Below, one piece after another: positions 1 through 39,456 of a DNA stretch of 39,456 nucleotides. Origin of the DNA: a virus. A program made the position numbers and the translations under genes. The stretch is from IMG/VR virus record IMGVR_UViG_3300025162_000098, positions 1 through 39,456 of that record; one strand, 5' to 3'. Below the pieces are notes generated by a model, which was not told where the DNA came from, searched no databases, and worked only from the letters and a program-made list of their open reading frames with translations. Positions within the stretch are counted from its first letter, which is position 1. Each line of letters starts with the position of its first letter.

Positions 1-66
1 ATATTCATTAAATATAAAATTACTAATACAAACATATCTGATACTTTAACTATAGGATTTTCATAA
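1..66 (+). CDS. 3' end of a baseplate protein, possibly gp25-like (partial)
   Basis: The reading frame is open from the first base and ends in TAA directly against the ATG of the gp6-like gene. Only 21 residues are visible, ending IKYKITNTNISDTLTIGFS. This looks like the C-terminal beta strand of the gp25/IraD-like baseplate wedge family, and gp25 lies just before gp6 in many T4-like marine phages. The assignment rests mostly on position. It could be another baseplate protein. Confidence 0.4.
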   Translation: MFIKYKITNTNISDTLTIGFS

Positions 67-1908
67 ATGACTAATAAGGAAATAAAATATGTAAATAAAG
101 ATTTTGATTCATTTAAATCAAGTCTTATTAATTTTTCTAAAACATACTTTAAGGATTCATACACTGATTTTAGTGAAGCTTCTATAGGAAATATGTTTAT
201 AGAATTATCATCATATGTAGGAGATGTTATGTCTTTCTATATGGATAACCAAATTCAAGAAAATTTCCAACAATATGCTAGACAAACAGACAATGTTTTT
301 GCATTGGCTTATATGTATGGTTATAAACCAAAAACAACTGGGTTAGCAAACGTTAATGTGGATTTTTATCAATTACTTCCTTCTAAAACTATTAATAATC
401 AAGTAGTACCAGATTATGATTATGCATTAAATATAAATTCTAATACTACTGTTAATTCTAAATCAAACCCAAACATAGGTTTTATAATAGAAGATCCAGT
501 CGATTTTACTGTCTCGAGTTCATTTGATCCTACTTCAATTAATATATATCAAATTAGTAATAATCAACCTCAATATTTTTTATTGAAGAAAACAAGAAAG
601 GCAATATCTGGAAATATAAATACGACTTCATTCTCATTTGGTAATCCAACAGAATTTCCCACTGTAATAATAAAGGGAAATAATATTTCAGAAATTCTTG
701 ATATAGTTGATTCTGATGGTAATATATGGTATGAAGTTGATTATTTGGCTCAAGAATTAATATATGATAATATTAAGAATACTAATTTAAACGACCCAAA
801 CAATTTTCAAAACGAAGACAATTCTCCATATATTTTAAAAACTAAACAAGTGCAAAGAAGATTTGTTACTCGTTTTTTAGATGAGACTATATTACAAATA
901 CAATTTGGATCAGGTAAAACACAAGATATAGATGAAGAAATAGTTCCTAACCCATCAAATGTTGGTTTAGGATTACCATTTGAAAAGAACAAACTTACAA
1001 CAGCATATTCTCCACTTAATTTCATATTTACTAATACTTATGGGATTGCACCTTCCAACATAACATTAATTGTTAGGTATTTAACGGGAGGTGGAGTTAT
1101 ATCAAATATTCCTTCAAATGATTTAACTAATATAAATACGAGTACTGTAAAATTTCTGAAATCAAATTTAAATCCTAACACAGCTCAATATATTTTTAAT
1201 TCAATTACTTCAAATAATGAATTTGCTGCTAGTGGGGGTCAAGACGGAGATACAATAGAAGAATTAAGACAAAACTCTATTTCAAATTTTTCCACTCAAT
1301 TAAGAAGTGTTACCCAGGATGATTATTTAATTAGAGCATTAAGTATGCCTTCTAAATATGGAAGTTTATCTAAAGCGTTTATTAAAAAATCAACGGCTAG
1401 TAATAAGGATACTAATTTAGATTTATATGTTTTATCATATAATATTGATAGTAAATTAAATATTGCTTCTAGTACTTTAAAAGAAAATTTAAAAACATAT
1501 TTAAATCAAAATAGAAGTATAGGAGATTCCATAAGTATAAAAGACGCCTTCATAATTAATATAGGATGTGAATTTAGTATAATATCGCTCCCTAATTATA
1601 ATAGTAGTGATATATTAATTAAATGTATATCTTCTTTGAAAGACTTTTTTAATATAAATAAATGGCAAATAAATCAACCTATAATTTTAGGTGATTTGTT
1701 TTTGTTATTAAGTAAGGTAGAAGGAGTTCAATCTGTTAAAGATATAAAAATAATTAATAAAGCAGGAACTACTCAAGGATATTCTAGTTGGGCATATGAT
1801 ATGGATTCTGCTACTCAAAATAAAATAATATATCCCTCTTTAGATCCTTCAATATTTGAAGTGAAGTATCCTGAAATAGATTTAAAAGGTTTTCTTACAA
1901 ATTATTAA
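67..1908 (+). CDS. 6: Baseplate wedge protein, T4 gp6-like (baseplate J family)
   Basis: The 613-residue protein is close in length to T4 gp6 (about 660). The N-terminus (KYVNKDFDSFKSSLINFSKT, then FSEASIGNMFIELSSYVGDVMSFYMDNQ at about residues 36-64) is the classical start of gp6/baseplate-J-like wedge proteins. The middle has the GGGVISNIPSND segment and EELRQNSISNFSTQLRSVTQDDYLIRA (about 398-424), typical of the baseplate-J core. Gp6 forms the ring of wedge dimers that ties the baseplate together around the hub. The ATG abuts the previous stop, and a DNRLRE-like gene follows after 10 bases, so these genes are probably co-transcribed. Family membership is confident; details of the gp6/gp53 interface cannot be judged here. 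Confidence 0.85.
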   Translation: MTNKEIKYVNKDFDSFKSSLINFSKTYFKDSYTDFSEASIGNMFIELSSYVGDVMSFYMDNQIQENFQQYARQTDNVFALAYMYGYKPKTTGLANVNVDFYQLLPSKTINNQVVPDYDYALNINSNTTVNSKSNPNIGFIIEDPVDFTVSSSFDPTSINIYQISNNQPQYFLLKKTRKAISGNINTTSFSFGNPTEFPTVIIKGNNISEILDIVDSDGNIWYEVDYLAQELIYDNIKNTNLNDPNNFQNEDNSPYILKTKQVQRRFVTRFLDETILQIQFGSGKTQDIDEEIVPNPSNVGLGLPFEKNKLTTAYSPLNFIFTNTYGIAPSNITLIVRYLTGGGVISNIPSNDLTNINTSTVKFLKSNLNPNTAQYIFNSITSNNEFAASGGQDGDTIEELRQNSISNFSTQLRSVTQDDYLIRALSMPSKYGSLSKAFIKKSTASNKDTNLDLYVLSYNIDSKLNIASSTLKENLKTYLNQNRSIGDSISIKDAFIINIGCEFSIISLPNYNSSDILIKCISSLKDFFNINKWQINQPIILGDLFLLLSKVEGVQSVKDIKIINKAGTTQGYSSWAYDMDSATQNKIIYPSLDPSIFEVKYPEIDLKGFLTNY

Positions 1909-1918
1909 AACATAATTA

Positions 1919-3055
1919 ATGGCCATTTATAGATTATTCCCCAATCAAGATACAACTATATATTCAGCATATCCACAAATGAATGTTGGGTTGGATTCTA
2001 TTTTAGAAATAAATAATATAAAATCATTAGATGGGTCTTCTCAAGTAGCAAGAAGTTTAATTAAATTTGATCAAGATGAAATTGATTATGTTTTAAGTAA
2101 TTTAGTTAGTGGTTCGAATTTTGAGGCTAACCTTAGATTATATATTGCTGAAGTTGAAGGAATTACTCAAGAAACAAAATTAGAAATTTACCCCATATCG
2201 GGTTCGTGGGGAAACGGAAATGGTCAATATTTAGATAGTCCTTTAAATCCATCTGGTGTGTCTTGGTTTTACCAAAACTATGAGCAGAATAAGTTGTGGG
2301 ATGTAGATGGCACAAATCAATACGTAACTAGTTCATATTCTGGTTTTAACAAAGGTGGAGGAACTTGGTTTACTGGTTCAGATAATATTTATATTCCTAA
2401 TATTTTAGTTACTCAATCATTTAATTCAAGAACATATTTTGATTTAAATGCTAATATAACAGATATCGTTAAAGCTTGGTCTATATCTTCTAGTTCTTCT
2501 ATAGAAATAAATAATGAAGGTTTAATTATAAAACTTGATTCTAAATCTGAATTTAATCCATCATCTTCTGCTCAACCTTCATTTAAATATTATTCTGTTG
2601 ATACTAATACTATATATCCTCCGGTTTTGGAAATAAAATGGGATGATTCCATATATGAAACAGGAAGTTTACCGTTTTTAAATACTGCAGAAGCATATAT
2701 AAGTTTAAGTAATAATCCTATAAAATTTTATCCTGACAGTATTAATAAATTTAGAGTAAATGCAAGACCTAATTATCCTCCTAGAGTGTATCAAACATCT
2801 TCAATATATACAAATAATTATATTTTGCCAGAACAATCATGTTATGCCATAAAAGATTTAGATACTAATGAAATGGTAATAGATTTTGATGACCAATATA
2901 CAAAGTTGAGTTGTGATAGTAAAGGTAATTATTTTTCGTTAAATATGAGTGGGTTAGAGACTGAAAGAAATTACGTTATTTTAATCAAATCGTTAATAGA
3001 GGGAGATACAATGATTGAAGATAATAATTTTATTTTTAAAATATTAAATGGTTGA
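1919..3055 (+). CDS. Virion protein with DNRLRE-like beta domain
   Basis: 378 residues. The N-terminal part (about 5-110) reads like a DNRLRE-type beta-sandwich: FPNQDTTIYSAYPQMNVGL, then a basic/acidic RSLIKFDQDEI strand, an LRLYIAEVEG strand and IYPISGSWGNGNG. The later segment ANITDIVKAWSISSSSS...GLIIKLDSK also follows that family's second half. Such domains occur in surface-exposed fibrous proteins. The position between the gp6-like wedge and a huge tail protein argues for a baseplate or fibre-attachment role. The gene overlaps the next by 8 bases, suggesting translational coupling. The domain call is from pattern recognition, and the exact virion role is inferred. Confidence 0.6.
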   Translation: MAIYRLFPNQDTTIYSAYPQMNVGLDSILEINNIKSLDGSSQVARSLIKFDQDEIDYVLSNLVSGSNFEANLRLYIAEVEGITQETKLEIYPISGSWGNGNGQYLDSPLNPSGVSWFYQNYEQNKLWDVDGTNQYVTSSYSGFNKGGGTWFTGSDNIYIPNILVTQSFNSRTYFDLNANITDIVKAWSISSSSSIEINNEGLIIKLDSKSEFNPSSSAQPSFKYYSVDTNTIYPPVLEIKWDDSIYETGSLPFLNTAEAYISLSNNPIKFYPDSINKFRVNARPNYPPRVYQTSSIYTNNYILPEQSCYAIKDLDTNEMVIDFDDQYTKLSCDSKGNYFSLNMSGLETERNYVILIKSLIEGDTMIEDNNFIFKILNG

Positions 3056-3428
3056 AAAAGTAGATTTAAATAAAAAAGTATATGAAAAAAATTCATATAC
3101 TAAGACCATAGATACCAAATTCAGAGAATTAGGGGTAACTTCTATTGCTGAGGATTTAAGTGATATTATATCTGTTGATGATTTCTTTTCAAATTATAAT
3201 TCAATATTTTATCAAATTCCCAAAAATGGAGATAGTAATTCACATGAATTTTTAGTTAAAACTAGTGGAGACTATATAGATTTCAATCAAACAAACGAAC
3301 AAATTTTGGCTCTTCAAAAAGAAATTTCTACATTACGAGAAACAAATTTGCAGCAAAATATAACCATTCTTGGTTTACAAACCGGTCAAACATTTAACAT
3401 AACAGGTTCAATTCCATCAATACAATGA
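3048..3428 (+). CDS. Small tail/baseplate-region protein with C-terminal coiled coil
   Basis: 126 residues, not recognised by sequence. The N-terminal half is charged and mixed. Residues about 75-112 (NEQILALQKEISTLRETNLQ) form a short heptad-like coiled coil, followed by a Gly/Ser/Thr-rich tail. The start overlaps the preceding gene by 8 bases and the stop overlaps the next start by 4 bases (ATGA). This tight coupling places it in the baseplate operon. It may be a trimerising connector or chaperone for the giant protein downstream, but that is inference. Confidence 0.6.
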   Translation: MVEKVDLNKKVYEKNSYTKTIDTKFRELGVTSIAEDLSDIISVDDFFSNYNSIFYQIPKNGDSNSHEFLVKTSGDYIDFNQTNEQILALQKEISTLRETNLQQNITILGLQTGQTFNITGSIPSIQ

Positions 3429-6400
3429 GTCCAGAAATAATTATACAACCCGTTGATTCTTCTACATTTGAATCTCAGACAACATATCTGACTCAGGATG
3501 ATACCATAATCTCATCTTTTTATTTAGATATAAAATTTAATTCTATTTCAGATTATGTAGAAACAAACATATATGATGAAAATCAGAATCCATTATTAAA
3601 TAGTATTACCCCTAAATCTGATTTTTCAGTATTAAATAATGATATAATTTTAAATCCTGACCAAAACTTAACTCAATCAGGTTTTGATCAAGGTTCATAT
3701 TATATAAAATATAATTTCTTCAGAAAAGTATTAAAATCTGATAACAATTCGTTATATTATATCAGTGAAATTAATTCAGATAGGAAAGAAATTCGTTTAT
3801 CATCTAATCAAATTTCAGACTCTGACATAATATTTTCAACTACTTTATTTTCACAATTAAGAGATAGTGCTACTTATTTTGTTGATTTTTATTTAAATTT
3901 TGGAGAAAATGATTTATGTATTGCTAATAATGTAAAATTAGATACAACCCAAAACAATCCTTCTATTTTAATAAAATTATACGAACCATTATCTCTAAAT
4001 CATAATTTAAAAGATACACTATGGGTAGTAGAACCAATATCTGATTCTCAAACATATTTAGTTACTTTTCCTGACCCAATAATTGAAATCAATGATTCTC
4101 AATATATACAAGGCCCTAACTTTAGTTTAGATATAAAAAATCAGACAGGTCTGTCTTCTCAAATATATTCATATAATGATTTGATTGGTACTAATATATC
4201 TGGTTCTCAACAACAAATTAAAAATATATTAAATAAAAAGGGAATAGATATAAATTTAGATTATAATGATTTTTCAAATTTTATTCATTTTTCATCTGCT
4301 ACTAGTAGATTAGAAAATTTTTATTATAAAGTCTCATTAATAGAAGATTATTCTAATGAAATATCTGATTTTATAGGCAGCATTTCAGGAAACACTACTT
4401 CATCTATTTCATATAATTCAAGTTATAATTCATTATCTGGAAGTATTGATTCTATAATAAATAATTTTGATGAATATGAATATTTTTTATATTTTAATAG
4501 CGGTTCAATAAATTCATGGCCAAAACAGAATTCTCAACCCCCATATCAATTATATAGTACTGGAAGTTCTCAAGTAAGTGTGTGGTTTGAAAATATATTA
4601 GAACAAGCTTCAATATATGACCAAAACAATCAGGATTGGTTGTATTGGACTATACCTGAATATTTAAGAAATGATTCTGAAAATAAGAACTATGAAGTTT
4701 TCTTAAACATGATAGGACAACATTTTGATAGTATATGGGTTTATATAGAAAGTATATCTAATAGATTCAATGCTGATAATAGATTAAATTATGGAATTTC
4801 AAAAACTTTGTTAGCTGATGCTCTAAAAGATTTTGGAATTAAATTATATTCTAATAACTTTAACATAAATGATCTATATACTTCATTTTTAGGAATAACC
4901 CCATCAGGTAGTTTATTTCCATTCCCTGATATAACATCAACCTTACCAGCAACTTCTGGTTTTGAATTTATTGATACTAAAATATCTTCTTCAAATTCTG
5001 AAGTAATTCCTTTGGATGATTTGAATAAGAAGATATATAAAAGATTATATCATAATATCCCTTATTTAGTTAAAACTAAAGGCACAATAGCAGGTTTAAG
5101 ATCATTAGTAAATATATATGGAATCCCTGATACTATTCTAAGGATCAATGAATTTGGTGGTAAAGACAGAAACAATTCAGGTGATTGGGATTATAAACAA
5201 AATATATTTAATTATAGTTATTCAGGTTCATTGACAACAGGTTTTTTGAGTAATCCTAATCTAGGTGATACTTTACCTGAAACAATACAATTCAGATTTA
5301 AAACAAACGGAGTTCCTATTAGTGGTTCTCAAGAATTATTTTTGTCATCTGATGGAGGTACTCAAGTAAGTTCTATAATAATTGATTATTCTAATTTAGG
5401 TTCATTAAATGGATCATATTCTGGTTCAATTGATGAATATAATCAATATGGAATTGTAAAATATATACCTGATGTAAATAATTCTAGTAAAAGTGCTAGT
5501 ATTTATTTACCTATATTCAATAATGATTGGTGGAATATTCAAGCTAATTTTGATCATTTTTCACTCACTGCAAGTTTATATATTGCCAATAAAATAGATG
5601 GTAAAGTAGGTTTTAAAGCATCAGATTCGATAAGTGATTCATTTATTTCATATTTCTCATATTCACCAACTACATCTTCTCTTATACAATTCAATGGTCA
5701 ATTCCAAGAATATAGATTATATAACACAGTCATTAGCGAAAGCATTTTCTATGACTATGTTTTAAATCCATTATCATGTGAAGGAAATTCTATAAATAGC
5801 ACCCCAGACGAACTATATTTTAGAGCACCTCTCGGTAGTAATCTTGATTTAGACTCCAGAACATCCATTCATCCTAAAGTAACAGGATCATGGATTCCTA
5901 CTGCTTCATTTAATAATGAAAGTGAATTCTATTTAAGCAGTGGTTCATTTGTTTCAAATATTGAAAAAATATATTATGATCAACCTATTGCAGGTATAAA
6001 AAATGCTGTAACAGACAAAATAAATATAGAGGAATCAGTGCTTCCTGAAGGAGATACTTTATCACCATTTCGTTCTATTCAACAACAATCATTTGTTTCT
6101 TCTAGTTATACTCCAGACATAAATTATCTTGAGGTAGCATTTTCTCCACAAGACCAAATTAATGAAGATATAATGTCTCAGATTGGTTATATTAATATAG
6201 GTGATTATATAGGAGACCCTCGTCAAATAAATAATGATGGGAATACCTATCCTGACCTAAATAAATTAAGAGACGATTATTTTCAAAAATATAAACATAA
6301 TTATAATGTAAAAGACTTTATTCGTCTGATAAAATACTTTGATAATTCTTTATTTAAAATGTTGAAGGATTTTGTTCCTGCTAAAACAGATTTAGCAACA

Positions 6401-8626
6401 GGGATAGTAATCAAACAACATATATTAGAAAGAAACAAACAAAAACCAGTACAAGTATCTTATGAAGATGTAACATATACTTCTTCAATGAAGAATTTGC
6501 CAAATAATTATGAAGAAGGTGAATTACTTTACACTACTGAAGGTGGTAGTGGAGGATCTTTCTCACATATAAGCGTAGATTCTCAACAGTGGAGTCAAAG
6601 TATACACTTCCCGTATAAACCGACTTCAAGCGCAAATGACGCAATTAAAATCGCAGATAATCGCGAATTTTATAATGGTGAGTTGCCAGGTTCTTCTCTA
6701 TATACACAAATGACAGAACATTGTGGAAAATATAAAGCAGGAGACACAACAGGATTTGACCATGATTTCGATTGTCAACCTAACTTAAATAATGTTGAAA
6801 AATCAAGAGAAAATCCTAACCTCCAAGATGTAGATTATTCATTTGGTATAGATGTTCCTGTAAATATAGGATTGATAATATCAGGAAGCGCAACAAAAGG
6901 TACTGTTCCAGAATCAAATTATTCTCTTAAAAGACATAAAGGGCCAAGATATGATGGAAGTAAATCATCATCTGATGGAGTTAACTTATCAACTGGTCTA
7001 ACTGGTTCATATGATAATTACCCTCCAGTAGAGAGTAAGAAAACACATTTTGCTTATATTAGTGAGATAAAAGATCCATATCCAGTAGTAAATAATAAAA
7101 CATATCTTAATGTAAAATATATAGTTGATACTGAAACTAATATCGATAATCCTGGATTAAGTGATGTAACTTTTTATAATATGAAAGATGTATTTGTTCC
7201 TACAGAAACAATAAATTCATCATTAATAATTCCTAAAGCGGAACCACAATTTAATAAATTAAATAAAACACAAAATATATCTCATATTGGAGAAATAGCA
7301 GTACCTATTTTATATTCCCAGATATCTAGTGATAATTATTCAACTAATCTACATTTCTCTTCTTCATTATCAATCCCATTAACTTATTGGGATTACACAA
7401 CAACAGCTACTAGTTCCTTGAGCAATATAGATGATAATTCTACATTGTTTTCTTTCATCCCAGATTATTCAGTTAATATAAATTATGTAAATGATAAATT
7501 ATATGTAGATCCATATAATTATTATTCACCTTTATATAATACTGAGAGAGTATCTTTATCAAATGTTATTTTATCAGAAGATCAATATTCTTTAACTTAT
7601 AATCACATTTTAATTACTAGTCCTATAGGAAATACAACAGGCATCACAGGTTCATTAGATATATCTATCAGACATAGAAATGCTGGTTCTCCAACATCAG
7701 GTAAAATACCTATTACATTATTAAAAGGAAAAATAACTTTTAATTGTTTAAACAATGATGAATTTACATATGATATAATAGATGTATTGGGTTCAGATTT
7801 TACCATATCTGCAAATAATATTAATATATCATATAGTAATTCTAATTATAATTCATTCATTATAAGCCATGGCATTGTAGATATAAATTATCTAACTTGG
7901 GATATTCAAATAAAAGATGCAGGTACCATTCAACCAACATTAGTACCAGGAGCTGAATGGTGTGGGTTAGAATTTAACTCTAAGGATACCGATATAACAT
8001 TTAATCCATATTCTGTTATATCTAACAAATCGCATTCATTCCTAGAATTATTAAATATAACTAACTTATATGTTCAACCAGATGATTTAAATATATATAG
8101 AGAAACAGGGTATAATAATAAAATATACATAGATAATCAATATATGATATTATCATATGATCAAGGATATATACAAACCCCAATACCTTATACATCTAGT
8201 TTTTCGAATAGATTTAAAAATAATTTTGAACCATATGGAACCGAGTTTCCTAAAATAAAAGATCAATGGAAATTAGAAATAGGGGATCAAATACGTTTTG
8301 AAAATAATGAAGAAAAATGTTATGAAATAACTGATATAAATCCATTTTATTTTGATGTTTATGGTGTTGGGCCTGTGATATTAATAACATTAGACCGAGA
8401 TATTTCTACTTCGACTAATTTAAATTTCTTCTTGATAAGAAGATGGGAAGAAAACAGAAATAATATCACAGTAAATCAAACATTCCCTTACTCAAACCAA
8501 CTTATATCAGCTTCTTTGGCTCCCACAACTACTGGTTTTATATTCCCAAAATATCCAGTAGACGCGATTGCTAAAAATCCTGACAAGATAATTAGAGACT
8601 TAATTGATAAGAAGATAATAGAATAA
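3425..8626 (+). CDS. Giant baseplate/tail protein (1733 aa) with tail-protein-I-like and LamG-like regions
   Basis: At 1733 residues this is the largest ORF. Residues about 440-570 carry helical baseplate-like sequence (NMIGQHFDSIWVYIESISNR) ending in LVKTKGTIAGLRSLVNIYGI, then LRINEFGGKD. This 'KGT..gl..ll..yGip' pattern is typical of tail protein I/gp7-type baseplate proteins. Residues about 595-790 look like a concanavalin/LamG jelly roll (NDWWNIQANFDHFSLTASLY, then QFNGQFQEYRLYN). The rest is Ser/Asn/Tyr-rich beta sequence, consistent with a peripheral wedge arm or receptor-contacting plate. It takes the place of gp7/gp8/gp10-type wedge proteins in this gene order. Overlap with the upstream gene is 4 bases. 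The structural role is well supported; equivalence to one T4 gene is not. Confidence 0.7.
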   Translation: MSPEIIIQPVDSSTFESQTTYLTQDDTIISSFYLDIKFNSISDYVETNIYDENQNPLLNSITPKSDFSVLNNDIILNPDQNLTQSGFDQGSYYIKYNFFRKVLKSDNNSLYYISEINSDRKEIRLSSNQISDSDIIFSTTLFSQLRDSATYFVDFYLNFGENDLCIANNVKLDTTQNNPSILIKLYEPLSLNHNLKDTLWVVEPISDSQTYLVTFPDPIIEINDSQYIQGPNFSLDIKNQTGLSSQIYSYNDLIGTNISGSQQQIKNILNKKGIDINLDYNDFSNFIHFSSATSRLENFYYKVSLIEDYSNEISDFIGSISGNTTSSISYNSSYNSLSGSIDSIINNFDEYEYFLYFNSGSINSWPKQNSQPPYQLYSTGSSQVSVWFENILEQASIYDQNNQDWLYWTIPEYLRNDSENKNYEVFLNMIGQHFDSIWVYIESISNRFNADNRLNYGISKTLLADALKDFGIKLYSNNFNINDLYTSFLGITPSGSLFPFPDITSTLPATSGFEFIDTKISSSNSEVIPLDDLNKKIYKRLYHNIPYLVKTKGTIAGLRSLVNIYGIPDTILRINEFGGKDRNNSGDWDYKQNIFNYSYSGSLTTGFLSNPNLGDTLPETIQFRFKTNGVPISGSQELFLSSDGGTQVSSIIIDYSNLGSLNGSYSGSIDEYNQYGIVKYIPDVNNSSKSASIYLPIFNNDWWNIQANFDHFSLTASLYIANKIDGKVGFKASDSISDSFISYFSYSPTTSSLIQFNGQFQEYRLYNTVISESIFYDYVLNPLSCEGNSINSTPDELYFRAPLGSNLDLDSRTSIHPKVTGSWIPTASFNNESEFYLSSGSFVSNIEKIYYDQPIAGIKNAVTDKINIEESVLPEGDTLSPFRSIQQQSFVSSSYTPDINYLEVAFSPQDQINEDIMSQIGYINIGDYIGDPRQINNDGNTYPDLNKLRDDYFQKYKHNYNVKDFIRLIKYFDNSLFKMLKDFVPAKTDLATGIVIKQHILERNKQKPVQVSYEDVTYTSSMKNLPNNYEEGELLYTTEGGSGGSFSHISVDSQQWSQSIHFPYKPTSSANDAIKIADNREFYNGELPGSSLYTQMTEHCGKYKAGDTTGFDHDFDCQPNLNNVEKSRENPNLQDVDYSFGIDVPVNIGLIISGSATKGTVPESNYSLKRHKGPRYDGSKSSSDGVNLSTGLTGSYDNYPPVESKKTHFAYISEIKDPYPVVNNKTYLNVKYIVDTETNIDNPGLSDVTFYNMKDVFVPTETINSSLIIPKAEPQFNKLNKTQNISHIGEIAVPILYSQISSDNYSTNLHFSSSLSIPLTYWDYTTTATSSLSNIDDNSTLFSFIPDYSVNINYVNDKLYVDPYNYYSPLYNTERVSLSNVILSEDQYSLTYNHILITSPIGNTTGITGSLDISIRHRNAGSPTSGKIPITLLKGKITFNCLNNDEFTYDIIDVLGSDFTISANNINISYSNSNYNSFIISHGIVDINYLTWDIQIKDAGTIQPTLVPGAEWCGLEFNSKDTDITFNPYSVISNKSHSFLELLNITNLYVQPDDLNIYRETGYNNKIYIDNQYMILSYDQGYIQTPIPYTSSFSNRFKNNFEPYGTEFPKIKDQWKLEIGDQIRFENNEEKCYEITDINPFYFDVYGVGPVILITLDRDISTSTNLNFFLIRRWEENRNNITVNQTFPYSNQLISASLAPTTTGFIFPKYPVDAIAKNPDKIIRDLIDKKIIE

Positions 8627-8641
8627 CATATTTATAATAAA
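8627..8641 (+). promoter_or_regulatory. Late-promoter-like motif CATATTTATAATAAA
   Basis: Exact copy of a 15-base motif also found at 12107, 17381 and 24887, with near copies at 28647 and 31860. It begins right after the stop of the giant tail gene. It probably served the structural gene now at 9518 before the endonuclease cassette separated them. Confidence 0.5.
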
Positions 8642-8718
8642 ATAACAATAATATTCACAATAATTTAACTACTTAATAACCTTTAAGCACTTTTCTTCGA
8701 TCTTTTCTTAGAACTGTA

Positions 8719-8729
8719 ATATGTATAAT
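8719..8729 (+). promoter_or_regulatory. Endonuclease-type promoter motif ATATGTATAAT
   Basis: One of eight copies in the window, most of them before homing-endonuclease genes. The TATAAT core ends only 5 bases before the ATG of the 49-codon upstream ORF, so a transcript from here would be almost leaderless for that ORF. A T-rich box (TTCGATCTTTT) lies 23 bases upstream of the motif. Confidence 0.5.
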
Positions 8730-8734
8730 CGACA

Positions 8735-8884
8735 ATGGGAAGAATAAAAAAATACCAGACAGAAGAAGAACGTATTCAAAAACAACTTGAATATAGTAAA
8801 ACATATTATTGGAAAAATAAAGATAAAGTCGATGGAAAAAACAAAGAACGTTATCATAGGAATATACAAGATAACAAGTCCTAG
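8735..8884 (+). CDS. 49-residue MGRI leader ORF overlapping a GIY-YIG gene (copy A)
   Basis: The ORF encodes MGRIKKYQTEEERIQKQLEY followed by SKTYYWKNKDKVDGKNKERY and HRNIQDNKS, 49 residues. Two relatives of exactly the same length occur at 22443 and 26241, and they share MGRI, a T..E(E/A) segment, YYW.NK and K.RY.RN. The ORF overlaps the first 53 bases of the GIY-YIG gene in another frame. Conservation in the overlap is partly forced by the GIY motif, but MGRI and YYW.NK lie upstream of the overlap and are not. The 'YY..NK.K' pattern resembles the linker repeats of the HNH proteins in this window. Possible roles are a leader peptide, a translational coupler, or the remnant of an invaded gene. 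Confidence 0.6.
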   Translation: MGRIKKYQTEEERIQKQLEYSKTYYWKNKDKVDGKNKERYHRNIQDNKS

Positions 8885-9512
8885 TGGAAAAATTTATATA
8901 GGTCAAACTACTAATTGGAAGAAGAGGTTAGGATATTATAATAGATTAGAATGTAAAGGTCAAGTAAAATTATATAATTCATTAGTTAAATATAAATCTG
9001 AAAATCATATATTTGAATTTATAGAGGAATGTTCGAGTGAATTATTAAATGAACGAGAAATATATTGGGGTGATTTTTACGATGTATTGGGTGAGAATGG
9101 ATTAAATCTGAAAGAGTTAGGTATAGGTGGAAAATGGAATGATGAAATGAAAGCTAAAATGAAAGAAAGATGCAATACTCCTGAACATAAAGCTTTCATA
9201 TCTAATATCCATAAAGGTAAAATAACTTCTTCAGAAATTAGAGCTAAGATGAGTGAAACTCATTTATCAATGAATAAAACTCAACCAGAAGAATTAAAAA
9301 TAAAAAGAGGCTTATATAAAAAGCATTCTCCAGAACATATAGAAAGATTTATTAAATCGGCTTCTAAACCTATTATACATCTTCCATCAGAAGTGATATA
9401 TGAAAGTATAACTCAAGCCGCTAAAATATTAGGAATAGATCATTCTAATATAATAAGAATATTAAAAGGAAGACAAAATAATTATAAAGGAACAACATTT
9501 AAATATATTTAA
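8832..9512 (+). CDS. GIY-YIG homing endonuclease with NUMOD-type DNA-binding tail (copy A)
   Basis: 226 residues from the chosen ATG. The GIY-YIG core is at residues 8-25 (IIGIYKITSPSGKIYIGQ), with downstream WKKRLGYYNR and an EIYWGDFYD helix containing the expected acidic residue. The C-terminal half has NUMOD3-like helices (KMKERCNTPEHKAFISN, SEIRAKMSETH) and a NUMOD1-type helix-turn-helix (ESITQAAKILGIDHSNIIRIL). It is a free-standing mobile gene that nicks target DNA to copy itself. It sits between two structural genes. An in-frame ATG at 8787 exists, but 8832 matches the spacing (97 bases from the leader-ORF ATG) in the two sister copies. Confidence 0.85.
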   Translation: MEKTKNVIIGIYKITSPSGKIYIGQTTNWKKRLGYYNRLECKGQVKLYNSLVKYKSENHIFEFIEECSSELLNEREIYWGDFYDVLGENGLNLKELGIGGKWNDEMKAKMKERCNTPEHKAFISNIHKGKITSSEIRAKMSETHLSMNKTQPEELKIKRGLYKKHSPEHIERFIKSASKPIIHLPSEVIYESITQAAKILGIDHSNIIRILKGRQNNYKGTTFKYI

Positions 9513-9517
9513 AAATC

Positions 9518-10168
9518 ATGGGATTTCAGAATAATCAACAGATTACAATAGACTGCATTTTGACTCGCGCTGGAAGGGCCGCACTCGCAAAAGGTGATGG
9601 GTCATTTAATATTACACAATTCGCCCTTTCAGACGACGAAATAGATTATACACTTTATAATCCAACACACCCATCCGGTTCTTCATATTATGGAGAAGCT
9701 ATAGAAGGTATGCCTCTTCTAGAAGCATTCCCCGATGAAAATCAGATTATGAAATACAAATTGGTTACATTACCAAGAGGTACTGCTAAAATGCCTGTAT
9801 TAAGTATTGGTTATCCAGCCATTATATTAAAACAAGGTGATACACTATCGATTACACCAGCCACTTTAAATTATCTTGGTAATACAACTACCTATGAAAC
9901 AAGTGGATATGTAGCAACAATTGCTGATGCTAGAACAATGTCTTCATTTGAAGGAGTAGGCAAAACAAATGCTGCAGCTACTTCAAATATTTCACTTGGA
10001 ACTAATCTTTCTAAATCAGTTACAGGTACTCAAATAAATCTTAAAGCAACAACCGTCAATACATTATATGGTTCTAATACACAACTCAAAACTACACTTA
10101 CTGTAGTAGGTATTGATAGTGGTGCTCGTATAGTGATTCCAGTAACTATTAATAAAATAACAATTTAG
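9518..10168 (+). CDS. Conserved virion-type structural protein
   Basis: 216 residues. The N-terminal half is distinctive: DCILTRAGRAALAKGDGSFN, then ITQFALSDDEIDYTLYNPTH and MPLLEAFPDENQIMKYKLVT. I recall this pattern from uncharacterised structural proteins of marine T4-like phages. The C-terminal half is Thr/Ser-rich beta sequence (NTQLKTTLTVVGIDSGARIV), as in Ig-like or fibre domains. Its promoter probably lies at 8627, now separated from it by the endonuclease cassette. The next gene follows after 3 bases. A tail or fibre-assembly role is inferred; no enzymatic motif is visible. Confidence 0.6.
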   Translation: MGFQNNQQITIDCILTRAGRAALAKGDGSFNITQFALSDDEIDYTLYNPTHPSGSSYYGEAIEGMPLLEAFPDENQIMKYKLVTLPRGTAKMPVLSIGYPAIILKQGDTLSITPATLNYLGNTTTYETSGYVATIADARTMSSFEGVGKTNAAATSNISLGTNLSKSVTGTQINLKATTVNTLYGSNTQLKTTLTVVGIDSGARIVIPVTINKITI

Positions 10169-10171
10169 AAT

Positions 10172-11176
10172 ATGAGCTTTAAAAGATTAGATCCACAGGA
10201 TTTTATAACTAGTGCTGACTCAGTAGTATCTCCTGCTTGGTCTGGAAACGTTTCTGCTTTATCTACATTTTTCACATCATCTACTCAAACAAGTGGGTCT
10301 TCTGGAAATTATTATCTAGACATATATAATCAAAACCCATCTGCTTCTACTGCTGAAGTTCAATTTAGTATTGCATATGCTAATAAAAATGGAGGAGGGG
10401 CTGTTCCATATAATTCTACTATAACTGGAAGTACTTATACTTCTACTTTGTATGGTCAAATGAGAACTCTTCTTTTAGAAGATGAAAATGCTAGTTTTAG
10501 TTTTAATGGAGTAACAAGTGATGATTTTTATATATTAAATATAAATCGTGCTCGCTATAAAGAAAAATTAATGCCTGGAGCTTGGAATTTACGATTACCA
10601 ACATCCCCAAGCTCATCTGTTGATCTAACTGACAATTCAAATAATGTAGCTCTTCCAGAATATTATGGTACTCAACGTGTATATCAAGTTGTAAATGGAT
10701 TAAATGGTTCTGGTAGTATTACACCTAGTTCGGGTTCGTATGGATTATTTTTCCCAGATACTTCTTTATTATTAATGAACCCATTAGCATTAAATATGTC
10801 TGTAGCTAATGGTGGAGTATTGTTAGGTACATCTACTGTGACTTCTTCAATGGTTCATAATGAGAGAAGATTATTTAATAAATTAAATATTAGTGGTAGT
10901 TATTTTCAACTTCAATCTGAAGAAACAATTACGTCAAATTATATATTTGTTCGAGCTAGAAATAGTGAATTTAACTACTCAGAAAATCCTAGCTTCATTT
11001 CAGGATCAACAGGTGAAGTAATTCATAATAGTTTTATTTATAATCCACAAACATACCCAACAACAGTAGGTCTATATAATGATTCAAATGAATTATTGGC
11101 AGTGGCTAAATTATCTAAACCATTATTGAAAGATAGTACGAAAGAATTACTTTTGAGATGCCGTCTCGATTTTTGA
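10172..11176 (+). CDS. Virion-type structural protein with shared C-terminal domain (paralogue 1)
   Basis: 334 residues, low in Cys and rich in Ser, Asn, Tyr and Gly. The N-terminus reads SFKRLDPQDFITSADSVVSP. The last 75 residues or so (from NSEFNYSENPSFISGSTGEV through TTVGLYNDSNELLAVAKLSK) match the end of the next gene. The domain pattern 'EFNY..NPS...G..G.........Y.TT.GLYN..NELLA..KL..PL' is therefore duplicated. No catalytic motif is seen. It is probably a tail, neck or fibre component expressed with its neighbours. Confidence 0.6.
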   Translation: MSFKRLDPQDFITSADSVVSPAWSGNVSALSTFFTSSTQTSGSSGNYYLDIYNQNPSASTAEVQFSIAYANKNGGGAVPYNSTITGSTYTSTLYGQMRTLLLEDENASFSFNGVTSDDFYILNINRARYKEKLMPGAWNLRLPTSPSSSVDLTDNSNNVALPEYYGTQRVYQVVNGLNGSGSITPSSGSYGLFFPDTSLLLMNPLALNMSVANGGVLLGTSTVTSSMVHNERRLFNKLNISGSYFQLQSEETITSNYIFVRARNSEFNYSENPSFISGSTGEVIHNSFIYNPQTYPTTVGLYNDSNELLAVAKLSKPLLKDSTKELLLRCRLDF

Positions 11177-11209
11177 CCCATCCCATAATTAACTGGGATA
11201 AACTATAAT

Positions 11210-12106
11210 ATGAGCGTTTTTAAAACATTAACCTCCCAAGATATTATTGTATCTCCATTTGAAGTAAATAAGTCGTTTACATTCATAGGTGGAGATACAC
11301 TCTTATCTGCTAGTATTCAAAGATATATAGGCACAAATAATGGAGAAGACCTAATATATAATTCAATAAAACAATTGTATTACTCAAATTACATTTCAGG
11401 AAGTGATGGAAATATTTCTAACTCAGCAACTGCTAGTATAGGATCAGATGGTTTATATTATGGAGAAGTTTATTCTACTTTATATCAAAACTATTTAGCA
11501 ACCGATTTAAATCCACAACGTTATTTCCCAACTAGTTCAGGTAATATTATTGGCGTGATGTCTATCCCTAAAGAATTATTTGGAGATTATATCCAACCTA
11601 ATTCATTACATATTGTTACTCCAAGTGGAAGTTATAAAGATGATGGAGAAGGACGGTTATATAATTCATCAATTCTTTTATCATCTATTTATGGAACAGG
11701 AATTTATGGAGGAAGTATATATGGTAATACAATATATTGCGGAAACGTAATATATGAACATGGAATTGTAGTTCTTATTAAAGGAGGAATCCCCTCAATA
11801 AACAATTTTATTTCTTCAACAGACATTCAAGTTTCATTCTCTAGTTCATATACTTTATATGAAACACAATATAAATGCACTATATCAGAAAACGAATTCA
11901 ATTATACTAATAATCCGTCTGTTATAACAGGAAGTGATGGTAGACTATATAATCATTTTACTGGGTCATATTTTGCACCATATGTCACAACTATAGGTTT
12001 ATATAATAATAATGAAGAATTACTTGCAATAGGAAAACTAGCACAACCATTACCAACATCAAGAACTTCTGATATGAATATTATATTATCAATTGATCGT
12101 TTATAA
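11210..12106 (+). CDS. Virion-type structural protein with shared C-terminal domain (paralogue 2)
   Basis: 298 residues. The start MSVFKTLTSQDIIVSPFEVN parallels 'MSFKRLDPQDFITS' of the upstream gene. The end (ENEFNYTNNPSVITGSDGRL, then TTIGLYNNNEELLAIGKLAQ) is clearly the same C-terminal domain. The middle has a run of short Gly-Ile-Tyr-Gly strands (SSIYGTGIYGGSIYGNTIYC), suggesting a beta-helical or ladder-like region. The two genes probably arose by duplication and then diverged in the N-terminal part, as expected for exposed virion proteins. The specific role is unknown. Confidence 0.6.
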   Translation: MSVFKTLTSQDIIVSPFEVNKSFTFIGGDTLLSASIQRYIGTNNGEDLIYNSIKQLYYSNYISGSDGNISNSATASIGSDGLYYGEVYSTLYQNYLATDLNPQRYFPTSSGNIIGVMSIPKELFGDYIQPNSLHIVTPSGSYKDDGEGRLYNSSILLSSIYGTGIYGGSIYGNTIYCGNVIYEHGIVVLIKGGIPSINNFISSTDIQVSFSSSYTLYETQYKCTISENEFNYTNNPSVITGSDGRLYNHFTGSYFAPYVTTIGLYNNNEELLAIGKLAQPLPTSRTSDMNIILSIDRL

Positions 12107-12121
12107 TCATATTTATAATAA
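12107..12121 (+). promoter_or_regulatory. Late-promoter-like motif CATATTTATAATAAA
   Basis: Exact motif copy starting right after the preceding stop. The ATG of the next gene is 24 bases from the motif's first base. If TATAAT is the -10 element, the transcript leader would be only a few bases long. Confidence 0.5.
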
Positions 12122-12130
12122 AACAATATT

Positions 12131-12421
12131 ATGGCAAAATTACTCAACCAGTATAATACAGATATCGAAACTGGAGATATCATTCAATCGTCTCATATCA
12201 CACAGTTTGCAGATGCTTTAACTGGAAAAGAAGAATATAATATAAGTATATTTGGTTCTTTAAAATTAACAGGTTCATTTGATGTAAAGCGTTCAATAAG
12301 TATTTATCCTATTGATATATTTGATGACAATGCAGATGCCTCTTCATTACCGTTAGGTAAAGTATATATGGCGTCTGGGGATGGAGCTAATCCAAAAGGA
12401 ACATTAATGATAAAATATTAA
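12131..12421 (+). CDS. Small virion/fibre-associated protein
   Basis: 96 residues: NTDIETGDIIQSSHITQFAD, then ALTGKEEYNISIFGSLKLTG. The 'HITQ..DALTG...Y.I...GSL.LTGS' pattern recurs at the N-terminus of tail-fibre or baseplate-associated proteins of marine and Bacteroidota phages. The C-terminal piece (LPLGKVYMASGDGANPKGTL) is beta-rich. It follows two structural paralogues and has its own late-type motif just upstream. No enzymatic feature is present. Confidence 0.55.
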   Translation: MAKLLNQYNTDIETGDIIQSSHITQFADALTGKEEYNISIFGSLKLTGSFDVKRSISIYPIDIFDDNADASSLPLGKVYMASGDGANPKGTLMIKY

Positions 12422-12446
12422 AAAATAATATTTAGTAATATACAAA

Positions 12447-12572
12447 ATGATTAATTTTATAAAATATTTAATATATAAAATATATTACATTTTATATTTA
12501 AAAAATTCATATGGTTATGGTAAATATTCTAAATCTATATATACAAAACTTTTAAAAAATATAAAAAAATGA
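12447..12572 (+). CDS. Possible 41-residue basic, aromatic small protein
   Basis: An ATG ORF encodes MINFIKYLIYKIYYILYLKN followed by a basic Tyr/Lys-rich tail. It ends in TGA overlapping the next ATG by 4 bases, the coupling pattern used elsewhere in this window. Residues 3-19 are hydrophobic enough for a short membrane segment. The DNA is extremely AT-rich, so a chance ORF is quite possible. No homologue is recognised. Confidence 0.35.
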   Translation: MINFIKYLIYKIYYILYLKNSYGYGKYSKSIYTKLLKNIKK

Positions 12573-13492
12573 ATGACACATTTGATTTAAAAGCCTATCT
12601 AGGTAGTAAACGCCTATTAACTGAAAATTACGAACCTGTTTCTGAAGAAGAATCAATAAATGATAATTACTATAAAGAATTAGACCCAAAAGCGGCTATT
12701 GATAAAGCAACCATTGATTTCCAACACGCTAATAAAACTGGTAATGATGGGTTAGCTAATAAAATTGCTGGAAATTTAAAAATCTATCTAGATTATAAAC
12801 AATATGATTGGAAAAAAGATCCAAAAGCATTAGAAATATTGGATGGATTTTTAGATGAAAATATTAATGGAAATCAATCCTCAAACATAATCCGTCAATT
12901 AAAACCTGGACAAGAATATACATGGTTTATGGGTGCTTCTCCTATGAAATGTACTTATATAGGGAAAGATGAAAAAGAACCTACATATACATTTAAGTTA
13001 GGTAATTCGATTCATAAATTATCTATTAAAGATGTAAAAGACTTCATTGAACCATTAAGTACATATGAAGAATATGCCGCTGAAAGTAATATTGATGAAG
13101 CTAATAAATTTACTTTAGGTAAACATGGTATTAAGAAGCGCCTTAAAACCGCAGTCAGACAAGCTTTAACTGAAAAGAAGAAAATCAAAAAAGATTTAGA
13201 TCCTGAAGATATCGATATCGAAAGTGCATTTACAAAAGAACCTGAAGTAGAAGAAAATCCTGAACCACAACCAGACGAACAAGCAGCAGCTCCAGTAGAT
13301 GTTAATCCAATCGATACTTCAAATACTGAACAAAAACCAGGATTCTCTAAAGAAGAACAAGAAATTCAGAATTCTCTAAAGGTAGCTTATGATCACGCTA
13401 CATCAATTGGTGATCAAAAATTAGCGACTCAAATAGGAAATTCACTGAAATATTTTGTAAAAATGCATGTTGTATCACAGGATCTTAGCTAG
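12569..13492 (+). CDS. Unknown head-region protein with N-terminal LTE tag
   Basis: 307 residues. The first 20 (MNDTFDLKAYLGSKRLLTEN) form an amphipathic segment ending in LTE. The same segment, with matching DNA, recurs at 18689. A small beta domain follows (RQLKPGQEYTWFMGASPMKC to KLGNSIHKLSIKDVKDFIEP, about 110-158). Then comes a basic helix (KHGIKKRLKTAVRQALTEKK, about 185-205), an acidic Pro/Glu linker (about 214-250) and a C-terminal helical part with 'KVAYDHATSIGDQKLATQIGN' that echoes an earlier stretch at about 45-67. No enzyme is recognised. The N-terminal tag suggests packaging into the prohead and cleavage by the gp21-like protease, which is inference. Confidence 0.6.
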   Translation: MNDTFDLKAYLGSKRLLTENYEPVSEEESINDNYYKELDPKAAIDKATIDFQHANKTGNDGLANKIAGNLKIYLDYKQYDWKKDPKALEILDGFLDENINGNQSSNIIRQLKPGQEYTWFMGASPMKCTYIGKDEKEPTYTFKLGNSIHKLSIKDVKDFIEPLSTYEEYAAESNIDEANKFTLGKHGIKKRLKTAVRQALTEKKKIKKDLDPEDIDIESAFTKEPEVEENPEPQPDEQAAAPVDVNPIDTSNTEQKPGFSKEEQEIQNSLKVAYDHATSIGDQKLATQIGNSLKYFVKMHVVSQDLS

Positions 13493-13495
13493 GAA

Positions 13496-14035
13496 ATGTT
13501 AGATAAAAAGACAGTTGATTTAAAGGATAAAATATTTAAAGCGATGATGACTAATAAAAGAGAATTAGTCAGACGCTATGGAAAAGACGCTGAAAAAGTA
13601 GCAATGGGAAAGAGTATTTCACAGGCTAAAAAGCAAATCGAAGCGAACGCTGATGATAATATAGATGAAAGTTTTTCCATTAAATTAAAAGAAGCTGTTA
13701 AACAATGTTTATCCGAAAAAATTGATAAAAATGGAGATGAATGGGAAGACCCAGAAGAATATAATAAAGATTTAACTGATTATGAACCTTCCCAAAAAGA
13801 AATAGACGATTTCAAACGCGATGAACAAGGTTTACCTCCTAAACAACAATATCAACCACAAGTAAAACCCGAATATACTGGATGGGCTTATCTTGAAGTA
13901 AGTGCTGGATTAGGTAAATGGAGTACTGTAAAATATGGTCCAAATAAAATTATATATGGGCAATACACTAAATTAATTAAAGAAGATCCCAATAATAGTA
14001 ATCGTTATAGAGTAGTCCCAGAACGTAAAAGATAA
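13496..14035 (+). CDS. Unknown head-region protein with 'RRYGKDAEKVAMGKS' motif
   Basis: 179 residues. The N-terminal part contains RELVRRYGKDAEKVAMGKSI, a motif I associate with small hypothetical proteins near T4-like head genes. A second segment (SFSIKLKEAVKQCLSEKIDK, about 62-81) resembles the basic amphipathic helix of the upstream gene (LKTAVRQALTEKK). The C-terminal 50 residues look like a small SH3-like beta domain (GWAYLEVSAGLGKWSTVKYG). It starts 3 bases after the previous stop. An internal ATG at residues 17-18 is possible. Function is unknown. Confidence 0.55.
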   Translation: MLDKKTVDLKDKIFKAMMTNKRELVRRYGKDAEKVAMGKSISQAKKQIEANADDNIDESFSIKLKEAVKQCLSEKIDKNGDEWEDPEEYNKDLTDYEPSQKEIDDFKRDEQGLPPKQQYQPQVKPEYTGWAYLEVSAGLGKWSTVKYGPNKIIYGQYTKLIKEDPNNSNRYRVVPERKR

Positions 14036-14040
14036 ATAAG

Positions 14041-14544
14041 ATGAAATTATCAGAATTTAGAGCCAAAATACAAAAACTCGCTAAAGAAGTTTATAAAGAA
14101 AAATCTAAATCAGATGATTCAGCTTTAGCATACGATGAATTAACTAAATTTCCTGAACTCAAAAAAGTAATTGTTGATTTATTAACATCAGATTTCGCAA
14201 AATTCCTCGAATCTATTGATTGGGTCGCTCCTAGACCTTCAACATTTCGTGTAAATCTCTTGAATTCTCAAAATTTCCTTATTATATTCACTGAAAGAAG
14301 CTGGATAGCTCAGGTAGAAGGGAAGAAGTATTATTTATTGAATTTAGATGAAGAAGAAAGAGCAGCCGAATCTATATCACGAATATTACAATATGGGGCA
14401 GTCGTAAAAAAAGATGAGTTCGGAGAAGATATAATAGATGAACCAAAAAAGAAATCTAAAAAATCTTCAAAATCATCATCCTCTAAATCTGAAACATCAC
14501 CTCCTGCTGAAGAAGCACCAAACCCAGAAGACGAATTTAAATAA
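14041..14544 (+). CDS. Unknown small protein with Lys/Ser tail
   Basis: 167 residues. It begins MKLSEFRAKIQKLAKEVYKE, an amphipathic start like its neighbours'. A compact alpha/beta domain follows (about 35-125, including FRVNLLNSQNFLIIFTERSW and GKKYYLLNLDEEERAAESIS). The C-terminal 40 residues are low-complexity (KKSKKSSKSSSSKSE, then Pro/Glu). The tail is probably disordered. The gene sits 5 bases after the previous one and 4 bases before the next ATG. No family is recognised. Confidence 0.55.
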   Translation: MKLSEFRAKIQKLAKEVYKEKSKSDDSALAYDELTKFPELKKVIVDLLTSDFAKFLESIDWVAPRPSTFRVNLLNSQNFLIIFTERSWIAQVEGKKYYLLNLDEEERAAESISRILQYGAVVKKDEFGEDIIDEPKKKSKKSSKSSSSKSETSPPAEEAPNPEDEFK

Positions 14545-14548
14545 AACT

Positions 14549-14782
14549 ATGGAAATCAGAAAATTAATTCGTCAACTTATAAAAGAAGAATTAAGCACTC
14601 TCCCTTTAATCAACTCGAAGAAGAAATATGAATTCTCGTATGAAGAGATAAATCTTATTAATAGAGATTTGGAGAAGCTAAATTCTTTCTTATATTCACA
14701 AACAAACAACTCACCAGACTTGGCTGACAAGAAGATGAGACTTAAACGAATTATCAAAATAATTGATAAGAAACTTTTGTAG
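14549..14782 (+). CDS. Small helical protein with IKE tag
   Basis: 77 residues: MEIRKLIRQLIKEELSTLPL, then a charged helical region (YEFSYEEINLINRDLEKLNS and a basic C-terminus). The frame is open further upstream to 14438, but that extension lies inside the Lys/Ser-coding end of the previous gene. The ATG 4 bases after that gene's stop is the natural start. The N-terminal 'LI.QLIKEEL' is one of several related amphipathic tags in the window (see 24931 and 25911). Confidence 0.6.
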   Translation: MEIRKLIRQLIKEELSTLPLINSKKKYEFSYEEINLINRDLEKLNSFLYSQTNNSPDLADKKMRLKRIIKIIDKKLL

Positions 14783-14803
14783 TATAAACAAAACAAATAT
14801 TAA

Positions 14804-15898
14804 ATGGAAGTTAAAACAATATTATCGGAGATTACCGAGCGTATTATTACTGAACAACAATTATTGGACATTTATAGTATATCTTTGAACGACTGGGAGG
14901 TAGAGAAGAAGGTTATTAATACGTGGGAGGTTGGTAGCAAAACAGCGTCTGGTGAAATAGCAACTACGCCATTATTTCAGGTGAAAGTTTGGTTGAAGAG
15001 TAAAAAAGAAGTAAAAGAGTTAGAAGATATTAGAAAGGACTTCATAGAAGATATAAAGAAATTATCACCAAAAGTAGAGTTAAAGAAATATGAACCTGCT
15101 ATTGATAAACCAGCACATATGCTTCAAATCAATATTTTTGATTTACATTTTGGTAAGTTGAGTTGGGCTCCAGAGTGCGGTGCAGACTTCAATATAGGAA
15201 TAGCAGCTGAATTGTTTAATAGTGCAATAGATACATTTATAGAAGATACTAAAGATTTTCATATTGATAAAATATTATTACCTTTAGGTAATGACTTTTT
15301 CAACAGCGGAGTCGCATACCCGTACAATAGTACAACTAAAGGGACGGCACAAACCGAGTCTAATGTTTGGAAAGAAACATTTACAAAAGGTCGTCAATTG
15401 CTTGTAGAAAATATTAAAAAATTATCTAAAATAGCGCCTGTCGATGTTTTAATAATCTTAAGCAACCATGATATGGAGCGTGTATATTACTTGGGAGATA
15501 GTTTAGAAGCATATTTTCATAATGACAGTAATGTGAATGTAAATAATGGACCTACAACTAGAAAATACTATAAATATCATAATATATTGTTGGGATTTGT
15601 CCATGGTGACAAAGAGAGTATTAATAATCTTCCACTTATAATGTGTCAGGAACAAGCGGTAAATTGGGGATTGACCAAATATCGTGAATTCCATTTGGGT
15701 CACATTCATCACAGTAAATCAACTGTTTATAATCCTATTCGTGAATTACAAGGTGTAATGATTAGACATATGCCGTCCCTTAGTGCAAGCGATGCATGGC
15801 ACGTTGAGTCGGGTTACGTGGGGTCAAAAAGATCTGCTGAAGCCTATTTGTGGAGCCAAGACAAAGGTTTAAAATCAATTCTCTACTACACTTTGTAA
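14804..15898 (+). CDS. Calcineurin-like metallophosphoesterase
   Basis: 364 residues. The dimetal phosphoesterase motifs are present in order: D113-x-H115 (IFDLHFGKLS), G162-N163-D164 (LPLGNDFFNS), N221-H222-D223 (LSNHDMERV), H267 (GFVHGDK) and G299-H300-x-H302 (LGHIHHS). This matches catalytically complete enzymes of the Mre11/Lambda-phosphatase superfamily. The substrate (DNA end, nucleotide or phosphoprotein) cannot be told. The first 100 residues are an extra domain; they begin KTILSEITERIITEQQLLDI, perhaps a helix-turn-helix or a head-targeting tag containing LSE and ITE. It is the last gene before a homing endonuclease insertion. Confidence 0.85.
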   Translation: MEVKTILSEITERIITEQQLLDIYSISLNDWEVEKKVINTWEVGSKTASGEIATTPLFQVKVWLKSKKEVKELEDIRKDFIEDIKKLSPKVELKKYEPAIDKPAHMLQINIFDLHFGKLSWAPECGADFNIGIAAELFNSAIDTFIEDTKDFHIDKILLPLGNDFFNSGVAYPYNSTTKGTAQTESNVWKETFTKGRQLLVENIKKLSKIAPVDVLIILSNHDMERVYYLGDSLEAYFHNDSNVNVNNGPTTRKYYKYHNILLGFVHGDKESINNLPLIMCQEQAVNWGLTKYREFHLGHIHHSKSTVYNPIRELQGVMIRHMPSLSASDAWHVESGYVGSKRSAEAYLWSQDKGLKSILYYTL

Positions 15899-15927
15899 CG
15901 ATCTCTGCGATTTTCTAGGATTTCATC

Positions 15928-15938
15928 ATATGTATAAT
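15928..15938 (+). promoter_or_regulatory. Endonuclease-type promoter motif ATATGTATAAT
   Basis: Copy of the motif found before most free-standing endonuclease genes here. The box CTGCGATTTT lies 23 bases upstream. It reads toward the HNH gene at 16038. Confidence 0.5.
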
Positions 15939-15946
15939 CGTATGAT

Positions 15947-16005
15947 ATTAGGCCTATCATTAAAAATATTTTAAGAGGATTTTAGAATTGCATTAGAGGC
16001 CTAAT
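15947..16005 (+). repeat. Inverted repeat ATTAGGCCT / AGGCCTAAT in HNH leader
   Basis: Perfect 9-base arms at 15947-15955 and 15997-16005 are separated by 41 bases, between the promoter motif and the HNH start. Inside and after it, AGGATT (about 15976) could also pair with AATCCT (16019-16024), just before the ATG. It could fold the leader and limit translation, as T4 homing-endonuclease leaders do, but no test is possible here. Confidence 0.45.
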
Positions 16006-16037
16006 CTATGTTTTTCTTTAATCCTCCTCCTTTTAAT

Positions 16038-16907
16038 ATGAACGAAAATAAAAAATGTACCAGATGTAGTGAAGTTAAATCTTTAGAAGAATTTAGTAAT
16101 AGGAAATATAATAGAGATGGGAAATCTGTTTATTGTAAAGAATGTGTTAAAAAAGAAAGAGAAGAACAAAAACAATATAAAATAATATATAATTATGTAA
16201 TTCCTAAAGATACAAAAATATGCAATAAATGTGGTGAAACTAAATCTTTAGATGAATTCCATAATCTTAAAAGAAGTAAAGATGGTAAACAAGGTTATTG
16301 TAAAGAATGTAGTAAAATATATATTGAAAATAATAAAGAACATTTAAAAGAATATAGTAAAAAATATTCTATAGATAATAAAGAACATTACCAAGAATAT
16401 CAAAAACAATATAATAAAGAACACAAAGAAGAAAGATTAGAATATCAAAAAGAATATGATAAAACTGAAGGAAGAAAAGTATATCATCAAAAACATTTCC
16501 AAAAACATAAAAGAGCAAGAGTAACCCATCAAAACGAATATAATAAGGAAAAACGAAAAACAGATCCATTATATAAATTATATGATTGTATTCAAACTAG
16601 AATATATGGTTCTTTAAAGAAAAAGGGTATAGTAAAATCCAAACGAACCGAAGAAATGTTAGGTTGTACTATTGAAGAATTTAAATTATACATAGAAAGT
16701 AAATTTGAGAGCTGGATGAGTTGGGATAAATATGGTCTATACAATGGTGAATTTAATTATGGTTTCGACCTTGACCACATTATACCCGTCTCAAGCGCAC
16801 AAACAGAAGCAGACCTCCTCACCCTAAACCACTACTCAAATTTCCAACCGCTTTGTAGTAAAATAAACCGCGACATCAAAAAAGCAAGACTCGATTATGA
16901 ATCCTGA
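16038..16907 (+). CDS. HNH homing endonuclease with two zinc ribbons
   Basis: 289 residues from the ATG following the CCTCCTCC stretch; an in-frame ATG at 16008 would add ten odd residues (MFFFNPPPFN). Two zinc-ribbon modules come first: CTRCSEVKSLEEF...YCKEC and CNKCGETKSLDEFHN...YCKEC. A tandem linker of about 12-residue 'Y...NKEH..EY' units follows. The C-terminal HNH core is FDLDHIIPVSSAQTEADLLT, then LNHYSNFQPLCSKINRDIK. It is a free-standing mobile nuclease. Its last 150 bases are nearly the same DNA as the HNH gene at 35760 and are richer in C than their surroundings. The stop overlaps the next gene by 11 bases. Confidence 0.85.
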   Translation: MNENKKCTRCSEVKSLEEFSNRKYNRDGKSVYCKECVKKEREEQKQYKIIYNYVIPKDTKICNKCGETKSLDEFHNLKRSKDGKQGYCKECSKIYIENNKEHLKEYSKKYSIDNKEHYQEYQKQYNKEHKEERLEYQKEYDKTEGRKVYHQKHFQKHKRARVTHQNEYNKEKRKTDPLYKLYDCIQTRIYGSLKKKGIVKSKRTEEMLGCTIEEFKLYIESKFESWMSWDKYGLYNGEFNYGFDLDHIIPVSSAQTEADLLTLNHYSNFQPLCSKINRDIKKARLDYES

Positions 16908-17391
16908 ACAATACATTACCCAACCTATACTTAATATTTGTAACCAGTCCAACCAAATCGTTATTATAGGCCCCCCTGTGAGTGGCAAATCTTCTATAGC
17001 AGCCTTCCTCGCCAACAACCTCCCACACGCCTTAGTATCAACAGATCACTATCTCGTATCAAGAAACCAAGAAGAAGCCTTAACAAAAATACTAGAAGAT
17101 GTATCTAAATATAATAAACAACTAATAATAGAAGGCACTCTTGGGTTTGTGTTACTGAGAAAGGGGCTTCAATCAAACTCATACATCCCTGACTTAATCA
17201 TTAAATTAAAATGTGATGAAAAGAGTATAACACATTTATATAACAAATTCAGAGATCCTAAAAAATTAAATTATGTGAATGGTTATATCCAGGGAGTGAA
17301 CAAGGTGTGGAACGAATATATAGAACTCCATAAACAATACCATGCCAAAACAAAATGTATTGAAATTAATACATCCCTTACATATTTATAA
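16897..17391 (+). CDS. P-loop nucleotide-kinase-like protein
   Basis: 164 residues. A Walker A motif, GPPVSGKSS, is at residues 25-33 in an IVIIG strand. It is followed by a helix and a VSTDHY segment (the position of a substrate-binding Asp in adenylate/shikimate/zeta-type kinases), then a KQLIIEGTL strand (about 71-79), resembling a Walker B region. The size matches small phage kinases. The substrate is unknown; a nucleotide or a polynucleotide 5' end are both plausible. The start lies inside the upstream HNH gene's last codons, so the two are coupled. Confidence 0.65.
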   Translation: MNPEQYITQPILNICNQSNQIVIIGPPVSGKSSIAAFLANNLPHALVSTDHYLVSRNQEEALTKILEDVSKYNKQLIIEGTLGFVLLRKGLQSNSYIPDLIIKLKCDEKSITHLYNKFRDPKKLNYVNGYIQGVNKVWNEYIELHKQYHAKTKCIEINTSLTYL

Positions 17392-17395
17392 TAAA
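17381..17395 (+). promoter_or_regulatory. Late-promoter-like motif CATATTTATAATAAA
   Basis: Exact copy, overlapping the stop codon of the P-loop gene. The next ATG (17406) is 25 bases from the motif's first base, the same spacing as at 12107. Confidence 0.5.
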
Positions 17396-17405
17396 ACATA
17401 ATATT

Positions 17406-17765
17406 ATGTCTATAAGTTTACTTCGAATATTGCAAGAAATTGGTTTTGAAAAGATCTATCGCGTACGTGGTCTACTAGTCACTAACCCGCACGAACGTGG
17501 TCTAGGAAATATACTTTCCGATATACGTTCCTTACTCGGAGTTACTACTGTACGAGTAGAAGAACTTCCTAACCAAAACGATAAAGAAGACGGATATAAA
17601 AGTATTCTAAATCTTAAAATTGATCCATACCCTTTTATCAAATCTGATCAATTCTCTAATGCTCAATCTGAAGAAACAGTAGCATTCGTACGAGATCAAA
17701 TACAAAAAATAGAAGGAGTTAAATCGATGCGTTTTTCATCTAAAATAGATATATTAAATAATTAA
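17406..17765 (+). CDS. Small ferredoxin-fold-like conserved phage protein
   Basis: 119 residues. The pattern is beta-alpha-beta: ILSDIRSLLGVTTVRVEELP, then a YKSILNLKIDPYPF strand, a helix (ETVAFVRDQIQKIEGVKS) and a final MRFSSKI strand. 'GVTTV' followed later by 'I.GV....' is typical of ACT/ferredoxin-like small domains, and I recall similar uncharacterised proteins near head genes of T4-like marine phages. No catalytic residues stand out. It has a late-type motif of its own and the next gene follows after 3 bases. Confidence 0.55.
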   Translation: MSISLLRILQEIGFEKIYRVRGLLVTNPHERGLGNILSDIRSLLGVTTVRVEELPNQNDKEDGYKSILNLKIDPYPFIKSDQFSNAQSEETVAFVRDQIQKIEGVKSMRFSSKIDILNN

Positions 17766-17768
17766 AAT

Positions 17769-18665
17769 ATGAATAAATGCCTTGACTGTTCAAAAAAATC
17801 AAATACTCCCTTAATAACTGAAAGTAGAGTATTATCTGTAATTTCTGAAAATATGAAATATCATATTGATAAGAAGATTACTTTATATAATTCTCCTTTA
17901 AAAGAAGATGTACAAAAATATATTTCTTTAGTTAAGGAAGCTCGCAAACTATATTCACGCAACTTACTTACGTTAAATGAGGTAGATTCTTCTATCGTTA
18001 ATTCTAATTTAGGTGATCAAGGTAATTATAATGGTGAAAAAGTTAATTTAGATTTACCTACCAAAGGTGAAAATCCTATTGATACACTTACTTTGGATAT
18101 TCCATTATTTATTCGTATGCTTGAGTATGCTAAAGAAGATGCTAAATCCGATATAGAATTACACGATGCTACTGAAAAAGCAATCGCTCTATCTCAAACA
18201 GGCGATGTTTTAAATATGGATAATTATGATGATATAGTAGGTAAAAAAGTAGCTGAATCATATGAAATGTATCATAGAAATCCTTCTACTAAACAAGTTG
18301 CTAAACATAAATTTGACATATATGAACAAGAGTTCAATGTAGATAGAGTAAGAAAAGCTATAGAAGAAATACTAACTATAAAAGAAGATTCACCTATCAC
18401 AAGTAAACCTTCCCTTATTAAATTCCTATATAACTATACTACTGATCGTTTCTATGAAACAATAGTTGAATATGAAGACAAAGAAGATGACACACTGAAT
18501 TGGTATCAAACGAATGAACTATTACAAGAATTAGAAATAACAATAGATATTCCTGATCATTATAATGAAGAAGAGCTAGACAAGATACTAGAGGAACTAG
18601 AATATCAGAACATAAAAGCTGTCTATGACCAATCAATGAGTGCTCCATCCGACGACGAATTATAA
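17769..18665 (+). CDS. Conserved unknown head-region protein with N-terminal ITE motif
   Basis: 298 residues. It begins with a CLDCSKK dicysteine and SNTPLITESRVLSVISENMK. The middle is the most conserved-looking part (DIPLFIRMLEYAKEDAKSDI to GDVLNMDNYDDIVGKKVAES, about 112-160), a helical domain I have seen in uncharacterised proteins of marine T4-like phages. The C-terminus is very acidic. It lies 3 bases after the ferredoxin-like gene. No function can be assigned. Confidence 0.55.
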   Translation: MNKCLDCSKKSNTPLITESRVLSVISENMKYHIDKKITLYNSPLKEDVQKYISLVKEARKLYSRNLLTLNEVDSSIVNSNLGDQGNYNGEKVNLDLPTKGENPIDTLTLDIPLFIRMLEYAKEDAKSDIELHDATEKAIALSQTGDVLNMDNYDDIVGKKVAESYEMYHRNPSTKQVAKHKFDIYEQEFNVDRVRKAIEEILTIKEDSPITSKPSLIKFLYNYTTDRFYETIVEYEDKEDDTLNWYQTNELLQELEITIDIPDHYNEEELDKILEELEYQNIKAVYDQSMSAPSDDEL

Positions 18666-18688
18666 AATAAACATAAAATATAAATAAA

Positions 18689-19279
18689 ATGAATGACAAT
18701 TTGATTTAAAAGCATATCTTGGTAGTAAACGATTATTGACTGAAAACTACGAAGTAGAAGAAAACGCTGGTCTAGGTGTAAACGATCTCATTTCATATGA
18801 TTATCTTATTGAATTAGCTCGCAAAGCTGGCGATGCAGTAATTGACGCTAGAGATGCACTTATTGAATTAGCTATCAAATAGAGGTGGTAAGAAAGGTGT
18901 TTCTGTAAAAGCTGTAGAAGAAGTACTTGCAGAATATGATATGACTCTAGAAGATTTAGAAGAAGATAGTCCATATCCTGAAGATAGAGAATTCGATTCA
19001 GGAAGTGAACCCATCTCATTTGATGATGAACCTGAATCACTAGATGAAGAAGAAGGAACATACCCATGGTCTAAAAAAGAAGATATAGCTGAATTAGGTC
19101 CTATTAAACCAGTAGATGATGAATATGATGGATTAGATCCGGAAGATTATGATTTAATGGATGATGGAAGTATGGTTGACCCTGAAACTGGTAAAACAGT
19201 ATGGACTCCTACTGAAGGAAGAATTAATGAAGAAGCCAATCCAGACCTAGAAGAAGAACTCATGTCTCAATTAGATTAA
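18689..19279 (+). pseudogene. Frameshifted relative of the 12569 gene (two compensating indels)
   Basis: The first 60 or so bases (ATGAATGACA, then TTTGATTTAAAAGC and TTACTGAAAA-like sequence) closely match the start of the gene at 12569, but one C is missing after GACA. The ATG frame stops after six codons. In the shifted frame from 18700 it reads FDLKAYLGSKRLLTENYEVE and continues to a TAG at 18880. A one-base shift back there restores the original frame as RGGKKGVSVKAVEEVLAEYD. This frame runs through an acidic, repetitive C-terminus to 19279. The intact protein would be about 195 residues. Real decay, assembly error or recoding cannot be separated here. An ATG at 18941 could still yield the last 112 residues. 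Confidence 0.65.
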
Positions 19280-19335
19280 CATTCAGACTGATTTATAGCC
19301 AGTCGTTTTCAAAAATAAAATTAATTGATAGTTGT

Positions 19336-19368
19336 AGCATCTCTTTTTGGAGATGCTCTTCTGTTTTT
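19336..19368 (+). terminator. Intrinsic terminator-like hairpin
   Basis: A perfect 8-bp stem, AGCATCTC (19336-19343) with GAGATGCT (19350-19357), has a T-rich 6-base loop and is followed by CTTCTGTTTTT. It lies 57 bases after the broken gene, ending that transcription unit. Confidence 0.7.
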
Positions 19369-19472
19369 ATATATTAAATAAATGCGATTTAAACGAGGAA
19401 AATACATAGTCGCCACGTTTGGTGGATGATAATAGATAATCGCAAATATCGCGTTAAATACAGTAATATAAT

Positions 19473-19733
19473 ATGCAAATCAACGGAACTAAAACAGAAA
19501 GAATTTGGGTAGATATATCTATAGAAGATATATTTGGATTATTAAATGGTTATTTAAAATTTGGAAGTGGTGTGTGGGTTGCTAAATCTGAAAATAATCC
19601 TGATAAGTTAGCTTTATGGTCTGATCATGGTGGTTCTCATTATAGTGAAGGTCAAGACAGAGAATTAACTGAATCTGAACAGGAATATTATGAAGCATTA
19701 CAAGTTATTAAAAAATATTTAAAAGATAAATGA
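19473..19733 (+). CDS. Small acidic unknown protein
   Basis: 86 residues: KTERIWVDISIEDIFGLLNG, then LKFGSGVWVAKSENNPDKLA. It is a compact alpha/beta protein with a 'WSDHGGSHYSEGQDRELTE' loop. No family is recognised and no membrane or signal segment is seen. The gene stands between a terminator-like hairpin and an endonuclease-type promoter motif, so it may be transcribed alone. The about 100 bases before it hold only a 15-codon ORF (19382-19429) with somewhat higher GC. Confidence 0.5.
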   Translation: MQINGTKTERIWVDISIEDIFGLLNGYLKFGSGVWVAKSENNPDKLALWSDHGGSHYSEGQDRELTESEQEYYEALQVIKKYLKDK

Positions 19734-19757
19734 AAAGTTTTAACAGGAGTTTGTTTT

Positions 19758-19769
19758 GACTTTAAAGTC
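19758..19769. repeat. 12-bp palindrome GACTTTAAAGTC in promoter region
   Basis: A perfect palindrome overlaps the TTGAC box and lies 2 bases before the ATATGTATAAT motif. It could be an operator, or chance in AT-rich DNA. Confidence 0.3.
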
Positions 19770-19771
19770 AT

Positions 19772-19782
19772 ATATGTATAAT
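19772..19782 (+). promoter_or_regulatory. Endonuclease-type promoter motif ATATGTATAAT
   Basis: Motif copy with TTGACT at 19756-19761, giving a 15-base spacer to TATAAT. The GIY-YIG gene starts 22 bases after the motif. Confidence 0.5.
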
Positions 19783-19804
19783 AAACAATCAAATATTATT
19801 TATT

Positions 19805-20773
19805 ATGACTTACATTTATATTTTAGAAAGAAACGAAATCCCATTTTATGTTGGTAAAGCAAAAGATTTTATTAGGAGAAAAGGCAAACATAAAGAATTA
19901 TATGGTAAAGATATAATTATGACTATAATTGATAGTTGTGGGGATGAATATGAATGTTGGAAACCATTAGAAAAATTTTGGATATCATATATTAAATTTT
20001 TAGGATTTGAATTAACTAATAAAAATAATGGTGGAGGAGGTCCTTCAAAATATACTGAAGAATCTAAAATAAAAATGAGAAAACCACGAAAAGAAGGAAC
20101 TGGTGCTAAAATATCTAAAACTTTATTAAAAAACAATCATTCAAAATATTACACAGATGATGTAAAGCAAAAAATGAGTAATGGAATGACCGGTTTAAAA
20201 AGGGGACCTATTTCTGAAGAAACAAGAATAAAAATTAAAGAAGGATTAAAAGATCATTCAAAACATTATACTCCTGAAATTTGTCAAAAAATGAGAATAG
20301 CATTAAAAGGAAGTCATGGTGGACCACTTTCTGAAGAACATATAATTAAGATGAAAGAAGGTAGACGAAAAAAATCAAAAAGAGTATTTCAATATGATTT
20401 GAATGGAAAATTTATTAAAGAGTGGAGTGGGAAAGGAGAAATATCAGATTGGGTTAAAGAAAATGAAGAAAGAGCTAGAACCCAAAATGTAATATCTCAA
20501 ATAAATGATTGTTGTATAGGTAAAATAATAAGTTGTTGGGGCTATATATGGAGATTTAAAGATGAATTTATTCCTGTAATTCCTAAATATTATCCTATTG
20601 AACAATATTTAGATGATAAATTTATAAATGAATTTTATAATGAAATAGAAGCTGAAAATTATATTATAGAAAATAAATTAAGTAATAATAAAGATAAACC
20701 AAGAGATTTATTAAAATTGAGTATAAAAAAAGATCGAAAATTTTGTGGGTTTAAATGGAAATATAAAAAATAA
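19805..20773 (+). CDS. GIY-YIG homing endonuclease, divergent type with NUMOD3 repeats
   Basis: 322 residues. The GIY-YIG core is at the very N-terminus in the variant form (TYIYILERNEIPFYVGKAKD, residues 2-21), with FIRRKGKH following and a helix (CWKPLEKFWISYIKFLG) holding the expected acidic residue. Next come about five NUMOD3-like units (for example SKYTEESKIKMRKPRKEGTG and LSEEHIIKMKEGRRKKSK). A NUMOD1-like module (VFQYDLNGKFIKEWSGKGEI) and a basic tail finish it. It lacks the upstream MGRI leader ORF that the other three GIY-YIG genes have. It ends 6 bases before the FAD-dehydrogenase gene. Confidence 0.85.
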   Translation: MTYIYILERNEIPFYVGKAKDFIRRKGKHKELYGKDIIMTIIDSCGDEYECWKPLEKFWISYIKFLGFELTNKNNGGGGPSKYTEESKIKMRKPRKEGTGAKISKTLLKNNHSKYYTDDVKQKMSNGMTGLKRGPISEETRIKIKEGLKDHSKHYTPEICQKMRIALKGSHGGPLSEEHIIKMKEGRRKKSKRVFQYDLNGKFIKEWSGKGEISDWVKENEERARTQNVISQINDCCIGKIISCWGYIWRFKDEFIPVIPKYYPIEQYLDDKFINEFYNEIEAENYIIENKLSNNKDKPRDLLKLSIKKDRKFCGFKWKYKK

Positions 20774-20779
20774 ATAAAT

Positions 20780-22081
20780 ATGAAAAAAATAATTTATGTA
20801 GGTGCAGGTGTGTCAACACAATATGGAGTTTTACATTTATTAAAAAATGGTTATAATCCAAAAGATATTATAATTATTGATAAAGGAAATTCGATATACA
20901 CTCGTAAATCTGATGAAGTTATGTGTGGTAGTGGAGGATGCGGAACCTTTTCAGATTTTAAGGTTCTGCAGTCGTGGACTCAAGGTGGTATATTTACTCC
21001 AGAATATGTTGAACAAGAAGTCGCTGATCAATTAGGTGAACAAGTCATCAAATATATTAAAGAATTTCATCCAGACGAGTCTAAAATAATGTATACTTCT
21101 CCAGAAGCAGAACCACAATGGTTAAAAGATTCTCCATTCGAACTCAAACAAGCTCCTGTGCTTCATCTTGGAACTGATTTTGGACGTAAGCAAGTGCAAA
21201 ATATATTTGAGTATTTTGATAATATGGGTGTAACTCAATATTATAATACAGAAGCTATCGATATTGATTTTGAAAATAAGTTTATTTGGATTAGATATAA
21301 AGATCAAAATAGGATTCAACCTTTAGATTACGATAAAGTAATTTTGGCAGGAGGCAAATCAGGTGTAGATTTTTTAGATAAACTTATTCATAAATATAAT
21401 TTAAAAACAACTCCACGTGCTACACAAATTGGATTGAGATATGAAACAGATGCAAGATACTTTAAAGATTTATTATCATTTGCTTATGATTTTAAGTTAT
21501 ATAAAAGATGGGGAAATGTAAGTGGTAGATCTTTTTGCTGCAACTCAGGAGCAGCATTTGTAGCACCCGAAATAACATATAATCAAATTACTTTCAATGG
21601 ACATTCCTTAAAGAATCCGGATAAATTAAATGATAAAGTGAATTTTGGAATTATGTTAGAAATTAAAAATGAGATAGAAGATCCATACATATTCTGTCAA
21701 CAACTCGTTTCATTTTTTAATAAAGATGGTAAAGGTGCTTCATATTCTCCTACTAATAGACAATCATCCAAAACGGACGAAGGTAAAGATATGCCTTGTT
21801 ATCCAACTACATTAGAAAATTTGAAGAAGGGTTACGGGAAATATGCTAATCATATAATGGAATTTATAGAAGATTTAAACAAGACGTTTGGAATAGAAGA
21901 TAATTACATAACATACTTACCAGAAGTCAAATATTCATCCAATACTTTGATATTTAACCATTCAGATTTCTCACTTATAGATCATCCAGATGTCCATATA
22001 CAAGGTGATCAGGCGACCAGCCGCGGAATTTGGCTGGCCAGTATAATAGGTTTATATGTTGCTAATAGCTTACTCAACTAA
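20780..22081 (+). CDS. FAD-dependent dehydrogenase, COG2509-like
   Basis: 433 residues. A Rossmann start IIYVGAGVSTQYGVLHLL (residues 4-21) is followed by an IIIIDKG strand that supplies the ribose-binding acid. The third glycine of GxGxxG is replaced by Thr13. YDKVILAGGKSGVDFL is the second dinucleotide strand. GRSFCCNSGAAFVAPE matches the 'fC.CPGG.Vv' block, and LPEVKYSSNTLIFNHSDFSL to IQGDQATSRGIWLASIIGLY matches the FAD-closing motif (GD..G.S.GI..A...G) of COG2509 uncharacterised FAD-dependent dehydrogenases. The electron donor, acceptor and substrate are unknown. It would act in the host cytoplasm. Its place among virion and endonuclease genes is unusual, so it is a candidate auxiliary metabolic or redox gene. 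Confidence 0.8.
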   Translation: MKKIIYVGAGVSTQYGVLHLLKNGYNPKDIIIIDKGNSIYTRKSDEVMCGSGGCGTFSDFKVLQSWTQGGIFTPEYVEQEVADQLGEQVIKYIKEFHPDESKIMYTSPEAEPQWLKDSPFELKQAPVLHLGTDFGRKQVQNIFEYFDNMGVTQYYNTEAIDIDFENKFIWIRYKDQNRIQPLDYDKVILAGGKSGVDFLDKLIHKYNLKTTPRATQIGLRYETDARYFKDLLSFAYDFKLYKRWGNVSGRSFCCNSGAAFVAPEITYNQITFNGHSLKNPDKLNDKVNFGIMLEIKNEIEDPYIFCQQLVSFFNKDGKGASYSPTNRQSSKTDEGKDMPCYPTTLENLKKGYGKYANHIMEFIEDLNKTFGIEDNYITYLPEVKYSSNTLIFNHSDFSLIDHPDVHIQGDQATSRGIWLASIIGLYVANSLLN

Positions 22082-22134
22082 CTTGTCTTATCAATAAATT
22101 ATAATTATATTTACAAAATTAAAATAACAATATT

Positions 22135-22374
22135 ATGGAAGAATATGCTAAAGAACAGATTTTAAAGAAAGAAGATGGCACAGAAGCCCACGTACTAGAC
22201 AAACGACTACATTGTTGGGACGGAGCTGCACTTCGTTTCCCTAAAGCTCTAAAACAGAAAGACGAATATTACATTTATGGTATTCATTATACAAAAGAAC
22301 AATGGGAAGAAATGAGAAAGAATAGAGAAGGCTTACCCTTTTTCAAACAATCAGGAACCAAAATGAGAAATTAA
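22135..22374 (+). CDS. Small protein with one 'DGaA...yyi.GihyskeqW' unit
   Basis: 79 residues. The core LHCWDGAALRFPKALKQKDE, then YYIYGIHYTKEQWEEMRKNR, resembles a single unit of the 'DGPA..Y..G....W.v.G..hs.eeW' repeat common in phage and bacterial uncharacterised proteins. It is highly charged, soluble and has no signal. A degenerate late-type motif (TTATATTTACAAAATT, about 22103) precedes it. Function is unknown. Confidence 0.55.
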   Translation: MEEYAKEQILKKEDGTEAHVLDKRLHCWDGAALRFPKALKQKDEYYIYGIHYTKEQWEEMRKNREGLPFFKQSGTKMRN

Positions 22375-22429
22375 GTCTCATAACAGTGCTTACTTTGTAA
22401 CAGTTTTTGTAACTTTTATTAATCTTATA

Positions 22430-22440
22430 ATATGTATAAT
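22430..22440 (+). promoter_or_regulatory. Endonuclease-type promoter motif ATATGTATAAT
   Basis: Motif copy whose TATAAT ends only 2 bases before the ATG of the MGRI leader ORF. A TTGTAACTTTT box lies 23 bases upstream of it. Transcription from a standard -10 would begin at or just inside that ORF. Confidence 0.5.
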
Positions 22441-22442
22441 CG

Positions 22443-22592
22443 ATGGGAAGAATTAAACAACATTTAACTAAGGAAGCCAAATTGGCTGCTAAAAATAAAG
22501 CTTCTCACAAATATTATTGGAATAATAAACAAAAATGTGATGAAGAAGCAAAAGAACGCTATTATAGGAATTTACAAAATAACCAGTCCTAG
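22443..22592 (+). CDS. 49-residue MGRI leader ORF overlapping a GIY-YIG gene (copy B)
   Basis: The ORF encodes MGRIKQHLTKEAKLAAKNKA, then SHKYYWNNKQKCDEEAKERY and YRNLQNNQS, exactly 49 residues as in copies A and C. It ends in TCC TAG inside the GIY-YIG core of the overlapping gene. Its ATG is 97 bases from that gene's ATG. Because the -10-like core ends only 2 bases upstream, it may be translated from a leaderless message or not be translated at all. Confidence 0.6.
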   Translation: MGRIKQHLTKEAKLAAKNKASHKYYWNNKQKCDEEAKERYYRNLQNNQS

Positions 22593-23301
22593 TGGTAAAA
22601 TTTATATAGGACAATCCGTTAATATAGATGAAAGGAAGAAAGTTTATAAACGTATTAACTCATTAGTTGGACAGCCTAAAATATATCGTTCAATAAATAA
22701 GTATGGTTTCGAAAATCATACTCATGAGATAATTGAAATATGTTCTATAGAACAACTGGACGAACGCGAAACTTTTTGGAAAAAATATTATTTAGAACAA
22801 GTCAATAACGATTGGCAACAAGTATTATTTTGTGAATTATACGATAATGGTGGAGGTCCTAAATCTGAAAAGACAAAACTTAAAATGAGAAAACCTAGAT
22901 CGGAAGAAGCCAAAAAGAATATGAAATATCCTAAATCGGATAAATTCAAAGAAATAGTAAGGTTAGCTCATATAGGTAAACCTAAATTAGCTGCTCGAGG
23001 CATACTTAGATCAGATGAATCAAAATTAAAGATGAGTTTATCTCGAATGGGTCAATCAATATCTGAAGAAACCAAAATAAAAATGAGTTTAGCTAAGAAA
23101 GGGAAACCTAATTTGAATAAAGGAATACCCAAATCCGAAGAATTTAAGAAACACATGAGAAAACCATGTGTGATTAAAGGAGTAGAATATATTTCTAGAT
23201 GGGAAGCTGCAGAAATATTAGGAGTGACAGCAAATGATGTTAATCATTGGATACTTAATCCAAAACCTAAATATGATGATTGTTATTGGTTACACAAATA
23301 G
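22540..23301 (+). CDS. GIY-YIG homing endonuclease (copy B)
   Basis: 253 residues from the ATG; a GTG directly upstream is also possible. The core is AIIGIYKITSPSGKIYIGQS (residues 6-25), then NIDERKKVYKRINS and LDERETFWKKYYLEQ. Several NUMOD3-like units follow (GGGPKSEKTKLKMRKPRSEE, SDESKLKMSLSRMGQSISEE, SEETKIKMSLAKKGKPNLNK). A C-terminal helix-turn-helix (SRWEAAEILGVTANDVNHWI) should read the target site. It is close in sequence to the 8832 copy across the catalytic core. The next gene, at 23325, follows after 23 bases. Confidence 0.85.
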   Translation: MKKQKNAIIGIYKITSPSGKIYIGQSVNIDERKKVYKRINSLVGQPKIYRSINKYGFENHTHEIIEICSIEQLDERETFWKKYYLEQVNNDWQQVLFCELYDNGGGPKSEKTKLKMRKPRSEEAKKNMKYPKSDKFKEIVRLAHIGKPKLAARGILRSDESKLKMSLSRMGQSISEETKIKMSLAKKGKPNLNKGIPKSEEFKKHMRKPCVIKGVEYISRWEAAEILGVTANDVNHWILNPKPKYDDCYWLHK

Positions 23302-23324
23302 GATGAAATTAAAAATAACTAAAT

Positions 23325-23534
23325 ATGGACAAACAACGTTTACAGGAGTTAGCAGGCATAACTCCAACCTCACAAAAATTAGCATCGCTTATCTCTTCCT
23401 CAATTGCATCTATTGATCCTAATATGTCATATAAAGATTTAGCAGGAGCAGTCGCTATCGTATTGAAAAATGAATATGGAACTCATAATTATGAAAAATT
23501 TATAGGAACATTGAAATCTAATTTAGAAGAATGA
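23325..23534 (+). CDS. Small head-region-type protein with LQELAGI motif
   Basis: 69 residues: MDKQRLQELAGITPTSQKLA, then a small helical domain (DPNMSYKDLAGAVAIVLKNE, YGTHNYEKFIGTLKSNLEE). The '(R)(L/M)Q.LAGI' motif near the N-terminus recurs in the acetyltransferase at 33499 (RMQVLAGIISE). I recall it from many small proteins of marine T4-like phages. It is a candidate structural or head-packaged protein. A weak hairpin (ATGGAAA...TTTCCAT, 23534-23556) follows it. Confidence 0.55.
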   Translation: MDKQRLQELAGITPTSQKLASLISSSIASIDPNMSYKDLAGAVAIVLKNEYGTHNYEKFIGTLKSNLEE

Positions 23535-23565
23535 TGGAAATTTGTTGATTTTCCATAGCTCTTAT

Positions 23566-23576
23566 ATATGTATAAT
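23566..23576 (+). promoter_or_regulatory. Endonuclease-type promoter motif ATATGTATAAT
   Basis: Motif copy 29 bases before the start of the Vsr-like nuclease gene. TTGTTGATTTT lies 24 bases upstream. Confidence 0.5.
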
Positions 23577-23604
23577 ATATAAGACAACTGTAAATCAATA
23601 AATA

Positions 23605-24351
23605 ATGCCTGCAAAATCATCCCAAGAAGAATTTATTAAAAAAGCTAATCTGAAACATAATTTTTATTATGATTATTCATTGGTAGAATATATTGATGCT
23701 AAAATTAAAGTAAAAATAATATGTCCAAAACATGGTGTATTCGAACAACAACCTAATAATCATTTATTTGGTCAAGGATGTGTTTGGTGTATGGGTGATA
23801 GAGTAAAAAAAGCTAGAACATCCAATACATTTGATTTTATTAATAAATCTAAAAAAATCCATGGGAATAAATATGATTATTCTTTAGTTAATTATAAAGG
23901 AGGGAAATATAAAGTTATAATAATTTGTCCAAAACATGGTGAATTTCTTCAAACTCCTTTTGCTCATTCAAGTCCATCAATGACACAAGGGTGTCCATTT
24001 TGTAAAATATCAAAAGGAGAAGATGAAATAGAAAAATATTTATTGAAAAATAATATATTATATAAAAGAGAGCTTAGATATAAAAATTGTATAAACCCAA
24101 AAACAAATAAAACTTTACCTTTTGATTTTTATATTCCTGATTTAAATTTAATAATAGAATATCATGGTGAACAACATTATAAAAAAATGGGGGGTTATTT
24201 TGAGGAAAGAGATGGAGGATTAGAAGGAAGACAATATAGGGATAATATTAAAAAACAATATTGTTTAAATAATAAAATAAATTTTTTAGAAATATCATAT
24301 ACAAATTTTAATAAAATAAATTTAATATTAGATGAATACTTTACAAAATAA
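23605..24351 (+). CDS. Predicted Vsr/PD-(D/E)xK-type homing endonuclease with zinc-ribbon repeats
   Basis: 248 residues. Two repeated N-terminal modules occur: 'YDYSLVEY...KVKIICPKHGVFEQ...GCVWC' and 'YDYSLVNY...KVIIICPKHGEFLQ...GCPFC'. Each has a C-x2-H plus C-x2-C zinc-ribbon pattern (DUF723-like). The C-terminal nuclease-like part begins GEDEIEKYLLKNNILYKREL and continues LPFDFYIPDLNLIIEYHGEQ HY, matching the Asp and Glu of Vsr-like/PD-(D/E)xK folds. Such proteins are a fourth homing-endonuclease class in phages, but they are also often annotated only as hypothetical. The stop overlaps the next P-loop gene by 20 bases, so the 3' end has been fitted onto that gene. Confidence 0.7.
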   Translation: MPAKSSQEEFIKKANLKHNFYYDYSLVEYIDAKIKVKIICPKHGVFEQQPNNHLFGQGCVWCMGDRVKKARTSNTFDFINKSKKIHGNKYDYSLVNYKGGKYKVIIICPKHGEFLQTPFAHSSPSMTQGCPFCKISKGEDEIEKYLLKNNILYKRELRYKNCINPKTNKTLPFDFYIPDLNLIIEYHGEQHYKKMGGYFEERDGGLEGRQYRDNIKKQYCLNNKINFLEISYTNFNKINLILDEYFTK

Positions 24352-24886
24352 AATATGTCGTATAGGATTTACTAGTACACAATCGTGTGGTAAAAGCACA
24401 TTGGTCAAAGCACTAGCAGAGCTTCCTGAATTTACTAATTTCCATATTTCAACAGAGCGATCAAAATACTTAAGAGATCTCGGTATCAAATTGAATGGAT
24501 CGTCAGATGTATACGGTCAGGTTATATTTTTGAGTGAACGCTTAAATGAACTTCAAAACGACTTGCTGATAAGCGATAGGTCAATTTTGGATGTTATGTC
24601 ATTTACCTCACTATCGACAGAAATTTCTGAACAAGACAAGAATCGTTTTGAAGTGTTTGCTGCTCCATTTATCAAACAATACGATTATATATTTTATATC
24701 TCTCCTGATGGAATGGATTTAGAAGATAATTCAGTTCGTGATACAGATCCTGAATTTAGAGCGGCCGTAGATAATAAAATTAAACATTATCTTGATTATT
24801 ATGGTTTCAATATCAAAAATTTCAAGCAGATTTCTGGAACAGTAGAAGAAAGAATTGCAGAAGTATTGCAAACTGTAAAATTTTGA
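24332..24886 (+). CDS. P-loop ATPase/kinase (AAA_28/NadR-like)
   Basis: 184 residues. A Walker A-like loop at residues 12-22 (GFTSTQSCGKS) carries the GKST signature with an extended front half, as in AAA_28/NadR-type P-loop proteins. LLISDRSILDVMSF (about 78-91) supplies the second acidic site. KQYDYIFYISPDGMDLEDNS with VRDTDPEF resembles the 'YD.if...p......D..R..d..fr' lid region of that family. A role in nucleotide or NAD-precursor phosphorylation is possible. The ATG lies within the preceding nuclease gene and no other close in-frame start was seen. Confidence 0.7.
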   Translation: MNTLQNKICRIGFTSTQSCGKSTLVKALAELPEFTNFHISTERSKYLRDLGIKLNGSSDVYGQVIFLSERLNELQNDLLISDRSILDVMSFTSLSTEISEQDKNRFEVFAAPFIKQYDYIFYISPDGMDLEDNSVRDTDPEFRAAVDNKIKHYLDYYGFNIKNFKQISGTVEERIAEVLQTVKF

Positions 24887-24901
24887 CATATTTATAATAA
24901 A
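24887..24901 (+). promoter_or_regulatory. Late-promoter-like motif CATATTTATAATAAA
   Basis: Exact copy immediately after the P-loop gene's stop, 30 bases ahead of the next ATG. Confidence 0.5.
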
Positions 24902-24930
24902 TAACTAATCAAAAATATTATAATTATCAA

Positions 24931-25911
24931 ATGAAGAAATCTGAATTGCGTTCTCTAATTAGAGAAGAAATAACAAGTACACTTAAAGGAGAACAGCCAT
25001 TAGATGAAATGGCAAAGATTCAAGGCGAACTCAAAGCAGCTATTGAAGCTGTTATAGAAGACAATCCTGAACTTGATGGTAAAGAATTGAAACGAGCTAT
25101 TAGAAAAGATCCAGACGTTCTAGATGCACTCGATTTAGATAATGCTGATGAGCTTTATGATAATCAGTTAAATAAATTTATCGCGTTAATTAGAGGTGAA
25201 CGTACTCTTAATCAACGTGGTAGAAAAGAAGGTGGTTCTAATAAGAAACCTGAAGCAGAAGCTCCTGAACGCGAAATGACTATGGAAGGTGAAGAAGAAA
25301 TTGACGAAATGGCTAAAATATCAGGTGACCTAGAATCAGCTATTAAAGCAGTTATTGCTGCAAATCCTGAAATAGAAGGTTTACCATTGAAAAAACAAAT
25401 CAAAGCTAACCCAGACGTAATCAAAGCGTTAGATGGTGATGATTTATATGATAATCAATTAAATAAATTTATCGCTAATATTAAAGCTGGTAAAGATAAA
25501 GGACAACAAGGTCGTAAACCATCCGAAGCTAAACCAGCTGCTCCTGGTGCTCCTAAATCATCTATTACTCCAGCCAAACCAAAAGAAAAAGCATATTCGA
25601 TTGCTCCTTCTCAAACAGCATATACTGTTGATAAAACAAAACCGACAGACGATAATGATAAGTTAAAAGGTGTTGCTGAACCAACTGATTATGAATTGAA
25701 GCAAATGGCTCGTTCTAGAAATGTAGAGGATGAACGCGATGAAACACTTAAACAACAAGAAAAACGTAAATTGATTAAAGCATTCTTGGCTAAAATGCAA
25801 AAACAAGGTGTTGTTGATAGCGCTAATCGAGTTTTAAATCGCCAAGAATATGATTCACAGTGGGAAAAATATCAACCTCTTATTAAAGCTAAATTAGCGA
25901 CTATACAATAA
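24931..25911 (+). CDS. Tandem-repeat head-region protein with IRE tag
   Basis: 326 residues. The start MKKSELRSLIREEITSTLKG is an amphipathic tag. Two copies of an about 75-residue unit follow: DEMAKIQGELKAAIEAVIED to DNQLNKFIALIRGERTLNQR (about 25-93), and DEMAKISGDLESAIKAVIAA to DNQLNKFIANIKAGKDKGQQ (about 123-190). A Pro/Ala/Lys linker (about 195-235) and a charged helical tail come last. The repeat looks like a small helical, possibly nucleic-acid-binding, domain. The stop shares one base with the next ATG (TAATG), and the next gene repeats the same tag. No enzymatic motif is seen. Confidence 0.6.
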   Translation: MKKSELRSLIREEITSTLKGEQPLDEMAKIQGELKAAIEAVIEDNPELDGKELKRAIRKDPDVLDALDLDNADELYDNQLNKFIALIRGERTLNQRGRKEGGSNKKPEAEAPEREMTMEGEEEIDEMAKISGDLESAIKAVIAANPEIEGLPLKKQIKANPDVIKALDGDDLYDNQLNKFIANIKAGKDKGQQGRKPSEAKPAAPGAPKSSITPAKPKEKAYSIAPSQTAYTVDKTKPTDDNDKLKGVAEPTDYELKQMARSRNVEDERDETLKQQEKRKLIKAFLAKMQKQGVVDSANRVLNRQEYDSQWEKYQPLIKAKLATIQ

Positions 25912-26106
25912 TGAAGAAATCTGAATTCAAATCATTCCTTAGAGAAGAGATTAAACGTAAACTATCAGAAACTACAATTGTAGATAAAACAACTGATGTA
26001 AATAAAGTTGATGATATTGCTCGTTCGGAAAAAGAAAGATCCTAACACAATTAAAGCGGCTATTACTCAAGCAAAAACGTCCGGACAACCTGTCACAATA
26101 GCATAA
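25911..26106 (+). pseudogene. Short IRE/LRE-tagged gene, probably frameshifted
   Basis: The ATG frame encodes MKKSEFKSFLREEIKRKLSE and runs to TAA at 26043-26045 (44 residues). The tag is a near copy of the start of the upstream gene, in protein and DNA. Just before the stop, at the A-rich run GAAAAAGAAAGAT, the +1 frame opens as KDPNTIKAAITQAKTSGQPV TIA and ends at 26104-26106. That is a sensible continuation, so the intact protein would be about 64 residues. The indel could be natural, a sequencing error at the A-run, or programmed. Confidence 0.55.
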
Positions 26107-26138
26107 CATTTTTTCATACCTTTCTTTTTTTTATTTTT

Positions 26139-26175
26139 ACCCTCCAGCCTTTGTGAAAAGTTTGGAGGGTTTTTT
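26139..26175 (+). terminator. Intrinsic terminator
   Basis: The 8-bp stem ACCCTCCA (26139-26146) with TGGAGGGT (26163-26170) runs directly into TTTTTT. It closes the 24931-26106 unit and shields the next endonuclease cassette from read-through. Confidence 0.85.
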
Positions 26176-26216
26176 GTCTTATTTTGACTTCTTTTGTGAC
26201 TTTCCCTAATTTCGTC

Positions 26217-26227
26217 ATATGTATAAT
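26217..26227 (+). promoter_or_regulatory. Endonuclease-type promoter motif ATATGTATAAT
   Basis: Motif copy 13 bases before the third MGRI leader ORF. TTGTGACTTTC lies 23 bases upstream, and the terminator is just before that. Confidence 0.55.
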
Positions 26228-26240
26228 AAACACATAGTTT

Positions 26241-26390
26241 ATGGGGAGAATAACTAAATACAAAACAATAGAAGAGAAGAAACATGCTCAGCTATTGGCT
26301 TCCAAAAAATATTATTGGAATAATAAAGAACAAGAAGATGGCAAAGCAAAGGCTAGGTACCATAGGAATTTACAAAACAGTAAATCCTAA
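26241..26390 (+). CDS. 49-residue MGRI leader ORF overlapping a GIY-YIG gene (copy C)
   Basis: The ORF encodes MGRITKYKTIEEKKHAQLLA, then SKKYYWNNKEQEDGKAKARY and HRNLQNSKS, again 49 residues, ending in TCC TAA. The start-to-start distance to the overlapping GIY-YIG gene is 97 bases, as in copies A and B. Here the leader between the -10-like core and the ATG is 13 bases, so translation of this copy from its own message is the easiest to imagine. Confidence 0.6.
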   Translation: MGRITKYKTIEEKKHAQLLASKKYYWNNKEQEDGKAKARYHRNLQNSKS

Positions 26391-27048
26391 AGGAAAAATT
26401 TATGTGGGTCAATCTATAAATATAGAACGTAGAGAAGAAGAGTATAGAGGATCAAGATGTAAAGGACAAAAAAAATTGTATTATTCTATTATAAAATATG
26501 GTTGGGACAATCATACTCATGAAATAATAGAAGAATGTTCTATAGACCAATTAGACGAACGCGAAATATATTGGGGAATGTTTTATGAAGTATTAGGTAA
26601 GAATGGATTAAATTGCATGTTGGGGAGTGGTAAAGGATATGTGAGTGATGATACCTTAGAAAATATAAGAAAATCCATGAAAAATAGAGTGTATTTTCAT
26701 TCTCCTGAAACTCTAATTAAGATGAGGAAGCCTAAACCTGAAGGATTTGGTGAAAAAGTAAGTAAAGCTAATCTGGGGAGACATGCTGGTATGAAAGGAA
26801 AATCTCAAAAATTTAAAGGAAGAATATCTCCAAATAAAGGGAATTCATATAGTCATTCTCAAGAATCAAATGAAAAGAAATATAAACCTATTTTACAATT
26901 TGATTTACAATATAATTTTATTAAAGAATGGCCCAGTATAAAACAAGCTAAAGAAGATTTAAGTATAGTAAATATATCAGTAGCATTAACGGGAGATAAT
27001 AAAACAGCTGGTGGATTTATTTGGAAATATAAAAATGAACAAAAATGA
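26338..27048 (+). CDS. GIY-YIG homing endonuclease (copy C)
   Basis: 236 residues from the chosen ATG; the frame is open to 26284, but that region belongs to the leader ORF. The core is TIGIYKTVNPKGKIYVGQSI (residues 7-26), then ERREEEYRGSRCKGQKKLYY and DEREIYWGMFYEVLGKNGLN. NUMOD3-like pieces (SPETLIKMRKPKPEGFGEKV) and a NUMOD1-type module (ILQFDLQYNFIKEWPSIKQA, then a helix-turn-helix) complete it. It ends with a 4-base ATGA overlap onto the terminase gene, so terminase may be translated by coupling from this message. Confidence 0.85.
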   Translation: MAKQRLGTIGIYKTVNPKGKIYVGQSINIERREEEYRGSRCKGQKKLYYSIIKYGWDNHTHEIIEECSIDQLDEREIYWGMFYEVLGKNGLNCMLGSGKGYVSDDTLENIRKSMKNRVYFHSPETLIKMRKPKPEGFGEKVSKANLGRHAGMKGKSQKFKGRISPNKGNSYSHSQESNEKKYKPILQFDLQYNFIKEWPSIKQAKEDLSIVNISVALTGDNKTAGGFIWKYKNEQK

Positions 27049-28646
27049 GTGAATCAGAAAATATAAAAGTAAATAGTCAAGATATTAAACAAATAATGCG
27101 TTCTGAATATATGAAGTCAGCTTCTGACCCTATATATTTTTTACGTAAATATTGTTTTATATCGCACCCTCAGCGGGGACGTATTTTATTCAATTTATAT
27201 CCATATCAAGAAAAAGTTCTTAGATTATGGCAATCTAATCCATTTAGTATAATAATAAAATCTCGTCAGTTAGGTATATCTACATTGGCTTCTGGTTATG
27301 CATTTTGGTTAATTTTGTTTCATCCTGATAAAAATATTCTTTGTATTGCTACTAAGCAAGAAACAGCCAAAAATATGGTTACGAAGGTGAAATTTATGTA
27401 TGATAATATCCCTTCATGGCTTAGAGTAGATAAAGAAGAAAATAATAGATTAACATTACGTTTAAAAAACGGTTCTCAAATAAAGGCCACTTCAGCTGCC
27501 TCAGATGCTGGTCGTTCAGAAGCAGTTTCTTTATTATTAGTCGATGAAGCAGGATTTATTGATAATATGGATGAGTTGTGGACCTCAGTTTTACCTACAT
27601 TATCAACAGGGGGTGGATGTATTGCCCTTTCAACACCTAACGGAACAGGAGGATGGTTTCATAAAACATATACAAAAGCCGAATCTTCTGAAAATGAATT
27701 TCTTCCTATTAAATTACCATGGTTTGTTCATCCGGAACGAGATCAAAAATGGAGAGATTTACAGGATGAATTGTTAGGAGATCCAAGAGCATCGGCACAA
27801 GAATGTGATGCTGATTTTGCAACATCTGGTGATACTGTATTTTATGGTGAGTTTTTAGATTTTTATGAAAAAACATATATGAAAGAACCTCTTGAAAAAA
27901 GAGGTATCGATCATAATTTATGGGTGTGGGAACCCGCCGACTATTCAAGAACATATTTAATTTCAGTTGATTGCGCTAGAGGAGACGGAAAAGATTCCTC
28001 AACGGCACAAGTAATAGATGTTGAATCGAATACTCAAGTAGCAGAATATAAAGGTCAATTAGGTACAAAAGAATTTGGTAATTTGTTGGTGGCACTTGCT
28101 ACTGAATACAATGAAGCTCTACTCGTAGTAGAAAATGCTAGTATTGGATGGGCTGTAATTCAACAAATAATTGATAGAAATTATCCTAACCTATATTACT
28201 CGCCCAAAAACGAGAATAACGGAAATATCGATGTATATTATGATAAATATATGGATACTTCTAAAATGACGGCTGGTTTTTCTAATACTACTCGTACGAG
28301 ACCTATGCTTATAGGTAAATTCCAGGAATATATTAGTACCAAATCTGTAATTATTCAATCAAGAAGATTGATAGAAGAGATGAAAGTATTTATATGGAAA
28401 AATGGACGTCCAGAAGCTCAACAAGGATATAATGATGATTTAGTAATAGCGTTTGCTATCGGAATGTATATCAGAGATATAGCTTTGATAGGAGGACAGA
28501 AGGGTGTTGATATGACTAAATCTATGTTAAATAATATGCATGTTAATCGTACCAGATATAATGGAAATCAGTTTTCTCAAGGAAACGATAATCCATACAA
28601 TATAAATACACCATACGGAACAGAAAATATAAGTTGGCTACTTTAA
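27045..28646 (+). CDS. 17: Terminase large subunit, T4 gp17-like
   Basis: 533 residues; T4 gp17 has 610. ATPase: a Walker A-like SRQLGIST at 73-80, Walker B LLLVDE at 163-168 and the coupling motif ALSTPNG at 194-200. Nuclease (RNase H fold): Asp309 in LISVDCARGDGKDSS, Glu363 in LLVVENASIGW and Asp464/465 in GYNDDLVIAFAIG. It is the packaging motor that cuts concatemers and pumps DNA through the portal. It overlaps the upstream GIY-YIG gene by 4 bases, and the portal follows after 80 bases with a late-type motif between. No small terminase subunit was recognised in the window. Confidence 0.95.
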   Translation: MSESENIKVNSQDIKQIMRSEYMKSASDPIYFLRKYCFISHPQRGRILFNLYPYQEKVLRLWQSNPFSIIIKSRQLGISTLASGYAFWLILFHPDKNILCIATKQETAKNMVTKVKFMYDNIPSWLRVDKEENNRLTLRLKNGSQIKATSAASDAGRSEAVSLLLVDEAGFIDNMDELWTSVLPTLSTGGGCIALSTPNGTGGWFHKTYTKAESSENEFLPIKLPWFVHPERDQKWRDLQDELLGDPRASAQECDADFATSGDTVFYGEFLDFYEKTYMKEPLEKRGIDHNLWVWEPADYSRTYLISVDCARGDGKDSSTAQVIDVESNTQVAEYKGQLGTKEFGNLLVALATEYNEALLVVENASIGWAVIQQIIDRNYPNLYYSPKNENNGNIDVYYDKYMDTSKMTAGFSNTTRTRPMLIGKFQEYISTKSVIIQSRRLIEEMKVFIWKNGRPEAQQGYNDDLVIAFAIGMYIRDIALIGGQKGVDMTKSMLNNMHVNRTRYNGNQFSQGNDNPYNINTPYGTENISWLL

Positions 28647-28661
28647 TATATTTATAATAAA
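28647..28661 (+). promoter_or_regulatory. Late-promoter-like motif TATATTTATAATAAA
   Basis: One-base variant of the CATATTTATAATAAA motif, directly after the terminase stop and 80 bases before the portal start. Confidence 0.5.
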
Positions 28662-28726
28662 CAAGCTTGGCTATGTAAGCCTATGTTTGTATATTCTTTA
28701 AATAACAAATTTTTACACAAAATAAA

Positions 28727-31700
28727 ATGGCTGAAAAAGACGTTTTTTCAAGATTAAAAAGATTATTCTCTTCAAATATTATGGTACGTAATATTGGGGG
28801 TGATCAGATTAAGGTTATAGATATAAATACAATCCAAACAGGTGGAGAAGTTAAAACTAACTCTATACAAGATAGATTTAATAGAGTTTATACTACCAAC
28901 CCATCATCTCTATATGGATCACAATTCAATCAGAATTATAAATTTTTAAGACCACAACTATATTCTGAATATGATTCGATGGATATGGATGCCATTATAG
29001 CATCCTCCCTAGATATTATGGCAGATGAATCTACTTTGAAAAGCGATATGGGAGAAATACTTCAAATACGTAGTTCAAATGATGATGTTCAACAGCTTTT
29101 ATATAATTTGTTTTATGATGTTTTAAATATAGACTTTAATTTATGGTCATGGATTCGCCAAATGTGTAAGTATGGTGATTTTTTCCTTAAATTAGAAATA
29201 GCAGAAAAATATGGTGTATATAATGTAATTCCATATACTGCATATCATATGGAGCGTCAAGAAGCTTATGATTCTAAAGATCCATCGGCTGTTCGTTTTA
29301 AATATTATCCTGATGGAGTAATGGCTTCAAGTACTGGGATGTATGCTTCTCCAAACACTAATGTAACGGATGTTAATGGAATATATTTCGATAATTATGA
29401 AATGGCTCATTTCCGTTTATTATCAGATGTAAATTACTTACCTTACGGCCGCGCAATAATTGAACCAGCACGCAAGTTATTTAAGCAATATACTATGCTT
29501 GAAGATGCAATGTTGATTCATCGTATATCAAGAGCCCCAGAAAAACGTATATTTTATATTAATGTAGGAGCTATTCCTCCAAATGAAGTAGATGCATTTA
29601 TGCAGAAGACTATTTCAAATATGAAACGTACTCCATACATTAATAAAGAAACGGGTGATTATAATTTGAAATTTAACATGCAAAACATGCTAGAAGATTT
29701 TTATATTCCTATTCGTGGAAATGATATTGCTACTAAAATAGAAACAGCCAAAGGTTTAGAATATACTGGAATAGAAGATGTAACTTATTTAAGAGATAAA
29801 TTATTTGCTGCATTAAAAGTCCCACGCGCATTTATGGGGTACACTGCTGACTTAAATGGAAAATGTATAGATCCATTAACAAAGATTCCTTTACTTGATG
29901 GAAGAATATTAACTGTTCAAGAAATTATTGATGAATATAATAATGGAATAAAAAATTATGTATATTCTTTAAATACTGAAACAAATAATATAGTTCCGGG
30001 GGAAATAGAATGGGCTGGTTTTACTAGAATGAATACACAAACTATTAAAGTTTGGTTAGATAATGGAGAATTTATTAGATGTACACCTGATCATAAATTT
30101 TTAACAAGAGATGGAGAATGGAAAGAAGCACAAGATTTGCAAGAAAATGAATCACTTATGCCTCTTTATCTTAGAAAATCCACAGAAAAGAAAATAAATG
30201 GATACGTTGAAGTATATAATCCTAGTGATGGGAAATATAAATTTGTACATAGATTAGTAGCTGAACATTATGGTTTGAAAGAAGATATAAAAGATGTAGT
30301 TATTCATCATGATAATTGTAATAAATTGAATAACAATCCAGAGAATTTAAATTGTTCTATGAATTTCTGGGAACATAGACAATGGCATATAGATCATACT
30401 AATTTATGTCATACTAATGAAGCAAATGCCAAACGAAAAGCAACTTTGATAAGATTGATGGAAGAGGATGGTGATTATGCCAAAATGAGAAGAAGAGTAT
30501 GCAAAGAAAATTCTGTTGCCTTAGTTGAGTGGATTAAAGAAAACGGAGCATCTAGAAAAGGATTTGTTAAAAATCCTATAAGAATTTGTAAAGGATGTGG
30601 GATGGAATTTGACGTAACTAATATAGAACCTTCTAAAAGAAATAATATTTATTGTTCTGATAAATGCCGTTCCGAAAATTGGGTTTCTCCTTTCAAAAAT
30701 ATATCCATTGAAAATTTAATAGAGGCAGCTAGTGATAGTAAAAATTTTAAAGAATTAATGGGTAAATTAAATATAGGATGTCATGCTGTGTTGAGGAAAT
30801 TATTAAAACATTATAAATTTGAAACTCCAAATTTTATATTAGAATATATGCCTGCTGCTCATTCCAATATATATTTTATGAATCAATTTCCAGAAACTAA
30901 TCAATTTTATATAGATAATTTCCACCCAGAACACAATCAGTGGAAGGAGAAATATTCATATAAAAATCATAAAGTATCTAGAATAGAATGGTGTGATGAT
31001 CTTATTGATACATGTGATATTACAGTAAAAGAATTTCATAATTTTGGTACTGATGCTGGAGTTATTATTCATAACAGTACATTAGCCGCCCAGGACATAC
31101 GTTTTGCTCGTACTATAGAACGTATACAACGCATTATAGTTTCTGAACTTAATCGTATTGCTTTAGTTCATTTATATGCTCAAGGTTATAGAGATGAAAT
31201 GCTAACCAATTTTGAATTATCGATGACTACTCCTTCCATCATATATGATCAGGAACGCATTGAATTAATGAAATCGAAAGCAGAATTGACTACTACTCTT
31301 CTTGAACAAAATTTATTACCATCAGATTGGATTTACCATAATATATATCATTTAAGTGAAGATCAATTTGATGAAATGCGTGATTTAGTAAGAGAAGATA
31401 CTAAACGTAAATTCCGTCTTACACAAATAGAAAACGAAGGTAATGATCCTCAAGAATCTGGTAAATCATATGGTACACCACACGATCTAGCATCTCTTTA
31501 TGGTAAAGGTCGAATGTATACTGATGCAGGTAATGTACCTGAGGGTTATAATACTGATGCTGACTTAGGTCGTCCACAAGAAACTACATTATCAAGAAAT
31601 AAACAAGAAGATAATTTTGGCAAAGATAGACTAGGGGTTCAAGGTATGAAAGATAAGGATAAAAATGATTCTGATTCTATAAGAACTCAATACAAAGGTG

Positions 31701-31849
31701 GTGGTCCGTTAGCTCTTGAAGGATCTAAAAAAGCACTTATTCAAAACCAAAAAGTACTATCTAAAATTGATAAATTGTATGGAAAGAAGATGATATTCGA
31801 ACAAGATAACAACATTCCATTCATGGATGAAGAGCAATTACTAGATTAA
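28727..31849 (+). CDS. 20: Portal protein, T4 gp20-like, interrupted by an intein
   Basis: 1040 residues as encoded; about 636 after removal of the 404-residue intein (T4 gp20 has 524). Extein landmarks: YKFLRPQLYSEYDSMDMDAI, the portal crown and wing region (FRLLSDVNYLPYGRAIIEPA and DAMLIHRISRAPEKRIFYIN), and DKLFAALKVPRAFMGYTADL just before the intein. After it come STLAAQDIRFARTIERIQRI and an acidic C-terminus. The dodecameric portal forms the head vertex that docks terminase and later the neck. The intein must be spliced out for function, because it cuts the highly conserved 'GK/STLA..DIRFA' segment. Confidence 0.93.
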   Translation: MAEKDVFSRLKRLFSSNIMVRNIGGDQIKVIDINTIQTGGEVKTNSIQDRFNRVYTTNPSSLYGSQFNQNYKFLRPQLYSEYDSMDMDAIIASSLDIMADESTLKSDMGEILQIRSSNDDVQQLLYNLFYDVLNIDFNLWSWIRQMCKYGDFFLKLEIAEKYGVYNVIPYTAYHMERQEAYDSKDPSAVRFKYYPDGVMASSTGMYASPNTNVTDVNGIYFDNYEMAHFRLLSDVNYLPYGRAIIEPARKLFKQYTMLEDAMLIHRISRAPEKRIFYINVGAIPPNEVDAFMQKTISNMKRTPYINKETGDYNLKFNMQNMLEDFYIPIRGNDIATKIETAKGLEYTGIEDVTYLRDKLFAALKVPRAFMGYTADLNGKCIDPLTKIPLLDGRILTVQEIIDEYNNGIKNYVYSLNTETNNIVPGEIEWAGFTRMNTQTIKVWLDNGEFIRCTPDHKFLTRDGEWKEAQDLQENESLMPLYLRKSTEKKINGYVEVYNPSDGKYKFVHRLVAEHYGLKEDIKDVVIHHDNCNKLNNNPENLNCSMNFWEHRQWHIDHTNLCHTNEANAKRKATLIRLMEEDGDYAKMRRRVCKENSVALVEWIKENGASRKGFVKNPIRICKGCGMEFDVTNIEPSKRNNIYCSDKCRSENWVSPFKNISIENLIEAASDSKNFKELMGKLNIGCHAVLRKLLKHYKFETPNFILEYMPAAHSNIYFMNQFPETNQFYIDNFHPEHNQWKEKYSYKNHKVSRIEWCDDLIDTCDITVKEFHNFGTDAGVIIHNSTLAAQDIRFARTIERIQRIIVSELNRIALVHLYAQGYRDEMLTNFELSMTTPSIIYDQERIELMKSKAELTTTLLEQNLLPSDWIYHNIYHLSEDQFDEMRDLVREDTKRKFRLTQIENEGNDPQESGKSYGTPHDLASLYGKGRMYTDAGNVPEGYNTDADLGRPQETTLSRNKQEDNFGKDRLGVQGMKDKDKNDSDSIRTQYKGGGPLALEGSKKALIQNQKVLSKIDKLYGKKMIFEQDNNIPFMDEEQLLD
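29864..31075 (+). mobile_element. Intein with HNH homing endonuclease in the portal gene
   Basis: 404 residues (portal residues 380-783). Splicing blocks: Cys1 with block A (CIDPLTKIPLLDGRILTVQE), block B (CTPDHKFLTRDGEWKEAQDL) and block F/G (DTCDITVKEFHNFGTDAGVI, then terminal HN). The +1 extein residue is Ser. The endonuclease part has HRLVAEHYGLKEDIKDVVIH HDNCNKLNNNPENL, an HNH fold with LNCSMNFWEHRQWH. A C-x2-C...C-x3-C zinc finger (CKGCGMEF, then YCSDKCRSENW) and a helix-turn-helix-like segment (NFKELMGKLNIGCHAVLRKL) follow. All splice residues are present, so self-splicing is expected. The DNA boundary is exact at the Lys-Cys and Asn-Ser junctions. Confidence 0.93.
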
Positions 31850-31859
31850 CACCCCTTTA

Positions 31860-31874
31860 CATATTTATAATTAA
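31860..31874 (+). promoter_or_regulatory. Late-promoter-like motif CATATTTATAATTAA
   Basis: One-base variant of the late-type motif, 27 bases from its first base to the ATG of the next gene, after the portal stop. Confidence 0.5.
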
Positions 31875-31886
31875 ATACATTCATTA

Positions 31887-32753
31887 ATGAATAACATATC
31901 ACATTCAAAGTATCGTAACTCAGGGTTAATATTTGAAATTCTGATAAGAACTATATCAGCAGATACACTTAAGGGGGTAGATTCTCCTGCCATTGATATT
32001 GTTAAAAAATACTTTATCAAAACTGATTTAGGACGTGAATATAAACTTTACGAAACTATAATGAAAGCAAAATCATTAACAGAAAGTAAAGCGGATATTC
32101 TTGTTAATACTGTATTGGATGAATCTAAAAAATTCAATCGAAAAGGATTGAAATCGTTAAAATATAATTTAATTAAAGAAATTAGCGACCATTATAATTT
32201 AGATGAATTCTTTAATACAAAAATAAAAACATACAAAGAATTAGCATCTATTTATACTCTTATTGAAACGACCAATTCAAAAGAAGCTATTAATCCTCAA
32301 CAAGTAATAAACAATAAATTCACATTATTAGAATATATTACTAAACATCCCGCCGAAAATGTTGAAGTTATCAAAGAATCCATTGATGATTTTAAAGAAG
32401 CGGACAAAGATGTTCGTATGCTTACTTATAGAATATTACTTGAAAAATTCAACAGCAAATATGATGGATTAAGTCATAAACAAAAAGTAATATTAAAAGA
32501 ATTTATTAATTCACTTGATTCTACTCCTCAACTCAAAAATTTCTACAATACTAAAATAGTTGAAATAAAAACTGAATTGTTAAGTGAAATAAAAAAGACT
32601 AAAGATAAAGCTACCCAAATTAAACTGCAAGAAACTTCTAAATATTTTATTGAATTAGAAAAAGGAGATAAAGTAACTACCGAACATTTAGTTGATTTAT
32701 TACAGTACTGTGATTTAATCAGTGAAATTCAAACTGCTAATAAAAATGTATAA
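31887..32753 (+). CDS. Conserved T4-like head-region protein of unknown function
   Basis: 288 residues, almost entirely helical and charged. The N-terminus NNISHSKYRNSGLIFEILIR TISADTL is a distinctive block that I recall in uncharacterised genes lying between portal and prohead protease in marine T4-like phages. There are no catalytic or membrane motifs. A head-assembly or structural role is likely from position alone. It overlaps the next gene by 8 bases and is preceded by a late-type motif. Confidence 0.6.
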   Translation: MNNISHSKYRNSGLIFEILIRTISADTLKGVDSPAIDIVKKYFIKTDLGREYKLYETIMKAKSLTESKADILVNTVLDESKKFNRKGLKSLKYNLIKEISDHYNLDEFFNTKIKTYKELASIYTLIETTNSKEAINPQQVINNKFTLLEYITKHPAENVEVIKESIDDFKEADKDVRMLTYRILLEKFNSKYDGLSHKQKVILKEFINSLDSTPQLKNFYNTKIVEIKTELLSEIKKTKDKATQIKLQETSKYFIELEKGDKVTTEHLVDLLQYCDLISEIQTANKNV

Positions 32754-33264
32754 ATATAAGCTCAAAGAAATAGAAGTAGGAACAACTGATATAAACAATG
32801 GTATCAAAACCAAAATTATATCTAAAGATCCTGAGACTAAAACTACTGAATGGGAAGTTAAATATAATGTTGATTTAGGTAGTCCTATTAAAAAATTTAA
32901 TGAAGCTCTTGAATCATTACGAGAAATAAGTAAACAACATAGAGATGATTCATTTTTAAGAGATATTATTGAAAGCGTTAAATCGATTAAAAACGATTAT
33001 CGCGCTCACGTTCGCACAGAATATCCAGCCGATTATGATGAACTAAAACGTAAGAGTGCTTATATGAAAGAAGATATTGAAGGATTAGATGAAGAAGATG
33101 GTGCTGGTGGGTATTCGACACCTTTCGCATTTAGCGCTAAGAAAAATTCTCCTAATCCTGCTACTAAATATATGGTCAAAACATTTAAATATAAACTAGT
33201 TCCGAAGAAGATTAAAGGATCTGGTTTAGAAGTTAAGCAATTGTGGAAAGAAAATGGCATATAA
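32746..33264 (+). CDS. Unknown head-region protein, YKYKLKE start (1)
   Basis: 172 residues from the ATG; a GTG at 32722 would add eight residues inside the upstream gene. It begins MYKYKLKEIEVGTTDINNGI. The body is charged (FNEALESLREISKQHRDDSF, with DYDELKRKSAYMKEDIEGLD). It ends in a small basic domain (TKYMVKTFKYKLVPKKIKGS, GLEVKQLW). The next gene begins with almost the same seven residues (AYKYKLKE). The overlaps of 8 bases upstream and 11 bases downstream show tight coupling. No family is recognised; it probably belongs to the head morphogenesis set. Confidence 0.55.
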   Translation: MYKYKLKEIEVGTTDINNGIKTKIISKDPETKTTEWEVKYNVDLGSPIKKFNEALESLREISKQHRDDSFLRDIIESVKSIKNDYRAHVRTEYPADYDELKRKSAYMKEDIEGLDEEDGAGGYSTPFAFSAKKNSPNPATKYMVKTFKYKLVPKKIKGSGLEVKQLWKENGI

Positions 33265-33502
33265 ATATAAACTCAAAGAAACAAATTCAGATGCTGATCA
33301 ATTTCAACAACAACGTTTAGCGTCATTTGATGGGATAGAAGCAAAACTAGATACACTTAAAAAATATGTTGTTAGAGCTAAATTAGCAACAGATAAATTT
33401 TATAGAGCTAACCCGGACTCATACGAGGTAGTTTATTCAACTGATTTAGCAAACGATTATTTAAAAGACTTATTCACATTGTTTAAACCAGACGAAGAAT
33501 GA
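33254..33502 (+). CDS. Unknown small head-region protein, YKYKLKE start (2)
   Basis: 82 residues: MAYKYKLKETNSDADQFQQQ, then two predicted helices (GIEAKLDTLKKYVVRAKLAT, DLANDYLKDLFTLFKPDEE). The N-terminus repeats the start of the upstream gene in protein and DNA. It starts inside the previous gene and overlaps the next by 4 bases. Similar in size to T4 gp67/gp68-type prohead core proteins, but I see no sequence reason to equate them. Confidence 0.55.
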   Translation: MAYKYKLKETNSDADQFQQQRLASFDGIEAKLDTLKKYVVRAKLATDKFYRANPDSYEVVYSTDLANDYLKDLFTLFKPDEE

Positions 33503-33954
33503 AATCCTTAATTACAGAGGCTGAAAAACACCGTATGCAAGTATTGGCTGGAATAATTTCTGAAGGTAAAGTAGATGATTCAAAATCTGAAAAAAGATTT
33601 GAAGTTGATAAAAAGAGTGGTAAATTTAAATTATTTTTAGGAAATACTTTAGTAACTGAGTGTGGATTCAATGTTAAACCACCAGACAAATGGTTTGATA
33701 AAAAATATTTGATTCTTCATGATATGAAAACTGTTAAGAAATATCAAAGAAAAGGATTTGCAAAATTTATATTAAAACAAATATTTAATTATGTAAAAGA
33801 TGATCTTAAACTCAATATTATTTCATTGATTGTTTATAAAGATAATGAACCAGCAACAAAGTTATATTTAAAAAGTGGATTTGAGAAATATAATAATTAT
33901 GATGATTTTAATGATGAAGATAACTCATTCATGACCTTAATAAAAAAATTATAA
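33499..33954 (+). CDS. GNAT acetyltransferase with N-terminal ITE/ISE tag
   Basis: 151 residues. The C-terminal 90 residues are GNAT-like: LILHDMKTVKKYQRKGFAKF ILKQI, where QRKGFA (83-88) is the acetyl-CoA pyrophosphate loop, then LNIISLIVYKDNEPATKLYL and KSGFEKY, the standard 'N..A...Y.k.GF' motif. The first 22 residues (MKSLITEAEKHRMQVLAGII SE) are not part of the fold. They hold ITE|A and ISE|G sites of the kind cut by T4-type prohead proteases and the 'RMQ.LAGI' motif shared with 23325. This suggests an enzyme that is packaged in the head and trimmed. The acetyl acceptor is unknown. Confidence 0.75.
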   Translation: MKSLITEAEKHRMQVLAGIISEGKVDDSKSEKRFEVDKKSGKFKLFLGNTLVTECGFNVKPPDKWFDKKYLILHDMKTVKKYQRKGFAKFILKQIFNYVKDDLKLNIISLIVYKDNEPATKLYLKSGFEKYNNYDDFNDEDNSFMTLIKKL

Positions 33955-33966
33955 AAACTAAAATAA

Positions 33967-35151
33967 ATGAAACTACCAAGAACTTTACAAGAAAAATATG
34001 ACGCGGCTCAAAACGGAACAGGCGCTAAAGATGTATTCCTAAAAGAAGCAAAACAATTATATTCGAGTTTAATTCCAAACGCTGCTACTTTTGATCAAAC
34101 AGTTAAAATACTCAAAAATAAAAGTGTATTGAACGAAAATTATGTCGATCTTAAACCAATTTCTGTGTATGAAGGTCGTACTCAAGAACCTTGGGAGGAG
34201 AAATATGCATCGTTTTTGAAAGAACAAGAAGATGCCAAAGCTGAAACAACTAAAATTTCCAAATACGCAGAAGATACCCAGAAGAAAGGATACGATAATT
34301 CAGATGTAAAAAATCTCGATAATCAAATCGGTCAAGAAGTATTGAATGGTATAGCATTTGAAGCACGTGAAAATCCTGACAAAACATTAGATGAAATACG
34401 AGCTATAGTATCAAAAAATCTTGCTAAAGATCAATTATACTATGTTAAAAACGCTATGTTTGGAGAAAAGGGTGTAGGTATATCAGACGAAGTTCCAGGT
34501 ATGAAAGCATCTAAAACGGATCAAATGACTACAGTGAAAATGAAGTCAATAAACGAATCTAAAGCATCCAAACTCGACCAACGTCTCAAAGATATCCATA
34601 AAGCTGGTGATATTATAACATTAGAAGCTAAAATGGAAGCTATTGATGAAGAAATCAATGCTAAAAATGAACGTATCAATATGATTGGAGAAAACGAAGA
34701 TTTAGCTGAACTAGTTAATCCAATCAAACTTCGTGAAATGAAAAAAGAAATCAAAAATCTTGAACGCGAAAAAGCTAAACTACAAAAAGTATACGAAAAA
34801 ATGACTGGACAAAAGAAAGCTGAAGTCATTGATGAACCACAAGAAGTTGAAGAAGATGTTGCTCCTGAAATGGATGATGATAGTGTTAGTGATGATGAAC
34901 AATTGAATGAAAATATTGAAGAATCAACTCCCGAATATACTTTTGATGAACTAATCCACTTGATTGATATTAGTGATCCTAATAACCCTGACAAAGAGCA
35001 ACAAGAAGATGCTGAAAATAAATTGAGAGAATTAGGCTTCTACAATGAAGATGGCGAGATCAGAGAAGAAAATTTCAATAAGTCATTTAAAACAAGTGAT
35101 GGAAAAACATTAACTGATTTGGATAAATATTTCGATGAACATTACATGTAA
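33967..35151 (+). CDS. Unknown head-region protein with central coiled coil
   Basis: 394 residues, strongly charged and mostly helical. The N-terminus is KLPRTLQEKYDAAQNGTGAK. Residues about 205-280 (AKMEAIDEEINAKNERINMI and MKKEIKNLEREKAKLQKVYE) form a coiled coil, followed by an acidic stretch (about 285-315). A small C-terminal domain (YTFDELIHLIDISDPNNPDK and LRELGFYNEDGEIREENFNK) ends it. It sits immediately before the protease, the place of scaffold or core proteins in T4-like maps. It may be a core component. The sequence FEARENPDKTLDEIRAIVSK is the most domain-like part of the N-terminal half. No homologue is named. Confidence 0.55.
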   Translation: MKLPRTLQEKYDAAQNGTGAKDVFLKEAKQLYSSLIPNAATFDQTVKILKNKSVLNENYVDLKPISVYEGRTQEPWEEKYASFLKEQEDAKAETTKISKYAEDTQKKGYDNSDVKNLDNQIGQEVLNGIAFEARENPDKTLDEIRAIVSKNLAKDQLYYVKNAMFGEKGVGISDEVPGMKASKTDQMTTVKMKSINESKASKLDQRLKDIHKAGDIITLEAKMEAIDEEINAKNERINMIGENEDLAELVNPIKLREMKKEIKNLEREKAKLQKVYEKMTGQKKAEVIDEPQEVEEDVAPEMDDDSVSDDEQLNENIEESTPEYTFDELIHLIDISDPNNPDKEQQEDAENKLRELGFYNEDGEIREENFNKSFKTSDGKTLTDLDKYFDEHYM

Positions 35152-35163
35152 TTTATATTTAAT

Positions 35164-35757
35164 ATGCTACTAGTAGAAACCCAAAATTTTAAATGTTCTC
35201 CTATACAATTACTAGAAGGTATTAAATCTCCTGCTGGTAATCCAATAGTAGAAGGTATATTAACTACTGTTGAATTAAAAAACGGTAATGGTAGATATTA
35301 TCCTCGTAAGTTGTGGGAAGACGAATTAGAAAAGTATAGCGAGTTTGTGAATGAGAACCGTGCAATGGGTGAATTAGATCACAGCGATGAACAAGTGGTC
35401 AATCTTAAAAATGTATCTCATGTTATTAGAAAAATATGGTGGGATGGTGATAACATAATGGGTCGTATTGAAATATTACCTACACCAGCTGGAAATATAT
35501 TAAGATCATTGATTGAAAATAATGTAACTATAGGTGTATCATCTCGTGGTGTGGGAGAACTGGAACAAAAGGGTGGAGTAATGGAAGTTAGTAGCTATAG
35601 TCTTATTTGTTGGGACGCTGTATCAAATCCATCAAATCCAGGTTCATTCCCTAAACTCGTAAACGAATCCTTAATTAGTCCTAAATATAATTATTCTCAA
35701 GTTAATAATATAATTAGAGAAATTCTTTGCTCTAAAGGAAGCTGTCCTATTTTTTAA
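35164..35757 (+). CDS. 21: Prohead protease, T4 gp21-like (S80 family)
   Basis: 197 residues; T4 gp21 has 212. The catalytic His is probably His73 in MGELDHSDE. The Ser is 126 or 127 in IGVSSRGVG, and Asp151 in LICWDAVSNPSNPGSF is the third candidate. VEGILTTVELKNGNGRYYPR is the usual N-terminal block. It matures the head by cutting scaffold, capsid and internal proteins after (L/I)-x-E. The N-terminus contains LLEG, a possible self-cleavage site. The last codons (AAGCTGTCCTATTTTTTAA) are duplicated at the end of the HNH gene that follows after 2 bases, so the original gene may have had a slightly different C-terminus. Confidence 0.9.
   Translation: MLLVETQNFKCSPIQLLEGIKSPAGNPIVEGILTTVELKNGNGRYYPRKLWEDELEKYSEFVNENRAMGELDHSDEQVVNLKNVSHVIRKIWWDGDNIMGRIEILPTPAGNILRSLIENNVTIGVSSRGVGELEQKGGVMEVSSYSLICWDAVSNPSNPGSFPKLVNESLISPKYNYSQVNNIIREILCSKGSCPIF
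35739..35757 (+). repeat. Left 19-base direct repeat at protease/HNH junction
   Basis: AAGCTGTCCTATTTTTTAA ends the protease gene. The partner at 36353-36371, AAGCTATCCTATATTTTAA, ends the HNH gene; 17 of 19 bases agree and both end in the stop codon. Confidence 0.7.
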
Positions 35758-35759
35758 AT

Positions 35760-36371
35760 ATGTGTGAAACAAAGAAATGTACTAAGTGTGGTGAAATTAA
35801 ATCTTTAGATGAATTTTATAATAATAAAAACAACTGTAAAACATGTTATAGAAAAAATCAAAAAGAATATAACCTTACCACAAAAGAAAATCAAAAAGAA
35901 TACCATAAAGAATATTATATTAATAACAAAGAAAATGTCAAAGAATATAATCTTATTAATAAAGAAAAAAGGAAAGAACTTTATAGAGAATATAATAAAA
36001 AAAGACGTCAAACTGACCCAATATTTAAGTTAAAGAATAATATCGCAGTAAGTATAGTTCATTCTATTAAAGTAAAAGGATTTCAAAAGAATAAACGAAC
36101 AGAAAAAATCCTTGGTTGCTCAATGGAATTTTTCAAAGCATATCTTGAATCACAATTTCTTCCTTGGATGTCGTGGGATAACTACGGTTTATACAACGGA
36201 GAATTTAATTACGGTTTCGACCTTGACCATATTATCCCTATATCAAGCGCACAAATAGAAGCAGACCTCCTCACCCTAAACCACTATAGTAATTTCCAGC
36301 CATTATGTTCTAAAATAAACCGCGAAATTAAAAGAGATAATCTTAATTATATAAGCTATCCTATATTTTAA
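35760..36371 (+). CDS. HNH homing endonuclease with zinc ribbon
   Basis: 203 residues. One zinc ribbon (KCTKCGEIKSLDEF, then NCKTCYRKN) is followed by a tandem 'EY..NKEN.KEY' linker and a C-terminal HNH core, FDLDHIIPISSAQIEADLLT with LNHYSNFQPLCSKINREIK. It is a shorter sister of the 16038 gene with one ribbon missing and an almost identical core, including 30 identical bases in a row (36257-36286 with 16805-16834). It starts 2 bases after the protease stop with no promoter motif of its own, so it must be co-expressed with the protease. Its final codons (SYPIF) imitate the protease's end (SCPIF). Confidence 0.85.
   Translation: MCETKKCTKCGEIKSLDEFYNNKNNCKTCYRKNQKEYNLTTKENQKEYHKEYYINNKENVKEYNLINKEKRKELYREYNKKRRQTDPIFKLKNNIAVSIVHSIKVKGFQKNKRTEKILGCSMEFFKAYLESQFLPWMSWDNYGLYNGEFNYGFDLDHIIPISSAQIEADLLTLNHYSNFQPLCSKINREIKRDNLNYISYPIF
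36353..36371 (+). repeat. Right 19-base direct repeat at end of HNH gene
   Basis: Partner of the repeat at 35739-35757, with two mismatches. It would be the original 3' end of the protease gene if the endonuclease arrived between the copies. Confidence 0.7.
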
Positions 36372-36399
36372 CCACCCTTTCGATAGTATCGCTAGGCCT

Positions 36400-36430
36400 T
36401 TGCCATTCCCTTACAGGAATGGCAATTTCT
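36400..36430 (+). terminator. Hairpin terminator after the HNH gene
   Basis: A perfect 10-bp stem TTGCCATTCC (36400-36409) with GGAATGGCAA (36416-36425) has a 6-base loop and is followed by TTTCT. It separates the protease-HNH unit from the scaffold-capsid unit. Confidence 0.75.
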
Positions 36431-36453
36431 CTGTCGCTTTGAATTCTTTGTAC

Positions 36454-36464
36454 ATATGTATAAT
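36454..36464 (+). promoter_or_regulatory. ATATGTATAAT promoter motif ahead of scaffold/capsid
   Basis: The only copy of this motif not followed directly by an endonuclease gene. CTGTCGCTTTG lies 23 bases upstream. It may drive the scaffold-capsid operon, or be left over from a lost endonuclease. Confidence 0.5.
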
Positions 36465-36471
36465 TGTAAAT

Positions 36472-36499
36472 ATACTCTTCTCAACCCCTTATAGAGTAT
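36472..36499 (+). repeat. Leader hairpin before scaffold gene
   Basis: ATACTCT (36472-36478) pairs with AGAGTAT (36493-36499) around a 14-base loop, just downstream of the promoter motif. It could stabilise the 5' end of the capsid message. Confidence 0.4.
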
Positions 36500-36505
36500 T
36501 ACTTT

Positions 36506-36513
36506 TATAAATA
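36506..36513 (+). promoter_or_regulatory. Exact T4 late-promoter octamer TATAAATA
   Basis: The only exact forward T4-type late octamer I noticed at a gene boundary, 58 bases ahead of the scaffold start. The scaffold and capsid genes are strong late genes in T4, which supports the reading, but the octamer can arise by chance in such AT-rich DNA. Confidence 0.4.
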
Positions 36514-36570
36514 ACCAACCCATTGCGTTTTCCTTAATAAACGTATTTCACTAAATTAATTTTAGGAATA

Positions 36571-37503
36571 ATGATAAAACGAGACATTCTGGCTGAAGCC
36601 ATAGCTGAAGCTAAAGTTGTTAAAGAAACTGCCATCGAAAATGCTAAAGCAGCATTAACCGAATCATTTGCCCCTCACTTGAAATCTATGCTATCTGCTA
36701 AATTACAAGAAATGGAAACAGAAGATTTAGAAGAAGAAAATTTCATTCCAGAAGAAGCAGTAAACGAAAATGAACAAGTGGATGAATTAGACGAACTATT
36801 AAAAGAAATCGATTCTGAAAACGAATTAGACGAAACTAAAAAAGAAGATGAAGCTGAAGAAGAAGTTCAAGAAGCTGACCCAGAAAAAGACGCAGAATCT
36901 ACCGAAGAAGATGAAGAACTGGATATAGAAGACATGTCTGAAGAAGACCTTAAATCATTTATTGAAGATGTAATTAATGACATGATCGAAACTGGCGAAT
37001 TAGAACCAGGTGAAGGACATGAATCAGAAGAAGAAAATCCAGAAGGTGAAGAAATCGACATCGAAAAAATCGAAGGCGAAGAACAACCAGAAGAAGTAGA
37101 TTTAGACGAAATGTTAAAAATTGGTGAAGAACTTGAAGACGAATCTCTATCAGACGAACTCGACGAAGCATACCAAACCATCGAAACATTGAGAACTCAA
37201 ATATCTGAAGTTAAAGTTTTAAACGCAAAACTTCTTTACTCAAACAAAATTTTCCAATCAAAAACATTAACAGAAGGTAAAAAATTGCAAGTACTGCATG
37301 CCTTCGAAAAAGCAACAACGATTAAAGAAGCTAAAGCCACTTATGAAATTTTGAAAGAAAATCTTGACACAAAAACAATTTCAAAACCTCAATTTAGAGG
37401 AGCAGCTTCAAAAACAATTACCCCTATTAAAGAATCCAAACAGCCTATTGTTGAAGTAGAAAACCAATACGCAAGATGGAAAACACTAGCGGGATTAGAT
37501 TAA
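36571..37503 (+). CDS. 22: Prohead scaffold/core protein, T4 gp22-like
   Basis: 310 residues; T4 gp22 has 269. It begins MIKRDILAEAIAEAKVVKET, containing LAE|A and IAE|A, typical T4 protease sites. The middle (about 50-200) is extremely acidic and rich in Glu, as in gp22-like cores. The C-terminus (EAYQTIETLRTQISEVKVLN, AKLLYSNKIFQSKTLTEGKK and a helix to RWKTLAGLD) matches the pattern of marine gp22-like proteins, and carries another LTE|G site. It forms the transient core inside the capsid shell and is degraded by the gp21-like protease. Position between protease and capsid is canonical. Confidence 0.88.
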   Translation: MIKRDILAEAIAEAKVVKETAIENAKAALTESFAPHLKSMLSAKLQEMETEDLEEENFIPEEAVNENEQVDELDELLKEIDSENELDETKKEDEAEEEVQEADPEKDAESTEEDEELDIEDMSEEDLKSFIEDVINDMIETGELEPGEGHESEEENPEGEEIDIEKIEGEEQPEEVDLDEMLKIGEELEDESLSDELDEAYQTIETLRTQISEVKVLNAKLLYSNKIFQSKTLTEGKKLQVLHAFEKATTIKEAKATYEILKENLDTKTISKPQFRGAASKTITPIKESKQPIVEVENQYARWKTLAGLD

Positions 37504-37538
37504 ATAACGAATAATTAATTTTTAAATTAACAAAACAA

Positions 37539-39140
37539 ATGAGTTTACAAACTTTATTAGAAAGTGCTAATCCATATCAGTCAGTACAGACTGCAGCACA
37601 AAAATTATCTGCTAAATGGAGCCCAACTGGTTTACTAGAAGGACTTGAAAAAGAGCAGAAAAATAATATGGCAATGATTCTTGAAAACCAAGCTAAACAG
37701 TTGGTAGTAGAAGCATCTCAAACAGGTGGTGGTATTGGTTCAGCAGGAACTTTTACAGCAGGACAAGGTGAACAATGGGCTGGAGTTGCCCTTCCATTAG
37801 TTCGTAAAGTATTTGGTCAAATCGCATCGAAAGAATTCGTAAGTGTTCAACCGATGAATTTACCTTCAGGTCTAGTATTTTATCTTGATTTCCAATATGG
37901 AAATACAAAAGCTCCTTTTACTGCAGGTGATTCTGTATACGGTGCTACTGGTGGTAACTTACCTTTCGGAAACACAAATACAGGTGGTCTTTACGGTGCA
38001 GGTCGTTTTGCCTATACTACTAACAATACTTCTTCTTATGCAACAGCAACTACTGCTTCTGCTACATGGGCTGATTTGAATTTTGATTCTAACTACTCTG
38101 CATCTGCAGCTGCTGGTCAATATATTAAAGTAACTGTTCCTACTGCTTCTCTTCCTAACTTGGATTTGAACGGTTTACGCGCGTTTGCTTTATCAAGCAG
38201 CATTCAAGTTCCTGTATTCACTAGTTTGAATGGAACTAACGTACAATTTATTGTATCTGGTAGTGTTGCTCCTGCACAAGCAAGTTCTCAATTAGTTACT
38301 TACCAAATGCAACCAACTGATCAATATCGTGGTGATTTTGAAGATGGAAATACTGGATTAAACGGTACTAACACCGCTATTACAATTCCTGAGATCAACA
38401 TCAAGATGAAATCTAGTTCAATCACTGCGAAAACCAAGAAATTGAAAGCAGTATGGACTCCAGAGTTTGCCCAAGATATCAACGCTTACCATAGTTTAGA
38501 TGCTGAAGCAGAAATAACATCAATTATCTCTGAATATATTTCTCTTGAAGTAGATTTAGAAGTATTGGATATGTTAATTCAAAATGCATCTGCTGGAACA
38601 GAGTATTGGTCAGCTGTAAATAACCAAGGCATTAACGCAGCCGGAACAGCATTCGATGTTGCTTTAGGTTTCTATAATACTCAGGGTGGATGGTTCCAAA
38701 CATTGGGAACTAAAATTACTAAATTGAGTAATATTATTCATCAGAAAACCATGCGTGGTGGAGCTAATTTCTTGATCTGTTCTCCTACAGTATCTACTAT
38801 CCTTGAATCAATTCCTGGATTTAGTGCAGACGTGAACGGTGAAACTGAAAAAATGAACTACGCGTTCGGTGTTCAGAAAATTGGATCTATGAACGGTCGT
38901 TATAAAGTATTTAAAAACCCATACATGACTGAAAATCAGATCTTGTTAGGTTATAGAGGTACTCAATTCTTGGAAACGGGCGCAGTATACGCGCCTTATG
39001 TACCCGTAATCATGACCCCTTTAGTCTATGACCCGGACACATTTACTCCAAGAAAAGGTCTCTTGACCCGCTACGCAAAGAAAATGGTTCGTCCAGAGTA
39101 CTATGGCCTGATCAAGGTAGCTGGGTTGAATACATTGTAG
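37539..39140 (+). CDS. 23: Major capsid protein, T4 gp23-like
   Basis: 533 residues; T4 gp23 has 521. Key blocks: an N-terminal propeptide ending near QAKQLVVE|ASQTGGG (about residue 65), aligned with T4's FLTE|AEIGG cut; WAGVALPLVRKVFGQIASKE FVSVQPMN; the segment KTKKLKAVWTPEFAQDINAY HSLDAEAEITSI; then FLICSPTVSTILESIPGF and TRYAKKMVRPEYYGLIKVAG at the end. It forms the hexamers of the HK97-fold shell. GC content is a little higher and codons more regular than in the neighbours, as expected for the most expressed gene. A strong terminator follows. Confidence 0.96.
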   Translation: MSLQTLLESANPYQSVQTAAQKLSAKWSPTGLLEGLEKEQKNNMAMILENQAKQLVVEASQTGGGIGSAGTFTAGQGEQWAGVALPLVRKVFGQIASKEFVSVQPMNLPSGLVFYLDFQYGNTKAPFTAGDSVYGATGGNLPFGNTNTGGLYGAGRFAYTTNNTSSYATATTASATWADLNFDSNYSASAAAGQYIKVTVPTASLPNLDLNGLRAFALSSSIQVPVFTSLNGTNVQFIVSGSVAPAQASSQLVTYQMQPTDQYRGDFEDGNTGLNGTNTAITIPEINIKMKSSSITAKTKKLKAVWTPEFAQDINAYHSLDAEAEITSIISEYISLEVDLEVLDMLIQNASAGTEYWSAVNNQGINAAGTAFDVALGFYNTQGGWFQTLGTKITKLSNIIHQKTMRGGANFLICSPTVSTILESIPGFSADVNGETEKMNYAFGVQKIGSMNGRYKVFKNPYMTENQILLGYRGTQFLETGAVYAPYVPVIMTPLVYDPDTFTPRKGLLTRYAKKMVRPEYYGLIKVAGLNTL

Positions 39141-39161
39141 TCAATCATTTAAATAAAAGAG

Positions 39162-39188
39162 AGGTCGCAGAAATGCGACCTTTTTTTA
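39162..39188 (+). terminator. Strong intrinsic terminator after the capsid gene
   Basis: An 8-bp stem AGGTCGCA (39162-39169) with TGCGACCT (39174-39181), a GAAA tetraloop and a run of seven or more T. This is a textbook terminator 21 bases after the capsid stop. Confidence 0.93.
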
Positions 39189-39220
39189 ACTACTTTTGCG
39201 ATTTTGCTTTTCTTTTATAT

Positions 39221-39231
39221 ATATGTATAAT
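39221..39231 (+). promoter_or_regulatory. Endonuclease-type promoter motif ATATGTATAAT
   Basis: Motif copy following the capsid terminator, with TTGCGATTTTG 25 bases upstream. A 12-base palindrome, ATGAAATTTCAT, follows at about 39237. It reads into the zinc-ribbon gene at 39272. Confidence 0.5.
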
Positions 39232-39271
39232 CGACATGAAATTTCATTCATGACATAAAAATTTTAAATAT

Positions 39272-39456
39272 ATGAAAATATGTAAAAAATGTGGGCAAGA
39301 AAAAGAATTATCTGAGTTTTCTAATAAGTCTAGTGAAAAAGATGGCAAACACAGATATTGCAAACAATGTATGGCAATTGATGTTAAAAATTATTATCAA
39401 ACATCTGGTAGAAAAGAATCAGATTATTATAGAAATTATCAAGAAGAAAATAGAGA
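39272..39456 (+). CDS. HNH-type homing endonuclease, 5' end only (runs off the window)
   Basis: 61 residues are visible: MKICKKCGQEKELSEFSNKS with KDGKHRYCKQCMAIDVKNYY. This C-x2-C...C-x2-C zinc ribbon with 'LSEF....DGK...YCK.C' is the same module that opens the HNH genes at 16038 and 35760, followed by the same kind of Tyr/Asn/Lys linker (YYQTSGRKESDYYRNYQEEN). The HNH core should lie beyond the window. It has its own promoter motif behind the capsid terminator. Confidence 0.7.
   Translation, partial: MKICKKCGQEKELSEFSNKSSEKDGKHRYCKQCMAIDVKNYYQTSGRKESDYYRNYQEENR

What the first reader, a model, noticed from the sequence alone, without database searches (positions are those of the whole stretch)
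33499..33954. GNAT acetyltransferase with a removable-looking head tag
The GNAT fold occupies the last 90 residues; the first 22 contain ITE|A, 'RMQ.LAGI' and ISE|G. The gene is locked by overlap inside the portal-to-protease head cluster, not among metabolic genes. An injected acetyltransferase that modifies host proteins at the start of infection would parallel T4's injected ADP-ribosyltransferase Alt, which is also processed by gp21.
Basis: inference. Interest (0 to 1): 0.65.

Follow-up and report, generated by a model that had tools for sequence, protein, structure and literature searches.

The report
Acetyltransferase with a phage-head address tag
A T4-like phage carries an acetyltransferase gene whose first 22 residues match a removable peptide that also ends this phage group's head scaffold protein and begins proteins of 143 unrelated families, so the enzyme is probably packed into the virus head and delivered into the bacterium with the DNA.

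Summary
ORF 33499-33954 encodes a GNAT acetyltransferase (PF00583, 33.6 bits against a 20.7 cut-off, residues 48-128) behind a 22-residue leader, ITE|A..RMQVLAGI..ISE|G, inside a T4-type head cluster. The leader is not a local oddity. In IMG/VR phages, R(M)QxLAGI(I)xE begins at least 222 distinct proteins in 143 cargo families (mostly ORFans, one an Acb1-type anti-CBASS enzyme), usually followed by a gp21-type site ([ILVM]xE, 113/143). The same octapeptide ends 150 further proteins; 133 of the 141 with enough downstream sequence lie just upstream of the major capsid gene and are the gp22-type scaffold, and 133/150 have a gp21-type site within 12 residues. One Acb1 body carries this leader, a T4-CTS-like leader or a third leader in different phages. 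Best reading: a capsid-targeting sequence that copies the scaffold's C-terminal contact, removed by gp21; the GNAT is a packaged, probably injected, early effector. It works like T4's CTS and internal proteins, but with an unrelated peptide and an apparent link to the scaffold. Packaging, cleavage, injection and the GNAT's substrate are untested. The GNAT body has no relative found; its single-sequence fold prediction failed.

The parts
33499..33954 (+). tagged GNAT acetyltransferase gene, 151 aa
33499..33564 (+). predicted capsid-targeting leader, residues 1-22 MKSLITE|AEKHRMQVLAGIISE|
33532..33555 (+). core octapeptide RMQVLAGI (residues 12-19)
33565..33951 (+). predicted mature enzyme, residues 23-151, if cut after ISE22
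   Evidence: inference from the gp21-type site
33640..33882 (+). Pfam GNAT domain (residues 48-128); acetyl-CoA loop QRKGFA at residues 83-88
36571..37503 (+). gp22-type scaffold; ends ...PIVE|VENQYARWKTLAGLD, the C-terminal form of the same peptide (37474-37500)
   Evidence: identified by position and similarity to relatives, no Pfam hit
35164..35757 (+). gp21 prohead protease (Peptidase_S77), presumed tag-removing enzyme
37539..39140 (+). gp23 major capsid protein; predicted propeptide site LVVE|A
23325..23534 (+). second tagged protein in the window, MDKQRLQELAGI...
33254..33502 (+). upstream neighbour (82 aa), conserved in relatives, overlaps the GNAT start by 4 bases
33967..35151 (+). downstream neighbour, conserved 394-aa head-cluster protein; directly follows the 82-aa gene in L004

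Best explanation
Residues 1-22 of the GNAT are a capsid-targeting sequence. The RMQVLAGI core is the same short peptide with which the scaffold (gp22-type) protein of this phage group ends. I infer that scaffold and cargo dock on the same partner in the growing prohead through it, most likely the inner face of the major capsid protein or the core; that gp21 then cuts after ISE22, freeing a 129-residue acetyltransferase inside the head as it frees the scaffold by cutting at PIVE|; and that the enzyme enters the cell with the DNA and acetylates a target before phage genes are expressed, most likely part of a defence system or the host expression machinery. Shown: tag, its sharing with the scaffold and with unrelated proteins, adjoining protease-type sites, head-cluster location, GNAT family match with an intact acetyl-CoA motif. 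Inferred: docking partner, cleavage, packaging, injection, substrate.
For: At least 222 distinct N-terminally tagged proteins in 143 cargo families, with a downstream [ILVM]xE in 113/143 and an upstream one in 73/143. 150 proteins carry the motif within 6 residues of the C-terminus; 133 of 141 with room lie just upstream of a gp23 homologue, and 133/150 have [ILVM]xE within 12 residues before the motif. Peptide-level constraint: 114 different 24-base strings encode the octapeptide in 143 families. The gp23 propeptide region of the same phages has a matching site (LVVE|A, LVVE|S), and T4 gp21 cuts after L/I-x-E (PMC9026906). Window profile score E 4e-7. Module exchange on one body: Acb1-type proteins about 80% identical in the body (L158 and L148) carry the RMQxLAGI leader or MIKLLDLLKE; L150 carries MADDFNLKEYL...LLQE. 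In the Acb1 model the enzyme is confident while residues 11-20 fall to a mean pLDDT of 46. Other small tagged genes sit between gp21 and gp22 in L006, L009 and L017. In T4 a 10-residue N-terminal CTS is sufficient for packaging, and the IPs are injected anti-restriction proteins.
Against: No virion proteomics for any phage with this tag was found. The GNAT body has no relative in the collections searched, so there is no comparative support for its activity or role; its single-sequence AF2 model is unusable (pLDDT 43). The window scaffold's copy is degenerate (RWKTLAGLD) and not found by the tag profile at E<=1. T4, KVP40 and Synechococcus Sf-FR1 scaffolds do not end this way, so the T4 CTS precedent is functional, not sequence-based.
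Confidence: 0.75

Rival explanations
1. The leader targets the GNAT into the prohead, but the enzyme acts during assembly (for example acetylating capsid or core proteins or N-termini) and is not an injected effector.
For: The gene sits among head genes; weak PDB sequence matches include N-alpha-acetyltransferases, so acetylation of phage proteins is conceivable.
Against: The GNAT is absent from every relative's head cluster examined and from 98 of 100 tag- or gp21-bearing records, the other two being untagged, which suits an accessory effector rather than an assembly factor. Acb1 as another tag cargo points to delivery into the cell.
Confidence: 0.12
2. The leader is not a targeting signal but a different shared element, such as a fold-nucleating or regulatory N-terminus spread by recombination between gene starts.
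For: Many small phage genes sharing one 5' end could arise by recombination at gene starts; clusters of tagged genes occur.
Against: The same peptide sits at the opposite end, the C-terminus, of the scaffold and a few other proteins, which no 5'-end mechanism explains; codons vary widely; protease-type sites adjoin it at both locations.
Confidence: 0.07
3. The GNAT is an ordinary auxiliary enzyme that acquired a common leader by chance and has no role in the virion or at the start of infection.
For: GNAT genes are common; no substrate can be predicted; no relatives found.
Against: The leader sits at the exact N-terminus and keeps both flanking sites; the enzyme keeps its acetyl-CoA motif.
Confidence: 0.06

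Closest known systems
T4 capsid targeting sequence (CTS) and internal proteins IPI-III
   Same: Short N-terminal leader ending in a gp21 site (I/L-x-E), present on otherwise unrelated small proteins; in T4 these are packaged, trimmed and injected to block defences (PMC9026906, PMC12373910).
   Different: Unrelated peptide; much larger cargo range; here the peptide core is shared with the scaffold's C-terminus, whereas T4 gp22 ends VSVYAKVASRF.
T4 Alt (packaged ADP-ribosyltransferase)
   Same: A host-modifying enzyme class behind a gp21-processed leader, encoded by a T4-like phage.
   Different: Acetyltransferase fold, not ART; target unknown; no sequence relation.
P1 DarB N-terminal packaging signal
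   Same: N-terminal 30 residues suffice to send a reporter into the capsid (PMC9024508).
   Different: Unrelated phage and system; [quoted passage not shown]
GNATs in polyvalent (virion-borne) proteins, and AcrVA5
   Same: GNAT domains deployed by phages or mobile elements early in invasion; AcrVA5 is an acetyltransferase that inactivates Cas12a (PMC5512222, PMC9114340).
   Different: Those are multidomain polypeptides or an untagged anti-CRISPR; no sequence relation was tested beyond Pfam.
Acb1 anti-CBASS nuclease (another cargo of the same tag, L085)
   Same: PF23474 above cut-off, both HxT motifs, structural match to 9q2g (E 3.7e-6) and 7t27.
   Different: Carries a capsid-targeting leader, so it would arrive with the DNA; activity not shown.

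Membership tests
GNAT acetyltransferase (PF00583) | profile match above curated cut-off | tested here: met
   33.6 bits against 20.7
GNAT acetyltransferase (PF00583) | acetyl-CoA binding motif Q/R-x-x-G-x-G/A | tested here: met
   Q83-R-K-G86-F-A88 in the translated sequence
GNAT acetyltransferase (PF00583) | GNAT fold by structure | tested here: inconclusive
   single-sequence AF2 pLDDT 43
GNAT acetyltransferase (PF00583) | acetyl transfer activity | not testable with these tools
   needs biochemistry
T4-type capsid-targeted internal protein (functional class) | short N-terminal leader ending in a gp21-type site (L/I-x-E) | tested here: met
   ITE|A and ISE|G; 113/143 tagged families have the downstream site
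T4-type capsid-targeted internal protein (functional class) | leader shared by proteins with unrelated bodies | tested here: met
   143 cargo families by BLAST with the tag removed
T4-type capsid-targeted internal protein (functional class) | cognate gp21 protease and scaffold in the same genome | tested here: met
   Peptidase_S77 at 35164-35757; gp22-type gene 36571-37503 before gp23
T4-type capsid-targeted internal protein (functional class) | present in virions and cut | not testable with these tools
   no proteomics found
T4 IP CTS sequence family | leader with the T4 IP-type CTS sequence | tested here: inconclusive
   The tag consensus MxxxxxxxExxRMQxLAGIITE does not resemble the T4 IPIII leader as I recall it, but the T4 IP genes were not fetched and aligned. 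The tag profile finds nothing in the T4, KVP40 and Synechococcus head regions.

The most novel reading that the evidence does not exclude
A large group of T4-like aquatic phages uses one eight-residue address for what goes into the head: the scaffold carries it at its C-terminus and cargo enzymes at the N-terminus, so cargo loading is scaffold mimicry. It marks over a hundred ORFan families, including anti-CBASS and acetyltransferase enzymes, as pre-packaged first-minute effectors.
Probability: 0.6. Interest if true: 0.85.

Novelty: new variant of a known kind. Interest (0 to 1): 0.72.

Why it matters
If right, the tag turns a large pool of phage ORFans into predicted virion-delivered effectors that can be listed by a motif search, suggests how cargo is chosen for the head (by copying a scaffold contact), gives a short address usable for loading proteins into heads of non-enterobacterial phages, and places an acetyltransferase and an anti-CBASS enzyme in the cell at the moment of DNA entry. 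I found no paper naming the motif in the library searched.

Tried and rejected
Whole-protein relatives of the GNAT: none in IMG/VR, INPHARED or GTDB genomes by the searches used. Structure of the GNAT: single-sequence prediction unusable, no fold search made. Other GNATs in 100 tag- or gp21-bearing records: only two, neither tagged. Short tblastn of the tag against INPHARED: only the four immuto records; of the scaffold C-terminus: nothing. Chance motif: rejected by shuffles and by a profile built without the window. RNA-level or recombination-only element: rejected by codon diversity and the C-terminal copies. Virion proteomics for immuto: the candidate paper does not mention these phages. 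Two motif hits in long frames with no start before the motif (L025, L026, the same sequence) were discarded as chance. Whole genome of the window: the record is this 39,456-base contig only.

Full report
Observation. The window is a 39,456-base IMG/VR phage contig with the T4-type head order gp17, gp20, four small genes (288, 180, 82 aa and, here only, the GNAT), a 394-aa gene, gp21, an HNH-like ORF, gp22-type scaffold, gp23. ORF 33499-33954 encodes 151 residues. Pfam assigns GNAT at residues 48-128 (33.6 bits, cut-off 20.7) and the acetyl-CoA loop QRKGFA is intact. The start overlaps the upstream stop (ATGA); downstream there is a 12-base gap.

The GNAT is an insertion. In the closely related contig L004 the 82-aa and 394-aa genes are adjacent; no relative examined has a GNAT there. 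The whole protein has no relative in IMG/VR, INPHARED or GTDB genomes by the searches used. PDB sequence matches are generic GNATs (best 2vi7, E 1e-4). A single-sequence AlphaFold2 model failed (pLDDT 43).

The leader is a widespread tag. In the fetched loci, 222 distinct proteins start with the tag; with the tag removed they fall into 143 families. Position frequencies over families: E at -3 in 85%, I/L/V at +7, E at +10 in 80%. A downstream [ILVM]xE occurs in 113/143, an upstream one in 73/143, both in 54. The octapeptide is written in 114 different nucleotide strings, so selection acts on the peptide. Only 11 hits in these loci were neither N- nor C-terminal by the script, several of them with a missed start codon.

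The same peptide ends the scaffold. 150 proteins have the motif within six residues of their stop; of the 141 with at least 300 bases downstream, 133 are followed within 1.5 kb by a gp23 homologue, which makes them the gp22-type scaffold; 133 of 150 have [ILVM]xE within 12 residues before it, as in KQPIVE|SNDVFKRMQKLAGII-stop. The complete immuto 3-5A genome shows both forms: scaffold IISE|VSEQVSRWQKLAGIIK-stop and two N-terminal tags. Microcystis phage Mel-JY01 scaffold ends ILNE|SNNVVERMKKLAGIVK; T4, KVP40 and Synechococcus Sf-FR1 do not end this way. The window scaffold ends PIVE|VENQYARWKTLAGLD, a diverged copy that my tag profile did not call but which aligns by position.

Significance. 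A profile from 140 families without the window gave the GNAT ORF E 4e-7 and 23325-23534 E 2e-4, with nothing else in 243 ORFs; nothing in the T4, KVP40 or Synechococcus head regions. In the window plus gp21-anchored contigs, chosen without regard to the tag, the motif occurred 14 times against 0.01 expected from residue shuffles. Three of those contigs (L006, L009, L017) have another small tagged gene between gp21 and gp22.

Cargo. Of 106 family representatives first scanned, few match Pfam: the GNAT, a WYL_2-like protein, and L085:4266-4826, an Acb1 anti-CBASS match above cut-off. A further 41 gave nothing convincing. 42 relatives of the Acb1-type protein were fetched. Seven carry the RMQxLAGI leader (L142-L147, L158; L142 is the same contig as L085); most others have a short leader ending in a hydrophobic-x-E just before the conserved body, such as MIKLLDLLKE, MKTIKDFITE or MKHVKLFEEFMNE. 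Bodies about 80% identical (L158 and L148) have different leaders. The AlphaFold2 model from 32 sequences has pLDDT 90; residues 11-20 average 46; Foldseek matches phage Acb1-type phosphodiesterases 9q2g (E 3.7e-6) and 7t27, among other 2H phosphoesterases such as USB1 and LigT. Both HxT motifs are conserved. So a plausible anti-defence enzyme is another cargo, though cyclic-nucleotide cleavage is not shown and other 2H activities are possible.

Mechanism. T4 precedents: internal proteins have 10-19-residue N-terminal CTS leaders; ten residues of IPIII suffice; gp21 cuts after L/I-x-E; the proteins are injected; IPI-III block GmrSD restriction enzymes (PMC9026906; PMC12373910). P1 DarB uses an N-terminal signal too (PMC9024508). 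The gp23 propeptide region of the window and its relatives has LVVE|A/S-type sites, consistent with gp21 specificity here. I therefore read the leader as a CTS. The added element is that the peptide is the scaffold's own C-terminus, which suggests a common docking site. What it docks on is inference.

Function of the GNAT. GNAT domains occur in virion-associated polyvalent proteins (PMC5512222), and the GNAT AcrVA5 inactivates Cas12a by acetylation (PMC9114340). I rate packaging about 0.8, injection about 0.7, and a host or defence target as opposed to a phage target about 0.6; these are judgements, not measurements.

Verdict. A new variant of the CTS/internal-protein principle, with an apparently undescribed peptide. 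The GNAT is one cargo among many.

Noticed in passing
window 28727-31849: Portal gene gp20 contains an intein with an HNH endonuclease domain (Pfam Intein_splicing residues 387-783), absent from related portals of about 630 aa.
   Followed up: partly
window 12569-13492; immuto (L138, L140); L150 and others: A second recurring N-terminal leader, M..(F)(N/D)L(K/R).(F/Y)L.EN.L..., sits on many unrelated proteins, including an Acb1-type protein (L150) and several immuto proteins; possibly another capsid-targeting class.
   Followed up: partly
L085:4266-4826 and L142-L183: Acb1-type 2H phosphoesterases of T4-like phages nearly all carry short leaders ending in hydrophobic-x-E, suggesting head-packaged anti-CBASS enzymes.
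   Followed up: partly
L039, L041, L057, L049, L249, L340, L373 C-termini: A few proteins not followed by gp23 also end with the LAG peptide, so the tag may work from either end.
   Followed up: no
L061:5233-6454, L081:7483-8371, L064, L079: Runs of two or three tagged genes with unrelated bodies in one short stretch, like an effector island.
   Followed up: no
window 8787-9512, 19805-20773, 22537-23301, 26284-27048, 16008-16907, 35760-36371: Unusually many homing-endonuclease-like ORFs (GIY-YIG/NUMOD by Pfam for 8787-9512; the others by eye or weak match) scattered through structural genes.
   Followed up: no
window 14804-15898: Protein resembling a calcineurin-type phosphoesterase by eye (no Pfam hit at 1e-3), with a leader MEVKTILSEITERIITEQ that has gp21-type sites.
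   Followed up: no

Follow-up and report, generated by a model that had tools for sequence, protein, structure and literature searches.

In the 39,456-nt stretch of T4-like phage DNA analysed here (IMG/VR record IMGVR_UViG_3300025162_000098, positions 1 to 39,456; hereafter the window), the 3' end of the prohead protease gene is present in two copies, with an HNH endonuclease gene between them. The favoured reading, to which a probability of roughly 0.7 is given, is an invasion of the protease 3' end by a free-standing HNH gene of the PHROG 1035 type, with doubling of the gene end through one-sided repair of the break. At the level of sequence comparison, it is established that the site is empty in most relatives, that the HNH gene stands between two copies of the gene end and that the second copy is contiguous with the ancestral downstream region; by the same comparison, the last codons and the stop of the HNH gene derive from copy 2. 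In this way, a selfish endonuclease gene could settle in an essential phage gene with neither intron nor intein involved, the doubled end keeping the gene whole.

The protease gene, the HNH gene and the repeated gene end

Both ORFs are intact, and the HNH start codon follows the protease stop by 2 nt, in a different frame (Table 1). The initial annotation had claimed that the last 19 bases of the protease gene recur as the last 19 bases of the HNH gene, with 17 of 19 identical, TAA at both ends and S(C/Y)PIF encoded by both, and that the HNH gene sits exactly between these copies. Direct comparison bears out the two statements, each copy being flush with the stop of its own ORF.

Table 1. Features of the protease locus and of the paralogous HNH gene in the window
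Feature	Position	Strand	Basis
Prohead (head maturation) protease gene, gp21-like, 197 aa	35164..35757	+	Peptidase_S77, E=3.1e-26; PHROG 207, E=3.9e-49; relatives in T4-like phages
Copy 1 of the gene end, AAGCTGTCCTATTTTTTAA (SCPIF-stop in the protease frame), still the functional protease end	35739..35757	+	Cys of the motif invariant in 146 relatives
HNH endonuclease gene, 203 aa	35760..36371	+	PHROG 1035 ('endonuclease VII'), E=1e-13; D-H...N motif invariant in 51 homologues; HNH secondary structure in the model
Copy 2, AAGCTATCCTATATTTTAA (SYPIF-stop in the HNH frame), native protease end, displaced and translated as the C-terminus of the HNH protein	36353..36371	+	17/19 to copy 1; contiguous with ancestral downstream sequence; absent from HNH homologues
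Ancestral post-protease region: GATAGTATC stem (36382-36390) and terminator-like hairpin (36400-36425)	36372..36425	+	Motif enrichment; fold z=-3.6
Next head gene, scaffold-like (function inferred from position)	36571..37503	+	Neighbour order in relatives
Paralogous HNH gene (HNH1), about 60% identical, at another site, no SYPIF tail; its stop and the start codon of the following gene (16897) overlap	16008..16907	+	

As a control, the last 19 bases were compared within 992 non-redundant, adjacent, co-directional gene pairs from 278 loci. The protease/HNH pair of the window is the only one that exceeds 14 of 19 identical terminal bases, and the next best are three pairs at exactly this value. 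In a free search of the flanks, the score of the repeat (13) is only slightly higher than the maximum reached in 40 shuffles (11). Judged from these comparisons, the repeat carries weight through its placement at both stops and through what relatives show, rather than through its length. A small unrelated ORF between the protease and scaffold genes of another locus (L102:8118-8474) ends in SCSIS and resembles the protease end at 14 of 19 bases, a likeness that is probably due to chance.

The class of the HNH protein was examined with profiles and a structural model. No Pfam match was obtained for the protein itself, and the Pfam HNH family is matched weakly by two of seven homologues (best E=0.017). 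Among 51 homologues, D156, H157 and N178 or N187 are invariant. The AlphaFold model used was computed from these 51 sequences (mean pLDDT 86), the model from seven sequences being poor; it contains a strand at 153-157, a second strand at 179-183 and a helix at 185-192, corresponding to the beta-beta-alpha core of HNH enzymes. The HNH matches of a PDB fold search with this model are weak (E above 1). On the profile match together with the D-H and N residues placed in the modelled fold, the ORF is predicted to encode an HNH endonuclease of PHROG 1035 ('endonuclease VII'-like).

The homologues of this protein, including the paralogue of the window, stop soon after ...INRDIKRDxLxY(E), without PIF, and the window protein runs on past this end with (I)SYPIF. 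Residues 198-203 have a pLDDT below 50 in the model and lie outside the strand-strand-helix core. As the (S)YPIF end is missing from the homologues and the tail is outside the fold core, the tail is taken to be protease DNA read as HNH protein. The cysteine that is invariant in 146 proteases is a tyrosine in the HNH copy, a change to be expected in a copy that has ceased to be the protease terminus.

Empty and occupied sites behind the protease gene

Relatives of the protease were gathered from IMG/VR by protein, by alignment and by the DNA pattern of the gene end. No insert is present at 119 of the 143 distinct protease ends, where the next head gene begins within 330 nt, and the site is filled by this or other HNH genes in several relatives. 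Such presence and absence at one site is the behaviour by which free-standing homing endonucleases are recognised. The HNH-free relatives carry a single copy of the end, reading ...GxCPIF-stop, then a terminator or intergenic region and then the next head gene, which in empty-site relatives starts 150-260 nt past the protease stop. The tail motif GxCPI(F) was found in 146 of 148 proteases recognised by the core motif alone, and its cysteine in all 146. Among the relatives gathered, neither an HNH-carrying sister resembling the window nor a very close HNH-free relative was found, the closest protease being about 65% identical.

The region behind the insert was compared in the same way. In 20 of 148 relatives, a GATAGNATC stem is found no more than 45 nt behind the protease stop (0.0025 expected per window). 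In the DNA analysed here, it occurs only once, at 36382, 10 nt past the HNH stop. The HNH stop is followed by CCACCCTTTCGATAGTATCG and then by the strong hairpin listed in Table 1, and this sequence resembles that found behind the protease stop of relatives such as L205 and L239 (CCCCTCCTTCGATAGTATCG), with which the best alignments have CTTTCGATAGTATCG / CTTCGATAGTATCG in common. The sequence directly behind the protease stop of the window, that is the HNH gene, gave no such match to the post-protease sequence of relatives. Since what follows the HNH gene corresponds to what follows the protease gene in relatives, copy 2 and everything downstream of it are regarded as the ancestral end of the protease gene.

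The initial annotation had predicted that relatives lacking the HNH gene would read straight through one copy of the repeat, which they do; the finding named there as fatal, an empty-site protease end unlike both repeats, was not encountered among the 146 relatives with the tail motif. It had also proposed that the homing event rebuilt the protease terminus and left the original end to the endonuclease. This holds in so far as the displaced native end forms the end of the HNH gene and the sequence behind it matches that of relatives, while the rebuilding by homing is the best inference only.

A second case of the same kind was found at the same gene. In locus L135, an HNH gene of another clade and two small ORFs lie between two protease ends with 52 of 54 nt identical. 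The first end occupies positions 8842-8896, and the second begins at 10099 and is followed by the ancestral terminator; the stop codon of the last inserted ORF falls within copy 2. By its sequence, L135 is read as an independent repeat of the event at the protease site, and the 3' end of the protease gene as a repeated target. No second copy of the protease end was detectable at the HNH cassettes occupying the same site in L004, L007, L084 and L150. As most of the same-site cassettes are without a duplicated end, the duplication is not an obligatory product of insertion. A special (immune) variant of the 3' end, common to the HNH-carrying proteases, was considered and rejected, the ends varying as in HNH-free relatives. 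Downstream of the protease gene in L078 and L114, the companion ORFs are kept, and L078 retains ...NNRSKGSKFL, the end of the HNH protein; the two look like cassettes minus their HNH gene.

Origin of the doubled gene end

Under the favoured reading, the event would begin with a double-strand break near the end of the recipient protease gene. Repair from an HNH-carrying donor would involve homologous copying on the left side only, along the protease body, and would import the protease end of the donor with the HNH gene directly behind it. The new right end would then be joined without homology to the broken end of the recipient, which retains its own last 19 bases. The protease would stay whole, and from the displaced end the HNH gene would acquire both its stop codon and a brief C-terminal extension. 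The repeat would be as long as the stretch between the break and the gene end, 19 nt here and 54 in L135, and the scar marks a candidate cut site in the protease gene, about 19 nt short of its end. When homology is available on only one side during homing in T4, breaks are repaired illegitimately, with junctions at microhomology (PMC2988022).

The principal alternative is a target-site duplication, in which a staggered break or a transposase-like insertion was filled in and 19 bp were copied to both sides. Direct repeats flush with both borders of the insert are what it predicts, and the copies are nearly identical in both the window and L135. Taken alone, the window is fitted equally well by this simple process, and its 19 bases are too few to tell whether copy 1 came from a foreign donor. 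Nevertheless, no transposase is present, and the repeats of related events vary widely in length (19, 36, 54, 68, 76 and 117 nt), unlike those of a fixed stagger. Staggers of 19-54 nt are not known for HNH enzymes, which also counts against it.

The evidence bearing most directly on this alternative comes from HNH genes at other genes, whose products belong to the same PHROG as that of the window. In L274, the 3' end is duplicated over 117 nt (39 codons including the stop) with 63% identity; 19 of the 29 codon changes are synonymous and 24 of the 43 base differences fall at third positions. In L313, the 5' end of terL is duplicated around the HNH gene, and 14 of 18 codon changes are synonymous. 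Duplicated 5' ends were also identified in L279 (seven codon changes synonymous, five not), in L339 (35 of 36 nt) and in L320, where the HNH gene is truncated. A relic cannot gather mainly synonymous changes, and the copies of L313 and L274 are therefore taken to have diverged as working alleles before they were joined. Their pattern of divergence is better explained by an imported donor end than by a target-site duplication, and the synonymous divergence in L313, L274 and L279 suggests that a foreign donor supplied the copy adjoining the gene. With these points considered, a target-site duplication is rated as unlikely.

The survey of HNH loci behind these cases was made at the nucleotide and protein levels, and its control is noisy: low-complexity sequence and repeated promoter or terminator elements score too, and 9 of 590 control ORFs reach a score of 20, some of them HNH genes themselves. 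Individual cases are therefore claimed, and no rate or frequency. Four candidates were set aside, namely L387 (repeat resembling tRNA sequence), L297 (repeat not at a recognisable gene end), L057 (a repeated leader) and L212 (acidic repeats). The HNH gene of L274 (2915-3690) is located in a podovirus-like tail region and represents the clearest diverged duplicated 3' end. In L313 (857-2073), the full-length downstream copy of terL is broken just after GGTSA (the Walker A region) by a 47-nt non-coding insert, which forms a 21-bp hairpin and includes an in-frame stop; with both sides joined, the terL protein matches Terminase_3.

It is very improbable that the SYPIF end arose by coincidence or by selection instead of common descent with the protease end. 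The repeat is indeed only 19 bases long, with a free-search score just above the shuffles, but the pair is the one outlier among the 992 and its copies are placed at both stops. In addition, the SYPIF tail is absent from HNH homologues, and a parallel case exists at the same gene. The contiguity of copy 2 with the ancestral post-protease region largely refutes this explanation.

The tail might alternatively have been put to use, the C-terminus of the protease directing proteins into the prohead and the captured copy causing the HNH protein to be packaged. In favour, the protease C-terminus shows strong conservation of GxCPI(F) and the HNH protein has a close copy; nevertheless, this explanation is barely credible, as the sole invariant residue, the cysteine, is lost in the copy, the tail is predicted to be unstructured and shared DNA ancestry already accounts for the match. 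A self-splicing intron or an intein, with the insert removed from RNA or protein and the repeat as exon boundary, can practically be discounted even though HNH genes often ride in such elements and the portal gene of the window has an intein, since the protease stop precedes the insert, the HNH gene lies out of frame behind it, the HNH ORF takes up nearly all of the insert and leaves no space for a ribozyme, and the window has no Rfam match at gathering thresholds.

Known systems and other mobile genes of the window

The closest parallel is provided by mobile endonuclease ORFs (mORFs) of fungal mitochondria, which replace the C-termini of genes such as atp6 in Allomyces and atp6, atp9, cox2 and nad3 in Glomus; their layout is gene, new C-terminus, endonuclease ORF and displaced native C-terminus (PMC3630166). 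The window presents the same arrangement, with the endonuclease ORF directly behind the gene, the 3' end doubled around it and the native end displaced downstream, and L135 is parallel to it. In the diverged phage cases, as in Glomus, most differences between the copies are at synonymous sites (PMC3630166). There are, however, differences: the fungal enzymes are LAGLIDADG or GIY-YIG endonucleases, whereas the phage gene is of HNH type, and the duplicated end of the window is only 19 nt long and is read as the C-terminus of the endonuclease itself. By analogy, the principle would be that known from fungal mitochondria, and the case of the window its HNH-type phage counterpart.

Among phages, the arrangement resembles that of the free-standing homing endonucleases of T4-like phages (Seg, Mob), which are solitary HNH or GIY-YIG genes beside conserved phage genes (PMC2988022), the present protein being a putative homing endonuclease. 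It also resembles mobA / gene 60 of T4 and mobE / nrdA of Aeh1, in which an HNH gene is inserted in an essential gene that is reorganised around it. In contrast to these genes, which are split in two, the protease gene is whole and its end doubled. L313 is closer to mobA / gene 60, the hairpin insert in its terL resembling the translational bypass element of gene 60. The T4 homing literature consulted, including the review cited above, describes split genes and co-conversion but not duplicated gene ends, and where a recent survey of phage nuclease genes speaks of duplication, a different sense is meant. No phage report of gene-end doubling was found in the open-licence papers searched; an earlier report may exist.

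L135, L274, L313, L279 and L339 suggest that such events recur, that they leave a readable scar of invasion and that foreign gene ends may be imported by them. A wider proposal is put forward tentatively, as a real possibility that falls short of a favoured view: HNH genes of the PHROG 1035 type may be widespread phage cassettes of a gene end plus an endonuclease, which would replace the 3' or 5' terminus of an essential gene by a donor allele, push the native terminus aside and, at a junction overlapping host DNA, take their own stop or give the host gene a new start. If true, such cassettes would be an unrecognised source of mosaicism at phage gene ends.

The 3' end of the paralogue HNH1 falls within the start codon region of its downstream neighbour (GATTATGAATCCTGA). 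The same kind of overlap is present in L313 and L274, between the HNH stop and the start of the host gene segment that is duplicated there. HNH1 is 100% identical in IMGVR_UViG_3300009502_000145. A search for its empty site through the adjoining kinase returned only an identical contig, and flanking duplications above the level of shuffles were not found for the other endonuclease ORFs of the window. The portal protein gene (28727-31849; Portal_T4, Intein_splicing) carries an intein with an HNH_3 domain. Further endonuclease-like ORFs are located at 8787-9512, 19805-20773, 22537-23301, 26284-27048, 23605-24351 and 39272-39456, the types among them being GIY-YIG/NUMOD, a DUF723 protein and a third HNH gene cut by the end of the window. 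On these predicted genes, the region is unusually heavily invaded by endonuclease-like ORFs.
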